A stretch of DNA of 64,000 nucleotides from Cupriavidus taiwanensis (GTDB taxonomy: Bacteria > Pseudomonadota > Gammaproteobacteria > Burkholderiales > Burkholderiaceae), in assembly GCF_900249755.1 (NCBI RefSeq), contig NZ_LT976853.1, positions 3,326,034 through 3,390,033 of the forward strand, written 5' to 3'. Below are positions 1 through 64,000 of this stretch, piece by piece. Each line of letters starts with the position of its first letter. The first letter of the stretch is position 1. A model generated the notes under the pieces. That model searched no databases and was not told where the DNA came from. It was given only the letters and a program-made list of their open reading frames with translations. The position numbers and the translations under genes are program-made.

Positions 1-632
1 CTGGCATCCACCGCCGGCACGCCGCTGCCTTCACGCCGCACGCGCGTTTCCGCGCGCAGGTAGCTGACCAGCGCCTGCCAGCGTTCCGCACGGCCATCGT
101 CGGCCACCGGCTGCATGTCGAATTCGATCGGCGCCGGCGGCTCGAAGCTGAACTGCTGGCGGAACGCCTCTTCGATCAGCTGGCGCCGGATCACCACGCT
201 GAAGCGCTCGCAGCCCGGGTCCAGCGACAGCGTGGCCGGCACCGTCGGCGAGAACACGAAGGTGGCGCCCGGCGGCATCAGCATCGCGCCACGCGGCGTT
301 TCCACGCGGCAGGTACCGGCCAGCACGGTCTGGATCACGAACTCGTCCTTGTTCGGCTGCGGCTCGATCTGCACCGCCTGGTTGTAGGCGATCGTCACCA
401 GCGTCAGCCGGCCGATGGTGCTGGTATCGATGCGCGCATCGAGCGCCGCATCCGCCTCCGCCGCGCGCAGCCGCGTGGGGCCGAACACGCGGCCGGACAG
501 CGACTGGATGCGGTCGAGGTCGCCACCGCGGCTGAAGGGCGAGCGGGAGGCGGCGGACCATGCTGCGGTGGGTGGCATAGGCGATGGCGACGGAAAGTTG
601 GGGAACACAAACGCTTGCCTACCGAGACGCAT
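1..632 (-). CDS. AraC-family transcriptional regulator, N-terminal part (cut by window edge)
   Basis: The gene reads leftward off the window, so only the N-terminal ~210 residues are visible and the expected C-terminal double HTH cannot be seen. The visible part looks like the cupin-like ligand-binding domain of AraC regulators (AraC_binding_2 type), with stretches such as FVIQTVLAGTCRVETPRG and PPGATFVFSPTVPATLSLDP. The reading frame is open from an ATG at 632 (MRLGRQAFVF). A second ATG at 578 (MPPTAAW) would also leave the domain intact, and neither has a clear Shine-Dalgarno sequence. It is divergent from the purine permease and deaminase at 1092-3867 and could regulate them, but this is inferred from position only. 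Confidence 0.7.
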   Translation of the reverse strand, partial: MRLGRQAFVFPNFPSPSPMPPTAAWSAASRSPFSRGGDLDRIQSLSGRVFGPTRLRAAEADAALDARIDTSTIGRLTLVTIAYNQAVQIEPQPNKDEFVIQTVLAGTCRVETPRGAMLMPPGATFVFSPTVPATLSLDPGCERFSVVIRRQLIEEAFRQQFSFEPPAPIEFDMQPVADDGRAERWQALVSYLRAETRVRREGSGVPAVDA

Positions 633-1091
633 GGCACTGCAGACGGCCGCGGTGGACGCACCCTTTCCCGCGCGCGGGAGAGGGGTGGGGGTGAGGGCCA
701 GAGCGTCGACGAAGTTCACCCCGTCGGTATGCCGGCGCCTGCCCTCACCCCCTGCCCCTCTCCCGCAAGCGGGAGAGGGGAGCAAACCAGCAGCGAGCGG
801 CACGCCCTCGCCACGAAACACGTCCATCCATCGTATGACCCCCGCCCCCCTCACGCAACCCAAGGGAAACCCCTGCCCCCCCGGCGCGCATTTTGCAAGC
901 GCGATTGCGGCCCGGTGCCAGGGCCTTCGCAATAACGCTATGACGGCATGCCGCGCATCACTACTGTGCAAGGCATGCGTGGGCCATGCGCCGCGCATGG
1001 CACCGTGACGGACCGAGCCCGGCATCCACAGACCGGGCCAGCCGCCGCCGGCATGGCGCACTTTCCCCAGCACGCGGCAGGAGACAACATC
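633..1091. other. Intergenic region with REP-like palindromes; divergent promoter region
   Basis: This 459-base gap separates the AraC-type gene from the permease. It holds the composite palindromic element at 661-786. The rest, about 787-1075, is GC-rich and I see no gene or confident promoter in it. The permease ribosome binding site (GGAGA) lies just before 1092. Confidence 0.5.
661..786. repeat. Composite REP-like palindromic element (two GC-rich hairpins)
   Basis: The left hairpin is centred on CCCGCGCGCGGG (666-677). The right hairpin has a perfect 12-bp stem, CCCCTCTCCCGC at 755-766 and GCGGGAGAGGGG at 769-780, with loop AA. Between them are GGTGAGGGCCAG and CTGCCCTCACCC, which face each other. 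The same layout recurs at 53625-53753, and single units occur at 12521 and 13838. This is the structure of a paired REP/BIME-type element. Confidence 0.75.
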
Positions 1092-2441
1092 ATGCAAGCA
1101 GCGGTTCACCCCGTCGACCAGATCCTGCCGGCACGCGCCATGGCGTCGCTCGGCTTCCAGCACATGCTGGTCAGTTACCTCGGCGCCATCGCGGTGCCGA
1201 TGATCGTTGCCGGCGCGCTCAAGATGACGCCGGCGCAAACCACCATGCTGATCAGCACCGCGCTGTTCACCTCCGGCATCGCCACGCTGCTGCAGACCGT
1301 GGGCTTCTGGAAGTTCGGCGTGCGCCTGCCGCTGATGCAGGGCGTGGCGTTCAGCTCGGTGGGCCCGGTCATCGCCATCGGCACCGACCCCACGCTGGGC
1401 TTCAACGGCGTCTGCGGCGCGATCATCGCCGCGGGCGTGATCGCGATGCTGCTGGCGCCCGTGATCGGCAAGCTCAAGCGCTTCTTCCCGCCGGTGGTGA
1501 GCGGCTGCACCATCACCGCGGTGGGCCTGTCGCTGTTCCCGGTTTCGTTTCACTGGTTTGGAGGCGGAAGGGGCGCGCCGGATTTCGGCGCGCCCATCTT
1601 TTTCCTGGTCGCCTTCGGCGTAGTCGCGCTGATCCTGCTGATCAACCGGCACGGCGGCGAACTGGTACGCAACCTGTCCGTGGTGATCGGCCTGCTGGTC
1701 GGCGGCGCGGTGGCGTGGATGCTGGGCATGGGCAGCTTCGATGAAGTCGCGCGCGCGCCGTGGTTCACCATGGTGACGCCGTTCGCGTTCGGCATGCCCA
1801 CCTTCAATATCGGCGCCATCACCACCATGGTGATCGTGATGGTGGTGCAGATGGTGGAATCGATGGGCCTGTTCATCGCCGTCGGCGACATCGTCAAGCG
1901 CCCGCTGACCGAGCGCGACGCCACCCGCGGCCTGCGCGCCAACGGCCTGGCCAGCGCCATCGGCGGCATGTTCGCGGCGTTCCCGTATATCGCCTTCATG
2001 GAGAACGTGGGGCTGGTGATCGTCACCGGCGTGCGCAGCCGCTGGGTGGTCGCCACCTGCGGCGTGATGCTGTGCGCGGTGGCGCTGGTACCGAAGATCG
2101 GCGCGCTGTTTGCATCGATTCCCGCCGCGGCGCTTGGCGGTGCCACCATGGTGATGTTCGGCGTGGTCGTCGCCGCCGGCATCAAGACGCTGGGCGAGGT
2201 GGAATACGAGCGCAATCCCAACAATCTCTCCATCGTCTCCATCACGCTCGGCTGCGCGATGATGCCGGTGATGCTGCCCGGCATGCTGGAGAAGCTGCCC
2301 GGCTTCCTGCAGCCCTTTGTCCACAGCAGCGTGATCATCGCCTGCGTGGTTTCCGTGGTCCTCAACCTGATTCTCAACGGCCTGCCAGCCCGTGAAGCCG
2401 ACGAGCTGCCCGCCAGCGCCGACAACGTCCAAGGGGTCTGA
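1092..2441 (+). CDS. NCS2-family purine (xanthine/uric acid-type) permease
   Basis: This 449-residue multi-spanning inner-membrane protein belongs to the nucleobase:cation symporter 2 family, which imports purines or uracil with a proton. Visible family signatures are LMQGVAFSSVGP and the ENVGLVIVTGVRSR stretch, which matches the NCS2 motif region. Numerous hydrophobic segments run from about residue 20 to the C-terminus. The start at 1092 is chosen because GCAGGAGACAACATC precedes the ATG; a longer upstream reading has no such support. The stop is 4 bases from the start of the downstream deaminase, so the two are almost certainly one operon for purine uptake and deamination. The exact substrate (xanthine, urate, guanine or an oxidised purine) cannot be read from the sequence. 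Confidence 0.87.
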   Translation: MQAAVHPVDQILPARAMASLGFQHMLVSYLGAIAVPMIVAGALKMTPAQTTMLISTALFTSGIATLLQTVGFWKFGVRLPLMQGVAFSSVGPVIAIGTDPTLGFNGVCGAIIAAGVIAMLLAPVIGKLKRFFPPVVSGCTITAVGLSLFPVSFHWFGGGRGAPDFGAPIFFLVAFGVVALILLINRHGGELVRNLSVVIGLLVGGAVAWMLGMGSFDEVARAPWFTMVTPFAFGMPTFNIGAITTMVIVMVVQMVESMGLFIAVGDIVKRPLTERDATRGLRANGLASAIGGMFAAFPYIAFMENVGLVIVTGVRSRWVVATCGVMLCAVALVPKIGALFASIPAAALGGATMVMFGVVVAAGIKTLGEVEYERNPNNLSIVSITLGCAMMPVMLPGMLEKLPGFLQPFVHSSVIIACVVSVVLNLILNGLPAREADELPASADNVQGV

Positions 2442-2445
2442 AAAC

Positions 2446-3867
2446 ATGGTGCAGAACATCAACACCAACGCCAACACTAACGCCACCACCGCGCCGGCCG
2501 GCGCCCTGCTGATCCGCAATGCCGCCGCCGTGATGACCGGCCGCGCCGGCACTGCCGCACGCGCCGGCGCCGCCGACATCCGCATTCGCGACGGCCGCAT
2601 CGCCGAGATCGGCCCCAGCCTGCCACGCCACGACGGCGAAGCCGTGCTCGACGCCAGCGGCTGCGTGGTCTACCCGGGCTGGGTCAACACCCACCACCAC
2701 CTGTTCCAGAACCTGCTGAAGGCCGTGCCCGGCGGCATGAACGTCGGGCTCGAGCAATGGCTCGCCGCCGTCGCCTACCCGCGCCTGGCACGCTTCAGCC
2801 CAGAGATCTTCCGCACCGCGGTGCGGCTCGGCATGGCGGAGCTGCTGCTGTCCGGCACCACCACTTGCGCCGACCACCACTACCTGTATCACCACGGCCA
2901 CGGCGCGGAAACCGGCGACGTGCTGTTCGAGGTTGCGGAGGAACTGGGCATGCGCCTGGTGCTGTGCCGCGGCGGCGCGATCCAGTCCGCCGCCGACCAT
3001 CCCGGCATGCGCGCCACCGCACTGGTGCCCGAGACGCTGGACGAAATGCTGGCCGATATCGAACGGCTGAAAACCCGCTACCACGACGCCGCCCCCGACG
3101 GCCTGCGCCGCGTGGTGGTGGCACCGACAACCCCCACCTTCTCGCTGCCGCCCGCGCTGCTGCGCGAACTCGCCGCCTTTGGCCGCGGCATGGACCTGCG
3201 GCTGCATTCGCACCTGTCCGAGACCGACAACTACGTAAAGTTCTGCCGCGAGAAGTACCAGTGCACGCCAGTGCAGTTCGTCGCCGACCACGACTGGCTG
3301 GGCCCCGATGTCTGGTTCGCGCACCTCGTCACCGTCAACCCGGAAGAGATCCGCATGCTGGCCGTGACCAATACCGGCATGGCGCATTGCCCCGTCAGCA
3401 ATGCGCGGTTGGGCAGCGGCATCGCGCCGGTCAGGGCGATGGCGGACGCGGGCGTGCCGATTTCATTGGGCGTCGACGGGGTGGCGTCCAATGAATCGGG
3501 CAGCATGGTGCATGAGGCCAACTTTGCCTGGCTGGTGCATCGCGCGCTCGGCGGCGCCGCGCAAACGCGCGTCGAGGAAGTGATCCACTGGGGCACTGCC
3601 GGTGGCGCGCAAGTGCTTGGGCTGCCGGGAATCGGCACGCTGGCGCCAGGGCAGTCGGCGGACCTGGCGATCTATGACGTCCGCGGGCTGCGGTTCCACG
3701 GGTTCCATGACATCGGCACCGCGCCGGTTGCCGCCGGAGAGCCGACGCCGGTGCGGGATGTGCTGGTGCGGGGGCGGCAGGTGGTGCGTGATGGGGCGGT
3801 TGTGGGGCTGGATCTGGAGAAGCTGAGGCGGGAGGCGCGGGAGGCTTTGGTGGGGTTGGTGGATTGA
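2446..3867 (+). CDS. Amidohydrolase, probable 8-oxoguanine deaminase
   Basis: This 473-residue metal-dependent hydrolase belongs to the amidohydrolase superfamily (guanine deaminase / AtzB-TrzN branch). Metal and active-site segments are visible in order: NTHHHLFQN (HxH type, about residue 85), LHSHLSETDNY (about 260), WFAHLVTVNPEE (about 290), and SLGVDGVASNESGSM (about 340, carrying the conserved Asp). This combination and length match 8-oxoguanine deaminases, which convert 8-oxoguanine to urate. Close relatives act on triazines or other aminated heterocycles, so the substrate is a family-based guess. The ATG at 2446 follows AAGGGG, which overlaps the end of the permease gene, and coupling to the permease supports a purine substrate. 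The low-complexity Asn/Thr-rich start (MVQNINTNANTNATT) is unusual and may be non-essential. Confidence 0.8.
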   Translation: MVQNINTNANTNATTAPAGALLIRNAAAVMTGRAGTAARAGAADIRIRDGRIAEIGPSLPRHDGEAVLDASGCVVYPGWVNTHHHLFQNLLKAVPGGMNVGLEQWLAAVAYPRLARFSPEIFRTAVRLGMAELLLSGTTTCADHHYLYHHGHGAETGDVLFEVAEELGMRLVLCRGGAIQSAADHPGMRATALVPETLDEMLADIERLKTRYHDAAPDGLRRVVVAPTTPTFSLPPALLRELAAFGRGMDLRLHSHLSETDNYVKFCREKYQCTPVQFVADHDWLGPDVWFAHLVTVNPEEIRMLAVTNTGMAHCPVSNARLGSGIAPVRAMADAGVPISLGVDGVASNESGSMVHEANFAWLVHRALGGAAQTRVEEVIHWGTAGGAQVLGLPGIGTLAPGQSADLAIYDVRGLRFHGFHDIGTAPVAAGEPTPVRDVLVRGRQVVRDGAVVGLDLEKLRREAREALVGLVD

Positions 3868-3893
3868 GGGGGCGATTGGGGGTGGCTTGGGTG

Positions 3894-4538
3894 TTATGGG
3901 TTGGCGATGAACCGCATCGAGCGGATGATGGCTAGGACGTCGGGGAGTGCGTGTTCCGAGCGTTTCAAGATCGGCTTGCCGCGCGTTTCGGTGATCGCGC
4001 GCGGGTCGTAGCCCAACAGCCAGTCGCCGTTCTGAGTCATCACTGCACGATGTTCATCACCCATGCAAAAACTCAATGTCCGAGGACGAGGTGGCGCTAC
4101 GGCGCTCCATGTCTGGATGTACGCTTCGCTGTAGTAGTGCGGGTTTAGATCGCCAAGGCGTCGGAGTTGTACATCCTGGGCATAGCCTTTTTCAACGCCA
4201 CGGTATGCTTCCATTAGCTTGGTGCATATCTCCCTCGCGCTTCCAGGGTGGCAACTGATCGAAAAGGACATCTCACGTGATAGCCGACCCTTGGGATAAT
4301 AATTGTCGTGTTGGAAATATCCCGATGCTAAAGGACCGGACCTGACGATGTCAGTGTAGCCCCCCGCTTTTGCGCTGAACTCCACCGCACAATCCTTGAT
4401 CGGGATTACATAGCGCCGGGTCCATTTTTGGGCCGACGCATCATGGTCTTGTGCCGCGACTTGCGCATTCAGGCTGACGGCTAGGACACCAAACGCTATC
4501 CTCCGTCGCGCCAATGCACTGCGATCTTTTGGTGCCAT
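3894..4538 (-). CDS. Secreted T6SS immunity-like protein, copy 1 (last in the array)
   Basis: This 214-residue protein of unrecognised family is the last of four tandem paralogs. A signal peptide (ARRRIAFGVLAVSLNAQVAA) predicts export to the periplasm. The mature part starts with RRYVIPIKDCAVEFSAKAGG and has four cysteines conserved in all copies (KDC, SISC, EIC, FCMG), plus the shared C-terminal block ETRGKPILKRSEHALPDV. The genes lie directly downstream of a VgrG and a peptidoglycan-directed effector on the same strand. A role as a periplasmic immunity protein is therefore the best inference. This copy lacks the C-terminal tail PAPKQDSR of copies 2 and 3 and ends in IANP. Its N-terminal half resembles copy 3 while its central part resembles copy 2. 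Confidence 0.72.
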   Translation of the reverse strand: MAPKDRSALARRRIAFGVLAVSLNAQVAAQDHDASAQKWTRRYVIPIKDCAVEFSAKAGGYTDIVRSGPLASGYFQHDNYYPKGRLSREMSFSISCHPGSAREICTKLMEAYRGVEKGYAQDVQLRRLGDLNPHYYSEAYIQTWSAVAPPRPRTLSFCMGDEHRAVMTQNGDWLLGYDPRAITETRGKPILKRSEHALPDVLAIIRSMRFIANP

Positions 4539-4556
4539 CTCAATGCATTCCCATGC

Positions 4557-5238
4557 CTACCGGCTGTCTTGTTTGGGTGCAGGATCAGGTACGAACCGCA
4601 TCGACCGGATGATGGCTAGCACATCGGGCAGTGCGTGTTCCGAGCGTTTTAAGATCGGCTTTCCGCGCGTTTCGGTGAGTTCGCGCGGGTCGTAGCCTAA
4701 TAGCACGTCGCCGTTCTCACTCATAACCGCGCGCCGCTCGTCACCCATGCAAAAACCCAATGTCCGAGGACGTGGCGGTGCAGTCGCGCTCCATGTCTCT
4801 ATGTACGCTTCGCTGTAGTAGCTTGGGTGCAGATCGGCAAGTCGTCTGAATTGAATATCCATGGCATGGTCCTTATCAACGCCGCGGTATGCTCTCATTA
4901 GCTTCGGACATATCTCTTTCGCATCCCCGGCATGGCAGCTGATCGAGAAAGCCATCCGACGCGTGTAGCGGCTCTTGGGGAAGTAGTTGTCGTGATGAAA
5001 CCAGCCTATCGGGCGTTGAGGCCGTTTCATCGATCCTTGCCATTCCGCCGCCTTTGGCCAAGAACGCCACCGTGCAACCTTTCATTGGGATCACGTAGCG
5101 CTGCATCTCTTTCGGGACAGACGCATCGTGGTCTTGCGCTCTGACTTTCGCCGCCAGACCGACAGTAAGGATGCCAAACGCTATCCACCGCCGCGCCAAT
5201 GCACTGCGACCTTTTCGCGCTATCTCATGCATTCCCAT
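4557..5238 (-). pseudogene. Secreted T6SS immunity-like protein, copy 2, frameshifted
   Basis: The gene starts at ATG 5238 (MGMHEIARKG) with a signal peptide (IAFGILTVGLAAKVRA) and reads in frame to about GGGMARIDETA. After that the family sequence continues in another frame (QRPIGWFHHDNYFPKSRY) to the stop at 4557. The break is at about 5019-5021, where removing one T after ACGGCC restores alignment with copy 4 (SLPVGWFHHENYYPK). Downstream of the break the sequence is intact and conserved, including the three later cysteines, so the mutation looks recent or could be a sequencing error. As read, the product would stop after 120 residues and lack most of the domain. Confidence 0.75.
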
Positions 5239-5240
5239 CC

Positions 5241-5915
5241 CTACCGGCTGTCTTGTTTGGGTGCTGGATCAGGTACGAACCGCATCGACCGGATGATGGC
5301 TAGCACGTCTGGCAGTGCGCGCTCCGAGCGCTTCAAGATCGGCTTTCCGCGCGTTTCGGTGATCTCGCGCGGGTCGAATCCAACGACGATGCCACCATTC
5401 ATCGTCACGATCGTACGCGTTTCGTCGCCTAGACAAAAATGGAGGTCACGGCTGCGCGGTGTCGCTACAGCTGTTGCAGTGGCAATGGCGGCATCGGAGT
5501 AATACCGCGGGTTAAGGCTGGTGAGGTCACGCTGTTGAGTATCCCGGATCATCATCGGGTCAGACTCCCGGCGTTCGCTCATTTCTCGCGGGCACAACTC
5601 GTGCGCATTGCCATACTGGCAACTGATGGAGAAGGACATCGCACGTGAGTACCGATCCTTGGGATAGTAATTGCCGTGTTGGAAATATCCTGATGCTAAA
5701 GGACCAGACCTAATGATGTCAGTGTAGCCTCCGACCTTTGCTATGAACTCCACTGCGCAACCCTTGATCGGGATTACGTAGCGCCGCATTCCTTTGGGGA
5801 TAGACGCATCATGGGCTTGTGCCTCGACTTGCGCATTCAGGCTGACAGCAAGGATGCCAAACGCTATCCGCCGTCGCATCAATGCACGGTCAGCATTTGG
5901 GGCTATCTCGTGCAT
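5241..5915 (-). CDS. Secreted T6SS immunity-like protein, copy 3
   Basis: This 224-residue paralog has a signal peptide (RRRIAFGILAVSLNAQVEAQ) and the common core starting RRYVIPIKGCAVEFIAKVGG. The four conserved cysteines are at KGC, SISC, ELC and FCLG, followed by the C-terminal block ending PDPAPKQDSR. It is the most divergent copy in the centre (SERRESDPMMIRDTQQR), with a few extra residues there. It lies 8 bases after copy 4 and 2 bases before the frameshifted copy 2, so it is translated from the same transcript. The function as immunity protein is inferred from location and export signal only. A wider role, such as protection against effectors of competitors, is possible for the extra copies. 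Confidence 0.72.
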   Translation of the reverse strand: MHEIAPNADRALMRRRIAFGILAVSLNAQVEAQAHDASIPKGMRRYVIPIKGCAVEFIAKVGGYTDIIRSGPLASGYFQHGNYYPKDRYSRAMSFSISCQYGNAHELCPREMSERRESDPMMIRDTQQRDLTSLNPRYYSDAAIATATAVATPRSRDLHFCLGDETRTIVTMNGGIVVGFDPREITETRGKPILKRSERALPDVLAIIRSMRFVPDPAPKQDSR

Positions 5916-5923
5916 TCCCTGGC

Positions 5924-6589
5924 CTACCGACTGTCTTGTTTGGGTGTTGGATCGGGTACGAAGCGAATCGACCGGATGATGGCGAGCACGTCTGGCAGTG
6001 CGTGCTCCGACTGCTTCAGGACGGGCTTGCCACGCGTTTCTACAATCTCCCGGGGGTCATAGCGTAAGTTGATGCCGCCGTTCTCGGTAAGAATCGCCTT
6101 CGTTTCATTCCCCATACAAAGGTCCAGATCGCGCCTGCGTGGGGTCGGAACGCCACTATCGGATGCTATGTACGCCTCCCCATAGTAGCGGGGGTTCAAC
6201 CTGGTCAGACGGCGAAGCTGGATATCACGTGCTTGCAATTTGTCGAGATTTCTATAATCAGCCAGTAGCTGTGGGCATAGGTCTCTCGCATTGCCGGCAT
6301 GGCAGCTGAGCGAAATAGACAGTGACCGGGAATAGCGGTCTTTCGGATAGTAATTTTCATGATGAAACCATCCCACCGGGAGAGAGGCCGCTTTGTCCGC
6401 GGCAACCCGGCCACCTGCCTTCGCCACAAACTCCACCGCACACCCCTTAATTGGAATGACGTAGCGTTGCATCCCCTTGGGCACATGCGAGTCAGCGCCC
6501 GCCTGCGCACTCAAGCTAAGGACCAGTAATGCAAGCACCTTCCAACGACTGGCCAGTGCTAGCCATCCTTGCTGTTTCACTTCTTCCAT
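5924..6589 (-). CDS. Secreted T6SS immunity-like protein, copy 4 (effector-proximal)
   Basis: This 221-residue paralog is nearest to the effector. Its ATG at 6589 overlaps the effector's last 13 bases (effector stop at 6577-6579), so translation is probably coupled. It has a signal peptide (VLALLVLSLSAQAGADS) and the family core (RYVIPIKGCAVEFVAKAGG). Four cysteines are at positions equivalent to those of the other copies, and the C-terminus is PDPTPKQDSR. Its position directly behind the effector makes it the most likely cognate immunity protein. It differs most from copies 1 and 3 in the segment after KAGG (RVAADKAASLPVGWFHH), which it shares with copy 2. Confidence 0.75.
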   Translation of the reverse strand: MEEVKQQGWLALASRWKVLALLVLSLSAQAGADSHVPKGMQRYVIPIKGCAVEFVAKAGGRVAADKAASLPVGWFHHENYYPKDRYSRSLSISLSCHAGNARDLCPQLLADYRNLDKLQARDIQLRRLTRLNPRYYGEAYIASDSGVPTPRRRDLDLCMGNETKAILTENGGINLRYDPREIVETRGKPVLKQSEHALPDVLAIIRSIRFVPDPTPKQDSR

Positions 6590-8829
6590 TCATAGTCCTC
6601 TGGTTTAAATTGCAGCACACCGGTCTCGTCTGGGAAAGTGGGGTGGTCGAACAGCAGAACCTGAGCATATCCATATGCATGGTACCGGTCCACAAGGCCA
6701 TTCAGCGAAGGAGTCTCCCGTTCCAGGTGCCCTGGCAGGTTTACGATGCAGGCCACGCGCCAGAAGGGAACGTTTTCATAGAATGCGAACAGCGCTCCCT
6801 TCTTGAGCTGGCTGCTGAGGTGAATAGTGAAGGTTCGGCGTGTACTTCCTGCGTTCACGTCGGCTTCCTTGTAGGCGCGGTTCTTGAGCCAATAGTAGCC
6901 GGCGCTGTCTGCTGCATCGTATGTCATATCGGTAACATCCCCGCGCCATTGGCGTATGGCGGAAGGCAGCGATTCTTCAACGCTATGCAATGGCACGTTA
7001 CTGCGCAGTTCATCCGCTCTTGCATGAGCCCGCGCAAGCCGCGCGCTTACCGCGGAATCGATGCTGCGCCCTCTGAACTTCCAATAGTTGATGTAGTTGC
7101 CCGGGTGGGTTAATTGAAGAAACCCACGCCCGTACCAAGGGGCATACCATTTGCCACCCGACTCATCCTCAGACGTGGCACGCAGCCAGCCGGTCTCTTG
7201 CACCGAATTCCCCAAGAATGCTGCTAGCCGCGCGCGGCTCGTTATGCCGTACTTGCGCCAAGAGGCATTCAAGGTGTTCTTATTTGGCATGACCAGCCGG
7301 CCGGCAGATGGACGAGCGTTCTCATAGACGATCCTCTTCGGAACGCCGGTCCCCACACCCCGCAAGGCTCTTGCGGGTACGGCTTGCTTTAACTCGTTGG
7401 CACTAAGCCACAGCGCCCGACGCATATGATGAATGAACTGCAGCGGATGGAAATGCCATACCGCACGGGGCAATCCTGTGTGCTGCCAGAATCCCAGTTT
7501 CTGCGCCTGCTCCTTGAACCGCTGCCAGCTATCTTCCGCAACCAGCGGCAGGCCCGGCTTGCACAGGCGCGCAAAGCGTGCATCCAGGTCAGCGACATCC
7601 CATTCAGTCGGATGCTTGACCACCAGATGACGCAGCGCCGCCTTGCACGCATCGCCGTTGTCGCCCAGCATCTGTAGCGTCGCTGGATCGTCGACGATGG
7701 CATCGCCCGGACTCAGCATCGTGCCTTCTTCCACCTTCTTCCAGCCCAGCCAGTGCGGGAAGTCCGCGTCAGACAACTGCACGATGCCGGCCTGCGACAG
7801 GTCGATATAGCCTGCTGATCCGGGGGCATAGGGCACCAATTGCCAATTATCGGTGTGGCGGCTGCGCTCTTCGCTGAGCACGCGCCCGAAGGTCAGCCAC
7901 TCCAGGCCGGCGCTTGGGTTGTCCGGATACAGCGCCTCCGCCAGAGCCAGCATGGCATACGCATAACCTGGCTGCACTAGCCGGCCGATTTCGCGGTACT
8001 GGCCCTGCGCTGTGCGTATGCGTGTGGTGGTGATGCGCTTGTCCTTGTCCAGTCGGACGCTGACATAGAGGCACTGCCCGGTATTGCTCCCCGCTGTGCC
8101 GGCCGGAAGCATCGGGTTGCCCTCCTTTTCCGCCGTCCGCCATACCCCGTTGCCCGCCGGCAAGCGCGGATGCGCCGCCACAAATGACTTGTCTTCCGGG
8201 ATAACGAAGTGCATGTCGCCATAGACATCGGCGCTGCCCTTGTCCGTGATGCGGCTGCTGTCGTGGAAAAAGCCGGCGAGTGCTTCGTCGGTACAGAAGA
8301 TCTCGAAATGGAAGCCGCTGCGACCGGTCTGGTGCTGGCTTCCCGGATAGCCGAGTATGTCGCGCCGGTAGACCTTGGCTTTCCTGGGATCGTCCGGCAT
8401 GCGCGCGTCGTGGCTGGTACGGGTTCGGTAACACGCCGGCAGCGTGTCGGTACGACCGTGCAAATGCTCAGCGGCGGCCAGGTTCATGTACAGCGAATAG
8501 AACACCACTGGCGTGGCGGCGCCGGTTTCGGTCTCATGGCGCAGCAGCACGAAACTGGTGTCGTAGGGCTGGCCTTCGTAGGCTTCGGTCCTGGGCGCCA
8601 GCCGGTAGGCCACGATGGTGCCATCTGCGATGGCCCGAACCGGCGTGGCCTGATTGGCGCCGATATGCAGACCGCCGTGCCAACAGTACGTGGCGCCGAT
8701 CCTGCGTGCCGGATACGCGCCCTTCGGGTCGTCCGATTCGGCCAGCAGCCGCGCCAGCCAGGCGTCCTCCGACTCTTCCATGGCGTTGCCCGTCGGCGGC
8801 ATTGTAATGATGGGATAGCTGATGATCAT
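6577..8829 (-). CDS. Probable T6SS cell-wall effector: M23-like module plus GH19/lysozyme-like domain
   Basis: This is a 750-residue protein encoded 13 bases behind vgrG. At about residues 45-115 it resembles the LytM/M23 fold (WHGGLHIGANQATPV, then AIADGTIVAYR and VVFYSLYMNL). However, the usual HxxxD metal motif reads HGGLH, and the second ligand region reads YSLY instead of HxH, so this module is probably inactive or altered. The middle region (~120-510) has no family I can name. The last ~237 residues look like a chitinase/lysozyme-type GH19 fold: FLGNSVQETGW carries the likely catalytic Glu near residue 545, followed by GRGFLQLTHPGNY. The expected action is cleavage of peptidoglycan glycan strands in target cells. 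Translation from 9057 is open but overlaps vgrG; ATG 8829 is chosen because it follows the vgrG stop. Downstream genes are the presumed immunity array. Confidence 0.78.
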   Translation of the reverse strand: MIISYPIITMPPTGNAMEESEDAWLARLLAESDDPKGAYPARRIGATYCWHGGLHIGANQATPVRAIADGTIVAYRLAPRTEAYEGQPYDTSFVLLRHETETGAATPVVFYSLYMNLAAAEHLHGRTDTLPACYRTRTSHDARMPDDPRKAKVYRRDILGYPGSQHQTGRSGFHFEIFCTDEALAGFFHDSSRITDKGSADVYGDMHFVIPEDKSFVAAHPRLPAGNGVWRTAEKEGNPMLPAGTAGSNTGQCLYVSVRLDKDKRITTTRIRTAQGQYREIGRLVQPGYAYAMLALAEALYPDNPSAGLEWLTFGRVLSEERSRHTDNWQLVPYAPGSAGYIDLSQAGIVQLSDADFPHWLGWKKVEEGTMLSPGDAIVDDPATLQMLGDNGDACKAALRHLVVKHPTEWDVADLDARFARLCKPGLPLVAEDSWQRFKEQAQKLGFWQHTGLPRAVWHFHPLQFIHHMRRALWLSANELKQAVPARALRGVGTGVPKRIVYENARPSAGRLVMPNKNTLNASWRKYGITSRARLAAFLGNSVQETGWLRATSEDESGGKWYAPWYGRGFLQLTHPGNYINYWKFRGRSIDSAVSARLARAHARADELRSNVPLHSVEESLPSAIRQWRGDVTDMTYDAADSAGYYWLKNRAYKEADVNAGSTRRTFTIHLSSQLKKGALFAFYENVPFWRVACIVNLPGHLERETPSLNGLVDRYHAYGYAQVLLFDHPTFPDETGVLQFKPEDYEWKK

Positions 8830-8842
8830 GAGGCAATGCGGC

Positions 8843-11728
8843 TCAGGAGTATGGGAAGGAACCGGGTATCTCCCATGGAGTGGCCGGCGCCATGGGTAGC
8901 GGATAGTCGTGGCGGACGCCTGGCTCAAACTTCCTCTGCGCTGCCTTATAGGTAATCGGCCCCGGACATTCAAAGGTGATATTGCCGCCCTCAATCGTGC
9001 TGGCAGCCCCACCGGCGGTCGCAATACGAATGCGCTTGGCGGCCGCAAAATCCACATTCATATTGGCCGAGACAATGGTCAGATCCTCCCGCGCCGCCAG
9101 CTTCAACAAATCATGCTGCGCCTGCAGATCGATATCGTCCTGGCCCGCCGTCAGTTGCAGGCCGACATTTCCTTCGCCAGCCGCAGACAGTCCCGCCGCC
9201 ACGCCAATCGCGTGACCCGCATGCACGCGCGCCTGCCCCGCGACGGCGATACTGTGGTCCTGCCCGCTGGCCATTACGACGCTTTCGCCGCTGGCAATCT
9301 GCAAGTCCTGTCCCGCGACAACTGCCACACCAGCCCTGCCGTTGAGGTGGACCATCGGCTCGCCCTGATGCGGCACCTTGCCTGGCGTGCTGGTATTGCC
9401 GCTGGCCGCGTCCTCCCTGGCCGCTTCGAGCGATTGCCCATCGACCATGCCGGCTGCGGCCTTGGCCTGCTTCGCCAGCGGCGCCTCGTCATCCTTCCCC
9501 GTCGAGAGGGCTTGGCTCTGGTGCGTGGTAGCGCCATCGCTCAGCGTCCTGACCAGATCGCCCGCCTGTCGCAACAGCGCGATGCCGGCAGCGTTGTCGC
9601 CTGTCGGCAGCACCCGCTTGGTGACGGCATCGCGATAGGTCGTCAGCAATAACCCCGCTTGCCCGCGCACCGCGGCATAACCGTCGGTGCGCAGCTCGAA
9701 CCCCTGCCCGCGGAAGCTGCCGCGGCGGTTGTCCTGCTGGTGAATCACATGGCCGAGGTTGAGTTGGGTGGCCTGTTCCGTCGTGGCGAGTTGCGTGCGC
9801 AGCTGGTCATCGGTGTCGTCGAACACCAGCTGGCTGTAGCCCTTGCCGCCGTGTTCCTGGCTTTTGAAGCCAGTCAGCGCGGCGTCGTTGCGGTGGCCGT
9901 CCGGGTCGGCACTCATGCCGTGCCACGCCGGGCTGTTGCCGCCGGCAAGGTTGCCCTGCGCGCTGGGCCGGCTGTCGGAACCCATCGCATAGAGACCGCT
10001 GGCGTCGTAAGGCTGGAAGAACGTGGTGGCGGCCATCGATTTGCCGCCCGGCGTGGGCGCGATGCCGGCTTCGCCGTGCCCGTTGTAAAGCGCGCCGATC
10101 ACGAAAGGCTGGTCGATATCGTTGTCCGCAAACTTGACCACCACCTCCTGGCCGATGCGCGGCAGCCATTGCCAGCCCATGCCGGCGCCGGCTTGCCGTT
10201 GTGCGACGCGCACCCAGCGGCTGCTGCGGTCGTCGGCGCGTTCTCCGCGCTGCCAGGGGAAGCGCACACGGATCTGGCCGCTTGGGCTGGCGTGGTGTTC
10301 GGCATTGCCGTCCGGCTGCGTCTGCCCGTCGGGGCCGACCACGATCGCGGTATGAACGCCCAGCGGGGTGGAATGGCTGTAGAGGCGCGGACAATCGCCC
10401 TCCAGCACGGCGGCGCGCCGGGGGCGGCGTGCATCGAAGGCCCGGAAAGGCGCCGCATAGCCGTGTTCCCGTGCGGCCTTCCGCAGGGATTCGGTCGGTA
10501 CCAGCCGCTCGGCTGTGTCGTCGAAGACGCTGCGCATCAGACCGGTGGTAGTCGCCGCAACATCCGGCGCCGGTGGTGGCATCTCGAAACACAATGCCGC
10601 TTCCAGCGGCCCGATCCGGTCGGCGAGCGCGGCACGCGTTTCCACGGGGAGGTTGTTGATGCCGCAGTGTTCGACCGCATCGAGCAGCAGCGGGTAGCCG
10701 GCCGTATCGTCTTGTTGCGGCGGCAGGTGCGGGCAATCCGTGACGGTCAGGCGCGTGCCGCTGCGCAAGGTACGTACGGAGGCGCTGCCGGTGAACACCA
10801 GCGCGCGGGCTTCGATGGCTTCTATTACCTGCTCGGCGATGCGCTGCGCGCTGACCGTGTCCGGCGCCAGCGACAGGCTGACGGACAGGTAAGGATCCGG
10901 ACTGGCGGCATGGCTGGCAAATCCGCCGTAGCGCGCCGGCGCGTGACCGCGGATGGTGCGCTTCGTCTCAGGGTCCCAGGCGCCCACCGCGACACCGCCG
11001 ACCGCCGCACGCGTTTCACAGATCAACTGCTGGATCGCGTCGGCCGATTCCTGGCTATGTGCGCGGTGATAACGGATGCCGCCGCCAGCCGCTGATTCGG
11101 GATCATCGGGCAGTTGTGTGCTGTCGGCGAAGATCACCACGGCATGCCCGAAGGGCGCTTCGTCGTCTTCCACCACGGTATATCCGAGCCCGGCCTCGGC
11201 CAGCAGGCGGGACAGGAAGTGGTGGTCGGTCTCGCGGAACTGCGCGATGTGGTCGCGTTCACCGAACACGTCGATGCGGGCTTCGGCGCCGGCGGCATAG
11301 CGCCATCGCGCATACGGCGCGTAGTCCTGTAGAACGGTTTCGATGATGCTGTCGAGCTTGCGGTGCTGGAACACCTGGCTGTGGCGCTGCTGCGTGGTCA
11401 GCCACAGCCATGGCACCACGGTCAGGCGGTAGCGCGCGAGGCTGCCGTCGGCACCGAGCTTCTCCGCCTGCCGGATAAGCCCCGTGCGGCGCAACTGGCC
11501 ACCGCCGGCAAGCGTGGTCAGCAGCGTGACGCGTTGGCCAAGCAGGCTGTCGAGCGCGATATCGACCTTGGCACTGACCGCGACGATGCGCCATTCGGAC
11601 AGCGCAGAGATGGCATCGCGGCCGATCCAGGCTTCGACGCCCAGTTCACCCAGCGCGCCTTCACCTTCCAGCGCATACAGGCGATGGGTAGAGGAAAAGG
11701 GCTGTTGGTGGAAGCGTGCAAGATCCAT
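8843..11728 (-). CDS. vgrG: Type VI secretion system spike protein VgrG with DUF2345 extension
   Basis: This 961-residue protein forms the tip of the T6SS puncturing device and carries effectors. The N-terminal ~380 residues match the gp27-like base (RDHIAQFRETDHHFLSRLLAEAG is characteristic when read in pieces). The gp5-like OB fold follows (IRVRFPWQRGERADD, then IGQEVVVKFADNDIDQP and VIGALYNGHGEAG). The C-terminus has a DUF2345-type repeat-rich beta region (GQDLQIASGESVVMASGQDH). It ends with a short tail of about 50 residues (PGPITYKAAQRKFEPGV) that may contact the cargo. The ATG at 11728 (MDLARFHQQPF) is used although no strong ribosome binding site is seen. No other T6SS structural gene lies in the window, so this is an orphan vgrG-effector module served by a T6SS encoded elsewhere. 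Confidence 0.93.
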   Translation of the reverse strand: MDLARFHQQPFSSTHRLYALEGEGALGELGVEAWIGRDAISALSEWRIVAVSAKVDIALDSLLGQRVTLLTTLAGGGQLRRTGLIRQAEKLGADGSLARYRLTVVPWLWLTTQQRHSQVFQHRKLDSIIETVLQDYAPYARWRYAAGAEARIDVFGERDHIAQFRETDHHFLSRLLAEAGLGYTVVEDDEAPFGHAVVIFADSTQLPDDPESAAGGGIRYHRAHSQESADAIQQLICETRAAVGGVAVGAWDPETKRTIRGHAPARYGGFASHAASPDPYLSVSLSLAPDTVSAQRIAEQVIEAIEARALVFTGSASVRTLRSGTRLTVTDCPHLPPQQDDTAGYPLLLDAVEHCGINNLPVETRAALADRIGPLEAALCFEMPPPAPDVAATTTGLMRSVFDDTAERLVPTESLRKAAREHGYAAPFRAFDARRPRRAAVLEGDCPRLYSHSTPLGVHTAIVVGPDGQTQPDGNAEHHASPSGQIRVRFPWQRGERADDRSSRWVRVAQRQAGAGMGWQWLPRIGQEVVVKFADNDIDQPFVIGALYNGHGEAGIAPTPGGKSMAATTFFQPYDASGLYAMGSDSRPSAQGNLAGGNSPAWHGMSADPDGHRNDAALTGFKSQEHGGKGYSQLVFDDTDDQLRTQLATTEQATQLNLGHVIHQQDNRRGSFRGQGFELRTDGYAAVRGQAGLLLTTYRDAVTKRVLPTGDNAAGIALLRQAGDLVRTLSDGATTHQSQALSTGKDDEAPLAKQAKAAAGMVDGQSLEAAREDAASGNTSTPGKVPHQGEPMVHLNGRAGVAVVAGQDLQIASGESVVMASGQDHSIAVAGQARVHAGHAIGVAAGLSAAGEGNVGLQLTAGQDDIDLQAQHDLLKLAAREDLTIVSANMNVDFAAAKRIRIATAGGAASTIEGGNITFECPGPITYKAAQRKFEPGVRHDYPLPMAPATPWEIPGSFPYS

Positions 11729-12259
11729 TTTGTCGATGCGTCAAACCGCCTTGGTGTTCGAACGCGCTATGGCGATCTCGCGCATAGCAATCGGCTATTT
11801 GTGCGCTTGCATCTAACGGAAATCAACGGAGGAATGCCGATTCGAAGCGCGATCTTCATCTCGATCAAATACCCGGAAGTTCTCCCTTCAACGGCACGAG
11901 CTTTCGCTTCGCATGCGCTCTTAGGATTTCGGCTATTTGCTGGCGGGCGGGGCTCGGGCAGGATGAGGCGTCCGTATGGGAATGCGAACTGTCTTATCGC
12001 GCTGCGTGTCGCGGCGAGGGAGACTGGGGCTGTCATCGAACAACGGTGACCGAGTGTGGAAACTCGAATGTCTCAACCGAACGGTCGTCCGTGACGACCG
12101 TTCCAGCCTATACGTGCAAGCCATCCATGGCGGGCCGGATGAGGCAGCCGCAAGGCTGACCGGGCAATGGTTGTGACACCGGTTTCCACCCTCATCGTCA
12201 GGCCCGCCGCCCTCCCCTTGCGTCGCGCGGCGGACCTTCATGTAACGATAGGAGGTCCT
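11729..12259. other. Intergenic region upstream of vgrG and a small ORF
   Basis: This 531-base stretch has no gene I can support; the open frames there are GC-bias artefacts. It must contain the promoter of the vgrG module on the minus strand. The only clear structure is the perfect hairpin at 12079-12103. Base composition is somewhat lower in GC than in the neighbouring genes, as often seen at T6SS accessory islands. Confidence 0.45.
12079..12103. repeat. Perfect 11-bp palindrome (hairpin or operator)
   Basis: GAACGGTCGTC and GACGACCGTTC form a perfect inverted repeat separated by CGT. No T-run follows on either strand, so a terminator is unlikely. It lies about 160 bases upstream of the small ORF at 12260. 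Confidence 0.6.
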
Positions 12260-12448
12260 ATGTCGGAAATCGATCTATCTACGGCGCGGTACAGTCTTTT
12301 GGCGGTGGCAGCGGGAATAGATGGGGTGCTTGCGCTGCTGGAGCAGCAGAGTGAATGGTGGGAAGGCGGCTTTGCGGCGTTTTGCCTGTTGGGATTGGTG
12401 AAGGCGCAGTTGGAGCGGGTGCTGGAGGACGAGTTGCCGGCTTGCTGA
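12260..12448 (+). CDS. Small hypothetical protein (62 aa)
   Basis: I do not recognise this family. The ORF is short but supported by a strong Shine-Dalgarno sequence, AGGAGG, ending 4 bases before the ATG. The product (MSEIDLSTARYSLLAVAAG...) is acidic and amphipathic, with a Trp pair and predicted helical stretches such as VKAQLERVLEDEL. It has no signal peptide or clear transmembrane segment. It stands alone between the T6SS module and a toxin-antitoxin-like pair, with REP-like repeats just downstream. No function can be assigned. Confidence 0.55.
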   Translation: MSEIDLSTARYSLLAVAAGIDGVLALLEQQSEWWEGGFAAFCLLGLVKAQLERVLEDELPAC

Positions 12449-12520
12449 TGTAGACCGCTTGCCGGCGCGAACGCATTGCGGTTAGGCGCCGTGAAGCGCG
12501 TCTCCTCCCGCTTGTTCGCG

Positions 12521-12576
12521 CCCCTCTCCCGCGCGCGCGGGAGAGGGGCGCGGAGGGCCAGAGCATCCACGAAGTC
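12521..12576. repeat. Single REP-like palindromic unit
   Basis: CCCCTCTCCCGCG and CGCGGGAGAGGGG form a long GC-rich hairpin at 12521-12548. It is followed by GGAGGGCCAGAGCATCCACGAAGT-like sequence shared with the elements near 700 and 53650. It lies between the small ORF and the toxin-antitoxin-like pair. Confidence 0.7.
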
Positions 12577-12640
12577 ACGTGGAATGCGAAGTGTCCTATC
12601 GCGCCAGGCACCACGAAGCGTGAAACTGGGATACACTTCA

Positions 12641-12659
12641 ACCTATCAAAATAATAGGT
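12641..12659 (+). promoter_or_regulatory. Candidate autoregulatory operator of the TA-like pair
   Basis: ACCTAT (12641-12646) and ATAGGT (12654-12659) are inverted repeats around the AT-rich spacer CAAAATA. The right arm overlaps the ribosome binding site (AGGTGG) of the gene starting at 12666. This is a typical placement for an operator bound by an HTH antitoxin. Binding is inferred. Confidence 0.4.
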
Positions 12660-12665
12660 GGCCCG

Positions 12666-12974
12666 GTGAGGCACCCATCGACACGTCAGTTGGAAAAGCA
12701 CATTCACGCATGTGCAATGGAAACGTCGAACATCGTCTTCGTCCCTCATGCGCGAGAGCGAATGTGGCTACGGATGATCAACGACCCGATGGTTCTCGAA
12801 GCGCTTCGTAAAGGCGTCATCTCGCGTGAACCGGAGCTCGACATGCGGGCACCCGGTCTTCGCTGCGTGATGGAACGCTATGTTTCGGGAATCAACGTTG
12901 GCGTCGTTGTTCTGGTCGATTATCCCGCGTCCGACTTGACGGTCATTACGGTGATGGATGTGACCAAAAGGTAA
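12666..12974 (+). CDS. DUF4258-type protein, probable toxin of a type II toxin-antitoxin pair
   Basis: This 102-residue protein has the hallmarks of DUF4258: FVPHARERMWLRMINDP at the start of the domain, then EALRKGVI, and a C-terminal strand region ending LTVITVMDVTK. DUF4258 proteins are usually paired with HTH or zinc-finger antitoxins and share the compact RNase-like fold of MqsR/RelE-type toxins. The GTG at 12666 is preferred because AGGTGG lies 5-6 bases upstream; an ATG at 12717 would also keep the domain. The stop is 4 bases before the HTH gene, so the two are co-transcribed. Catalytic activity is not shown by the sequence. Confidence 0.72.
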   Translation: MRHPSTRQLEKHIHACAMETSNIVFVPHARERMWLRMINDPMVLEALRKGVISREPELDMRAPGLRCVMERYVSGINVGVVVLVDYPASDLTVITVMDVTKR

Positions 12975-12978
12975 GAAG

Positions 12979-13449
12979 ATGTACCACTACACAGACGGCG
13001 GCCTCAAGAACGTGTGGCTGGTCAATGGATACAAAGTCCAGAAAACGCCCTATGGCGAAGGCGTGTCTATCGAGGACCTGGATGGTCTTTGCGTCGCCAT
13101 TTGCCTGGCTCTGGCAAAGAAGCCCTCCCCTCTCACCGGTACGGAATTTCGCTACATCCGCAGCGCCGGGTTGATGCAATCGCAAGCCGGCCTGGCGAAA
13201 TTACTTGGCAACAATGAGCAGGCCATTGCGCGTTGGGAAAAAACCGGCAAGTTGCCAGGCTGGGCTGACAAACTGGTGCGCCTGCTTTACCTGGCGCGCG
13301 CAGAAGGCAATGCACCGATTGCCTCTGTGATTGAGCGCATCAACACAATCGAACGCGCGGAGAAGCAGAAGATCGTGCTACGCGCCGCAAAGTCGGGATG
13401 GGCATCCAAGGTGGAGTCGCAAGGCAGCGACGGAAACGTTGCGGCATAA
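12979..13449 (+). CDS. HTH (XRE-type) regulator, probable antitoxin partner of the DUF4258 protein
   Basis: This 156-residue protein has an N-terminal portion of about 50 residues (MYHYTDGGLKNVWLVNGYK, then the segment GVSIEDLDGLCVAIC). A helix-turn-helix domain follows (FRYIRSAGLMQSQAGLAKLL and NNEQAIARWEKTGKLPG). The layout resembles MqsA-type antitoxins, with a partner-binding N-terminus and a DNA-binding XRE domain, but the CxxC zinc motifs of MqsA are not present. It follows the DUF4258 gene by 4 bases. It likely neutralises that protein and represses the operon through the palindrome at 12641-12659. An alternative is a stand-alone regulator. Confidence 0.72.
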   Translation: MYHYTDGGLKNVWLVNGYKVQKTPYGEGVSIEDLDGLCVAICLALAKKPSPLTGTEFRYIRSAGLMQSQAGLAKLLGNNEQAIARWEKTGKLPGWADKLVRLLYLARAEGNAPIASVIERINTIERAEKQKIVLRAAKSGWASKVESQGSDGNVAA

Positions 13450-13673
13450 GACTGCATGCCCCGCTGCCGGCAGTAGTCGATGCAGTCCGTAGGGCGCCTT
13501 AGGATTTCGCATCGTTGTCGAACCATCAACCCTTGTGGCTGCTGCCTGCGTAGCGGTACATCTTCCATGTTTGTTAGGTTGGTGACTTCGTGAAGCGCGT
13601 CTGCTCCCGCCTGCTTGCTCCCGCTTTGGTAGAGTCGCACGCTGGCCATGCCGACTTGCTCCCAGTAACCGAC

Positions 13674-13763
13674 ACGTCGTCCCCGCGTAGGCGGGGACCC
13701 AGTGTCTTTGAAGCGCAAGCGCTTCTTAAAGTCGCTGGGTTCCCGCTTTCGCGGGAATGACGG
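13674..13763. repeat. Imperfect long inverted repeat built of two smaller palindromes
   Basis: The left arm contains CCCCGCGTAGGCGGGG followed by ACCCAGTGTCTTTGAAGCG. The right arm is its approximate reverse complement: CGCTTCTTAAAGTCGCTGGG followed by TCCCGCTTTCGCGGGA. Each arm is about 42 bases and the centre is CAAG. Such GCGGGAAT-type palindromes are common dispersed repeats in beta- and gamma-proteobacteria. Confidence 0.65.
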
Positions 13764-13837
13764 TGGGCTTCGGTTTTCTGGTGGCACTAACCAAATCAAA
13801 CGCTTGGCGAAGGTGGTCACTTCGTTGATGCGCCCGG

Positions 13838-13880
13838 CCCTCACCCCCGCCCCTCTCCCGCAAGCGGGAGAGGGGAGCAA
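13838..13880. repeat. Single REP-like palindromic unit
   Basis: A perfect 12-bp stem, CCCCTCTCCCGC (13850-13861) and GCGGGAGAGGGG (13864-13875), surrounds the loop AA. GCCCTCACCC lies on its left and GAGCAAAC on its right. This is the same unit as the right half of the elements at 661-786 and 53625-53753. Confidence 0.75.
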
Positions 13881-13993
13881 ACAAGCGGAACGGAAAGCCT
13901 TTTGGGCCCGCCCGCGACAGCGCGATGCACGCGCAGCCCTGCACTCCCGCGCTAGAGCCTGAAACCCGCAGTGCCGAGCCACCCAGAATCCAA

Positions 13994-15868
13994 TCACAAA
14001 AACCCAATCGAAAACCAGGGCACCAACGTCAACAACACCAAGGCCACAAACAGCGCCGCCATATGCGGCCACACCCGGGGCATCGCTACGTCCGGCGAGA
14101 CCCGCCCGATCGCGCAGGCGGCATAAAACCCCACGCCAAATGGCGGTGCGAACAGCCCTAGTCCCATCGCAAATATCACCACCATGGCATAGTGCACTTC
14201 ATGCACGCCAACCAGCTTCGCAATGGGAAACAATAACGGCCCGAACAACACAATGGCGGGTATGCCTTCCAGCAAGCTGCCGAGGATGACGAAAGCCAGC
14301 GCCGATACCAGCAGGAAACCGGTCTTGCCGCCAGGGACTGCGGACAGAATCCCCACCAGGTCTTGCGCGAAGCCGGATTGCGTCAGCGCCCACGCCATCG
14401 CGGTCGCACAGCCGACAATCAGCAAGATCGCACCAGACAGCGCCGCGGTATCCACCAGCATCGGATAGATCCGACGCAAATCGAACCGGCGATACACCAG
14501 CACCCCCGCCACCACGGCATAGAAGATGCCGATGGTGGACACCTCGGTCGCGGTAGCCACACCCTCCACCACAGCCGTGCGGATGATGACGGGCAGGGCC
14601 AGCGCCGGCAGCGCGACCAGCAGCGCTTTCACGATCGCCTGGCGCGACGGCCTTGGTACGCGGCTCATGTCTTCCTTGCGGGTCTGGAACCACACCACCA
14701 GCGCCATCATCACCAGCCCCACCGCCGCGGGCATCAGCCCGCCGATGAACAGCGACGTGATCGATACCCCCGTCACCGATCCCACCGTGATCAGCACGAT
14801 GCTGGGCGGGATGGTCTCCGACATCGCGCCCGAGGCCGACAGCAGCCCGATCAGGTCGCCGTCCCTGGCGCCGCGCCGCTTCATTTCCGGGAACAGGCTT
14901 GGCGCCACCGCGGCCATGTCGGCGGCCTTGGCGCCCGAAATGCCGGAGACGATATACATCGCGCCCAGCAGCACATACTGCAGGCCGCCGCGCAGATGGC
15001 CGATCAGGCTGACCAGGAAATGGATCATCGCCCGCGCCAGTCCGGTCATCTCGATCAGCGCGCCCAGGAAGACGAACAGCGGCACCGCCAGCAGGATCAG
15101 GTGCGACATGCCCTCCTGCATGCGGTTCGGGATGATGGACAGCGGCGTGGCCGTGGACAGCGACAGATAGCACAGCGTCGCCAGCCCGAAGGCGAAGGCG
15201 ATCGGTACGCCGATGGCCACGCATGCGACCAGCATCAGCAGGAAAAAGATCACCAGGTTGGCATTGCCCAGCGTTATCAGCGTGGGCGACAGCAGCCACA
15301 ACAGTCCGCCGCACAACGCCACCGTCAGGCCTGTCGCAACCACCGGCTTCCAGCGCGCCGCAAGCAGGCGCAAGCTTGCCGCCACCAGCATCAGCACGAT
15401 GCCGGCGAGCACCGCGGCGGCGCGATAGCCTTCGCTGATTTCCAGCGTAGGTGTCGACACCTCGATATGCTCGGTCAGGTGTTCCCAGGCGGGCCGCAGC
15501 AACAGCGCCAGGAACGCCACCACCAGCCACATGCCCAGCGCATCCACCCACGCGCGCCTGGCCGGTGGCAGGTTCTTGATGAAGGTGGTCAGCTGCATAT
15601 GCGCGCCGCGGTCCAGCGCGATGATGGCGCCGAGCATCGCCAGCCACAGGAACAGGATGCTGGCCAGTTCGTCCGTCCAGGGAACCGGCTGGTGCAGGGC
15701 GTAGCGCGCGAACGCACCGCCGCCCAGCAGCAGGATCTCTGCCAGCACGATCAATGCGGCCGGCACCTCGACCATGCAGGCCATCAGGCGGCGCCAGCAC
15801 GCTGCGGCGGCCGGCGGCGCTGACGGCTTCAGCGGCGCTGGTGCGATGGCATCAGCGGTGTGCTCCAT
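13994..15868 (-). CDS. TRAP transporter fused permease (DctQ-DctM type)
   Basis: This 624-residue inner-membrane protein fuses the small 4-TM DctQ subunit to the large DctM subunit. DctQ covers about residues 25-170 and includes PVPWTDELASILFLWLAMLG. DctM covers about 190-620 and includes NANLVIFFLLMLVACVAIGV, SGISGAKAADMAAVAPSLFP and GASGAMSETIPPSIVL-like segments. Such transporters import organic acids or sugar acids using a sodium gradient. The ATG at 15868 (MEHTADAIAP) is chosen because AAGGAG precedes it; upstream extension would run into the binding-protein gene. It is the last gene of a minus-strand operon behind the dehydrogenase (16962-18407) and the binding protein (15907-16926), which points to a sugar acid such as a hexonate or hexuronate as substrate. 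Confidence 0.9.
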   Translation of the reverse strand: MEHTADAIAPAPLKPSAPPAAAACWRRLMACMVEVPAALIVLAEILLLGGGAFARYALHQPVPWTDELASILFLWLAMLGAIIALDRGAHMQLTTFIKNLPPARRAWVDALGMWLVVAFLALLLRPAWEHLTEHIEVSTPTLEISEGYRAAAVLAGIVLMLVAASLRLLAARWKPVVATGLTVALCGGLLWLLSPTLITLGNANLVIFFLLMLVACVAIGVPIAFAFGLATLCYLSLSTATPLSIIPNRMQEGMSHLILLAVPLFVFLGALIEMTGLARAMIHFLVSLIGHLRGGLQYVLLGAMYIVSGISGAKAADMAAVAPSLFPEMKRRGARDGDLIGLLSASGAMSETIPPSIVLITVGSVTGVSITSLFIGGLMPAAVGLVMMALVVWFQTRKEDMSRVPRPSRQAIVKALLVALPALALPVIIRTAVVEGVATATEVSTIGIFYAVVAGVLVYRRFDLRRIYPMLVDTAALSGAILLIVGCATAMAWALTQSGFAQDLVGILSAVPGGKTGFLLVSALAFVILGSLLEGIPAIVLFGPLLFPIAKLVGVHEVHYAMVVIFAMGLGLFAPPFGVGFYAACAIGRVSPDVAMPRVWPHMAALFVALVLLTLVPWFSIGFL

Positions 15869-15906
15869 CGATGTCTCCTTTTCTGTTTTATCGTTGGTGC
15901 CAGCGG

Positions 15907-16926
15907 TCATGCGAGACGGCCGGCGTATTTCTCCAGCCGGGACCACGCCTCGTCGCCGTACTTCTTCTTCCATTCGGCATAGAAGCCGGCCCCTTGCAGC
16001 AAGGCGCGGAATGGCGCCGGGTCGGGTTGGCTGAAGACGATGCCAAGACGGGTCAGCTCGGCCTGGGCATCGGTATTCAAACGCGCGATGTCTTCGCGTT
16101 GCTTCAGCGCCGCCGCGGTGAAATGGGCGGTGATGGCGGCGCGCACCTCAGCCGGCAGCGCCTGGAACTTTTTGGCGTTGCCGAAGATGAAGTGGCCATC
16201 CCAGGTATGTCCGGTCAGCGCGCAGAACTTCTGCACTTCATAGAGCTTCGCGCTGCGGATCAGCGCCAGCGGGTTTTCCTGCCCGTCGACGACGCGCGTC
16301 TGCAGCGCCGAATAGAGTTCGCCGAACGGGATGGCGGTGGGCGACGCGCCCAGCGCCTTGAACATCGAGATCCACAGCGGGATGCCGGGCACGCGCACCT
16401 TGAAGCCCTTCAGGTCGGCCGGCGTGTTGATCGGCCGGCTGGCCGAGGTGATGTTGCGATAGCCGTTGTCCAGGCATTTGTCGAACACATGCAGGTTGAC
16501 CTTGCTCAGCGCGGCCCGGACATAGGCGCCCACGTCGCCATCCATCGCGGCCCAGACCGTGGTGTAGTCCTTGAAGGCGAAGGCCACGCCGTTGATGCCG
16601 GCGGTGGGCACCAGCGTTTGCAGGTTGGTGCCGGCCGTGGACATGAAATCCATCGCGCCGGTGCGCACCTGCGCGATCATGTCCGGTTCGCTGCCGAGCT
16701 GGCTGTTGGGATAGACCTGCAGGTCGACCTTGCCGCCGGTGTCCTGGCGGATCGCCACCGCGGCCTGCTGGATGCGCAGCGTGCCCGGATGGTCGGCGGG
16801 AAAGGCGGTGCCGTACTTCAGGCGGATGGTGGCGGCCTGGGCGAATACGTGTGCCGCCGGCAGCGTCATCGCCAGCGTGCCGGCGGCTAGCGCGCCAAAG
16901 CGGCGCCGGGTGAACAAAACGGTCAT
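15907..16926 (-). CDS. TRAP transporter periplasmic substrate-binding protein (DctP family)
   Basis: This 339-residue exported binding protein delivers its ligand to the fused permease encoded 38 bases downstream. The N-terminus (MTVLFTRRRFGALAAGTLA) is a signal peptide with a twin-arginine-like RRRF motif, ending near HVFAQA. The mature protein starts TIRLKYGTAFPADHPGT, as is typical of DctP. It contains the segment PINTPADLKGFKVRVPGIPL, which carries the conserved Arg that pairs with the ligand carboxylate. GQENPLALI, in the place of the usual GQENP block, is also present. The ligand is not determined by sequence; the surrounding catabolic genes suggest L-gulonate, D-mannonate or a hexuronate. 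Confidence 0.9.
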   Translation of the reverse strand: MTVLFTRRRFGALAAGTLAMTLPAAHVFAQAATIRLKYGTAFPADHPGTLRIQQAAVAIRQDTGGKVDLQVYPNSQLGSEPDMIAQVRTGAMDFMSTAGTNLQTLVPTAGINGVAFAFKDYTTVWAAMDGDVGAYVRAALSKVNLHVFDKCLDNGYRNITSASRPINTPADLKGFKVRVPGIPLWISMFKALGASPTAIPFGELYSALQTRVVDGQENPLALIRSAKLYEVQKFCALTGHTWDGHFIFGNAKKFQALPAEVRAAITAHFTAAALKQREDIARLNTDAQAELTRLGIVFSQPDPAPFRALLQGAGFYAEWKKKYGDEAWSRLEKYAGRLA

Positions 16927-16961
16927 GGTGTGTCGGTCTCCTTGTTATAAGGTGGGGTGGC

Positions 16962-18407
16962 TCAGGACGACAGCAGCGCAGCAGCGCCGCCAAGGCGCAG
17001 CACCCCCAGGTGGCTGGCCAGCCGGTCTGCCAGTGAGGCCGGCCAGGGCTCGCTGCCAAAGACCGGCGTGTGCGCGAGTGCCTGGCGCACGGCATCGGCA
17101 TCGCTGTGCGCGCCACGCAGGCACGCCGCCAGCGCGGGCGCGCCGGGGTCGTCGAAGGCAAGCGGCTGGCCGCCATCGCTGCGCCCGCCGCGCAGGCAAT
17201 GCAGCCAGACCGCAAGCGCGCGCTCCAGCCAGGGCCGCTCGGTGCCGGCACTGGCGCGCAGCGCGGGCAGCCAGCGCACCGGCACTTTCTGCGTGCCGTC
17301 GGCTGCAATCTGCACGGTGCGGTGGCCGAGCGCCGCATTGCGCAAGCGCTGCAGCAAGGCCTGACTGTAGGCGCCTGCGTCATACCCGGGCGGCGCTTGC
17401 ACGGTGGCGCGCAGGTCTGCCATCACGCCGCAGGCGAAAGCGCCGACCAGCGGATCCTCCATGGCCTCGGCAACGGTCTGCAGCCCGCACAGTTGCCCGG
17501 CATAGGCGATGGCCGAATGCGTGCCGTTGAGCAACTGCAGCTTCATCGCCTGGAACGGCCGGACATCGCCGGTCAGCAGCGCGCCGCCCGCTTCCCATGC
17601 CGGCCGCGGTCCGGCGAAGCGGTCTTCGATCACCCACTGCGTGAAGGCTTCGCAGATGATCGCGGCCTCGTCGCGCAGGCCCAGGCGGCGCTGCGCGTCA
17701 CGGCGCGATGCCGGCGTGGCGGCGGGGACGATGCGGTCCACCATGGTGTTGGGGAAGGCCACGTCGTCGCGCACGCGCCGGGCCAGCGCCGGGTCCTTCA
17801 GCATGGCGTACTGCGCCAGCAGCTTGCGCAATGTATCGCCGTTGGCGGACATGTTGTCGCAGCAGACGATGCTGAGCGGCGCGCCGGCGGGCCTGCGGCG
17901 CAAACCCGCGGCCAGTACGCCGAGCGTGCTTCTGGGCGTGTCTGGATGGGCCAGGTCGTGCCGGATATCGGCGTGGTTCGGGTCCAGGTCGGCGCTGGAC
18001 GGATGCTGGCAGTAGCCCTTTTCTGTGACCGTGCAGGTCACCACGGCGACAGCGGGATCGGCCAGCGCGCCGAGCACCTCGCCCAGCGCATGCGGGGCAT
18101 ACCAGGCCTGCATCACGGCGCCGACGATGCGCGTGGTAGCGGCCGCGCCTTCGCACTCGGTTACCGAATACAGGAAGTCCTGCGCCGCCAGCGTGCGCGG
18201 TGTGCGCGGCTCGCGCAGGCTGACGCCGGCAATGCCCCAGCGCTTATCCCCGGCGCGGATCGCGGCCTCGGTGTACAGCGCCTGGTGCGCGCGGTGGAAT
18301 GCGCCAAGGCCCAGATGCAGCACGCCGCGCGACAAGCGGCTGCGATCGTAGCCGGGCTGTTGCACTTCAGCGTTGGCGCGGCAACTGTTGCGTTGCGTGA
18401 GCCTCAT
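16962..18407 (-). CDS. Mannitol dehydrogenase-family oxidoreductase, probable D-mannonate/fructuronate oxidoreductase
   Basis: This 481-residue NAD-dependent polyol-type dehydrogenase shows the N-terminal nucleotide-binding segment (RGVLHLGLGAFHRAHQALY) and the catalytic Lys-Asn-His block of the family (MKLQLLNGTHSAIAYAG, about residue 285). UxuB-type members interconvert D-fructuronate and D-mannonate; others act on mannitol or arabinitol. The neighbouring ManD-type dehydratase, which consumes D-mannonate, makes the UxuB role the best guess. The frame stays open far upstream to 19244, but that part is antisense to the dehydratase gene. ATG 18407 (MRLTQRNSC) follows GAGG and is taken as the start. 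The TRAP genes follow 35 bases downstream. Confidence 0.82.
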   Translation of the reverse strand: MRLTQRNSCRANAEVQQPGYDRSRLSRGVLHLGLGAFHRAHQALYTEAAIRAGDKRWGIAGVSLREPRTPRTLAAQDFLYSVTECEGAAATTRIVGAVMQAWYAPHALGEVLGALADPAVAVVTCTVTEKGYCQHPSSADLDPNHADIRHDLAHPDTPRSTLGVLAAGLRRRPAGAPLSIVCCDNMSANGDTLRKLLAQYAMLKDPALARRVRDDVAFPNTMVDRIVPAATPASRRDAQRRLGLRDEAAIICEAFTQWVIEDRFAGPRPAWEAGGALLTGDVRPFQAMKLQLLNGTHSAIAYAGQLCGLQTVAEAMEDPLVGAFACGVMADLRATVQAPPGYDAGAYSQALLQRLRNAALGHRTVQIAADGTQKVPVRWLPALRASAGTERPWLERALAVWLHCLRGGRSDGGQPLAFDDPGAPALAACLRGAHSDADAVRQALAHTPVFGSEPWPASLADRLASHLGVLRLGGAAALLSS

Positions 18408-18677
18408 CGGCGGTACCTCGGCGGGACTGTTGGCGGCAGCATCGTGCGTGCATCCGGGCAGTGTTTTCGATGCGAAGAAGTTTGCACGTAGCCGTGGTGT
18501 CGAATGTGCGGTGCTTTCGCGATTCAAACGCGGCAATCGCTGCATTTGATTGCGGAATCGGCCGTACTCCGCCGCATTCCGTCGGCAGTACTCTGGCGCC
18601 ATCCACACCGATGCAGGCGTTGCGCCACCAGGCAGCGCCTTCGGGCCAACCCAACGACGATCCGGCCGGAGACACCC
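18408..18677. promoter_or_regulatory. Divergent promoter region between sugar-acid operons
   Basis: This 270-base region separates the minus-strand dehydrogenase/TRAP operon from the plus-strand dehydratase operon and must hold promoters for both. No regulator gene is adjacent. I could not fix -35/-10 boxes or an operator with confidence. Confidence 0.4.
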
Positions 18678-19886
18678 TTGAAGATCGAACAGATAAAAAC
18701 CATCGTCACCTGCCCGGGGCGCAACTTCGTGACGGTCAAGGTGGTCACCGATGCCGGCGTGTACGGCCTGGGCGACGCCACACTCAATGGCCGCGAACTG
18801 GCGGTGCGCGCCTACCTGGACGAGCATGTGATCCCGTGCCTGATCGGGCGCGACCCGCGCCGGATCGAGGACATCTGGCAATACCTCTACCGCGGCGCCT
18901 ACTGGCGGCGCGGGCCCGTCACGATGACCGCCATCGCGGCCATCGACATGGCGCTGTGGGATATCCTGGGCAAGCTGGCCGGCATGCCGGTGTACCAGTT
19001 GCTTGGCGGGCGCAGCCGCGATGGCCTGATGGTGTACGGCCACGCCACCGGCCGCGACCACGCCGAAGCCATCGACGCGGTGCACAGCCATCTCGAGCAA
19101 GGCTACAAGGCGATCCGAGTGCAGTCGGGCGTGCCGGGCTTGTCCAAGGTTTACGGCGTGGGCACGCAGCCGGGCCGCTATGAACCGGCGCAGAAGGGCC
19201 TGCCGCCGGAGGAGCCCTGGGACACGTCGCTCTATCTGCGCCACACGCCCGAGCTATTCCGCAAGGTGCGCGAAGCCGTGGGTTTCGCCCCGCATCTGCT
19301 GCACGATGCGCATCACCGGTTGACCCCGATCGAAGCGGCTGGCCTGGGCAAGGCGCTGGAGCCGTTCAGCCTGTTCTGGCTGGAAGATGCCACGCCGGCC
19401 GAAAACCAGGAAGCGTTCCGGCTGATTCGCCAGCACACCACCACCCCGCTTGCGGCCGGCGAGATTTTCAATTCGCTGTGGGACTGCAAGGACCTGATCA
19501 GCCAGCAGCTGATCGACTACATCCGCACCACCATCGTTCACGCCGGCGGCATCACGCATGTGCGCCGCATCGCGGACTTCGCCGCAACCTACCAGGTGCG
19601 CACCGGCTTCCACGGCGCCACTGACCTGTCTCCGGTATGCATGGCGGCGGCGGTCAACTTCGGGCTGTGGGCACCTAACTTCGGCATCCAGGAACTGATG
19701 CCGCATGGCGACCTGATCGACGAGGTGTTCCCGCACAACTACCGGCTGGAGGACGGTTACCTGGTGATGGACAACGTGCCGGGACTGGGCGTCGACATCG
19801 ATGAGCCGCTGGCGGCCCGCTATCCATACGAGCGCGCCTACCTGCCGGTGGCGCGGCTGCGCGACGGCGCGATGTGGAACTGGTAG
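18678..19886 (+). CDS. Enolase-superfamily dehydratase of the D-mannonate dehydratase (ManD/RspA) group
   Basis: This 402-residue member of the mandelate racemase/enolase superfamily has an N-terminal capping domain ([19 protein letters not shown]), then the (beta/alpha)7 barrel. Metal ligands are seen as HDAHHRLTP (Asp), [12 protein letters not shown] (Glu) and AAGEIFNS (Glu), followed by [17 protein letters not shown]. This pattern is the ManD group, which dehydrates D-mannonate (or D-gluconate) to 2-keto-3-deoxygluconate; some members have low activity. The start is a TTG at 18678 preceded by CCGGAGACACCC. No ATG lies nearby that would keep the start of the fold ([14 protein letters not shown]). 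It is followed by a zinc dehydrogenase and a sugar kinase in one operon. Confidence 0.87.
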
Positions 19887-19920
19887 CCGCCGCGCCAGTT
19901 GACCGGAACAAGGAGCCAGC

Positions 19921-20955
19921 ATGTTCAGCATAGTCGTCGAGCAACCGCACTGCATGGCCGTGCGCGAGCGCCCAATTCCCGTCCCTGCCGAAGGCGAGGT
20001 GCGCGTGCGCGTCCGTCTCGCCGGTATCTGCGGGTCGGACCTGCATATCTTCCATGGCAAAAACCCGTTTGCGACCTATCCGCGCGTGATCGGCCATGAG
20101 TTCGTCGGCCATGTCGATGCGGTCGGCGCCGGCGTCAGCGCGTTGCGCATTGGCGAGCGGGTGGTGGTCGATCCGGTGGTCAGCTGCGGCCAATGCCACG
20201 CCTGCCGGATCGGCCGGCACAATGTCTGCCAACGGCTGCAGGTGATTGGCGTGCACCGCGATGGCGGCTTCAGCCAATACGCATGCGTGCCGGCGGGTAA
20301 TGCCTATGTGGTACCCGATGGCATGCCGAACGCCAGTGCCGCTGTGATCGAGCCGTTCGCCGTGGCGGCCAACGTCACGCACCGCACCGGCGTGCTGCCC
20401 ACCGACGTGGCGCTGATCTACGGGGCCGGGCCGGTCGGCCTGAACCTGCTGCAGGTGCTCAAGCGCGTGTATGGGGTACGCACCTTCATCACCGACCATG
20501 TCGATGAACGGCTGGCATTGGCGCGTGGCTGCGGCGCCGGGGAAGACGAAATCATCAACACCGCGCGCGAGCCGCTTGCCCGCGCTTTGGAACGGCGCGG
20601 CGTGGCGTGGGGGCCGACGCTGATCTACGATGCGGTGTGCCATCCTGCCATCCTGGAGGAAGCCGTGGCCATCGCGGCACCGGCAGGCCGCATCGGCGTG
20701 CTTGGGTTTTCCGCCACGCCGTCGGCGCTGCCGCAGCAGGCGCTGACCGGCAAGGAACTGACGCTGTACGCGTCGCGCCTGAACTGCGCGATGTTCCCTA
20801 CCGTGATCGACTGGATCACGCGCGGGCTGGTCGATCCGGGCCGGATCGTCACGCATCAGGTCGACTTCCGCGACGTGGCAGACGCGTTCGATCTTGCAGA
20901 AAGCCAGCCGCGCGCAAGCTGCAAGGTGCTGCTCGACCTGGGCGAGGACGCCTGA
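19921..20955 (+). CDS. Zinc-dependent alcohol dehydrogenase, RspB-like; probable L-gulonate/L-idonate 5-dehydrogenase
   Basis: This 344-residue MDR-family dehydrogenase has a catalytic zinc site (GICGSDLHIFHGKNP and GHEFVGHV). Its structural zinc site is CGQCHACRIGRHNVC, and the cofactor domain contains YGAGPVGLNLLQ. Genes of this kind next to ManD-type dehydratases act on L-gulonate or L-idonate and yield D-fructuronate or 5-ketogluconate. That knowledge and the operon context are the basis for the substrate guess. It starts with ATG at 19921 after AAGGAG and ends 1 base before the kinase start. Confidence 0.82.
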   Translation: MFSIVVEQPHCMAVRERPIPVPAEGEVRVRVRLAGICGSDLHIFHGKNPFATYPRVIGHEFVGHVDAVGAGVSALRIGERVVVDPVVSCGQCHACRIGRHNVCQRLQVIGVHRDGGFSQYACVPAGNAYVVPDGMPNASAAVIEPFAVAANVTHRTGVLPTDVALIYGAGPVGLNLLQVLKRVYGVRTFITDHVDERLALARGCGAGEDEIINTAREPLARALERRGVAWGPTLIYDAVCHPAILEEAVAIAAPAGRIGVLGFSATPSALPQQALTGKELTLYASRLNCAMFPTVIDWITRGLVDPGRIVTHQVDFRDVADAFDLAESQPRASCKVLLDLGEDA

Positions 20956-20956
20956 C

Positions 20957-21889
20957 ATGCGCGCGAGATTCGACATCGTCGCCCTCGGCGAGGCCATGGT
21001 GGAATTCAACCACGCCGGCGCGCGGGGTTCGCGCACTTACGTGCAGGGCTTTGGCGGCGATACCGCCAACGCCATCATCGCCGCGGCGCGCCAGGGGGCG
21101 CGGTGCGCCTACGTGACCCGGCTGGGCGACGACGAGTTCGGGCGCATGTGCCTCTACCTGCTGCGCGCCGAGCACGTCGATACCAGCGCCGTCGTCATCG
21201 ATGCGTCGGCGCCTACCGGGCTCTACTTCGTTCATCACGGCCCCGGCGGACACACTTTCAGCTATCGGCGCACGGGCTCCGCCGCCAGCCGGATGCAGCC
21301 GTCGGCGCTGCCGGTGGCATTGCTGGAACGGGCCACGTGGCTGCACGTCTCGGGCATCAGCCAGGCCATCAGCCCGTCCGCCACGCGTACCGTGCGCGAG
21401 GCGATCCGCATCTCCCGCCAGGCCGGCAACAAGGTGGCCTACGATCCGAACCTGCGCCTCTCGCTGTGGCCGCTGGAGCGCGCCCGCGACGTGATCCTGA
21501 CGACCATTCCGCTGTGCGACCTGTTTCTGCCCAGCCTTGACGACGTGCGCCTGCTCGCCGGCATCGAGGAACCCCTGAGCATCGTCGACTGGTGCCATCG
21601 GATGGGCGCGCGGCACGTGGTGCTGAAGCTGGGCAGCCAGGGATGCCTGGTGTCTGAGGGCGGACCGGTGACCGCCGTGGCGCCATACCCGGTTGACGCC
21701 GTCGATGCCACCGGCGCGGGAGACTGCTTCGACGGCAGCTATCTGGCGCGGCTGGTGGCCGGAGACGACGCCGTGTCGGCCGCGCGCTGGGCCTGCACGG
21801 CAGCGGCGCTGGCCACCACGGGCTACGGCGCGGCGGCGCCGCTGCCGCGTGCACAAGCGGTGCGGGAGGCCTTGCAAGCGCAATCATGA
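20957..21889 (+). CDS. kdgK: PfkB-family sugar kinase, probable 2-keto-3-deoxygluconate kinase
   Basis: This 310-residue cytoplasmic kinase of the ribokinase/PfkB family has an N-terminal segment (DIVALGEAMVEFN) and a glycine-rich substrate segment (YVQGFGGDTANAIIAAAR). The C-terminal PfkB signature DATGAGDCFDGSYLARL carries the catalytic Asp. In this operon the expected substrate is 2-keto-3-deoxygluconate, the product of the ManD enzyme, which would be phosphorylated at C6 for Entner-Doudoroff cleavage. The ATG at 20957 immediately follows the dehydrogenase stop. The aldolase for the product is not in the window. Confidence 0.85.
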   Translation: MRARFDIVALGEAMVEFNHAGARGSRTYVQGFGGDTANAIIAAARQGARCAYVTRLGDDEFGRMCLYLLRAEHVDTSAVVIDASAPTGLYFVHHGPGGHTFSYRRTGSAASRMQPSALPVALLERATWLHVSGISQAISPSATRTVREAIRISRQAGNKVAYDPNLRLSLWPLERARDVILTTIPLCDLFLPSLDDVRLLAGIEEPLSIVDWCHRMGARHVVLKLGSQGCLVSEGGPVTAVAPYPVDAVDATGAGDCFDGSYLARLVAGDDAVSAARWACTAAALATTGYGAAAPLPRAQAVREALQAQS

Positions 21890-22030
21890 GGGTGCCGAAG
21901 CGGTGACATTCGCGCTGCCCGCGCGCCCGCTCGCGAACGAAATCCGTCGATTCGGCCCATGGGCCTGGAACGATGCCTGGTGGTGGCCTATACCTGTCGC
22001 ATGCCAACCTTCCTGACGACGAGGTATCCC

Positions 22031-22351
22031 ATGCACCACGCCTTCCCGCCCAACGACCCCAACGCCATGGCCTACTGGCGCGCGCGCCGCATGGTGCGCG
22101 CGCTGCGCGGCTGGTATATCCACCTGCTGGTCTACGCCGTGGTCAATGCGTGGCTGTGGTTCCGCTTCTTTTACTTCCCGTCGCCGTCATGGTCGCATTA
22201 CGCCACCACGGGCTGGCCCTGGCCGCTGACCACCACGCTGGCCTGGGGCCTGGGGCTAGCGCTGCACGGGTTGCTGGTGTGGACGCGGCTGTCGCGCCGG
22301 GGCCGTGACTGGGAGCAGCGCAAGATCCAGGAATTCATGGATCGGCACTAG
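22031..22351 (+). CDS. 2TM-domain small membrane protein
   Basis: This 106-residue protein consists almost wholly of a 2TM domain: RARRMVRALRGWYIHLLVYA forms the first part and first membrane helix, LTTTLAWGLGLALHGLLVW forms the second, and DWEQRKIQEFM ends it. The same module forms the N-terminus of the sensor kinase at 23164-24078 (EARHRVRALRFFYLHAMVYV and RRWEERKIAEYM), so the two are paralogous in this part. It is convergent with the response regulator gene. A role in the same signalling system, for example as an interacting membrane partner, is possible but inferred. GAGGTATCCC precedes the ATG at 22031. Confidence 0.78.
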   Translation: MHHAFPPNDPNAMAYWRARRMVRALRGWYIHLLVYAVVNAWLWFRFFYFPSPSWSHYATTGWPWPLTTTLAWGLGLALHGLLVWTRLSRRGRDWEQRKIQEFMDRH

Positions 22352-22388
22352 CCAGATCACTGGACCGGCGCTGCACGCGCCGGCCGGC

Positions 22389-23150
22389 TTACATCTGCCG
22401 GAACCGATGCATATAGGCGCGCGACACCGGCAGTTCGGCATCGCTGCCGCGCATCCTGACAAAAAGCCGGCCCGAGTCGTCGCGCCGCGTGCCGGCCACG
22501 TATTCCATATTGACGATGGATGAGCGGTGGATCTGCCAGAACACCTCCGGGTCCAGCCCCGCCATCAGTTCCGCCAGCGGCGTGCGGATCAGGTGCTCGC
22601 CATCGCGGGTATGCACCACGACGTATTTGTCGTCGCTCTGGAAATACATCACCTCCTGGATCGGCACATGGCTGGTGGTATTGCCGCGGCTGGCCCGCAC
22701 CCACCGCAACTGGCCGCCGCCTTCCGCGCGCGGCTGGGCGCGTGTCAGCTGGTTCAGCAACTGCGCCAGCTCGGGCAGCGGCGCGGCTTCCTGCAACGCC
22801 TTGCGCAACCGCTCGATGGTGCGGCCGAGGCGTTCCTCGCCGACCGGCTTGACCAGGTAGTCCACCGCCGCGCGCTCGAACGCATCGAGCGCGAATTCGT
22901 CATAGGCCGTGACGAACACCAGCCGCGTATCGGTCTCGATGCCCTGCGCCACTTCCAGTCCGGACAGCCCGGGCATCTTGATATCGAGGAAGGCAACGCT
23001 CGGCGACAAGCGCGCAATGGCGTCGGCGGCTTCGATGCCGTTGGTCGCCTCGGCCACGATCTGCAGCTCCGGCCACAGGCGCTGCAGCTTGCCACGCAGG
23101 TACGCGCGCAGGTGCTCTTCGTCATCGGCAATCAGCGCAGTGGGCGTCAT
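22389..23150 (-). CDS. LytTR-family response regulator (LytR/AlgR type)
   Basis: This 253-residue regulator has a receiver domain (ALIADDEEHLRAYLRGKLQ with the acidic pair, FLDIKMPGLSG with the phospho-acceptor Asp, and YLVKPV with the conserved Lys). A C-terminal LytTR DNA-binding domain follows at about 150-250 (VMYFQSDDKYVVVHTRDGE and FWQIHRSSIVNMEYVAG). It pairs with the histidine kinase directly upstream, whose stop at 23164 lies 13 bases before this start. The ATG at 23150 has GGAGAC upstream and is preferred over a TTG at 23162. Targets are unknown, and no dedicated output gene is evident besides the 2TM protein. Confidence 0.9.
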   Translation of the reverse strand: MTPTALIADDEEHLRAYLRGKLQRLWPELQIVAEATNGIEAADAIARLSPSVAFLDIKMPGLSGLEVAQGIETDTRLVFVTAYDEFALDAFERAAVDYLVKPVGEERLGRTIERLRKALQEAAPLPELAQLLNQLTRAQPRAEGGGQLRWVRASRGNTTSHVPIQEVMYFQSDDKYVVVHTRDGEHLIRTPLAELMAGLDPEVFWQIHRSSIVNMEYVAGTRRDDSGRLFVRMRGSDAELPVSRAYMHRFRQM

Positions 23151-23163
23151 CGGCGTCTCCAAT

Positions 23164-24078
23164 TCAGGATGCAGGCGGCAGCGGCAGGTCGATCAGCACG
23201 GCGGTACCGGGCGAGCGCTCTTCTATCCTGACGTGGGCGTCGCCGTCATACAGCACCGCCAGCCGTTCGCGCAGGTTCGACAACCCGACACCCGCACCGG
23301 CCGACGGCCGGAAGCCCATGCCATCGTCCTCGATCGTCGCCAGCATGCGCGCGCCGCGCCGCTCCAGCCGGACCAGCAGCCGCCCGCCTTCGATCTTGGG
23401 CTCCAGGCCATGCTTGATCGCATTCTCGACCACGGGCTGCAGCAGCATCGGCGCCAGCGGCATCGACTCCAGTTCAGGGTCGACCTCGACCGAATAATGC
23501 AGCCGCTCGCCCATGCGGATACGGATCAGCGCCAGGTAGTCGCGCAGCAGCTTCGCCTCCTGCGCCACCGTGCCTTGCGTCGCACGGCTGGCGGCCAGCG
23601 ACGCACGCAGATAGGCGATGAAATGCTCCAGCATCATCGTGGCCTTCTGCGGCGCGGGCTCGATCAGGCTGACCACGTTGGCCAACGTGTTGAACAGGAA
23701 GTGCGGCTCGATCTGCGCCTGCAGCAGCTTCATGCGCGCCTCGACCAGCTGCTTTTCCGTCGACAGCGTGCGCACCTGTTCCTGCGCCATGTATTCGGCA
23801 ATCTTGCGCTCCTCCCACCGCCGCCCGAGCAGGCCCACACGTCCCCAGGTCATGATGCCGTGCACCGCCAGGCCGATGCCCCAGCCCATCAGCGGGCCGC
23901 CCGCCCAGGGGCGATGCGACGATCCCATCAGATGGAAGCCGATCAGCATCGCGTTCACCACCACGTAGACCATGGCGTGCAGATAGAAGAAGCGCAGCGC
24001 CCGCACGCGGTGGCGGGCTTCTTCGTAGGCGCGTTGCTCGGGGGCGGGGCGCCAGAGGCGGGAGTGGGGGAAAGGCAC
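23164..24078 (-). CDS. Membrane sensor histidine kinase of the LytS/AlgZ type with N-terminal 2TM domain
   Basis: This 304-residue kinase starts with a 2TM sensor module (about residues 15-95: RHRVRALRFFYLHAMVYV and GWGIGLAVHGIMTWG). It then has a coiled linker and the His_kinase domain with the phospho-acceptor His in LLQAQIEPHFLFNTLANV. The ATPase domain follows, with the N-box VVENAIKHGLEP and the G-box DGMGFRPSAGAGVGLSNLRER. It starts with a GTG at 24078 without a visible ribosome binding site. The small 2TM protein at 22031-22351 duplicates its sensor module. The partner is the LytTR regulator just downstream. The signal is not known. Confidence 0.9.
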   Translation of the reverse strand: MPFPHSRLWRPAPEQRAYEEARHRVRALRFFYLHAMVYVVVNAMLIGFHLMGSSHRPWAGGPLMGWGIGLAVHGIMTWGRVGLLGRRWEERKIAEYMAQEQVRTLSTEKQLVEARMKLLQAQIEPHFLFNTLANVVSLIEPAPQKATMMLEHFIAYLRASLAASRATQGTVAQEAKLLRDYLALIRIRMGERLHYSVEVDPELESMPLAPMLLQPVVENAIKHGLEPKIEGGRLLVRLERRGARMLATIEDDGMGFRPSAGAGVGLSNLRERLAVLYDGDAHVRIEERSPGTAVLIDLPLPPAS

Positions 24079-24224
24079 GGGTGGGTGCGCGGGTGGACGA
24101 GTGACCTGGCGAGATTACCACCGCGTGCCTCGGCATCGATATGGCGTTGGCGGGAACCGCCAGATCGGCGGCGCGAATCGCGAGAAATCCGCCGCCAACA
24201 CCCGCCGGCTGTCATCGCCGTCAG

Positions 24225-24262
24225 CCAAAACAAAAACGGGCTACGCAATGCGTAGCCCGTTC
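24225..24262 (-). terminator. Rho-independent terminator behind tRNA-Thr
   Basis: On the minus strand ACGGGCTACGC and GCGTAGCCCGT form a perfect 11-bp stem with a 3-base loop (24236-24260), followed by TTTTTGTTTTGG. It lies directly downstream of the tRNA gene. Confidence 0.9.
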
Positions 24263-24270
24263 TTCAATTC

Positions 24271-24346
24271 TGGTGCCGGCTGCAGGACTCGAACCCGCCA
24301 CCTGATGATTACAAATCAACTGCTCTACCTGATGAGCTAAGCCGGC
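24271..24346 (-). tRNA. tRNA-Thr (anticodon TGT)
   Basis: This 76-base tRNA reads on the minus strand from GCCGGCTTAGCTCATCAGG to GCAGCCGGCACCA, with the CCA end encoded. The acceptor arms pair perfectly (GCCGGCT with AGCCGGC). The anticodon loop is TTTGTAA with anticodon TGT, and the T-arm has GGGTTCGAGTCC. It is followed by its own terminator. Confidence 0.95.
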
Positions 24347-24398
24347 ATGTCTGGTGCAGACCGCGATTCTACTGCATTGCGGTCGGCTTTGGGATGGC

Positions 24399-24887
24399 TT
24401 ACTTCACCACTTTCAGTGCCGGCTTCTTGCCGCCGATGCGGGGCACCGGAGGCGGCGTGTCGTCGTCGCCGGGGCCGGTGTCATTGGTGGTTGCCGGGGT
24501 TTCGGCTTCGACCGGGGCGAGCTTGGGCGGAGGGTTGTTTTCGCGTTCGGTGGCGGCCTGGGTTTCCGGCACGCTGCGTTCGACCGGGAAGGCCATGCCC
24601 TGTCCGTTCTCACGCGCGTAGATGGCAAGCACGTTTTCGACGGGCACGTCGATCTTGCGGGAGACACCGCCGAAGCGTGCACTGAAGGTGATCCACTCGT
24701 TGCCCATGTCCAGGCCGCTGGTGGCGTCGAAGCTGACGTTGAGCACGATCTCGTTGTTCTTGACGAACTCGCGCGGCACGTTGGTGTTGGCGTCGACGAA
24801 GACGGCGATGTACGGCGTGAAGCCGTTGTCCGTGCACCATTCGTAGATGGCGCGGATCAGGTAGGGCTTGGTGGAGGTTTCAGGCAT
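24399..24887 (-). CDS. sspB: ClpXP protease specificity-enhancing factor SspB
   Basis: This 162-residue adaptor delivers ssrA-tagged proteins to ClpXP. The folded N-terminal domain (about residues 1-110: KPYLIRAIYEWCTDNGFTPY, then NVSFDATSGLDMGNEWITF and ARFGGVSRKIDVP) is followed by a flexible Pro/Glu-rich linker. The C-terminal ClpX-binding tail is PALKVVK, which matches the XB motif of the family. It lies 57 bases downstream of sspA on the same strand, as in many proteobacteria. Confidence 0.94.
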   Translation of the reverse strand: MPETSTKPYLIRAIYEWCTDNGFTPYIAVFVDANTNVPREFVKNNEIVLNVSFDATSGLDMGNEWITFSARFGGVSRKIDVPVENVLAIYARENGQGMAFPVERSVPETQAATERENNPPPKLAPVEAETPATTNDTGPGDDDTPPPVPRIGGKKPALKVVK

Positions 24888-24944
24888 TGTGCTTCCAATG
24901 GCGCCGCGATGGCCCGAGGGCGGATGCCGTCGGGCCGGTGCCGG

Positions 24945-25556
24945 TTAGCGGCGCATCACCTTTTCGGACGGGGTGAGCGCTTCGATGTACGCGGGACGGC
25001 TGAAAATGCGTTCAGCATACTTCAGCAGCGGCGCGGCGTTCTTCGACAGCTCGATGCCGTAGTGGTCCAGGCGCCACAGCAGCGGCGCGATGGCGACGTC
25101 GAGCATCGAGAACTCTTCGCCCAGCATGTACTTGTTCTTGACGAAGATCGGCGCGAGCTGCGTCAGGCGGTCGCGGATCGCGGCGCGGGCGCGTTCGTGG
25201 TTCTTTTCCGCGGCCTTGCCCTTTTCGTTCTCCAGCGTGTAGACGTGGGTGAACAATTCCTTTTCGAAGTTGAACAGGAACAGGCGGGCGCGGGCGCGCT
25301 GCACCGGGTCGGCCGGCATCAGTTGCGGGTGCGGGAAGCGCTCGTCGATGTATTCGTTGATGATGTTCGACTCATACAGGATGAGATCGCGCTCGACCAG
25401 GATAGGCACCTGGCCGTACGGGTTCATCACCGAAATATCTTCGGGCTTGTTGAACAGGTCGACGTCGCGGATTTCAAAATCCATGCCCTTTTCGAACAGG
25501 ACAAGGCGGCAACGTTGGGAAAACGGGCAAGTCGTACCCGAATACAACACCATCAT
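24945..25556 (-). CDS. sspA: Stringent starvation protein A (GST-fold)
   Basis: This 203-residue protein has a glutathione-S-transferase fold and binds RNA polymerase as a stress-response regulator in other proteobacteria. The thioredoxin-like N-domain is seen as MVLYSGTTCPFSQRCRLVLF and NPYGQVPILVERD. The C-domain contains MLGEEFSMLDVAIAPLLWRLD. The start is ATG 25556 (MMVLYSG); the open frame before it has no family sequence. sspB follows, and the petABC terminator lies just upstream at 25689-25738. Confidence 0.94.
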   Translation of the reverse strand: MMVLYSGTTCPFSQRCRLVLFEKGMDFEIRDVDLFNKPEDISVMNPYGQVPILVERDLILYESNIINEYIDERFPHPQLMPADPVQRARARLFLFNFEKELFTHVYTLENEKGKAAEKNHERARAAIRDRLTQLAPIFVKNKYMLGEEFSMLDVAIAPLLWRLDHYGIELSKNAAPLLKYAERIFSRPAYIEALTPSEKVMRR

Positions 25557-25688
25557 GGTTGGATTCCTTGGGCTTAGCCGGAGCTGGGTCGGACAGTAAG
25601 GTCTGCCATTCTGCCAAAGTCGGCTACCGAAAAGCAAATACGTGGCAAACGAGGCACTTCTTAGTACTGTTTTCGGCGTTCCGTCCGC

Positions 25689-25738
25689 AAAAAAGCCAGG
25701 GGCGGCGCTGCTTTACAGCGACCGCCCCTGGCTTTTTT
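25689..25738 (-). terminator. Strong rho-independent terminator after petC
   Basis: AAGCCAGGGGCGG and CCGCCCCTGGCTT form a long stem around 25693-25734. It is flanked by A-runs on one side and T-runs on the other, so it could act in both directions. It lies 32 bases after the petC stop and before sspA. Confidence 0.92.
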
Positions 25739-25769
25739 GATCAGGGCCCGAACCGGCCCTTGTCACAAC

Positions 25770-26513
25770 TTACTTCACGTCCTTCCAGTACGCGGCGTTC
25801 AGGCGCCAGGCGAACACGGTGAACACGCCCAGGAACAGCAGCACCCAGACGCCCAGGCGCTTGCGGTGGTTCTGCGCGGGCTCGGCCATCCAGTCGAGGA
25901 AGCTGACCAGGTCGGCCGTCATCTGGTCGTACTCGACCTTGCTCAGCTTGCCGGGGCTCAGTTGCTCGAAGCCGGCGAACTTGTGCACCTTCTCGCCGTG
26001 CTCTTCGACTTCGGTGAACTTGGCGGCGCGCTGGCCCTGCAGTTCCCACAGCACGTGCGGCATGCCGACGCTCGGGAACACCAGGTTGTTCCAGCCGGTG
26101 GCGCGGCTGTCGTCGCGGTAGAACGTGCGCAGGTAGGTGTAGAGCCAGTCATCGCCGCGGGCACGCGCAATCACCGACAGGTCCGGCGGCTGCGCGCCGA
26201 AGAAGGCCTTGGCTTCCTTCGGCTGCATGGCGATGTTCATGGTTTCGCCAACCTTCTCCGCGCTGAACAGCAGGTTCTCGCGGATCTGGTCGTCGGTCAG
26301 GCCGATGTCCTTGAGCCGGTTGTAGCGCATCATCGACGCGCCGTGGCAGTTCAGGCAGTAGTTGACGAACACCTTGGCGCCGCGCTGCAGCGACGACAGG
26401 TCGGCGGTGTTCACCGGCGCCGGCTCGAGGGGGAAGCCCCCCTCCGCAGCCATGGCGGGCGCGCCGGCAATGCAGGCGCCGGCCAGCGCGAGGATCGAAA
26501 GCAGCTTTTTCAT
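25770..26513 (-). CDS. petC: Cytochrome c1 of the cytochrome bc1 complex
   Basis: This 247-residue haem protein is the third subunit of ubiquinol:cytochrome c reductase and passes electrons from the Rieske centre to cytochrome c. A signal peptide (MKKLLSILALAGACIAGAPAMA) is followed by the haem-binding CLNCH motif (VNYCLNCHGASMMRYNRL) at about residue 55. The haem methionine ligand is likely in the VGMPHVLW region. A C-terminal membrane anchor, VWVLLFLGVFTVFAWRL, is present. It is the last gene of petABC, 36 bases after petB, and is followed by a clear terminator. Confidence 0.95.
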   Translation of the reverse strand: MKKLLSILALAGACIAGAPAMAAEGGFPLEPAPVNTADLSSLQRGAKVFVNYCLNCHGASMMRYNRLKDIGLTDDQIRENLLFSAEKVGETMNIAMQPKEAKAFFGAQPPDLSVIARARGDDWLYTYLRTFYRDDSRATGWNNLVFPSVGMPHVLWELQGQRAAKFTEVEEHGEKVHKFAGFEQLSPGKLSKVEYDQMTADLVSFLDWMAEPAQNHRKRLGVWVLLFLGVFTVFAWRLNAAYWKDVK

Positions 26514-26549
26514 CTTGTGTCCTTGTGCTCTTGTCGGGGTTCGCTTCGC

Positions 26550-27953
26550 TCAGTGCGGGTGGAACGTGACACGTTCCGGGACCGGCTTGAACTCGCCGAC
26601 ACGGCTCCACAGCGGCATGGTCAGGAAGAAGGCGAAGTACAGCAGCGTACCGAGCTGCGACACCTTCTCACCGACCGGCGACGGCGGTTGCACGCCGAGA
26701 TAGCCGAGCACCAGGAACACCACCACGAAGACGATCAGGATGGTCTTGTGGAAAGCGGGACGATAGCGGATGGACTTGACCGGCGAGCAGTCGAGCCACG
26801 GCAGGAAGAACAGGATCACCACCGAGCCGCCCATCACCAGCACGCCCCAGAACTTGGCGTCGATGAAGTAGAAGCCCACGGCCAGGATCACCGCGACGGC
26901 AACGGCGCCGATCTTCACGCGCGCGTCCTTGCTGCGCAGGAACACCATGCCGAGCAGCAGCGCGAAGAACACCCACAGGATCGGCAGGAAGCTCGACGTG
27001 GTGGCGCGCAGCATCGAGTAGTACGGCGTGAAGTACCAGACCGGCGCGATATGCGGCGGGGTTTTCAGCGGATCGGCCGGGAAGAAGTTGTTGTGTTCCA
27101 GGAAATAGCCGCCCACTTCCGGGAAGAAGAAGATCACGGCCGAGAACAGGATCAGGAAGCCGCCCACGCCCAGCAGGTCGTGCACCGAGTAGTACGGATG
27201 GAACGGGATGCCGTCCAGCGGGATACCGTTTTCATCCTTCTTGGCCTTGATCTCGACGCCGTCCGGGTTGTTCGAGCCCACTTCATGCAGCGCGATGATG
27301 TGGGCGATGACCAGGCCCAGCAGCACCAGCGGCACGGCGATGACGTGGAACGAGAAGAAGCGGTTCAGCGTGGCGTCGCTGACCACGTAGTCGCCGCGGA
27401 TGAACAGCGACAGGTCCTGGCCGATCACGGGAATCGCCGAGAACAGGTTCACGATCACCTGCGCGCCCCAGTACGACATCTGGCCCCACGGCAGCAGGTA
27501 GCCCATGAAGGCTTCGGCCATCAGGCACAGGAAGATCAGGCAGCCGAAGATCCAGACCAGCTCGCGCGGCTTGCGGTACGAACCGTACAGCAGGCCCCGG
27601 AACATATGCAGGTAGACCACGACGAAGAAGGCCGAGGCGCCGGTCGAGTGCATGTAGCGCACCAGCCAGCCCCACGGGACTTCGCGCATGATGTATTCCA
27701 CGCTGGCAAAGGCTACGGGAATGCCGGCGGCGTTCAGCGTGCCGTCGGGCTTGTAGTTCATCACCAGGAAAATGCCGGTGACGATCTGGATCACCAGCAC
27801 CAGCAGCGCCAGCGAACCGAAGAAATACCAGAAGTTGAAGTTCTTCGGCGCGTAGTAGCGCGACAGGTGGTCTTCCCACAGCTGGGTCGCGGGGAAGCGG
27901 GCGTCGATCCAGCCCAGCAGGCCGGTCGTCTTGACTTGTTTTTCGGCCGCCAT
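26550..27953 (-). CDS. petB: Cytochrome b of the cytochrome bc1 complex
   Basis: This 467-residue integral membrane protein binds haems bL and bH. Conserved segments include YMHSTGASAFFVVVYLHMFR (haem His residues), GYLLPWGQMSYWGAQV, then NRFFSFHVIAVPLVLLGLV with the second His pair. The Qo-site PEWY-type motif appears as PVWYFTPYY. The C-terminal part contains several more helices, giving a length typical of beta-proteobacterial cytochrome b. It starts 2 bases after petA. Confidence 0.96.
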   Translation of the reverse strand: MAAEKQVKTTGLLGWIDARFPATQLWEDHLSRYYAPKNFNFWYFFGSLALLVLVIQIVTGIFLVMNYKPDGTLNAAGIPVAFASVEYIMREVPWGWLVRYMHSTGASAFFVVVYLHMFRGLLYGSYRKPRELVWIFGCLIFLCLMAEAFMGYLLPWGQMSYWGAQVIVNLFSAIPVIGQDLSLFIRGDYVVSDATLNRFFSFHVIAVPLVLLGLVIAHIIALHEVGSNNPDGVEIKAKKDENGIPLDGIPFHPYYSVHDLLGVGGFLILFSAVIFFFPEVGGYFLEHNNFFPADPLKTPPHIAPVWYFTPYYSMLRATTSSFLPILWVFFALLLGMVFLRSKDARVKIGAVAVAVILAVGFYFIDAKFWGVLVMGGSVVILFFLPWLDCSPVKSIRYRPAFHKTILIVFVVVFLVLGYLGVQPPSPVGEKVSQLGTLLYFAFFLTMPLWSRVGEFKPVPERVTFHPH

Positions 27954-27955
27954 GA

Positions 27956-28573
27956 TCAGGCTTCTCCTTTCTCGTCCTTGCCGATCACGATCTTGCTGTC
28001 GGACAGGAACTGGTAGGGGGGAACATCGAGATTCTGCGGAGCCGGCTTGTTCTTGAAGACGCGCCCGGCAAGGTCGAAGGTCGATCCGTGGCAGGGGCAG
28101 AGGAAACCGGGATCAGCGCCGAGCTGAGGATTGGCGCCGGGGGCGAAGGGGCCCGACGGGGAACAGCCGAGATGGGAACAGATGCCCACGACGACCAGCA
28201 CATCCTTGTGTTCCGGACGGGAGCGGGTTTCGTTCTTGCAGTACTCGGGCGTCTGCATGGTGAACGGAATATCGGAATTGGGATCGGCCACTTCGCCGTC
28301 CGTCTTCTTCAGCGACGCCAGTTGCTCCTCCGTGCGCCGCATGATCCAGACCGGTTTGCCGCGCCACTCGACGGTCATCATCTCGCCCGGTTTCAGGGCG
28401 CCGATATCCGCCTCGACTGGGGCACCCGCGGCCTTGGCCTTCTCCGATGGTGCAAAGGTACTGACGAAAGGAACCGCTACCGCTACGCCTCCGACGCCGC
28501 CAGCGACGGATGTCGCGATCAACCAATTGCGGCGACCTTTATCCACGCTCTTCACGTCTTGCTGGTCACTCAT
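27956..28573 (-). CDS. petA: Rieske iron-sulfur subunit of the cytochrome bc1 complex
   Basis: This 205-residue protein is first in petABC. The N-terminus carries a twin-arginine-like segment followed by a membrane anchor (RRNWLIATSVAGGVGGVAVA). The [2Fe-2S] ligands are in CSHLGCSPSG and CPCHGSTFD, as in all Rieske proteins of bc1 complexes. It probably needs the Tat pathway for insertion, and tatABC is also in this window. Its divergent neighbour is mscL, and the 214 bases between them hold both promoters. Confidence 0.95.
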   Translation of the reverse strand: MSDQQDVKSVDKGRRNWLIATSVAGGVGGVAVAVPFVSTFAPSEKAKAAGAPVEADIGALKPGEMMTVEWRGKPVWIMRRTEEQLASLKKTDGEVADPNSDIPFTMQTPEYCKNETRSRPEHKDVLVVVGICSHLGCSPSGPFAPGANPQLGADPGFLCPCHGSTFDLAGRVFKNKPAPQNLDVPPYQFLSDSKIVIGKDEKGEA

Positions 28574-28787
28574 TCCAAACCCCAGGGGAAGTCAATTTAG
28601 ATTTTGCGTCAACCATAAAGTGTACCTTAGACACCTGCGCACTAGATAGGCAGAAAATGCCACGGCCTCGCGCGATTATCGGACATGCATCCCGGAAATC
28701 CGCCTGCGCGCTTGATTTCCGGTGAGTGATGCGGCAGGCTTCCAGCTTGAAACCGTTCATCCATAGCCACAAGAAGGAGAACCCCCC

Positions 28788-29213
28788 ATGGGCATGATCT
28801 CGGAATTCAGAACCTTCGCCGTACGCGGCAACGTCATCGACCTGGCGGTTGGTGTGATCATCGGCGCGGCCTTCGGCAAGATCGTGGATTCGGTGGTGAA
28901 CGACCTGATCATGCCGTTGGTGAGCCGTGTTGTGGGCAAGCTGGATTTCTCCAGCCTGTTCATTGTTCTGGCGGATCCCCCTCCCGGGACACCGCAGACG
29001 CTCGATGCCATGAAGAAGGCCGGCGTACCGGTGTTTGCCTATGGCAACTTCCTCACCATCGTCGTCAACTTCATGATCCTGGCCTTCATCATCTTTCTGA
29101 TGGTGCACGCCTTCAACCGGATGCGTGCCGAAGAACCCGCACCGCCGCCCGCCGCGCCTCCTGAGGAAGTCACGCTGCTGCGTGAGATCCGGGACAGCCT
29201 GAAAGCACGCTGA
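28788..29213 (+). CDS. mscL: Large-conductance mechanosensitive channel MscL
   Basis: This 141-residue channel opens under membrane tension to release solutes during osmotic downshift. The conserved N-terminal helix and TM1 are [20 protein letters not shown] and [22 protein letters not shown]2 is [20 protein letters not shown], and the cytoplasmic helix ends in [12 protein letters not shown]. The ATG at 28788 has a perfect AAGGAGA ribosome binding site. It is a single-gene unit with its own terminator. Confidence 0.96.
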
Positions 29214-29233
29214 TTTCGAATCCCGAACGATAG

Positions 29234-29264
29234 AACGGCCCCGCTGGGGCCGTTTTGTTTTTTG
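29234..29264 (+). terminator. Rho-independent terminator after mscL
   Basis: AACGGCCCC and GGGGCCGTT form a 9-bp stem with loop GCT, followed by TTGTTTTTTG. It lies between the convergent mscL and NIF3-like genes. Confidence 0.92.
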
Positions 29265-29269
29265 TCAGA

Positions 29270-30016
29270 TCAGACCGGATTCGGAATATCGATAAAGGTA
29301 TGGCGCAGGCCGAAGCGCTCGGCCACATGCTCGCCCAGCGAGCGGATGCCATAGCGTTCGGTGGCATGATGGCCTGCCGCCAAGTACGCCACGCCGCTCT
29401 CGCGCGCCAGGTGCGTGGTCTGCTCCGAGACCTCTCCACTGAGATAGGCATCGACGCCCGCGGCCACCGCGGCATCGAAATACCCTTGCGCCCCGCCCGT
29501 GCACCAGCCGACGGTGCGGATCATCTGGCCCGGCTCGCCGATCGCCAGCGGCTCGCGCCCGAGCACGCCGCCGACATGCGCTGCCAGCGCGGACAGCGGC
29601 ATCGGTGCGGGCAGCGTACCGGTCCAGCCCAGCTGGTCGTCGCTGAAGCGGCCGGTGGGAGTAAAGCCGAGCTGCAGGCCAAGCTGGGCGTTGTTGCCGA
29701 ATTCCGGATGGTTGTCCAGCGGCAGGTGGTAGGCGAACAGATTGATATCCGCCCCGAGCAAACGCTTCAGGCGCGCATGCTTCTGCCCCACCACGCGCGC
29801 ATCCTCGTTTTTCCAGAAATAGCCGTGATGCACGAGGATGGCATCGGCGCCCGCCTCGACCGCGGCATCGACCAGCGCCAGGCTCGCCGTGACCCCCGTC
29901 ACCACGTGTGTGATCTCCGAGCGACCTTGCACTTGCAGCCCGTTGGGACAATAGTCCTTGTAGCGGGAAACTTCCAACAGGTCGTTCAAGTACAATTCAA
30001 GCTCTTTTGTTTTCAT
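29270..30016 (-). CDS. NIF3-like dinuclear metal-centre protein (YbgI family)
   Basis: This 248-residue protein belongs to the NIF3/YbgI family, which forms toroidal hexamers with a two-metal centre. Its biological role is unclear; GTP cyclohydrolase-like activity has been suggested for relatives. Metal-binding segments are visible: [12 protein letters not shown] (HxxH-type) near the N-terminus, [19 protein letters not shown] (His and Asp), and near the C-terminus [19 protein letters not shown]. The ATG at 30016 is only 20 bases from the start of the divergent protease gene. Confidence 0.92.
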
Positions 30017-30036
30017 TTTCTGCTCAAAACTCCAAT

Positions 30037-31230
30037 ATGTTGCGGCGCTTTTGGCTGTTCTTTGCCCAGGCTGTCACCGTCGTGCTGGCGGTCTGGTTCG
30101 TCGTGGCAACGCTCAAGCCAGAATGGCTGCAGAGGGGGCGCGTCGCGGTCCAGTCCGGCTCGCCCATCGTGGCGCTCAAGGAGGTTGTGCCCAACGTGTC
30201 AGGCCCTGCGGCCGAAGGGTCATACAGCGAAGCCGCCCAGCTGGCCATGCCGGCGGTGGTCAATATCTTTACCAGCAAGAACGGCAACAAGCGCTCGCCC
30301 AACCCGCAGGCCGAGGATCCGTGGTTCCGCTTCTTCTTCGGCGACCGCCTGCCGGAGCGGCAGGAGCCGGTCTCCAGCCTGGGCTCGGGCGTCATTGTCA
30401 GCGCCGAGGGTTACATTCTAACCAACCATCACGTGGTGGACGGCGCCGACGAAATCGAGATTGCGCTGACCGATGGCCGCAAGGCCAATGCCAAGATGGT
30501 CGGCTCCGACCCGGAAACCGACCTGGCCGTGCTGAAGGTGACGCTCAAGGACCTGCCCGCGATCACGCTGGGCCGGCTCGAGAATGTGAAGGTGGGCGAT
30601 GTGGTGCTGGCCATCGGCAATCCGTTCGGCGTGGGCCAGACCGTGACCATGGGCATCGTGTCCGCGCTGGGCCGCAGTCACCTGGGCATCAACACCTTCG
30701 AGAACTTCATCCAGACCGATGCCGCGATCAACCCGGGCAACTCGGGCGGCGCACTGGTGGATGCACAGGGCAACCTGCTGGGCATCAACACGGCAATCTA
30801 TTCGCGTTCGGGCGGTTCGCTGGGTATCGGCTTCGCCATTCCGGTATCGACGGCCAAGCAGGTGATGGAGTCGATCATCTCGACCGGCAGCGTGACGCGC
30901 GGCTGGATCGGCGTGGAACCGCAGGACATGACACCGGAGATTGCCGAATCGTTCGGGCTCGATGCCAAGGAAGGCGCACTGATCGCCGCCGTGGTCCAGG
31001 GTGGTCCGGCCGACAAGGCGGGCGTGCGGCCCGGCGATGTGCTGACCAAGGTGGATGGCTTGTCGATCACGGACACCACGGCGCTTCTCAATGCCATTGC
31101 GCAGCTCAAGCCCGGCGTAGACATCAAGATGACGGTGATCCGCCGCGGCAAGCCGACTGACCTGACAGTGACCATCGGCAAACGGCCGCCGCCGCCGCGC
31201 CGCTCGCTGCCGTTCGAAGAGGAAGAGTAA
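30037..31230 (+). CDS. Membrane-anchored S1C serine protease with one PDZ domain (DegS-like)
   Basis: This 397-residue protease has an N-terminal membrane anchor ([20 protein letters not shown]) instead of a cleaved signal. The trypsin-like domain contains catalytic His in [13 protein letters not shown], Asp in [11 protein letters not shown] and Ser in [13 protein letters not shown] single C-terminal PDZ domain ([20 protein letters not shown] and [17 protein letters not shown]) is followed by a Pro/Arg-rich tail. One PDZ plus an anchor fits DegS/AlgW, which cleave anti-sigma factors under envelope stress, rather than DegP with two PDZ domains. No rseA-like gene is nearby, so that role is inferred from architecture. 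It is followed by a strong terminator. Confidence 0.9.
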
Positions 31231-31256
31231 GCCGGACCTTCGTGTACCGGAGTGAG

Positions 31257-31288
31257 CAAACCCGCCAGCGATGGCGGGTTTTTTTTAT
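31257..31288 (+). terminator. Rho-independent terminator after the DegS-like gene
   Basis: AAACCCGCCA and TGGCGGGTTT form a stem around GCGA, followed by a run of T. Confidence 0.93.
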
Positions 31289-31587
31289 GGCCGTGTCGAT
31301 TCCGGAAGCCTGGATCGTGGCAACGGCAAGAGGCGGGGACGGCTTGCGCCCGCATTTGGCAGAGTCGCATGCGTCATGCCTCACGACAGCAGTTGTGCAG
31401 GCGATTGCAACGCATCCATATGGGTCCGCCGGCATGCAATGCTTGACGACCCAACCCGCGCAGCCTGCGGGGAATATGCCGACCGGTCCTGCCTCAATGG
31501 AGAGCCGCGCCGGCTGACAGAGAACGCGAAAGCCGCGCAGGGCGCGCCGCCATGTTCACCGACTGTCCAACCGTGGAGTAGCACAAA

Positions 31588-31625
31588 AGAAAACGCCGGC
31601 ATCCTTGCGGATGCCGGCGTTTTTC
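31588..31625 (-). terminator. Rho-independent terminator after the porin gene
   Basis: AAACGCCGGCATCC (31591-31604) and GGATGCCGGCGTTT (31609-31622) form a perfect 14-bp stem with loop TTGC. On the minus strand it is followed by TTTTCTTTTG, so it mainly ends the porin transcript. Confidence 0.93.
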
Positions 31626-31660
31626 AAGCCAACCTTAAGCGGGCGGAAGCCCGCGTCAGA

Positions 31661-32755
31661 TTAGAACTTGTGGCGCAGGCCGACCACAGCACCGAACTGG
31701 TCCTTGCCAGCCTGGACGGTGTTGAAGCCGTTCACGCCCAGCAGCGAACCGTTGTCGTTCAGAGCGTACGACAGCGAGGTGTACACGTCGGTGCGCTTCG
31801 ACAGCGCGTAGTCGGCGGTCACGACGAATTGCCACGGATCGGCGTCGGTCTTGCGGAAGTCTTGGTAGTACGCAGCGCCCGACAGCGAGAACGCCGGGGT
31901 CAGCTGGTAACCCAGACCCAGCCAGTACAGGTTGGAGGTACCGTTGATGCCCAGCGGGTTGGCGGTAGTTGCGACTTGGCCCGGCAGGCTCGCGCCGTCA
32001 GCAGCCTTGGCCCAACGGTAGCCAGCGTAGACCTTGGCCGGGCCGAAGGCGTAGTTGGCACCAACGGTGGCGCGGCGGATACGCTGACCGCTTGCGTCGA
32101 CAGGAGCAGCGGCGGGGCCGGTGGTCGTGCCGTGCACTTCGTCATAAGCAGCACCAACCGAGAACGGGCCGGCTGCGTAGTTCAGCATGGCGCCATACTC
32201 TTGGCCGCGGCGGAAGGCGCCGGCAACTTCTTGGCCGTTGTTGTTGAAGCTGTAGAAGGCCGACGCGGTCAGGCCACCGAACTTGCCGATGTACTTGACG
32301 GTGTTGTCAGCGCGCGAAGCGAAAGCGGCGTCCTGAGCCAGGATACCGTAGCGCGACGAGATGGCCATCGGGTCATAGATCAGACCGAAGTCGTAGAAGG
32401 CGGTCTGTTGACGGCCCAGCAGCAGCGAACCGAAGTTGCTTTGCAGACCGACATAGGCTTGACGACCAAACAGACGACCACCTTGAGCCGAACGGCCGTC
32501 ATCGAGGTCGAAACCGCTTTCCAGGACGAACACGCCCTTCAGACCGCCACCCAGGTCTTCCACGCCACGCAGGCCCCAGCGCGAACCGGACTGGTTACCC
32601 GACGACATGCGGAACAGATCGTCGCCGGCAGCGTTGGCCTTGCTGACGTATTCGAGGCCGACGTCAGCCACGCCGTACAGGGTCACGCTCGACTGGGCAT
32701 ACGCGCCACCAGCGGCCAGAGCGGCGACGGCAGCAGCAAACAGTTTCATCTTCAT
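31661..32755 (-). CDS. General outer-membrane porin (beta-proteobacterial Omp type)
   Basis: This 364-residue outer-membrane beta-barrel has a signal peptide (MKMKLFAAAVAALAAGGAYA). The mature N-terminus QSSVTLYGVADVGLEYV is typical of the 16-strand trimeric porins of Burkholderiaceae. The early barrel strands GSRWGLRGVEDLGGGLKGVF are also well conserved, and the protein ends in a C-terminal phenylalanine (LRHKF) needed for BAM recognition. The ATG at 32755 (MKMKLF) has AAGGAAAG upstream; the longer open frame is not supported. It is monocistronic with its own terminator. Ion selectivity is not predictable from this reading. Confidence 0.93.
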   Translation of the reverse strand: MKMKLFAAAVAALAAGGAYAQSSVTLYGVADVGLEYVSKANAAGDDLFRMSSGNQSGSRWGLRGVEDLGGGLKGVFVLESGFDLDDGRSAQGGRLFGRQAYVGLQSNFGSLLLGRQQTAFYDFGLIYDPMAISSRYGILAQDAAFASRADNTVKYIGKFGGLTASAFYSFNNNGQEVAGAFRRGQEYGAMLNYAAGPFSVGAAYDEVHGTTTGPAAAPVDASGQRIRRATVGANYAFGPAKVYAGYRWAKAADGASLPGQVATTANPLGINGTSNLYWLGLGYQLTPAFSLSGAAYYQDFRKTDADPWQFVVTADYALSKRTDVYTSLSYALNDNGSLLGVNGFNTVQAGKDQFGAVVGLRHKF

Positions 32756-32989
32756 ATCGACACTTTCCTTGTCAACTGATTGGGAAATCTTGGTTGCCCA
32801 AGTGCTTGGGCGACGCATTTACATTCACGTCTGCTGCGTATTATGTGCCAGCCCCCCCGGCCGTCAGAAGGCTTTTTCGGCGTAAACCATGCTTACTGGC
32901 GGTTTTTGTTGTCGGGGAGCAACAGGAAAGCGGGCAAAAATCCCCACTTTGGTGCAAACACGCGCAGCGGCCTCCGAAAAAGCCCTGCC

Positions 32990-33796
32990 TCAGCGCGATT
33001 CGTCGGGCTGCGTTTCTGCTGAAGTGGCTTCTCCGGCGGCGGGGCGGCCGACAAAGCGCGCCAGGATCAGGCCAAGTTCATAGAGCGCCACCAGCGGAAC
33101 GGCCAGCAGCAACTGCGAAAGCACGTCCGGCGGCGTCACGATGGCGGCAATGATGAAGGCCCCGACGATCACATAGGGGCGGATCTGCTTGAGCTTTTCC
33201 AGTTCCACCACGCCAAAGCGCACCAGCACGATCACCACCACCGGCACTTCGAAGGTAATGCCGAAGGCCAGGAACGTGGTCATGGCAAAGCTGAGGTATT
33301 TGTCGATGTCGGTGGACATCTCCGCCCCCAGCGGCGCGTTGTAGTGCGCCATGAAATGGAACACCGTGGGAAACACCAGAAAATACGCAAACGCCACGCC
33401 GCACAGGAACAGGAAATAACTGCTCGATACCAGCGGCAGGATCAGGCGTTTCTCATGCTGGTACAGGCCGGGCGCGACAAACTGCCAGACCTGGTACAGC
33501 ACCCACGGCAGCGCGATCAGGAACGCCACCAGCAAGGTCACCTTCATCGGCACGAAGAACGAGCCGGTCACGTCCGTGACGATCATCTTGCCGCCCTTGG
33601 GCAGCGATTCCATCAGCGGCGCGGAGAACAGGTTGAAGATGACCGGCGCCCAGTAGACCAGCGAGACGAACACCAGGATGATGCCGGCCACCGCCTTGAC
33701 CAGGCGCTGGCGCAACTCGATCAGGTGGGAGATGAAGGTTTCCTGCTGCGACTCGTCTTGCGGGTCTTGGGGATCGGAGGACCGGGTGTCGCTCAT
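32990..33796 (-). CDS. tatC: Sec-independent protein translocase subunit TatC
   Basis: This 268-residue six-helix membrane protein recognises twin-arginine signal peptides. Conserved blocks are FISHLIELRQRLVKAVAG (N-terminal, cytoplasmic), FVPMKVTLLVAFLIALPWVL with the nearby YQVWQFVAPGLYQHEK, FAYFLVFPTVFHFM and FGITFEVPVVVIVLV. It is the last of tatABC, 124 bases after tatB. Clients in this window may include the Rieske protein and the DctP-type protein at 15907. Confidence 0.96.
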   Translation of the reverse strand: MSDTRSSDPQDPQDESQQETFISHLIELRQRLVKAVAGIILVFVSLVYWAPVIFNLFSAPLMESLPKGGKMIVTDVTGSFFVPMKVTLLVAFLIALPWVLYQVWQFVAPGLYQHEKRLILPLVSSSYFLFLCGVAFAYFLVFPTVFHFMAHYNAPLGAEMSTDIDKYLSFAMTTFLAFGITFEVPVVVIVLVRFGVVELEKLKQIRPYVIVGAFIIAAIVTPPDVLSQLLLAVPLVALYELGLILARFVGRPAAGEATSAETQPDESR

Positions 33797-33920
33797 GGCG
33801 TGAACCGCTCAGCCGCGAGGGCTGGCAAGTGGATCGATGAAACCGCAACGGGGCGGCGTGGGGAGGCGGACACAACGACAGCGGCCATGGCGGCCGGCAG
33901 GATTTCGCCGCGCGCCATGT

Positions 33921-34442
33921 TTATTCGAAGAAGGAACGGGATGGCCGGGTGGCCGGCCGGTGCCGCTTGACGCGTGCCGCGCCGGACTGCACCCAGACGC
34001 GGACATTGTGCTGGCGCTTGAACCACAGCGGACGGGCGCCCTGCTTGACGCGCCAGCTCTTGCGCCCGTTGTGCGCCTTGTGCGCGGCGTCCCAGCTGGG
34101 CACGAAGCCGCCGCTGGCGTCACTGCCGGCGCCAGCGCCGGTGGCTGCGCCGGCTTCCGTGCCGCCCAGCGCTTCGTTGAGCGCCTGGGTCTGCTCGCTG
34201 ACTTCCTTGTGGATAGTGCGCTCGACATCGCGCGCGGCATCCTCGAATTCCGTGCGCATCTTGCGCAGTTCTTCCAGCTCGACCTCACGGCTGACTTCGG
34301 CCTTGACGTCGTTGATGTAACGCTGGGCGCGGCCGACCAGCGCGCCCACCGTGCGCGCCACCTTGGGCAGCCGTTCGGGACCGATCACGATCAGTGCCAC
34401 GGCGCCGATCAGCGCCAGCTTGGAAATGCCGAGATCAATCAT
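33921..34442 (-). CDS. tatB: Sec-independent protein translocase subunit TatB
   Basis: This 173-residue protein has a single N-terminal membrane helix with the TatB hallmark glutamate (MIDLGISKLALIGAVALIVI followed by GPERLPKVARTVGALVGR). A long amphipathic helix (NDVKAEVSREVELEELRKM) follows, and then a variable, Ala/Gly-rich and basic C-terminal tail. It forms the receptor complex with TatC. It lies 95 bases behind tatA. Confidence 0.94.
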   Translation of the reverse strand: MIDLGISKLALIGAVALIVIGPERLPKVARTVGALVGRAQRYINDVKAEVSREVELEELRKMRTEFEDAARDVERTIHKEVSEQTQALNEALGGTEAGAATGAGAGSDASGGFVPSWDAAHKAHNGRKSWRVKQGARPLWFKRQHNVRVWVQSGAARVKRHRPATRPSRSFFE

Positions 34443-34537
34443 GCGGACACATCATGCGGACAACATGCGGAATAGCGCGGGCGCGGGACAACACGCAGGC
34501 AGCGAGGTTTGCGTAGAAGGGATGGCACACCGCCGGA

Positions 34538-34771
34538 TTACTGCTGGCGGGTCTTTTCCTTGGCTTCGACGTCGATGGTGGTGGAGTCGCGCAGTTCCTT
34601 GGACTGGGCAGGATCGGCGGCCGCCTTGCCTTCGCCGTCCTTCATGCCGTCCTTGAAGCCCTTGACCGCGCCGCCCAGGTCCTGGCCGATATTGCGCAGC
34701 TTCTTGGTGCCGAACACCAGCATGACGATCACCAGCACGATCAGCCAGTGCCAAATGCTAAACGAACCCAT
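34538..34771 (-). CDS. tatA: Sec-independent protein translocase subunit TatA
   Basis: This 77-residue pore-forming subunit has a membrane helix ([20 protein letters not shown]), the conserved [10 protein letters not shown] hinge and an amphipathic helix ([13 protein letters not shown]). A charged tail follows. The start at 34771 follows AGGAGCAAAAA, a good ribosome binding site. It heads tatABC after hinT. Confidence 0.96.
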
Positions 34772-34918
34772 TTTTTGCTCCTGATGCAGCCGCGGGCGCA
34801 ATCATTGATGCCCGGACCCGTTGTTCCGTCCCGTGATGGCCGCGCCGGGCGACGGTTGCCGGCGCAGCTTCTGCCCGGGCGTTGCCGCCGCGGACGCTCC
34901 CCTGCCAAGGCTGCCCGG

Positions 34919-35275
34919 TCAGGGCAGCGGCCCACCCCAGGCGTGGCGCGGTCCACCGAGCACATGCAGGTGCAGGTGGTAGACCTCCTGTCCGCCGTCC
35001 GGCCCGGTGTTGATCACCGTCCGGAAGCCGTTGGAACAGCCGGCCGCGCGCGCCAGTTCAGGCACCTTCAGCATCATTCTAGCAAGCACCTCTCCTTCGC
35101 CGGTGCCGCAATCGGCCAGCGAGTCGACATGCGCTTTGGGAATGACCAGCAAGTGTACCGGGGCCTTGGGATGGATATCGTGGAAAGCCAGCATGTCGTC
35201 GTCTTCATAGACTTTGCGCGACGGTAGCTGGCCGGCCACGATCTTGCAGAAGATGCAATTATCCTGAGCGTTCAT
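34919..35275 (-). CDS. hinT: HIT-family nucleotide-binding protein (HinT type)
   Basis: This 118-residue protein hydrolyses phosphoramidate and adenylated nucleotides. The sequence DNCIFCKIVAGQLPSRKVYE at the N-terminus and the histidine triad VYHLHLHVLGG near the C-terminus are diagnostic; the triad His is the nucleophile. FHDIHPKAPVHLLVIPKAH lies between. It sits between the his and tat genes, on the same strand and with short gaps, a common arrangement in this order of bacteria. Confidence 0.95.
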   Translation of the reverse strand: MNAQDNCIFCKIVAGQLPSRKVYEDDDMLAFHDIHPKAPVHLLVIPKAHVDSLADCGTGEGEVLARMMLKVPELARAAGCSNGFRTVINTGPDGGQEVYHLHLHVLGGPRHAWGGPLP

Positions 35276-35336
35276 GAAAGTTTCATTGCGACGACCGCGG
35301 CACCGGCGACCACCCGATGCATCGGTGCGCCCGACA

Positions 35337-35726
35337 TCAGAACTGCTGGTCCGGATACATCGGCTTGCTGTCGTTCAGATACAGCCAGCCCTTGACGATA
35401 CGATACAGCATCCACAGCGACAGCACGCCCCAGACTGCGAAGGCCAGCGGCATCAGCACGACTGTCGCGAACAGCACCCCGCCCAGCACGCCCCACGCCA
35501 CAGACCACCAGAACGAGCGGATCTGCCAGGCGAAGTGCGACGCATACAGCGACCCGCGCGCGTCGTCGCGCTTGACGTAGTCGATCACGATGGCGATCAG
35601 CGCGGTGATGCCGCCGGTGAGCCAGAAGATCGCATACAGCGCGTAAAGAATGTGCAGCAGCTTGCGCAGGCTGCCCAGCTGCTCGCCGCTGGGGGTGGTG
35701 ACCTGCCCGGTGTAGTCGTTCGCCAT
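35337..35726 (-). CDS. Small membrane protein, DUF4870-like
   Basis: This 129-residue protein has three predicted membrane helices (ILYALYAIFWLTGGITALIA, then WWSVAWGVLGGVLFATVVL and PLAFAVWGVLSLWMLYRIV). A cytoplasmic segment in the middle (KRDDARGSLYASHFAWQIR) matches the DUF4870 family pattern. The function of this family is unknown. It lies between hisE and hinT with gaps of about 60 bases and is probably co-transcribed with them. Confidence 0.8.
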   Translation of the reverse strand: MANDYTGQVTTPSGEQLGSLRKLLHILYALYAIFWLTGGITALIAIVIDYVKRDDARGSLYASHFAWQIRSFWWSVAWGVLGGVLFATVVLMPLAFAVWGVLSLWMLYRIVKGWLYLNDSKPMYPDQQF

Positions 35727-35788
35727 GATCGCCCTCGGTTGGAAGCCTGCCTTGCGGCAGGCGGGAGACCGGCCGGCATGCGCGCCGG

Positions 35789-36160
35789 CTAGTCCTTGCG
35801 CCGGGCCTTCTCTTCCAGGCCGGACAGCCCTTCGCGCCGCGCCAGCTCGTTGACCACGTCAGCCGGCGTCAGGCCGAAGTTTGCCAGCAAGACCATGCTG
35901 TGGAACCACAGGTCGGCCACTTCATAGACCAGCTTGCCGGCCGCGGCGCCGCTTTCGCCGGCGGCGCGCGCGTCCTTGGCGGCCATCACGGTCTCGGTGG
36001 CTTCCTCGCCGATCTTCTTCAGGATGGCGTCGTCGCCCTTGCTGAACAGGCGCGCCACGTAGGACTTGTCGGGGTCGCCGCCGTTGGCGGGCTTGCGCGA
36101 TTCCAGCACCTCGGCCAGGCGCGCCAGGACATCGTTGCTGCTGAGTACGTTGTCGCTCAT
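35789..36160 (-). CDS. hisE: Phosphoribosyl-ATP diphosphatase HisE
   Basis: This 123-residue enzyme performs the second step of histidine biosynthesis, converting PR-ATP to PR-AMP with release of diphosphate. The MazG-like motif is seen in [20 protein letters not shown] and [13 protein letters not shown], then [19 protein letters not shown]. It overlaps hisI by 4 bases. It is the last his gene here. Confidence 0.95.
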
Positions 36161-36561
36161 GGCTTGGTGTAGATCTGGGCAGGGTCCTTCAGCACCGGCT
36201 CGACGGTCTGCCAGTCGCCGGTATCCGCATCGCCCTCGAATTTCTGGAAGAAGCAGGAATGGCGCCCGGTATGGCAGGCAATGCTGTCGACCTGCGTTAC
36301 CTTCAGCAGCACCACGTCTTCATCGCAGTCCAGACGGATCTCGTGCACCTTCTGCACGTGGCCCGACTCTTCGCCCTTGTGCCACAGGCGCTTGCGCGAG
36401 CGCGACCAGAACACGGCCTCGCCCAGTTCCGCGGTGCGCAGCAGCGCCTCGCGGTTCATGAATGCGAACATCAGCACGTCGTTCGAGCCGACTTCCTGCA
36501 CGATCACCGGCACCAGGCCGTTGTCGTCCCATTTCACCTTGTTGAGCCACTTCTTCGGCAT
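36157..36561 (-). CDS. hisI: Phosphoribosyl-AMP cyclohydrolase HisI
   Basis: This 134-residue zinc enzyme opens the adenine ring of PR-AMP. Conserved segments are [34 protein letters not shown], and the metal-binding [11 protein letters not shown] with [10 protein letters not shown], which carries the cysteines. HisI and HisE are separate proteins here, not fused as in enterobacteria. It lies 2 bases after hisF. Confidence 0.95.
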
Positions 36562-36563
36562 GA

Positions 36564-37334
<771 letters not shown>

Positions 37335-37404
37335 GAGATTCCTTGTCCGCCACCGCTGCCGTACCGGCAGCGGCCAGGCGGCCGCGCCCCGCGGCGCCGT
37401 TGCC

Positions 37405-38151
37405 TTATTGCCCGTTGCGCAGCTTGTCGGCGCGCGCCTGCGCGTCGGCAAAGTTGAGGTCGCCGGAGTAGATCGCGCGGCCGCAGATCACCCCTTCGAC
37501 GCCCTCGCCTTCCACCGCGCAAAGGTTGTCGATATCGGCCAGGTTGGACAGCCCGCCGCTGGCGATCACCGGGATCGACATCGACTGCGCCAGCTTGACG
37601 GTGGCATCGATGTTGATCCCCTGCAGCATGCCATCGCGGCCGATGTCGGTGTAGATGATGGCCTCGACGCCGTAGTCTTCATACTTGCGCGCCAGGTCCG
37701 CCACTTCGTGGCCGGTCAGCTTGCTCCAGCCATCGGTGGCCACCTTGCCGTCCCTGGCATCGAGCCCGACGATGATATGGCCGCCGAAGGCCGAGCAGGC
37801 GTCCTTCAGGAACCCCGGGTTCTTCACCGCCGCGGTGCCAATGATGACGTAGGAAAGCCCGTCGTCCAGCCAGCGCTCGATGGTATTCAGGTCGCGGATG
37901 CCGCCGCCCAGCTGCACCGGGATCTCGTCGCCGACCTCGGCGATGATGGACTTGATGGCCGCCTCGTTGCGGGGCTTGCCGACGAACGCGCCGTTCAGGT
38001 CCACCAGGTGCAGGCGGCGGGCGCCCTGCTCCACCCAGTGGCGTGCCATGGCGGCGGGATCTTCGGAAAAGACGGTGGCCTGGTCCATGTCGCCTTGTTT
38101 GAGGCGTACACACTGACCGTCCTTCAGGTCGATGGCCGGAATGAGCAACAT
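37405..38151 (-). CDS. hisA: ProFAR isomerase HisA
   Basis: This 248-residue (beta/alpha)8 enzyme isomerises ProFAR to PRFAR. Signatures are [19 protein letters not shown] with catalytic Asp, [19 protein letters not shown], and [17 protein letters not shown] with the second Asp. It is preceded by hisH (156-base gap) and followed by hisF. Confidence 0.97.
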
Positions 38152-38307
38152 ATGCGTGACGAGCGTGGTTGAGTGAGTGAGATTGAGCGAGACCGGCGCG
38201 TGCCGGTCAGGTCGGGTCGATAGTCGATCGGAAACGGTTCAGGTGCCGGGTCGGTTAGCGGTCGAGCATCGGGTAAACAAGCGAATCGCGAATGGCAAGG
38301 CTGCGCT

Positions 38308-38961
38308 TCAGGGATTCCAGTGGACGAAGTTCCGGTACAGCTGCAGGCCCAGGGCCGCGCTTTTCTCGGGGTGGAACTGCGTCGCGAAAATATTATCGCG
38401 CGCTACCGCGCTGGTAAACACGACTCCGTATTCCGTTTCGCCGGCAATATGGGCCGGATCCTGCGCCTGCACATAGTAGCTGTGGACGAAATAGAACCAG
38501 CTGTCGTCCGGAATGCCGTGCCACAGCGGGTGCGGCCTGGCCTGGCGCACCCGGTTCCAGCCCATCTGCGGCACCTTGTAGCGCGAGCCGTCGGGCTGCG
38601 TCATGCCGTCCAGCGCAAAGCGTACGACTTGTCCGGGCATCAGGCCCAGCGCCGGGGTGCGATCCGCGCCGGCGCGGCTTTCGGTGCTGAATTCGAACAG
38701 CATCTGCTCGCCCACGCACACGCCCAGCATCGGCTTGCTGGCGGCGGCCTCGACCACCGCTTGCTGCAATCCGGACGCACCCAGCGCCGACATGCAGTCA
38801 GGCATCGCGCCCTGGCCCGGCAGCACCACGCGGTCCGCCGAGCGGATGCCTTCGGGCGCATCCACCACCCGCACATCGGCTTCAGGCGCCGCGGCACGCA
38901 GCGCCTGCGCCACCGAGCGCAGGTTGCCCATGCCGTAATCCACAATTGCTATGGTAGTCAT
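38308..38961 (-). CDS. hisH: Imidazole glycerol phosphate synthase glutaminase subunit HisH
   Basis: This 217-residue class I glutaminase supplies ammonia to HisF. It has the N-terminal [18 protein letters not shown], the nucleophile Cys in [15 protein letters not shown], and the His/Glu pair in [14 protein letters not shown]. The frame is open far upstream, but ATG 38961 ([10 protein letters not shown]) overlaps the marC stop by 4 bases and matches the family start. Confidence 0.95.
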
Positions 38962-39581
38962 GATTTCAAAACAGGCAACAATGTCTTCAGCCCGTCCACA
39001 ATGAATTCCACGGCCAGCGCCGACAGGATCAAGCCCATCAGGCGCGTGCCGATATTGATGCCGGTGCGCCCGATCACCCGCGCGATCGGGTCCGCCGCGC
39101 GGAACACCAGGTACACCACCGCGCCCAGCAGCGCGCCGATGCCGACCAGGATCAGCAACTGGTACCAGTGCTGAGTCTTGCCGGCATAGACGATCACCGT
39201 GCTGATCGAGCCCGGCCCGGTCAGCAGCGGCAGCGCCAGCGGCACCACCGCGATGCTGGACTTTACCTCGGCCTCGTCCTCTTCTTCCGGCGTCGCCTTG
39301 GTGCGGCTGGTTTGCGCATTCAGCATGTTCATGGCCATCATGATCATGATGAGCCCGCCGCCCACCTGCAGCGACGCCACCGAGATATTGAAGAACTCGA
39401 TGATCTGCTGCCCCAGCAACGCCGATACCGCCACCACGATCGCCACCGAGATCGACGCGATCTTGATGGTACGCAGCTTTTCCGCTTCGGTCTGCAGGCT
39501 GGTCAGGCTGATGAAGAACGGGATCGCCCCGATCGGGTTGATCAGCGCCAGCAGCGAGATAAACGACTTGAGCGTATCCAT
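38958..39581 (-). CDS. MarC-family inner-membrane protein
   Basis: This 207-residue membrane protein has six predicted helices. Conserved MarC segments are [20 protein letters not shown] at the start, [17 protein letters not shown] in the middle, and [20 protein letters not shown] near the C-terminus. The family was once linked to multiple antibiotic resistance, but its transport role is not established. The gene sits inside the his operon between hisB and hisH with a 4-base overlap to hisH, so it is co-translated with it. Confidence 0.93.
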
Positions 39582-39670
39582 CGGTTGCGGTTGCCAGCAT
39601 TGCTGGCCGTATGGGCTAGAGAGGTGGGCGGGCGCCGCAACCAGCCGGCACGCCTACGGGTTCAGAAGGC

Positions 39671-40258
39671 TCAGAGCGTACCCTTGGTCGACGGGATCGT
39701 GTTGGCCGCGCGCGGGTCCAGCTCCACCGCCATGCGCAGCGCCCGGCCAAAGGCCTTGAATACGGTCTCGCACTGGTGATGGGCGTTGATGCCGCGCAGG
39801 TTGTCGATATGCAGCGTGACGCCGGCATGATTGACGAAGCCGCGGAAGAACTCGATGGTCAGGTCCACGTCGAAGCTGCCCACGCGCGCACGCGTGAAGG
39901 GCACGTGGAATTCCAGGCCCGGGCGGCCGGAGAAATCGATCACCACGCGCGACAGGCATTCATCCAGAGGAACGTAGCTGTGGCCATAGCGGGTGATGCC
40001 CTTCTTGTCGCCGATGGCGCGGGCCACCGCCTGGCCGAGCGTGATGCCCACGTCTTCCACCGTATGGTGGTCGTCGATATGCGTGTCGCCGGTGGCTTCG
40101 ACCTCCAGGTCGAACATGCCATGCCGGGCGATCTGGTCCAGCATGTGGTCGAGGAACGGCACGCCGGACGCCAGTTTCTGGCGGCCGCTGCCGTCGAGAT
40201 TCAGGGAAACGCGAATTTGCGTTTCCGAAGTATTGCGGGTGACCTCTGCAACACGCAT
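39671..40258 (-). CDS. hisB: Imidazoleglycerol-phosphate dehydratase HisB
   Basis: This 195-residue manganese enzyme removes water from IGP. Conserved metal-binding stretches are [36 protein letters not shown] and GYLLPW-independent [21 protein letters not shown]. It is monofunctional, without the phosphatase domain found in E. coli HisB, as usual in beta-proteobacteria. The start is ATG 40258 ([10 protein letters not shown]), 4 bases after hisC. Confidence 0.95.
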
Positions 40259-40262
40259 GGTG

Positions 40263-41363
40263 TTAATCCTGCAGCGACGCTGCGAATGCCTCAAGGAACT
40301 GCGCGTTTTCTTCGGGCGTGCTGACCGTGACGCGCAGACAATTGGCCAGCAACGGGTGCATTTTACTCACGTTCTTGATCAATACCTTCCGCGCCAGCAG
40401 GCGCTCGAAGGTCTGTGCGGCATCCGGCACGCGCACCAGCAGGAAATTGGCGGCGCTGGGGAACACGGTAACCCCGGCCTGGGCGGCCATGCCGTCGGCC
40501 ACGCGGGTGCGTTCGGCACGCAGCTGCGCGGCCTGTTCGTCGAGCACCGACACATGCTCGAGCGCGAACAGCGCGGCGGCCTCGGTCAGCACGTTGACGT
40601 TGTAGGGCGGCCGCACCTTGTCCAGCTGCGCCAGCCATTCGGGCGCGCCGGCCAGGTAGCCCAGGCGGATGCCGGCCAGGCCCAGCTTCGATACGGTGCG
40701 CATCACCAGCAGGTTGCCGAACTCCGTCAGGCGCGGCATCCAGCTGTGCTGGGCGAACGGCTGGTAGGCCTCGTCGACCACCACCAGGCTGTTGCAGACC
40801 TCGCCCTGGGCGGCGCGGATGATGGCCTCCATGTCGGCGGCGTCGAACAGGTTGCCGGTGGGGTTGTTCGGGTAGGCCAGATAGATGATGGCGGGCTGCT
40901 GCGCGGCCATCTCCGCCAGCATCGCGGCGCGGTCAAGCGTGAAGTCGGCGCGCAGCGGCACGCCGACGAACTGCAGGCCGGCAAACTGCGCCGACATCGC
41001 GTACATGACGAAGCCCGGCACCGGCGCCATCACCTTCGCGCCCGGCCTGGCCGCGGCCAGCGCCAGCATGCTGATGAGCTCGTCCGAGCCGTTGCCGAGC
41101 AGCACGTCCATGCCGGCCGGCACCTGCATCACGCGCTTGAGCGCGGCGCGCAGCGCTTCGCTGCTGGGCACCGGGTAGCGGTTCAGCGCCACCTCGCCCA
41201 GCCGCTCGGCCAGCTGCCGGCGCAGCGCGGGCGGCAGGCGGTACGGGTTTTCCATCGCGTCGAGCTTGACCAGACCGTGCGAATCCGGCACGTGGTAGGC
41301 GCCCATGGCGCGCACGTCGTCACGGATGATGCGTTCGATCAGGGAGGGCTCTACGACTGACAT
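40263..41363 (-). CDS. hisC: Histidinol-phosphate aminotransferase HisC
   Basis: This 366-residue PLP enzyme of fold type I is the histidinol-phosphate aminotransferase. The PLP lysine is in [17 protein letters not shown], the cofactor-binding Asp in [10 protein letters not shown], and [17 protein letters not shown] lies in the N-terminal segment. [14 protein letters not shown] binds the phosphate of PLP. It lies between hisD and hisB. Confidence 0.95.
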
Positions 41364-41392
41364 GGAAGCTCCAGGTGGGTTGGGTCAGGGAT

Positions 41393-42730
41393 TCAGCTAC
41401 GCTTGAAACGGTATTCCGCGCTGCGGGCGTGGGCCTGCAGGCCTTCGCCGTAGGCCAGTTCGGCGGCGATCTGGCCCAGCATCTGCGCGCCGCCCTCGCT
41501 GACCTCGATCAGGCTCGAGCGCTTCTGGAAGTCATAGACGCCCAGCGGCGACGAGAAGCGCGCGGTGCGCGAGGTCGGCAGCACGTGGTTGGGGCCGGCG
41601 CAGTAGTCGCCCAGCGACTCGCTGGTATAGCGGCCCAGGAAGATGGCGCCGGCGTGGCGGATCTTCTCGCTCCACTGGCGCGGGTTCTCGGCGGAGATCT
41701 CGAGGTGCTCCGGCGCGATCGCGTTGGCGATCTCGCACGCTTCTTCCATGTCGCGCACCTTGATCAGCGCACCGCGGCCGGAGATCGACGCGGCGATCAC
41801 GTCGCGGCGCGGCATGGTGCCGAGCTGGCGCTGGATGCTGGCGTCGACGCGGGCGATATAGTCCGAGTCCGGGCACAGCAGGATCGACTGCGCCAGTTCG
41901 TCGTGCTCGGCCTGCGAGAACAGGTCCATCGCCACCCAGTCGGGGTCGGTGGTGCCGTCGCAGATCACCAGGATCTCGGAGGGGCCGGCGATCATGTCGA
42001 TGCCAACGGTGCCGAACACGCGCCGCTTGGCCGCGGCGACATAGGCGTTGCCCGGGCCGACGATCTTGTCGACCTGCGGCAGCGTCGCGGTGCCGTAGGC
42101 GAGCGCACCAACTGCCTGCGCGCCGCCGATGGTGAACACGCGATCGACGCCGGCGATCTGCGCCGCGGCCAGCACCAGTTCATTGCGCACGCCGCCGGGC
42201 GTGGGCACGACCATGATGATTTCCTTGACGCCCGCCACGCGCGCGGGAATCGCGTTCATCAGCACCGACGACGGATACGCGGCCTTGCCGCCCGGCACGT
42301 AGATGCCGACGCGGTCCAGCGGCGTCACCTTCTGGCCCAGCATGGTGCCGTCGGCCTCGGTGTATTCCCAGCTGTGGCTGCCGCACTCGATCTTCTGCTT
42401 CTCGTGGTAGGCGCGCACGCGCGCGGCGGCGGCCTCCAGCGCGGCGCGGCGCTTGGGCTCGAGGTCTTCGAGCGCGGCCTCCAGCTGCTGCTGCGATATC
42501 TCGAGCGCGCCCATCGACGCCGCTTCGACGCGGTCGAAGCGGCGGGTGTATTCCAGCACCGCGGCATCGCCGCGCGACTTCACGTCGGCCAGGATCTGCG
42601 CGGCGGCGCGATCGATGGCCTCGTCCTCGCCGGCCTCGAAGGCCAGCACCTGGCGCAGTGCCTCGGCAAAGCCCGGTTCGCTGGAATCGAGCCGGCGGAT
42701 CGGCAGGCTTTCCATATCGGTTGGGTTCAT
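41393..42730 (-). CDS. hisD: Histidinol dehydrogenase HisD
   Basis: This 445-residue zinc enzyme catalyses the last two oxidations of histidine biosynthesis. Conserved segments include [52 protein letters not shown], and [20 protein letters not shown] with the catalytic Glu/His. [20 protein letters not shown] is near the C-terminus. It starts at ATG 42730 ([10 protein letters not shown]), or at the second Met 5 residues later. Confidence 0.96.
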
Positions 42731-42763
42731 GACTTCTGTTCCTGTCAGGCGGCGACCCCGGCC

Positions 42764-43438
42764 TCAGGCCAGCGCCGCTGAAGCGCGTTCGAAGGCGTCG
42801 AGGATCGGTGCCAGCCGCTCGCGCTTGAGTTTGAGCGCGGCCTGGTTCACCACCAGCCGCGACGAGATCTGCACGATCTCTTCCACTTCCACAAGATTGT
42901 TGGCGCGCAGCGTGCTGCCGGTGCTGACCAGGTCGACGATGGCGTCGGACAGTCCCACCAGCGGGCCCAGCTCCATCGAACCGTACAGCTTGATCAGGTC
43001 GACGTGAACGCCCTTTTTCGCAAAATGCTCGCGCGCGGTCTGCACGTACTTGGTGGCCACGGCCAGGCGCGCGCCCTGGCGCACGGCATTGGCGTAGTCA
43101 AACCCGGCCGGCACCGCCACCGACATGCGGCAGCGCGCGATGTTCAGGTCGATCGGCGCGTACAGCCCGGCCATGCCGTTTTCCATCAGCACGTCCTTGC
43201 CGGCCACGCCGAAGTCGGCCGCGCCGTACTGCACGTAGGTCGGCACGTCCGACGCGCGCACGATCACCACGCGCACCGCCGGGTCGGAGGTCGGCAGGAT
43301 CAGCTTGCGCGAGGTCTCGGGGTCCTCGGTGACGCGGATGCCGGCGGCTTCCAGCAGCGGCAGCGTCTCGGTGAAGATGCGGCCCTTGGACAGCGCCAGC
43401 GTCAGCTGGTTGGGCGATGCATTGAAAGCGGGGCTCAT
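42764..43438 (-). CDS. hisG: ATP phosphoribosyltransferase, short form HisG
   Basis: This 224-residue enzyme starts histidine biosynthesis. It begins [20 protein letters not shown] and contains [18 protein letters not shown] and [19 protein letters not shown], with ATP/PRPP-binding residues. At this length it lacks the C-terminal regulatory domain, so it should need the partner HisZ for activity and feedback control; no hisZ lies in the window. It lies 20 bases after murA. Confidence 0.95.
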
Positions 43439-43458
43439 CGGGCTTCAGTCCTTGGTGC

Positions 43459-44742
<1,284 letters not shown>

Positions 44743-44783
44743 TCATTGTTCTGGAGCCGCGCAGGGGCGCGGCGCATTGTGCC

Positions 44784-45032
44784 TTACTTGCCTTCGCCCG
44801 CCTGCCACTCCGCCGGGGTCAGGGTCTTCATCGACAGCGCGTGGATCTCGGCGCGCATGCGGTCGCCCAGCGCCGCGTAGACACGCTGGTGGCGCTGGAT
44901 CAGGCGCTTGCCTTCGAATTCGTTGCTGACGATGGTGGCAAAGAAATGCTGGCCATCGCCCTCGACCTGCAGATGTTCGCAGGGCAGTCCCTGGGCAATG
45001 TAGTCCCTGACTTGTTCCGGTGTAGGCAGCAT
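44784..45032 (-). CDS. ibaG: BolA/IbaG-family protein
   Basis: This 82-residue BolA-like protein (VRDYIAQGLPCEHLQVEGDG, then FATIVSNEFEGKRLIQRHQ and IHALSMKTLTPAEW) resembles IbaG, which is linked to acid stress and iron-sulfur handling together with monothiol glutaredoxins. It lies between the ABC-2 permease and murA with short gaps. Confidence 0.92.
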   Translation of the reverse strand: MLPTPEQVRDYIAQGLPCEHLQVEGDGQHFFATIVSNEFEGKRLIQRHQRVYAALGDRMRAEIHALSMKTLTPAEWQAGEGK

Positions 45033-45083
45033 GGGGGTTCTCTTCAGCGTGATTCAGCTTGATTCAACAGGGCCGGCCACAGT

Positions 45084-45905
45084 TCAGTGGCGCAGCTTGT
45101 ACCCGGACTTCAACAGGCGCAGCGCCAGCGCGGCCAGCACCACGAATGCCGATCCGACCACCGCCAGGCTGAACAGCGGCGACACGTCCGAGACGCCGAA
45201 GAAGCCATAGCGGAAGCCGTCGATCATGTAGAAGAACGGATTGGCGTGGGATACCGCCTGCCAGAAGGCCGGCAGCGAATGGATCGAATAGAACACGCCG
45301 GACAGGAAGGTCGCCGGCATGATCAGGAAATTCTGGAACGCGGCCAGCTGGTCGAACTTCTCGGCCCAGATGCCGGCGATCAGCCCCAGCGTGCCGAGGA
45401 TGCCCGCGCCCAGCAGCGCAAACACCAGGATCCAGCCCACGTTGGCGAAATGCAGGTTGGCGAACCAAGCGGTCACCAATAACACGCCGAGGCCGACGGT
45501 CAGCCCGCGGATCACCGACGCCACCACGTAGGCGCCGAACATTTCCCAGTGCGACAGGGGCGGCAGCAGCACGAACACCAGGTTGCCGGTGATCTTGGAC
45601 TGGATCAGCGACGAAGAACTGTTGGCGAACGCGTTCTGCAGCACGCTCATCATCACCAGCCCGGGCACCAGGAAGGCGGTGTAGCTGATCTGGTCATAGA
45701 CCTTGACCCGGTCTTCCAGCACATGGCCGAAGATCAGCAGGTACAGCACCGCGGTCAGCACCGGCGCGGCCACGGTCTGGAAGCTCACTTTCCAGAAGCG
45801 CAGCACTTCCTTGTACAGCAGGGTGCGGAAGCCGACCAGGCCGCCGACGGCCATCGGCCCCAGGCCGGTGTCTTCCAGGACTTCGATTTCGCCAGGCTGC
45901 TTCAT
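45084..45905 (-). CDS. ABC-2 type transporter permease (YadH/NodJ-like)
   Basis: This 273-residue inner-membrane permease has six predicted helices. It begins with a cytoplasmic segment (FRTLLYKEVLRFWKVSFQTV), and the ABC-2 signature region FLSGVFYSIHSLPAFWQAVS is near residue 190. It pairs with the ATPase at 45902-46852, with a 4-base overlap. Homologs are often adjacent to mla genes in this group; the exported substrate is not known. Confidence 0.92.
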   Translation of the reverse strand: MKQPGEIEVLEDTGLGPMAVGGLVGFRTLLYKEVLRFWKVSFQTVAAPVLTAVLYLLIFGHVLEDRVKVYDQISYTAFLVPGLVMMSVLQNAFANSSSSLIQSKITGNLVFVLLPPLSHWEMFGAYVVASVIRGLTVGLGVLLVTAWFANLHFANVGWILVFALLGAGILGTLGLIAGIWAEKFDQLAAFQNFLIMPATFLSGVFYSIHSLPAFWQAVSHANPFFYMIDGFRYGFFGVSDVSPLFSLAVVGSAFVVLAALALRLLKSGYKLRH

Positions 45906-46852
45906 GCCGCGGCCTCCATCGCCGGGTCGGGCAGCGCGCCGGGCATATGCCCCTCGCGGCGCATGATCTGCACGAATACGTCCTCGAGGTCGGCCTTGTT
46001 GATTTCCATGTCTTCGATGTCACAGCCCGCTTCGCGGCAGGCGGCCAGGATCGGCTCCACCGCCTGGTAACCCGACAGCCGCAGCCGCACCGCGCGCTCG
46101 CCGGGGTTGGCCGGCATGCGCAGCGGCTCCAGCGCGGGCGGCAGGCCGCCGCGCGCGAAGGTCAGCACCAGTTGCAGCCCGGCAAACTGGGTCAGCAGGT
46201 TGCTGGTGCGGTCCAGCGCCACCACTTCGCCGAACTTGAGCATGGCGATGCGGTCGCACAGTGCCTCGGCCTCTTCGAGGTAATGCGTGGTCAGGATGAT
46301 GGTGTGCCCTTCGCGGTTCAGGCGCGAGATGAATTTCCACAGCGTTTGCCGCAACTCCACGTCGACGCCGGCGGTGGGCTCGTCGAGCACGATCACCGGC
46401 GGGCGGTGCACCAGCGCCTGCGCCACCAGCACGCGCCGCTTCATGCCACCGGACAGCTGGCGCATATTGGCGTCCGCCTTCCCGGTCAGGTCCAGGTTGG
46501 CCATGATCTCGTCGATCCAGTCGTCGTTGCGGGTCAGGCCGAAATAGCCGGACTGCAGCCGCAGCGTCTCGCGCACCGTGAAGAACGGATCGAACACCAG
46601 CTCCTGCGGCACCACGCCCAGCATACGCCGGGCCATCCGGTAATCGGCGACGACATCGTGCCCAAGCACACTGACGCGGCCGGAATCGGCCCGGTTCAGG
46701 CCGGCGAGGATCGAGATCAGCGTGGTCTTGCCGGCGCCGTTGGGCCCGAGCAGGCCGAAGAATTCGCCGCGTTCGACGGTGAAGCTGACGCCCTTGAGCG
46801 CCTGCAGGTTGCGGTAGCGCTTGCGAACGTCGTGGATTTCAATGGCTTTCAT
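45902..46852 (-). CDS. ABC transporter ATP-binding protein (YadG/NodI-like)
   Basis: This 316-residue ATPase has Walker A GPNGAGKTTLIS, Q-loop VVPQELVFD, signature MRQLSGGMKRRVLVAQAL, and Walker B VIVLDEPTAGVDVE. A C-terminal domain contains EDVFVQIMRREGH. It energises the permease whose gene overlaps by 4 bases. The start is ATG 46852 (MKAIEIHDVRKRY); upstream open frame lacks family sequence. It lies 255 bases behind mlaB and may have a separate promoter. Confidence 0.92.
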   Translation of the reverse strand: MKAIEIHDVRKRYRNLQALKGVSFTVERGEFFGLLGPNGAGKTTLISILAGLNRADSGRVSVLGHDVVADYRMARRMLGVVPQELVFDPFFTVRETLRLQSGYFGLTRNDDWIDEIMANLDLTGKADANMRQLSGGMKRRVLVAQALVHRPPVIVLDEPTAGVDVELRQTLWKFISRLNREGHTIILTTHYLEEAEALCDRIAMLKFGEVVALDRTSNLLTQFAGLQLVLTFARGGLPPALEPLRMPANPGERAVRLRLSGYQAVEPILAACREAGCDIEDMEINKADLEDVFVQIMRREGHMPGALPDPAMEAAA

Positions 46853-47107
46853 GGCCGATTGTTTGTGGCGGGTCCGGCTCTTTCGGGGCTGGCCGCCAGG
46901 AAATGGCGAGCAACTGCGTGCCCGGGTATCCTGCTCCGGCATGGATCGGGCCGGCAACAGGCGGGGGATGGGCGAACAACCCGGAATTATAGGGGATGCG
47001 GGGTTGGTCCCGCTTGATCCCTGCCGGATGCGCCCGGGCTCGGCAACCGCGCCGGCGGTTGCCGCGGCATCGCGTGCGGCCGCCTGCTGGCGACCGGCGA
47101 TGCCGGA

Positions 47108-47416
47108 TCAATGTCGGTGGTGGTGTCCCGGTGGGGTGGCGGCAGGCGCTGCTGCGCTTGCCAGGCCGAGCAGGCCGTCGACGCCGTACAGGCTGGCCAG
47201 TTGCGCCAGCTCCGCCGGCACGCCGCGCAGCACCAGCGCCTGGCCGCGCGCCACGGCGGCCCGGTGCCACGCCAGCAGGACGGCGACGGCAGCGGAGTCC
47301 ACCTGTGCCAGGCCGGTGCAGTCCACCTCGACATCGCCCTGGGCCACGCGCGCCAGCCCGTCGCGCAGCACGGCGGCGGCATTCTGGTTGGTCAGCGAGT
47401 TACCCGTGGAAAGCAT
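47108..47416 (-). CDS. mlaB: STAS-domain protein MlaB
   Basis: This 102-residue STAS protein (VEVDCTGLAQVDSAAVAVLL and VLRGVPAELAQLASLYGV) is the cytoplasmic regulatory subunit of the Mla phospholipid transporter. The conserved Thr/Ser region is in QVDSAAVAV. The C-terminal tail is His-rich (PGHHHRH). It follows mlaC by 145 bases, an interval that contains a strong hairpin. Confidence 0.88.
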   Translation of the reverse strand: MLSTGNSLTNQNAAAVLRDGLARVAQGDVEVDCTGLAQVDSAAVAVLLAWHRAAVARGQALVLRGVPAELAQLASLYGVDGLLGLASAAAPAATPPGHHHRH

Positions 47417-47463
47417 GGCGTCAGTGGCCTGGATGGGAAATGAAACAAGAGGTCCGAAACGAC

Positions 47464-47487
47464 GGCTCCCGCCTGAAGGCGGGAGCC
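47464..47487. repeat. Perfect hairpin between mlaC and mlaB
   Basis: GGCTCCCGCC (47464-47473) and GGCGGGAGCC (47478-47487) pair perfectly around TGAA. No T-run follows on the minus strand, so it may act as an RNA-processing or stabilising element rather than a terminator. Confidence 0.7.
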
Positions 47488-47561
47488 GGGATGGCGAACG
47501 GCCATTGTAGAGCACTTCGGCGCGCCGTGCTGCATTGCAGCGGCGCAGCGCGCGGCGCGCG

Positions 47562-48191
47562 TCAGCTCTTGGCGTTGGCCAGCTGGCGGTTGCGGTCCTG
47601 CAGCGTCTTGATCACGCCCTCGACGCCCTGCTGGCCGACGATGGTGTTGAAGCTGCCCTTGTAGGCCTCGGTCAGCCACGCGCCCAGCACGTTGATGTCG
47701 TAGACCTTCCAGCCATTGGCGGTCTTTTCCAGGCGGTAGTCCATCTGGATCGGCTCGCCCTTGTTGATCACCTGGGTGCGGATGGTGGCATCGGTATCGT
47801 CGGCGGTGCCGCGGTACGGACGATATTGCACGGTCTGGTCGCGGATCTGCGCGATGGCGCCGGCGTAGGTGCGGATCAGCAGGGTCTTGAATTCCTCGGT
47901 GATCTGCTTCTGCTGCTCGGGCGTGGCCTTGGACCAGTTGCGGCCCATGGCGATCTGCGTGGTCTTCTGGAAGTTGGCGTTGGGGATGATTTTCTGTTCG
48001 ACCAGCGCGGTGATCTTGCCGATATTGCCGGCCTGCATGTCCTTGTCGGCCTTCACCGTCGACATCACGTCATTGACCACGGCCTTGACCAGCCCGTCCG
48101 GGGTGGCCGCGTCCTGAGCCGACACCTGGGCCTGCGCGGTCCCCGCGAAGGCAACCGCCGTCAGGAGGGGGAGCAACAGTCGCTTGAGCAT
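47562..48191 (-). CDS. mlaC: Periplasmic phospholipid-binding protein MlaC
   Basis: This 209-residue exported protein shuttles phospholipids across the periplasm between MlaA and the MlaFEDB complex. It has a signal peptide (MLKRLLLPLLTAVAFAGTAQ) and conserved MlaC segments (MGRNWSKATPEQQKQITEEF, YRPYRGTADD and NGWKVYDINVLGAWL). It lies 207 bases after mlaA. Confidence 0.94.
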   Translation of the reverse strand: MLKRLLLPLLTAVAFAGTAQAQVSAQDAATPDGLVKAVVNDVMSTVKADKDMQAGNIGKITALVEQKIIPNANFQKTTQIAMGRNWSKATPEQQKQITEEFKTLLIRTYAGAIAQIRDQTVQYRPYRGTADDTDATIRTQVINKGEPIQMDYRLEKTANGWKVYDINVLGAWLTEAYKGSFNTIVGQQGVEGVIKTLQDRNRQLANAKS

Positions 48192-48398
48192 GTGAGTTTT
48201 CCTTCTTTATCTAAGAGGTCTTGGTTCGCACGCCGGCGCACGGTCGATGCCGGCAGAGCGCGGATCCTTGCTGATTGGAACATAGCGGCGGGGCGCGTGT
48301 TGTCTTCCAAAGCGCACCTGACGCCACCTATAAACAAATTGTTTCAGCGCTGACAGCGCATTCACAGCGGCGGTGACGCCTTCGCCGCCTTAACTGTC

Positions 48399-49319
48399 TT
48401 AGCGGAAGCGCACACCCGGCAGCCCGCCCGGCAGCACCGGTGGCAGCGGCATGCTCTGCCCCTCCGGCTGGGTTTCGCCCGCGGCGCCAGGCTTGGGCGG
48501 CTCGGCGGCGGGGGCGGAAGCGCCATCCGCCGACGGGGCCGGTTGCGGTGCGGAAGGCGCGCCCGCTTCGGTGGCGGCCGGCGCCGCGCCTTCGGCATCG
48601 GCATCCGCGTCGTCGTCGGCCCCCGGCGGATTGCCGTCGTAGATCAGGTACTGGCGCCGCTGCAGGTAGGAGTCACGCAGGAACGAGTACTTGTCCAGCG
48701 CGGCCTGCTCCAGCAGGCTACTGGCCCCCAGCAACTGGGCGCGGCCGGCGACGATGCGCACGCCGACCAGCGAATTGCGCAGCGAGACCGGGTAGAAGTA
48801 CGCCGACGGGTCCGCCTGGCGGTCCACCAGCATGCCGGCGGTGTCGCGGAAGGTGCTGGGCCCGAACAGCGGCAGCACCAGGTACGGGCCAGCCGGCACG
48901 CCCCATACGCCCAGGGTCTGGCCGAAGTCTTCCTTGTACTTGGGCAGGCCGGCCGGGGTGGCGATGTCGATCAGGCCGCCGATGCCCAGCACCGTGTTCA
49001 TGGCGACGCGCATGGTGTCTTCGGCCGCGCGCGTCGGCTTGCCCTGCAGCAGGTTGTTCACCGCCGAATAGACGTCGCTGACATTGGAGAAGAAATTCTC
49101 CACCGCGCGCTGCACCGGGGTGGGCATGTAGTCGGCATAGACCTCGGCCACCGGGCGCAGGATGCCCTTGTCGAAGTCCTCGTTGATCTTCGAGACCTCG
49201 CGGTTGAACGGCTCCAGCGGGTCTTTCGGGTTGGCGGTGGGGCCGGTGGCGCAACCGGCAAGCGCCGCCGCGGCGGCGGCCGTGGCCACGATGTGGCGGA
49301 AATGGCGGGCCGCGTTCAC
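48399..49319 (-). CDS. mlaA: Outer-membrane phospholipid-removal lipoprotein MlaA (VacJ)
   Basis: This 306-residue lipoprotein is longer than usual. Its lipobox ALAGCATG is preceded by a signal peptide, and the MlaA core is intact (DPLEPFNREVSKINEDFDKG, NNLLQGKPTRAAEDTMR, LGVWGVPAGPYLVLPLFGPS). After about residue 230 it adds a Pro/Ala/Glu-rich tail with no fold. mlaA lies within the mla operon and overlaps mlaD by 4 bases, unlike in E. coli where it is elsewhere. Confidence 0.94.
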   Translation of the reverse strand: MNAARHFRHIVATAAAAAALAGCATGPTANPKDPLEPFNREVSKINEDFDKGILRPVAEVYADYMPTPVQRAVENFFSNVSDVYSAVNNLLQGKPTRAAEDTMRVAMNTVLGIGGLIDIATPAGLPKYKEDFGQTLGVWGVPAGPYLVLPLFGPSTFRDTAGMLVDRQADPSAYFYPVSLRNSLVGVRIVAGRAQLLGASSLLEQAALDKYSFLRDSYLQRRQYLIYDGNPPGADDDADADAEGAAPAATEAGAPSAPQPAPSADGASAPAAEPPKPGAAGETQPEGQSMPLPPVLPGGLPGVRFR

Positions 49320-49828
49320 TTGAGGTCTCCAGCCGGGGCCGGCGCGCTGGCGCCGGGCGACGAGCCGCCGCCGGCATCGGCGGCCTTGTTGTACAGGAAC
49401 TGCCCGATCAGGTTTTCGAGCACCACCGCCGACTGCGTCATGGTGATGCGCGCGCCGTTGGCCAGCATGGCGGTATCGCCGCCGGCTTCGAGGCCGATGT
49501 ACTGCTCGCCCAGCAGGCCCGAGGTCAGGATCTTGGCCGAGGTGTCCTTCGGGAACTGGTAGCGCGTCTCCAGGCTCATCTCGACGGTGGCCTGGTAGGT
49601 CTTGTCGTCGAAGCGGATCGCCGCGACCCGGCCGACCACCACGCCCGCGCTCTTGACCGGTGCGCGCGGCTTGAGCCCGCCGATATTGTCGAAGCGGGCC
49701 TGCACGGTATAGGTGTCCTGGAAGCTGAAGGCGCTCATGTTTCCTGCCTTGAGGGCCAGGAAGAGCAAGGCGACGAACCCTGCCGCCACAAACAGCCCCA
49801 CCCAGAAATCGAGTGTGTTCTTTTTCAT
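49316..49828 (-). CDS. mlaD: MCE-domain membrane protein MlaD
   Basis: This 170-residue inner-membrane protein has one N-terminal helix (TLDFWVGLFVAAGFVALLFL) and a single MCE domain (FDNIGGLKPRAPVKSAGVVV, ETRYQFPKDTSAKILTSGLL, GEQYIGLEAGGD). A hydrophobic C-terminal helix forms the hexamer pore. The ATG at 49828 (MKKNTLDF) is preferred over a TTG at 49846 because GAAAGAGA precedes it. Confidence 0.94.
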   Translation of the reverse strand: MKKNTLDFWVGLFVAAGFVALLFLALKAGNMSAFSFQDTYTVQARFDNIGGLKPRAPVKSAGVVVGRVAAIRFDDKTYQATVEMSLETRYQFPKDTSAKILTSGLLGEQYIGLEAGGDTAMLANGARITMTQSAVVLENLIGQFLYNKAADAGGGSSPGASAPAPAGDLK

Positions 49829-49910
49829 TGGAATCTCTTTCTTCAACCCCGTAGTGTCTGTCGCAGTCTTGTTATCGCAGTTACCGCATTGTGGCCCGCG
49901 TTCACCCGCC

Positions 49911-50702
49911 TCAGTTGCTGAACATCAGCGCCGTCAGCAGGAAATCCAGCCCCAGCACCGCCAGCGACGCGATCACCACGGTGCGGGTGGTCGCGCGCGA
50001 GACGCCTTCCGGCGTGGGCTTGGCCTCGAAGCCCTGGTACAGGGCAATGAACGTCACCGCGATGCCAAAGATAAAGCTCTTGATCACGCCGTTGAGCACG
50101 TCGGCGCGCACATCCACGCCGCCCTGCATCTGCGACCAGAAGGCGCCGGCATCGACGCCGATCAGCTGCACCCCGACCACGTAGCCGCCCAGGATGCCCA
50201 CCGCGCTGAAGATCGCGGCCAGCACCGGCATGGCGATCACGCCCGCCCAGAAGCGCGGCGCGACCACGCGCTGCAGCGGATTGACCGCCATCATTTCCAT
50301 CGCCGTGAGCTGCTCGCCCGCCTTCATCAGCCCGATCTCGGCGGTCAGCGACGTGCCGGCGCGGCCGGCGAACAGCAGCGCGGTCACCACCGGGCCCAGC
50401 TCGCGCACCAGCGACAGCGCCACCAGCAGCCCCAGCGCCTGCTCCGAGCCGTAGCGGTTGAGCGTGTAGTAGCCCTGCAGCCCCAGCACGAAGCCGACGA
50501 ACAGGCCCGACACCGCGATGATCACCAGCGACAGGTTGCCGACAAAGAAGACCTGGTCGGTCACCAGCCGGAAGCGGCGCAGCAGCGCCGGCGACAGCGC
50601 CAGCACTGTCAGGAACATGCGCGTGGCGTGGCCCAGCCCGGAGATGCTGCGGCGCACGGCCGCGCCGATGGCGCTGAAGAAGCCCGTCAGCAAGCCGCTC
50701 AT
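49911..50702 (-). CDS. mlaE: Phospholipid ABC transporter permease MlaE
   Basis: This 263-residue permease has five predicted helices. Family signatures are LVRELGPVVTALLFAGRAGT and SLTAEIGLMKAGEQLTAMEM, followed by VAPRFWAGVIAMPVLAAIFS. It forms the membrane core of the Mla complex with MlaF (ATPase), MlaD and MlaB. Its ATG overlaps the mlaF stop by 4 bases. Confidence 0.96.
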   Translation of the reverse strand: MSGLLTGFFSAIGAAVRRSISGLGHATRMFLTVLALSPALLRRFRLVTDQVFFVGNLSLVIIAVSGLFVGFVLGLQGYYTLNRYGSEQALGLLVALSLVRELGPVVTALLFAGRAGTSLTAEIGLMKAGEQLTAMEMMAVNPLQRVVAPRFWAGVIAMPVLAAIFSAVGILGGYVVGVQLIGVDAGAFWSQMQGGVDVRADVLNGVIKSFIFGIAVTFIALYQGFEAKPTPEGVSRATTRTVVIASLAVLGLDFLLTALMFSN

Positions 50703-51517
50703 CGTGCACCCCCGACGAAATCCTCGGCCAGCGACGGTCCGGCGTAATGGAACGGTACCGGGCCGTCGGCCTCGGCATGGACGAACTGATGCACGAACGG
50801 GTCGGTGGAGGCCCGCAGCGCCTCGGGCGCGCCTTCGGCGGCGATGCGCCCGTCGGCAATGAAATAGACGTAGTCGGCGATCTGGAAGGTCTCGTGCACG
50901 TCGTGCGAGACGATGATGGTGGTGGCGCCGAGCGCGTCGTTGAGGCTGCGGATCAGCCGCGCGGTCAGCCCCAGCGAGATCGGGTCCAGGCCGGCGAAGG
51001 GCTCGTCATACATCAGCAGCGCCGGATCCAGCGCGATCGCGCGCGCCAGCGCCACGCGCCGCGCCATGCCGCCGGAGATCTGCGACGGCATCAGGTCGCG
51101 CGCGCCGCGCAGGCCGACCGCGTTGAGCTTCATCAGCACCAGGTCGCGGATCATCGACTCGGGCAGGTCGGTGTGCTCGCGCAGCGGGAACGCGACATTG
51201 TCGAACACCGACAGGTCGGTAAACAGCGCGCCGAACTGGAACAGCATGCCCATCTGGCGGCGCACCGCGTACAGGCCGGTAGTGTCGAGCCGGTGGATGT
51301 CCGTGCCGGCAAAGCGCACCGCGCCCGACTGCGGCCGCACCTGGCCGCCGATCAGCCGCAGCACCGTGGTCTTGCCGCAGCCCGAACCGCCCATCACCGC
51401 GATCACCTTGCCGCGCGGGAATTTCATGGTCAGGCCGGACAGGATCGGCTTGCCGTGGTCCGCATAGGCGAAATCCACCGCAGTCAGTTCGACAAGGTTT
51501 TGAGCAGAATCGGTCAC
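50699..51517 (-). CDS. mlaF: Phospholipid ABC transporter ATPase MlaF
   Basis: This 272-residue ATPase is the first gene of the mla operon. It has Walker A MGGSGCGKTTVLRL, signature QISGGMARRVALARAIALD, Walker B LLMYDEPFAGLDPIS, and H-loop TIIVSHDVHE. The complex moves phospholipids between outer and inner membranes to keep outer-membrane lipid asymmetry. Direction of transport is debated in the field. Confidence 0.96.
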   Translation of the reverse strand: MTDSAQNLVELTAVDFAYADHGKPILSGLTMKFPRGKVIAVMGGSGCGKTTVLRLIGGQVRPQSGAVRFAGTDIHRLDTTGLYAVRRQMGMLFQFGALFTDLSVFDNVAFPLREHTDLPESMIRDLVLMKLNAVGLRGARDLMPSQISGGMARRVALARAIALDPALLMYDEPFAGLDPISLGLTARLIRSLNDALGATTIIVSHDVHETFQIADYVYFIADGRIAAEGAPEALRASTDPFVHQFVHAEADGPVPFHYAGPSLAEDFVGGAR

Positions 51518-51692
51518 GTTGGCACCGGTCGGGACAGGGGCGCATTATAAGGTGTACTACCTAGCCCTGCTGGCACCCGTGTTTCCCGCGCCACATGAAG
51601 CGTGCCTGTGGTGACTCGGAATTCTCCTTGCATCCCGTCAAGTTGCCGATTTTCCCAGGAAACCGGCAAATCCCCTCCTGTCGCAGTGTCGC

Positions 51693-52784
51693 TCAAGGCT
51701 CCTGCGCGATCGGGACGTCCTTCAGGATGACCTGCCACTGGATCGATTCCGAGCGGATCGCGGTGGCGAACGCCTCCGGCGAGTCGCGCAGCGGCGTCAG
51801 CCCGGCGGCCTGCAGGCGCGAGCGCACCTCGCGCTCGGACATCACGCCATCCAGCTCGCCGGCCAGCCGCGCCACGATCGCACGCGGGGTCTTGGCCGGC
51901 GCCATCACGCCGAACCAGGCCGCGGCGGCGTAGCCATCCTGCCCCGATTCCTGCAGCGTCGGCACCAGCGGCGCCAGCGGCGAACGCGCCACGCCGGTCA
52001 CGCCGACCAGCCGCAGCCCGCCGCTCTTGACCTGGCTCTGCACCGCGGCGAACGAACAGAAGCAGGCGCTGATGCGGCCGGCAAGCATCTCCTGCACCAC
52101 GGCGGCCTCGCCCTTGGCGGTGACCAGCGGCACGCCGCCGCGCAGGCCGCGCACCGCGTATTCGGCGTACAGGTGCGAGGGGCTGCCGGGCTGGCCGTAG
52201 CCATAGCTGTAGGAACCCGGGCTCGACCTGACCGCGGTCACCCATTGTTCCGGGGTGCGCATCGGCAGCCGGGCGTCGATGACCAGGAACAGCGGCGTGG
52301 TGGCGACGCGCGCCACCGGCGTGAAGTCGCGCACGACGTCGTACGGCACCGGCTCCAGCCCCGGCTGGATCAGCATGTTGGCCTGGTGGAACAACAGCGT
52401 ATGGCCGTCGGAGCTGGCCTTGGCGACGACATCGCCGGCGATGGTGCCGGCGCTGCCGGGACGGTTGTCGACCTCGACCGGCACACCCAGCCTGGCCGAC
52501 AGGCGCTCGGCCAGCATCCGCGCCACGGCGTCGGCGACGCCGCCGGCCGGGAACGGCACGATCAGCCGCATCGGGCGGTCGGGGAACGACATGCTGCGCG
52601 CCAGCGGCTGGGTGCCGGCATGCGCGGGCCTGGCCGGCACGGCAGACGCCAGCGTGGCACATCCCAGCGCGACCAGGCACAGCACGGGCGGCAGCCAGCG
52701 CCGGGCGGCGGCGGCCGCGGGCAGGCGCGGCGCGAACTTCGCTTTACCTCGCCAAAGCCGCGACAAATTGCGCACTTCGGACAT
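51693..52784 (-). CDS. Tripartite tricarboxylate transporter (Bug/TctC-family) binding protein
   Basis: This 363-residue exported binding protein has a long basic N-terminus, then a hydrophobic signal region (WLPPVLCLVALGCATLASAV). The Bug-family start of the mature part is FPDRPMRLIVPFPAGGVADA, followed by VEVDNRPGSAGTIAGDVVAK. Bug proteins are very abundant in Burkholderiales and bind carboxylated ligands, often without linked membrane genes, as here. The start at 52784 follows GGAGG. The ligand is unknown. Confidence 0.88.
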   Translation of the reverse strand: MSEVRNLSRLWRGKAKFAPRLPAAAAARRWLPPVLCLVALGCATLASAVPARPAHAGTQPLARSMSFPDRPMRLIVPFPAGGVADAVARMLAERLSARLGVPVEVDNRPGSAGTIAGDVVAKASSDGHTLLFHQANMLIQPGLEPVPYDVVRDFTPVARVATTPLFLVIDARLPMRTPEQWVTAVRSSPGSYSYGYGQPGSPSHLYAEYAVRGLRGGVPLVTAKGEAAVVQEMLAGRISACFCSFAAVQSQVKSGGLRLVGVTGVARSPLAPLVPTLQESGQDGYAAAAWFGVMAPAKTPRAIVARLAGELDGVMSEREVRSRLQAAGLTPLRDSPEAFATAIRSESIQWQVILKDVPIAQEP

Positions 52785-53003
52785 CGTTTTCCTCCGGTCC
52801 GTCTCCTGAGGAGGCGGCAAACTGGTTCTGGGGAAAAAGGATTGGCGAGGCAGTTTCCGTTAATTGTTTTAGAAAATTGTAAGGACAATGCCCGGGCCGC
52901 CACAGGCACGTAAACCATAGCCGGGAGAACCCTGAAAGCCTTGCTGCGCCTTGCCAAATGCGCCCTGAGCCGAGTGCCCGGAGCGCGCGGCTATAATCCG
53001 CCG

Positions 53004-53543
53004 ATGACGAAATTCACCGTGCGGCCAATGGTCTCGTCCGACCTGCCGGCCGTGCTGGCCGTGCAGGCCAGCTGCTATACCGGGGGCCTGCTGGAAAGCC
53101 AGGCGGCGCTGGCCAGCCGGCTGGCGCTGTCGCCGGCCACCTGCTGGGTCGCGCACGATCCCGCGCAGCGCGGCACCCTCGCCGCCTACCTGTTCACCCA
53201 CGCCTGGCCCGAACACAGCCTGCCGCCGCTGGATGGCGTGCTTGACGATGGCTGGCGCCGGCAAGCCGCCGCCGACACCCTGACCTGGTTCGTGCACGAC
53301 ATGGCCGTGGCCCCCGCCGGCCGCGGCGCCGGGCTGGCGCCGCGCCTGTACGCGGCGGCGCAGGCGGCTGCGCTTGACGCCGGGCTGCGGCGCTCGCGGC
53401 TGATCGCGGTGCAGTCTGCCGCGTCATGGTGGCGCAGGCTTGGGTACGCGCCGGTGGCTGCCGGAACGGCGTCGCGGCATGCGGTCAAGCTGGGTGACTA
53501 TGGAGTGGATGCGGTGTTGATGGAGCGGGTGTTGGCGGCTTGA
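53004..53543 (+). CDS. GNAT-family N-acetyltransferase
   Basis: This 179-residue single-domain acyltransferase has the acetyl-CoA site in VHDMAVAPAGRGAGLAPRLY (Q/RxxGxG/A pattern as GRGAGLAP) and the family start FTVRPMVSSDLPAVLAVQAS. The substrate cannot be predicted. It is divergent from the Bug-type gene (219-base gap). ATG 53004 lies directly behind CTATAATCCGCCG, which includes a good -10-like TATAAT, so translation may start on a leaderless or very short-leader transcript. Confidence 0.87.
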   Translation: MTKFTVRPMVSSDLPAVLAVQASCYTGGLLESQAALASRLALSPATCWVAHDPAQRGTLAAYLFTHAWPEHSLPPLDGVLDDGWRRQAAADTLTWFVHDMAVAPAGRGAGLAPRLYAAAQAAALDAGLRRSRLIAVQSAASWWRRLGYAPVAAGTASRHAVKLGDYGVDAVLMERVLAA

Positions 53544-53562
53544 GGGCCGGGCATCGGCCTTA

Positions 53563-53596
53563 ATGAAAAAGCCCGCCGGTTTGGGGCGGGCGGGCT
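53563..53596 (-). terminator. Terminator of the gltBD operon
   Basis: On the minus strand AGCCCGCC pairs with GGCGGGCT and is followed by TTTTC. It lies close to the convergent GNAT gene and about 190 bases after gltD, beyond the REP element, so assignment to gltBD is inferred. Confidence 0.65.
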
Positions 53597-53624
53597 CAGA
53601 GTGCGTTTGCGATCCCGTTTGGGT

Positions 53625-53753
53625 GCTCCCTCTCCCGCTTGCGGGAGAGGGTCGGGGTGAGGGCCAGGCCTGTCAACGAAGTCCGCGCCGGTCGTCTGCC
53701 GGCGCCTGCCCTCACCCCCTGCCCCTCTCCCGCGAGCGGGAGAGGGGAGCAAA
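53625..53753. repeat. Composite REP-like palindromic element (two hairpins)
   Basis: The left hairpin is CCCTCTCCCGC / GCGGGAGAGGG (53628-53651) with loop TT. The right hairpin is CCCCTCTCCCGC / GCGGGAGAGGGG (53722-53747) with loop GA. The spacer has GGTGAGGGCCAG and GCCGGCGCCTGCCCTCACCC. The arrangement equals that at 661-786. It lies between the convergent GNAT and gltD genes. Confidence 0.8.
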
Positions 53754-53781
53754 GCCGCAGCGGATGACGCTTGTCAGCAAA

Positions 53782-55245
<1,464 letters not shown>

Positions 55246-55366
55246 GTTGCGTCCTTGGTCATGCTGCGCGGGACCGGCGGCGTCGCCGGCCCTGCGGTGG
55301 GGTCAGTATCTTGTCGGGGCCGCGGCGGCTTGCCGCGGCCCCTCTGCGTGGTTGCGTCGCGCTCGC

Positions 55367-60172
<4,806 letters not shown>

Positions 60173-60380
60173 GGGCTGAATTCCGGTGAAGGCTGCGCGA
60201 ACGACTGGGCGTACCGGAACGGGGACCGCGCGCTTTCTATATATCCAGCCGGCCGAGGTCGGCGGAGAAATTCGGGGACGAAGCTGTCTGCGGGCCGCAG
60301 CGGCGTACACGAGCGTGACGCGCCGCACAATGACTGTGGGTGGAGCAACTATATGGGAATCGCCTGCGCCTCGCAAAAAA

Positions 60381-60446
60381 ATTAAACGGGGTCAGAACAC
60401 ATTAATTGACGCACCGTTTCGGTGAATCGATTAAATGGGGACACAT
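60381..60446. repeat. Left flank of the RAYT element: imperfect direct repeats around a hairpin
   Basis: ATTAAACGGGGTCAGAACAC (60381-60400) and ATTAAATGGGGACACAT (60430-60446) are imperfect direct repeats, with the small hairpin CACCG-TTT-CGGTG (60412-60424) between them. The second repeat resembles, in inverted orientation, AAAATAGGGACGGAT at the right end. This is likely the boundary of the transposase-carrying unit. Confidence 0.5.
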
Positions 60447-60451
60447 ATATT

Positions 60452-61171
60452 TTATGGCGCTTCAAGCTCATCTGCGACCTTGGTTTGCACCTTCTTGGGG
60501 CGTCCTTTCGGCAACGGTTGCACGCGCCGGGTGGCATGTCTCTCCAGCTGCGCCAGGAACGCGTCGTCTCCCAGCGGCCAGCCGCTATGCGCATGGGCGC
60601 GCAAGGTGTCCAGGGTCCTGCCGGACAGGCCTTCGGCGCTGAGCATGCGGTAGTTCGACTGCCGCTCGAACGGGGTATTGCCCAGTTCCCAGTAGGCGGC
60701 GTGGTCGCTGACAAACGGGCTGGCCTCGATGCCGGCATGATGGCGGTAGCTGCTCCAGCGGTCGCTCTCCGGGGTGTTGACCTCCCCGGCACGGACCGCG
60801 TTGCCCTCGACGTAGAGCATGGCCGGCAGCATCCATTGCGCCGGATCAAACACCGCGGAGCGGAAGCGCCCTTCCCACAGCGTGCCGGTGCGGCCCGCGA
60901 CGCGGTTGAAGTAGCGCGCGTAGCGGCGGCCGACGGCCTGCATGGTCAGGCTAAGCGCGTCCTCACTTTTCGGAGTGGCCACGAGATGCACGTGGTTGGG
61001 CCGCAGCGCGTAGGCGTGGACGGCCAGGTCGTGCTCGCGCGCGGCCATGCGCAGGCAATCGAGGTAATGCAGGTAGTCGTCAGGGCCCAGGAACACGGGC
61101 TGGCGGTTGTTGCCGCGCTGCAACACCAGCGCGGGCAATCCGGTGGGAGAAAAACGGGGAAGACGGGCCAT
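60452..61171 (-). CDS. REP-associated tyrosine transposase (RAYT, Y1/HUH type)
   Basis: This 239-residue protein belongs to the IS200-related transposases associated with REP sequences. It starts ARLPRFSPTGLPALVLQRGN and has the HUH motif in YALRPNHVHLVATP. The segment AVGRRYARYFNRVAGRTGTLW contains the candidate catalytic Tyr, and EGRFRSAVFDPAQWMLPAM follows. RAYTs are single-copy, domesticated-like enzymes that cut and move REP palindromes. The gene is intact and sits between gltB and dgt. GC-rich REP-like palindromes occur at four places in this window. Confidence 0.9.
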   Translation of the reverse strand: MARLPRFSPTGLPALVLQRGNNRQPVFLGPDDYLHYLDCLRMAAREHDLAVHAYALRPNHVHLVATPKSEDALSLTMQAVGRRYARYFNRVAGRTGTLWEGRFRSAVFDPAQWMLPAMLYVEGNAVRAGEVNTPESDRWSSYRHHAGIEASPFVSDHAAYWELGNTPFERQSNYRMLSAEGLSGRTLDTLRAHAHSGWPLGDDAFLAQLERHATRRVQPLPKGRPKKVQTKVADELEAP

Positions 61172-61180
61172 GGCAGGTCA

Positions 61181-61226
61181 TGCGGGCTGGGATGCCCGCA
61201 TCATAGCCTGATCCGTCCCTATTTTT
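61181..61226. repeat. Right flank of the RAYT element: hairpin and end repeat
   Basis: TGCGGGC and GCCCGCA form a 7-bp stem (61181-61200), just upstream of the transposase start. Then, on the minus strand, AAAAATAGGGACGGAT (61211-61226) matches, in inverted orientation, the left-end repeat. It abuts the dgt stop codon. Confidence 0.5.
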
Positions 61227-62368
61227 CAGTTGGCATTCCCCTCGCTGACCGCGAAGATGCGGCGATGCTCGCGGATGGCGTAGCGGTCTGTCATGCCGGC
61301 AATGTAATGGGCGATCAGCCGTGACTGGTCGCCGCCGTGGCCGGCCTGATACTGCGGCGGCAGCAGGCGCGAATCGGACATGAAGGCCTGGAACAGGTCG
61401 CCGACGATGCGCTGGGCCTTGGCCGACATCCGCATCACCAGGTAATGTCGGTACAGGTGGCGGAACAGGAAGCGCTTGAGCGCGGCGGCTTCCTCGTGGA
61501 TCTGCGGGCTGAAGCCGACCAGCGGGCCGGCGGCGCGCACCGCGTCGATATTGCGCGGGTTGGCGTCGGCGATATTGCGGCTGGTGGTTTCGATCAGGTC
61601 GACGATCAGCGTGTTGATCATGCGCCGGACCGTCTCGTTGATGGCGCGGCGGCCGTTGATGCCGGGGAAGGCGTCGGCCACCTCGGCCCGGTGGCGCGCC
61701 CACATCGGCACTTCGTCGAGCTGCTCCAGCGTCAGCAGGCCGGAGCGCAGCCCGTCGTCGATATCGTGGTTGTTGTACGCGATCTCGTCGGCAAGGTTGG
61801 CCAGCTGCGCCTCCAGCGACGGTTGCGTGCCTTCCAGGAAGCGCCGTCCCAGCTCGCCCAGCGCCGAGGCATTGACGCGCGAGCAATGCTTGAGGATGCC
61901 CTCGCGCGTCTCGAAGGTCAGGTTCAGCCCGTTGAAGCCGCCGTAGCGCTCTTCCAGCTCGTCCACCACCAGCAGGCTCTGCAGGTTGTGCTCGAAGCCG
62001 CCGTGGTTTTTCATGCACTGGTTCAGCGCGTCCTGCCCGGCATGGCCGAACGGCGTGTGGCCCAGGTCGTGCGCCAGCGAGATTGCCTCGACCAGGTCTT
62101 CATTGAGCCGCAGGTTGCGCGCGATCGAGCGGGCGATCTGCGCCACCTCCAGGCTGTGGGTCAGCCGCGTGCGGAACAGGTCGCCCTCGTGGTTGACGAA
62201 GACCTGAGTCTTGTACTCGAGCCGCCGGAACGCCGTGCTGTGGATCACGCGGTCGCGGTCGCGCTGGAATTCGCTGCGCGACAGCGACGCGGGTTCGGCG
62301 TGCACCCGCCCGCGCGTCTGCGCGGAGCGGGCGGCGTACGGGGCGAGGTGGCTTTCAAAGTCGGTCAT
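61226..62368 (-). CDS. dgt: dGTP triphosphohydrolase-like HD-domain protein
   Basis: This 380-residue HD-superfamily enzyme hydrolyses dNTPs to nucleosides and triphosphate. The N-terminus has [20 protein letters not shown] and [10 protein letters not shown]. The metal-binding motif is in [40 protein letters not shown] (HD pair) and [13 protein letters not shown] (distal Asp). The length and lack of extra insert fit the dGTPase-like type 2 group. It lies 48 bases behind aroB. Confidence 0.93.
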
Positions 62369-62416
62369 GCAGCGCGTCCGGTGGCTGGGTCGGGGTGGCG
62401 AGGCATAACCGATCGG

Positions 62417-63523
62417 TCAGGCGACCGGTGCCTCGGTGGGAGGTTTCAGGACGGCGTGCGCCAGCGTTGCGCGCAGATCCGCGTCCGGCACGCTGGTGAT
62501 GAACGCCTCGCCGAGCTTTTTCAGCAGGATGAACTTGATGCTGCCGGCCTCGGCCTTCTTGTCGACCTTCATCAGTTCGATATAGCGCTCGGCGCCCAGT
62601 TCCGGCGCCACCACCGGCAGCATCGCCGCCTGCGTGAGCGTGCGCACGCGCGCCAGCGTCTCGATATCGATAAAGCCCAGCCGGTGCGACAGGTCGGCGG
62701 CCATCACCATGCCGCAGCCGACGGCTTCGCCGTGCAGCCAGGCGCCGTAGCCCATGCCAGCCTCGATCGCATGGCCAAAGGTATGGCCGAAATTGAGGAT
62801 GGCGCGCAGCCCGCCCTCGCGTTCGTCCTGCGCCACCACGCCGGCCTTGATTTCGCACGAGCGCTGCACCGCCACGGCCATCAGTTCGGGGTCGCAGTCG
62901 TTCAGCGCCTTGATGTTGCGCTCGATCCAGCCGAAGTACTCGGCATCGGCGATGGCGCCGTGCTTGATGACCTCGGCCATGCCGGCGGCCAGTTCGCGCG
63001 GCGGCAGCGTGCGCAGCGTGTCGATATCGGCGATCACCGCGTTGGGCTGGTGGAACGCACCGATCATGTTCTTGCCGAGCGGGTGGTTGATGCCGGTCTT
63101 GCCGCCCACCGATGAATCGACCTGCGCCAACAGCGTGGTCGGCATCTGGATGAACGGGACGCCGCGCATATAGCACGCGGCGGCAAACCCGGTCATGTCG
63201 CCGACCACGCCGCCGCCCAGCGCCACCAGCGTGGTCTTGCGGTCGGCGCCGGCCTGCAGCAGCGCGTCGAAGATCCGGTTCAGCGTTTCCCAGTGCTTGA
63301 AGGACTCGCCGTCGGGCAGCGTGACGGTGCGCACGGTCTTGCCCAGCGCGGTGAGCGTGGCCGCGACGCGCGCCGCATAGAGCGGCCCGACGGTTTCATT
63401 GGTGACGATGACGGCGTGCTGGCCGCGCACGTGCGGGCGCAGCAGCTCGGCGTTGTCGAGCAGGCCGGTGCCGATGTGGATGGGGTAGCTGCGCTCGCCC
63501 AGGTCGACTTCAAGGGTAATCAT
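62417..63523 (-). CDS. aroB: 3-dehydroquinate synthase AroB
   Basis: This 368-residue NAD- and zinc-dependent enzyme performs the second step of the shikimate pathway. It contains [20 protein letters not shown] (NAD site), [20 protein letters not shown] (catalytic Lys), and the zinc ligands in [17 protein letters not shown] and [11 protein letters not shown]. It overlaps aroK by 4 bases. Confidence 0.97.
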
Positions 63524-64000
63524 GGATTGGGGTCCTGCGCCGGGGGTTCGGCATCGTCCGCGGGCGGGGACGCCGGCTGCGGGGGATCGATCCGGAAACC
63601 GGCCATTTCAAGTTGCATCAACACCATATTAGCAAGCTGCGCCACCGAGGGCTTGCCGGTTTCGATGATGAAGTCGGCGACTTCGCGGTATAGCGGGTCG
63701 CGCTCGGCGTACAGCGCCTCGAGCTTGCCCTTGGGGTCCTCGGTCTGCAGCAGCGGGCGGTTGCGGTCGTGCCGAGTGCGCAGCCACAGGTCGTGCGGGC
63801 TGGCGCGCAGGTACACCACCGTGCCGCGGGCCTTCAGCACCGCGCGGTTCTCGGCGCGCAGCACGGCGCCGCCGCCGGTGGCCAGCACGATGCCCTGGCG
63901 CTGCGCCAGTTCGCGGATCATCGCGGCCTCGCGGTCGCGGAAGCCGGCCTCGCCCTCGAGTTCGAAGATCACCGGGATGCGCACGCCGCAGTGCGCCTCG
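63520..64000 (-). CDS. aroK: Shikimate kinase AroK, C-terminal part (cut by window edge)
   Basis: Only about 160 residues are visible; the N-terminus with the P-loop lies beyond the right edge. The visible part starts [20 protein letters not shown]. It has the shikimate-binding segment [17 protein letters not shown], the lid [18 protein letters not shown], and ends in a Pro-rich tail. It catalyses phosphorylation of shikimate and precedes aroB in the same operon. The track-like GTG at 63984 is an internal codon, not the start. Confidence 0.93.

Follow-up and report, generated by a model that had tools for sequence, protein, structure and literature searches.

Six adjacent genes of Cupriavidus taiwanensis form a predicted set for the import and breakdown of L-gulonate and D-mannonate, and their locus is probably a catabolic module for L-gulonate, with D-mannonate as a probable second substrate. 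This reading is well supported by inference and is not new in itself, the pathway being one that specialists would expect; the new and modestly interesting point is a loss of regulation, as a GntR/FCD regulator and the paired boxes that accompany it in related loci seem to have been lost together. The locus brings soil Burkholderiales into the range of a sugar-acid pathway known from Haemophilus influenzae and from halophiles, its receptor belonging to a separate clade, and offers a comparative case of a catabolic module deprived of its own regulation, in which both the boxes and the regulator can be named.

Organization of the locus

The genes are arranged in two divergent operons within the window (the whole stretch of 64,000 nucleotides that was analysed), uxuB-dctP-dctQM on the minus strand (13994-18407) and manD-rspB-kdgK on the plus strand (18678-21889). 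Each gene named in the original prediction was found as a long intact reading frame with a family match, and the divergent arrangement that it described was confirmed by the coordinates. The minus-strand operon begins with a gene for a UxuB-like D-mannonate/D-fructuronate oxidoreductase (16962-18407; Mannitol_dh and Mannitol_dh_C domains), followed by dctP (15907-16926), encoding a periplasmic TRAP solute-binding protein, and by dctQM (13994-15868), encoding the small and large TRAP permeases as one fused protein, which starts with the ATG at 15868 and has AAGGAG upstream. The plus-strand operon begins with manD (18678-19886), encoding a D-mannonate dehydratase of the enolase superfamily, the start codon of which is TTG, with GGAG upstream (GTG is present at this position in one relative, L004, a single record with L113). 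Thirty-four bases further on lies the gene for an RspB-like (GulD-like) zinc dehydrogenase, a predicted L-gulonate 5-dehydrogenase (19921-20955), and one base past its stop begins a kdgK-like gene for a kinase of the PfkB family, a predicted 2-keto-3-deoxygluconate (KDG) kinase (20957-21889).

Proposed pathway and comparison with known systems

In the proposed pathway, DctP would bind the acid once it has reached the periplasm, and import would then proceed through the fused DctQM. The RspB-like zinc dehydrogenase would oxidise L-gulonate at C5 with NAD to give D-fructuronate, and the UxuB-like enzyme would convert the latter to D-mannonate with NADH, so that an NAD-linked oxidation and an NADH-linked reduction would together epimerise C5 with zero net redox change. 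D-mannonate would then be dehydrated by ManD to KDG, KdgK would convert KDG to KDPG, and a single KDPG aldolase, encoded elsewhere, would yield pyruvate and glyceraldehyde-3-phosphate. The only genome match to a KDPG aldolase lies outside the cluster, next to a second KDG kinase, and would make this last step available.

The route originally predicted, from L-gulonate through D-fructuronate and D-mannonate to KDG and KDPG, is supported, as far as sequence analysis can indicate function, by its agreement with the H. influenzae pathway, by the conservation of the core, by the absence of UxaC and by the complete ManD site. Similar pathways do exist in other proteobacteria, as had been claimed: the L-gulonate pathway of H. 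influenzae was proved with kinetic measurements, a structure of the receptor with its ligand, knockouts, expression data and isotope labelling (PMC5788505), and there is also a report of the pathway for Chromohalobacter and a prediction for Halomonas (PMC5507952). The H. influenzae cluster, given there as gulPQM-gulD-uxuB-uxuA-kdgK-kdgA (PMC5788505), has in common with C. taiwanensis a TRAP transporter, a UxuB-type oxidoreductase, a mannonate dehydratase, a predicted KDG kinase, a KDPG aldolase and the same route, and its L-gulonate dehydrogenase GulD has a predicted counterpart in the RspB-like enzyme. By contrast, H. influenzae has UxuA and an aldolase gene among the neighbours, whereas C. 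taiwanensis has ManD, an aldolase encoded elsewhere and a fused permease, and the two receptors, compared via 4pbq, are only distantly related. The Chromohalobacter salexigens and Halomonas locus also combines the L-gulonate pathway enzymes with a TRAP transporter, but it has a GntR-family regulator, while the C. taiwanensis locus has none beside it (PMC5507952).

The D-mannonate dehydratase

ManD scores 715 bits against the NCBIfam ManD equivalog, above the cut-off of 550, and aligns without gaps across 401 residues to NaManD 2qjj. R147, Y159, D210, H212, E236, E262, H312 and E339 (NaManD numbering), the roles of which we take to be catalytic and metal-related, are all conserved, and position 314 is Ala, as in NaManD and 3thu, instead of the Pro present in E. 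coli RspA and in a second E. coli ManD; the difference at 314 between 2qjj and 4k1w is visible in the structure-match alignment. Ala314 is presumably the mark of the high-efficiency type, and with this complement of residues the protein would qualify as a high-efficiency D-mannonate dehydratase. The same catalytic residues and Ala314 occur in 2qjj and 2qjm, which we take to be the ManD of Novosphingobium aromaticivorans; the two proteins differ at position 311 (Phe instead of Cys) and in part of the loop at about 163-167. The ManD of Chromohalobacter is presumably a low-efficiency enzyme, while that of C. taiwanensis carries Ala314; the C. salexigens L-gulonate locus is reportedly the one of Wichelecki et al. 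2014.

A UxuA-type mannonate dehydratase is also encoded elsewhere in the C. taiwanensis genome, and ManD could thus be redundant, redundancy being a feature of low-efficiency ManDs. The idea that ManD is a mere relic is weakened by the distribution of UxuA in the genus, where it is found (at least 88% identity) in 13 of the 19 genomes having this ManD vs 3 of the 41 others. One of these 13 genomes (G056) has an in-frame stop in UxuA, and of the six ManD genomes that gave no match to UxuA, two are incomplete (G043, 86%; G046, 78%).

Over 18 relatives ManD is 81-96% identical and is usually the best-conserved protein of the locus, with DctP equal or slightly higher in the closest relatives. This conservation would also suit an alternative in which the true transport substrate is D-mannonate, passing straight to KDG via ManD, and the dehydrogenases only extend the range to L-gulonate or D-fructuronate formed in the cell. 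The hits of receptor screening in H. influenzae, which were L-gulonate and D-mannonate (PMC5788505), are in line with it. We consider this alternative unlikely, as uxuB leads the transporter operon, rspB comes next after manD, and both genes are retained in every ManD-bearing relative whose contig extends far enough, which suggests that both dehydrogenases are central.

Dehydrogenases and kinase

The RspB-like enzyme scores 578 bits against NF007489 (cut-off 376), and its best solved match is RspB (4ilk). In E. coli, rspA and rspB are adjoining genes of the ManD and RspB families, 64% and 55% identical to their C. taiwanensis counterparts (one strain each), but RspA has Pro314 and no transporter, uxuB or kinase is annotated alongside. 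The best solved match of the UxuB-like enzyme is E. coli YdfI (4im7, 316 bits), and its score of 327 bits against the NCBIfam fructuronate reductase NF011611 is below the cut-off of 603; the structural match suggests that the enzyme works like UxuB, but the score does not place it in that family. The kinase belongs to Pfam PfkB and has a KDG kinase (1wye) as best solved match; its best model is the NCBIfam KDG/KDGal kinase NF040938, at 192.5 bits and below the cut-off of 400. A search of the available papers listed no biochemical work on these locus proteins.

Absence of the uronate isomerase UxaC

The original prediction had pointed out the absence of uxaC, which proved true of the entire C. 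taiwanensis genome (5.95 Mb, 7 contigs, completeness 100) and of all 60 genomes of the genus Cupriavidus; the search was positive in 7 of 14 control genomes. The hexuronate pathway through UxaC thus lacks its isomerase in this genome. The module might still degrade D-glucuronate without UxaC, through another reductase leading to L-gulonate or through an unrelated isomerase, with a hexuronate as the TRAP substrate. High-efficiency ManD serves glucuronate catabolism in Caulobacter. A TRAP receptor for hexuronic acids has reportedly been described (PMC7660916), but given that UxaC is found neither in the genome nor in the genus we regard this possibility as very improbable.

Transporter and conservation of the locus

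DctP scores 243.5 bits against Pfam DctP, and DctQM scores 347 bits for DctM and 86 bits for DctQ and is above the TIGR00786 cut-off, so that DctP and the fused DctQM provide the TRAP transporter typical of L-gulonate clusters. The best solved match of DctP is 4oan (369 bits); 4pbq, the L-gulonate receptor, is far more distant, at 104 bits, and its ligand is therefore not transferable. Nor can the ligand be carried over from 4oan, on which a literature search found nothing: 27 positions set the DctP clade of the locus apart from 61 other relatives, and 4oan, judged at those of the 27 that are visible in both, resembles these other relatives. Some of the 27 positions presumably coincide with ligand contacts of SiaP.

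A core of uxuB, manD and rspB is also present in Variovorax, in Sphaerotilus and in two further genera of the family. DctP is at least 67% identical (in the segments found) in 19 fetched loci, 18 of which also have ManD and UxuB, with the TRAP genes after uxuB on the same strand up to the contig limits; the exception, L012, has the TRAP genes without the enzymes. Where DctP is at most 61% identical, UxuB was not seen in any locus, and ManD is limited to a fragment at the edge of L018 (65%) and to distant matches of 25-27% in L026 and L033. In the two further genera, uxuB, manD and rspB are arranged alike without these TRAP genes in all ten fetched loci, and in the three typed ones an MFS carrier replaces TRAP; its nearest model is a D-galactonate transporter, below the cut-off of that model, which fits a sugar-acid substrate. 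No kinase gene was seen next to the locus in several Cupriavidus, the five Variovorax loci or the ten loci of the two further genera, and the gene thus lies outside the conserved core.

The separate occurrence of core and transporter, in the ten loci of the two genera, in L012 and among the more distant DctP relatives, is what would be expected if the binding protein carried another acid and the TRAP genes had been recruited later beside the ManD-RspB-UxuB core. This is, in our estimate, slightly less probable still than the D-glucuronate alternative, since in all 18 loci where the close clade occurs with ManD and UxuB the TRAP genes come after uxuB in the same orientation, up to the contig limits, and the 27 clade-specific positions are as expected of a receptor with a changed ligand.

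Regulation

In related loci a GntR/FCD regulator gene is accompanied by paired palindromic CTACCATGGTAG-type boxes, which lie in the promoter region upstream of uxuB and are separated by 96-97 bp in 14 of the 18 loci that have them. Among the 35 loci compared, regulator and boxes are present together in 18 of 18 and both missing in 17 of 17, the latter being 16 Cupriavidus loci and one other. This co-occurrence, with the boxes lying in the promoter region, suggests that the regulator probably reads the boxes. At the C. taiwanensis locus no GntR-family regulator lies beside the genes, in agreement with the original prediction as regards a sugar-acid regulator, and the divergent promoter region (18408-18677) is without gntR and without the paired boxes of relatives. 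With both missing, the two operons would now be constitutive in this lineage or governed by another factor, possibly an unrelated regulator encoded elsewhere. Their joint loss perhaps happened twice. Tentatively, we propose a model that we hold to be possible rather than probable, in which the GntR/FCD protein occupies two CTACCATGGTAG-type boxes that are separated by about nine helical turns, forming a repression loop that spans the promoter region, and in which Cupriavidus and, independently, one other lineage deleted the regulator and both boxes, leaving an inducible pathway constitutive or rewired.

A GntR orthologue elsewhere in the genome was also considered and rejected: the best-scoring of 18 matches is 26% identical (57 bits), none exceeds 35% identity, and the C. 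taiwanensis genome gave no match at E 1e-20 among the candidates scored, at most 45 per genome. With the same scope, such a match was obtained in 28 of the 60 Cupriavidus genomes, the highest identity being 32%.

Near the locus are genes for a LytTR response regulator and a histidine kinase (22389-24078) and for an MqsA-like HTH protein (12979-13449), neither of which is linked to the locus in every relative. The LytTR/histidine kinase pair was rejected as a dedicated regulator, as it lies near many, though not all, Cupriavidus loci and was not seen around the loci of Variovorax, Sphaerotilus and the like. An operator common to the locus and uxuA was likewise rejected. In the divergent region the best match to TGGTNNACCA has 2 mismatches and the best match to TACCATGGTA has 4, and neither motif is present. 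The conserved uxuA element is TGGTNNACCA, a different motif, kept in two or three copies in all 16 aligned uxuA upstream regions. Exact ACCATGGTA sites number five in the genome, one of them before uxuA, which at first suggested a shared regulon, and the reversed control pattern occurs twice.

Gene Layout and Enzyme Families

The ORF list and the family matches bear out the original prediction of a six-gene divergent set, which is real and intact. From the centre outwards, the minus strand carries the uxuB-like gene (16962-18407), dctP (15907-16926) and, outermost, a fused dctQM (13994-15868), while manD (18678-19886), an rspB-like zinc dehydrogenase gene (19921-20955) and a PfkB-type KDG kinase gene (20957-21889), which begins one base past the rspB stop, lie on the plus strand. 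Gene starts were set by ribosome-binding sequences and comparison with relatives; a long frame in the ORF list (16962-19244) overlaps manD on the opposite strand, and the uxuB start was set at 18407.

ManD passes the NCBIfam equivalog cut-off (715 bits vs. 550) and aligns without gaps with the Novosphingobium aromaticivorans enzyme (NaManD, solved structure 2qjj). The catalytic and metal residues R147, Y159, D210, H212, E236, E262, H312 and E339 (NaManD numbering) are present in the window protein and in each of the 17 full-length relatives in the alignment, two extra rows truncated at contig ends (loci L013 and L018) standing outside the 17, and also in both E. coli proteins, RspA and a second ManD. 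The window, the 17 complete relatives and the solved 2qjj and 3thu carry Ala at position 314; Pro stands there in both E. coli proteins, in L018 and in the solved 4k1w, the sequence of which otherwise resembles 2qjj. Ala at this position accompanies efficient dehydration of mannonate, and Pro poor dehydration. By its score of 578 bits (cut-off 376) the zinc dehydrogenase is a member of the RspB family, and E. coli RspB is 55% identical to it. The UxuB-like enzyme has as top solved match 4im7, E. coli YdfI, and at 327 bits lies under the NCBIfam fructuronate reductase cut-off of 603; the kinase, the top solved match of which is a KDG kinase, scores 192.5 bits, under the NCBIfam cut-off of 400.

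Proposed Route

We infer, for all its reactions, that the route is most likely one in which the substrate would be imported via the TRAP system, L-gulonate would be oxidized at C5 by the RspB-like enzyme, the resulting D-fructuronate would be reduced to D-mannonate by the UxuB-like enzyme, and ManD would carry out the dehydration to KDG, followed by phosphorylation and cleavage by KDPG aldolase. Against the L-gulonate reading stand the distance of the receptor from the L-gulonate receptor 4pbq (104 bits vs. 369 for 4oan), the scores of the UxuB-like enzyme and the kinase under their curated cut-offs, a UxuA also encoded in the genome, and a kinase gene missing beside the core (uxuB, manD and rspB) in the relatives listed below. 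The pathway itself is already known: the identical series of reactions has been tested in H. influenzae, where kinetics and a receptor structure were combined with knockouts, isotope labelling and expression (PMC5788505), and a comparable locus, carrying TRAP genes and a GntR regulator, has been reported from C. salexigens and predicted in two Halomonas (PMC5507952). No description of the locus in Cupriavidus was found in titles and abstract openings, a search outside which most subscription papers fell; what may be new is the variant with ManD found in these soil bacteria, together with the apparent combined loss of boxes and regulator described below.

Distribution in the Genus and Family

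UxaC was found neither in the own genome nor in any of the 60 genus genomes, by a search that was positive in 7 of 14 control genomes. The own genome encodes one KDPG aldolase, adjoining a second KDG kinase, and one UxuA, which has a GntR regulator and an MFS carrier next to it and no adjacent uxuB. In this uxuA locus (L088:8579-10619, C2) UxuA has its own GntR/FCD gene, and two or three exact TGGTNNACCA boxes occur upstream of uxuA in 16 of 16 genus genomes. Window-type ManD (at least 87% identity) is found in 19 of the 60 genomes, and UxuA co-occurs with it in 13 of these 19 vs. 3 of the remaining 41. A different ManD (68-70%) is found in 14 other genus genomes, both types being listed together in none of the 60; G005, a genome outside these two sets, contains partial pieces of ManD, two in number, at 73%. 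The four of the 14 that were examined (L108:6523-15941, L109, L110 and L111) carry a different sugar-acid cluster, in which the 68-70% ManD is accompanied by a UxuB of 40-42% identity, a TRAP system of distant relationship, a GntR match and a zinc dehydrogenase. In L108 and L110 the cluster also includes a dehydratase typed as altronate/galactarate-type.

Across the wider family, 37 of 299 genomes are listed with a ManD of at least 84% identity, and 24 of these 37 belong to two other genera. All 10 of those 24 loci that were examined have uxuB, manD and rspB in the arrangement of the window, with no TRAP genes in the 16 kb of each; in the three with a typed neighbour (L139, L141 and L142) an MFS protein serves as the carrier, and its closest model is that of D-galactonate transporters, at a score below the cut-off. 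The kinase gene lies outside the conserved core, being missing beside it in several Cupriavidus, the five Variovorax loci and the ten loci of the two other genera.

Probable Joint Loss of Regulator and Palindromic Boxes

The loci of Variovorax and Sphaerotilus, and others like them, have a GntR/FCD gene either between the divergent genes or next to them, and their promoter regions contain palindromic boxes, typically CTACCATGGTAG. Boxes were searched by the core CCATGG, so that invariance of the core is by construction; the 43 sites found are preceded by A (36) or G (7) and followed by T (37/43) and then A (41/43). In 14 of 18 loci the spacing between adjacent cores is 96 or 97 bp. L003, L014 and L016 each contain three cores, the third lying 8 bp away from one of the pair, and L019 has six irregularly spaced cores. 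CCATGGTA, on the given strand, is absent elsewhere in the locus DNA examined from the 18.

Of 35 loci that have uxuB as well as manD, 18 hold the regulator together with two or more cores no further than 400 bp from uxuB, and the other 17 lack both the regulator and paired cores. A Fisher value overstates this association because the loci share descent and some are from near-identical strains; behind it there are probably two independent losses. The 17 comprise 16 loci of the genus, the window counted, and L142 of another genus, and three of them (L004, L103 and L104) have a lone CCATGG. Left out of the 35 were L012 and L018, which gave no match to uxuB or manD at the cut-off applied, L107, L113 and L114 as duplicates of L002, L004 and L005, the fragmented L037, and L108-L111, where ManD is of the different type.

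The 64 kb of the window contain no CTACCATGGTAG site, even with up to two mismatches allowed; as chance alone predicts 0.7 such sites, this absence is meaningful only against the relatives. The relatives' regulator has no good match in the own genome (best-scoring, 26% identity), and the top identity across the genus is 32% among the matches listed. No substitute motif was found in place of the boxes.

The DctP Receptor Clade

Judged by DctP, the closest named relative is Cupriavidus alkaliphilus, the protein of which is 96% identical to that of the window. Among the best 80 of 111 relatives' loci, segments of DctP at least 67% identical were found in 19, and 18 of these have ManD and UxuB. 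The exception is L012 of Cupriavidus lacunae, where the TRAP genes are kept (10001-13000) and no ManD, UxuB or RspB was seen within the 21 kb examined; the enzyme genes have perhaps been deleted. Among the same 80, UxuB was seen in no locus with DctP of at most 61%, and ManD is confined there to L018, as an edge piece of the Pro314 type, and to L026 and L033, as distant matches of 25-27%; six of seven such loci inspected closely by eye are without sign of the pathway. In L025 and L049 (Burkholderia/Pandoraea), with a more distant DctP, the neighbours resemble, by eye, a CoA-transferase, two amidohydrolases and an iron alcohol dehydrogenase, a set that points to another acid.

Twenty-seven positions set the close clade (19 DctPs, the window counted in and the fragmented L037 left out) apart from 61 others, each having the same residue in at least 18 of the 19 and another in at least 75% of the 61. 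Positions 80, 98 and 182 align with residues 49, 67 and 151 of SiaP, ligand contacts of that receptor, and position 41 corresponds to SiaP residue 10 only if the same offset is extended beyond the aligned stretch. Clade-specific positions at these contacts suggest that the receptor pocket changed together with the pathway, which does not in itself name the ligand.

Neighbouring Genes

Downstream of the plus-strand genes, the window encodes a 2TM protein, a LytTR response regulator and a 2TM histidine kinase (21959-24078), a module kept beside the locus in many Cupriavidus and, in L012, beside the TRAP genes alone. On the other side, a DUF4258 protein followed by an MqsA-like HTH protein (a weak match; 12666-13449) has the layout of a toxin-antitoxin pair, and the HTH gene, 88-97% conserved, also lies beside the locus in L002, L101 and L102. 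Further out (3894-11728), a VgrG-like gene (8843-11728) is followed on the same strand by one large gene (6577-9057) and then by several small genes that look alike (3894-6589), an arrangement that by eye resembles a type VI secretion effector accompanied by repeated immunity genes.
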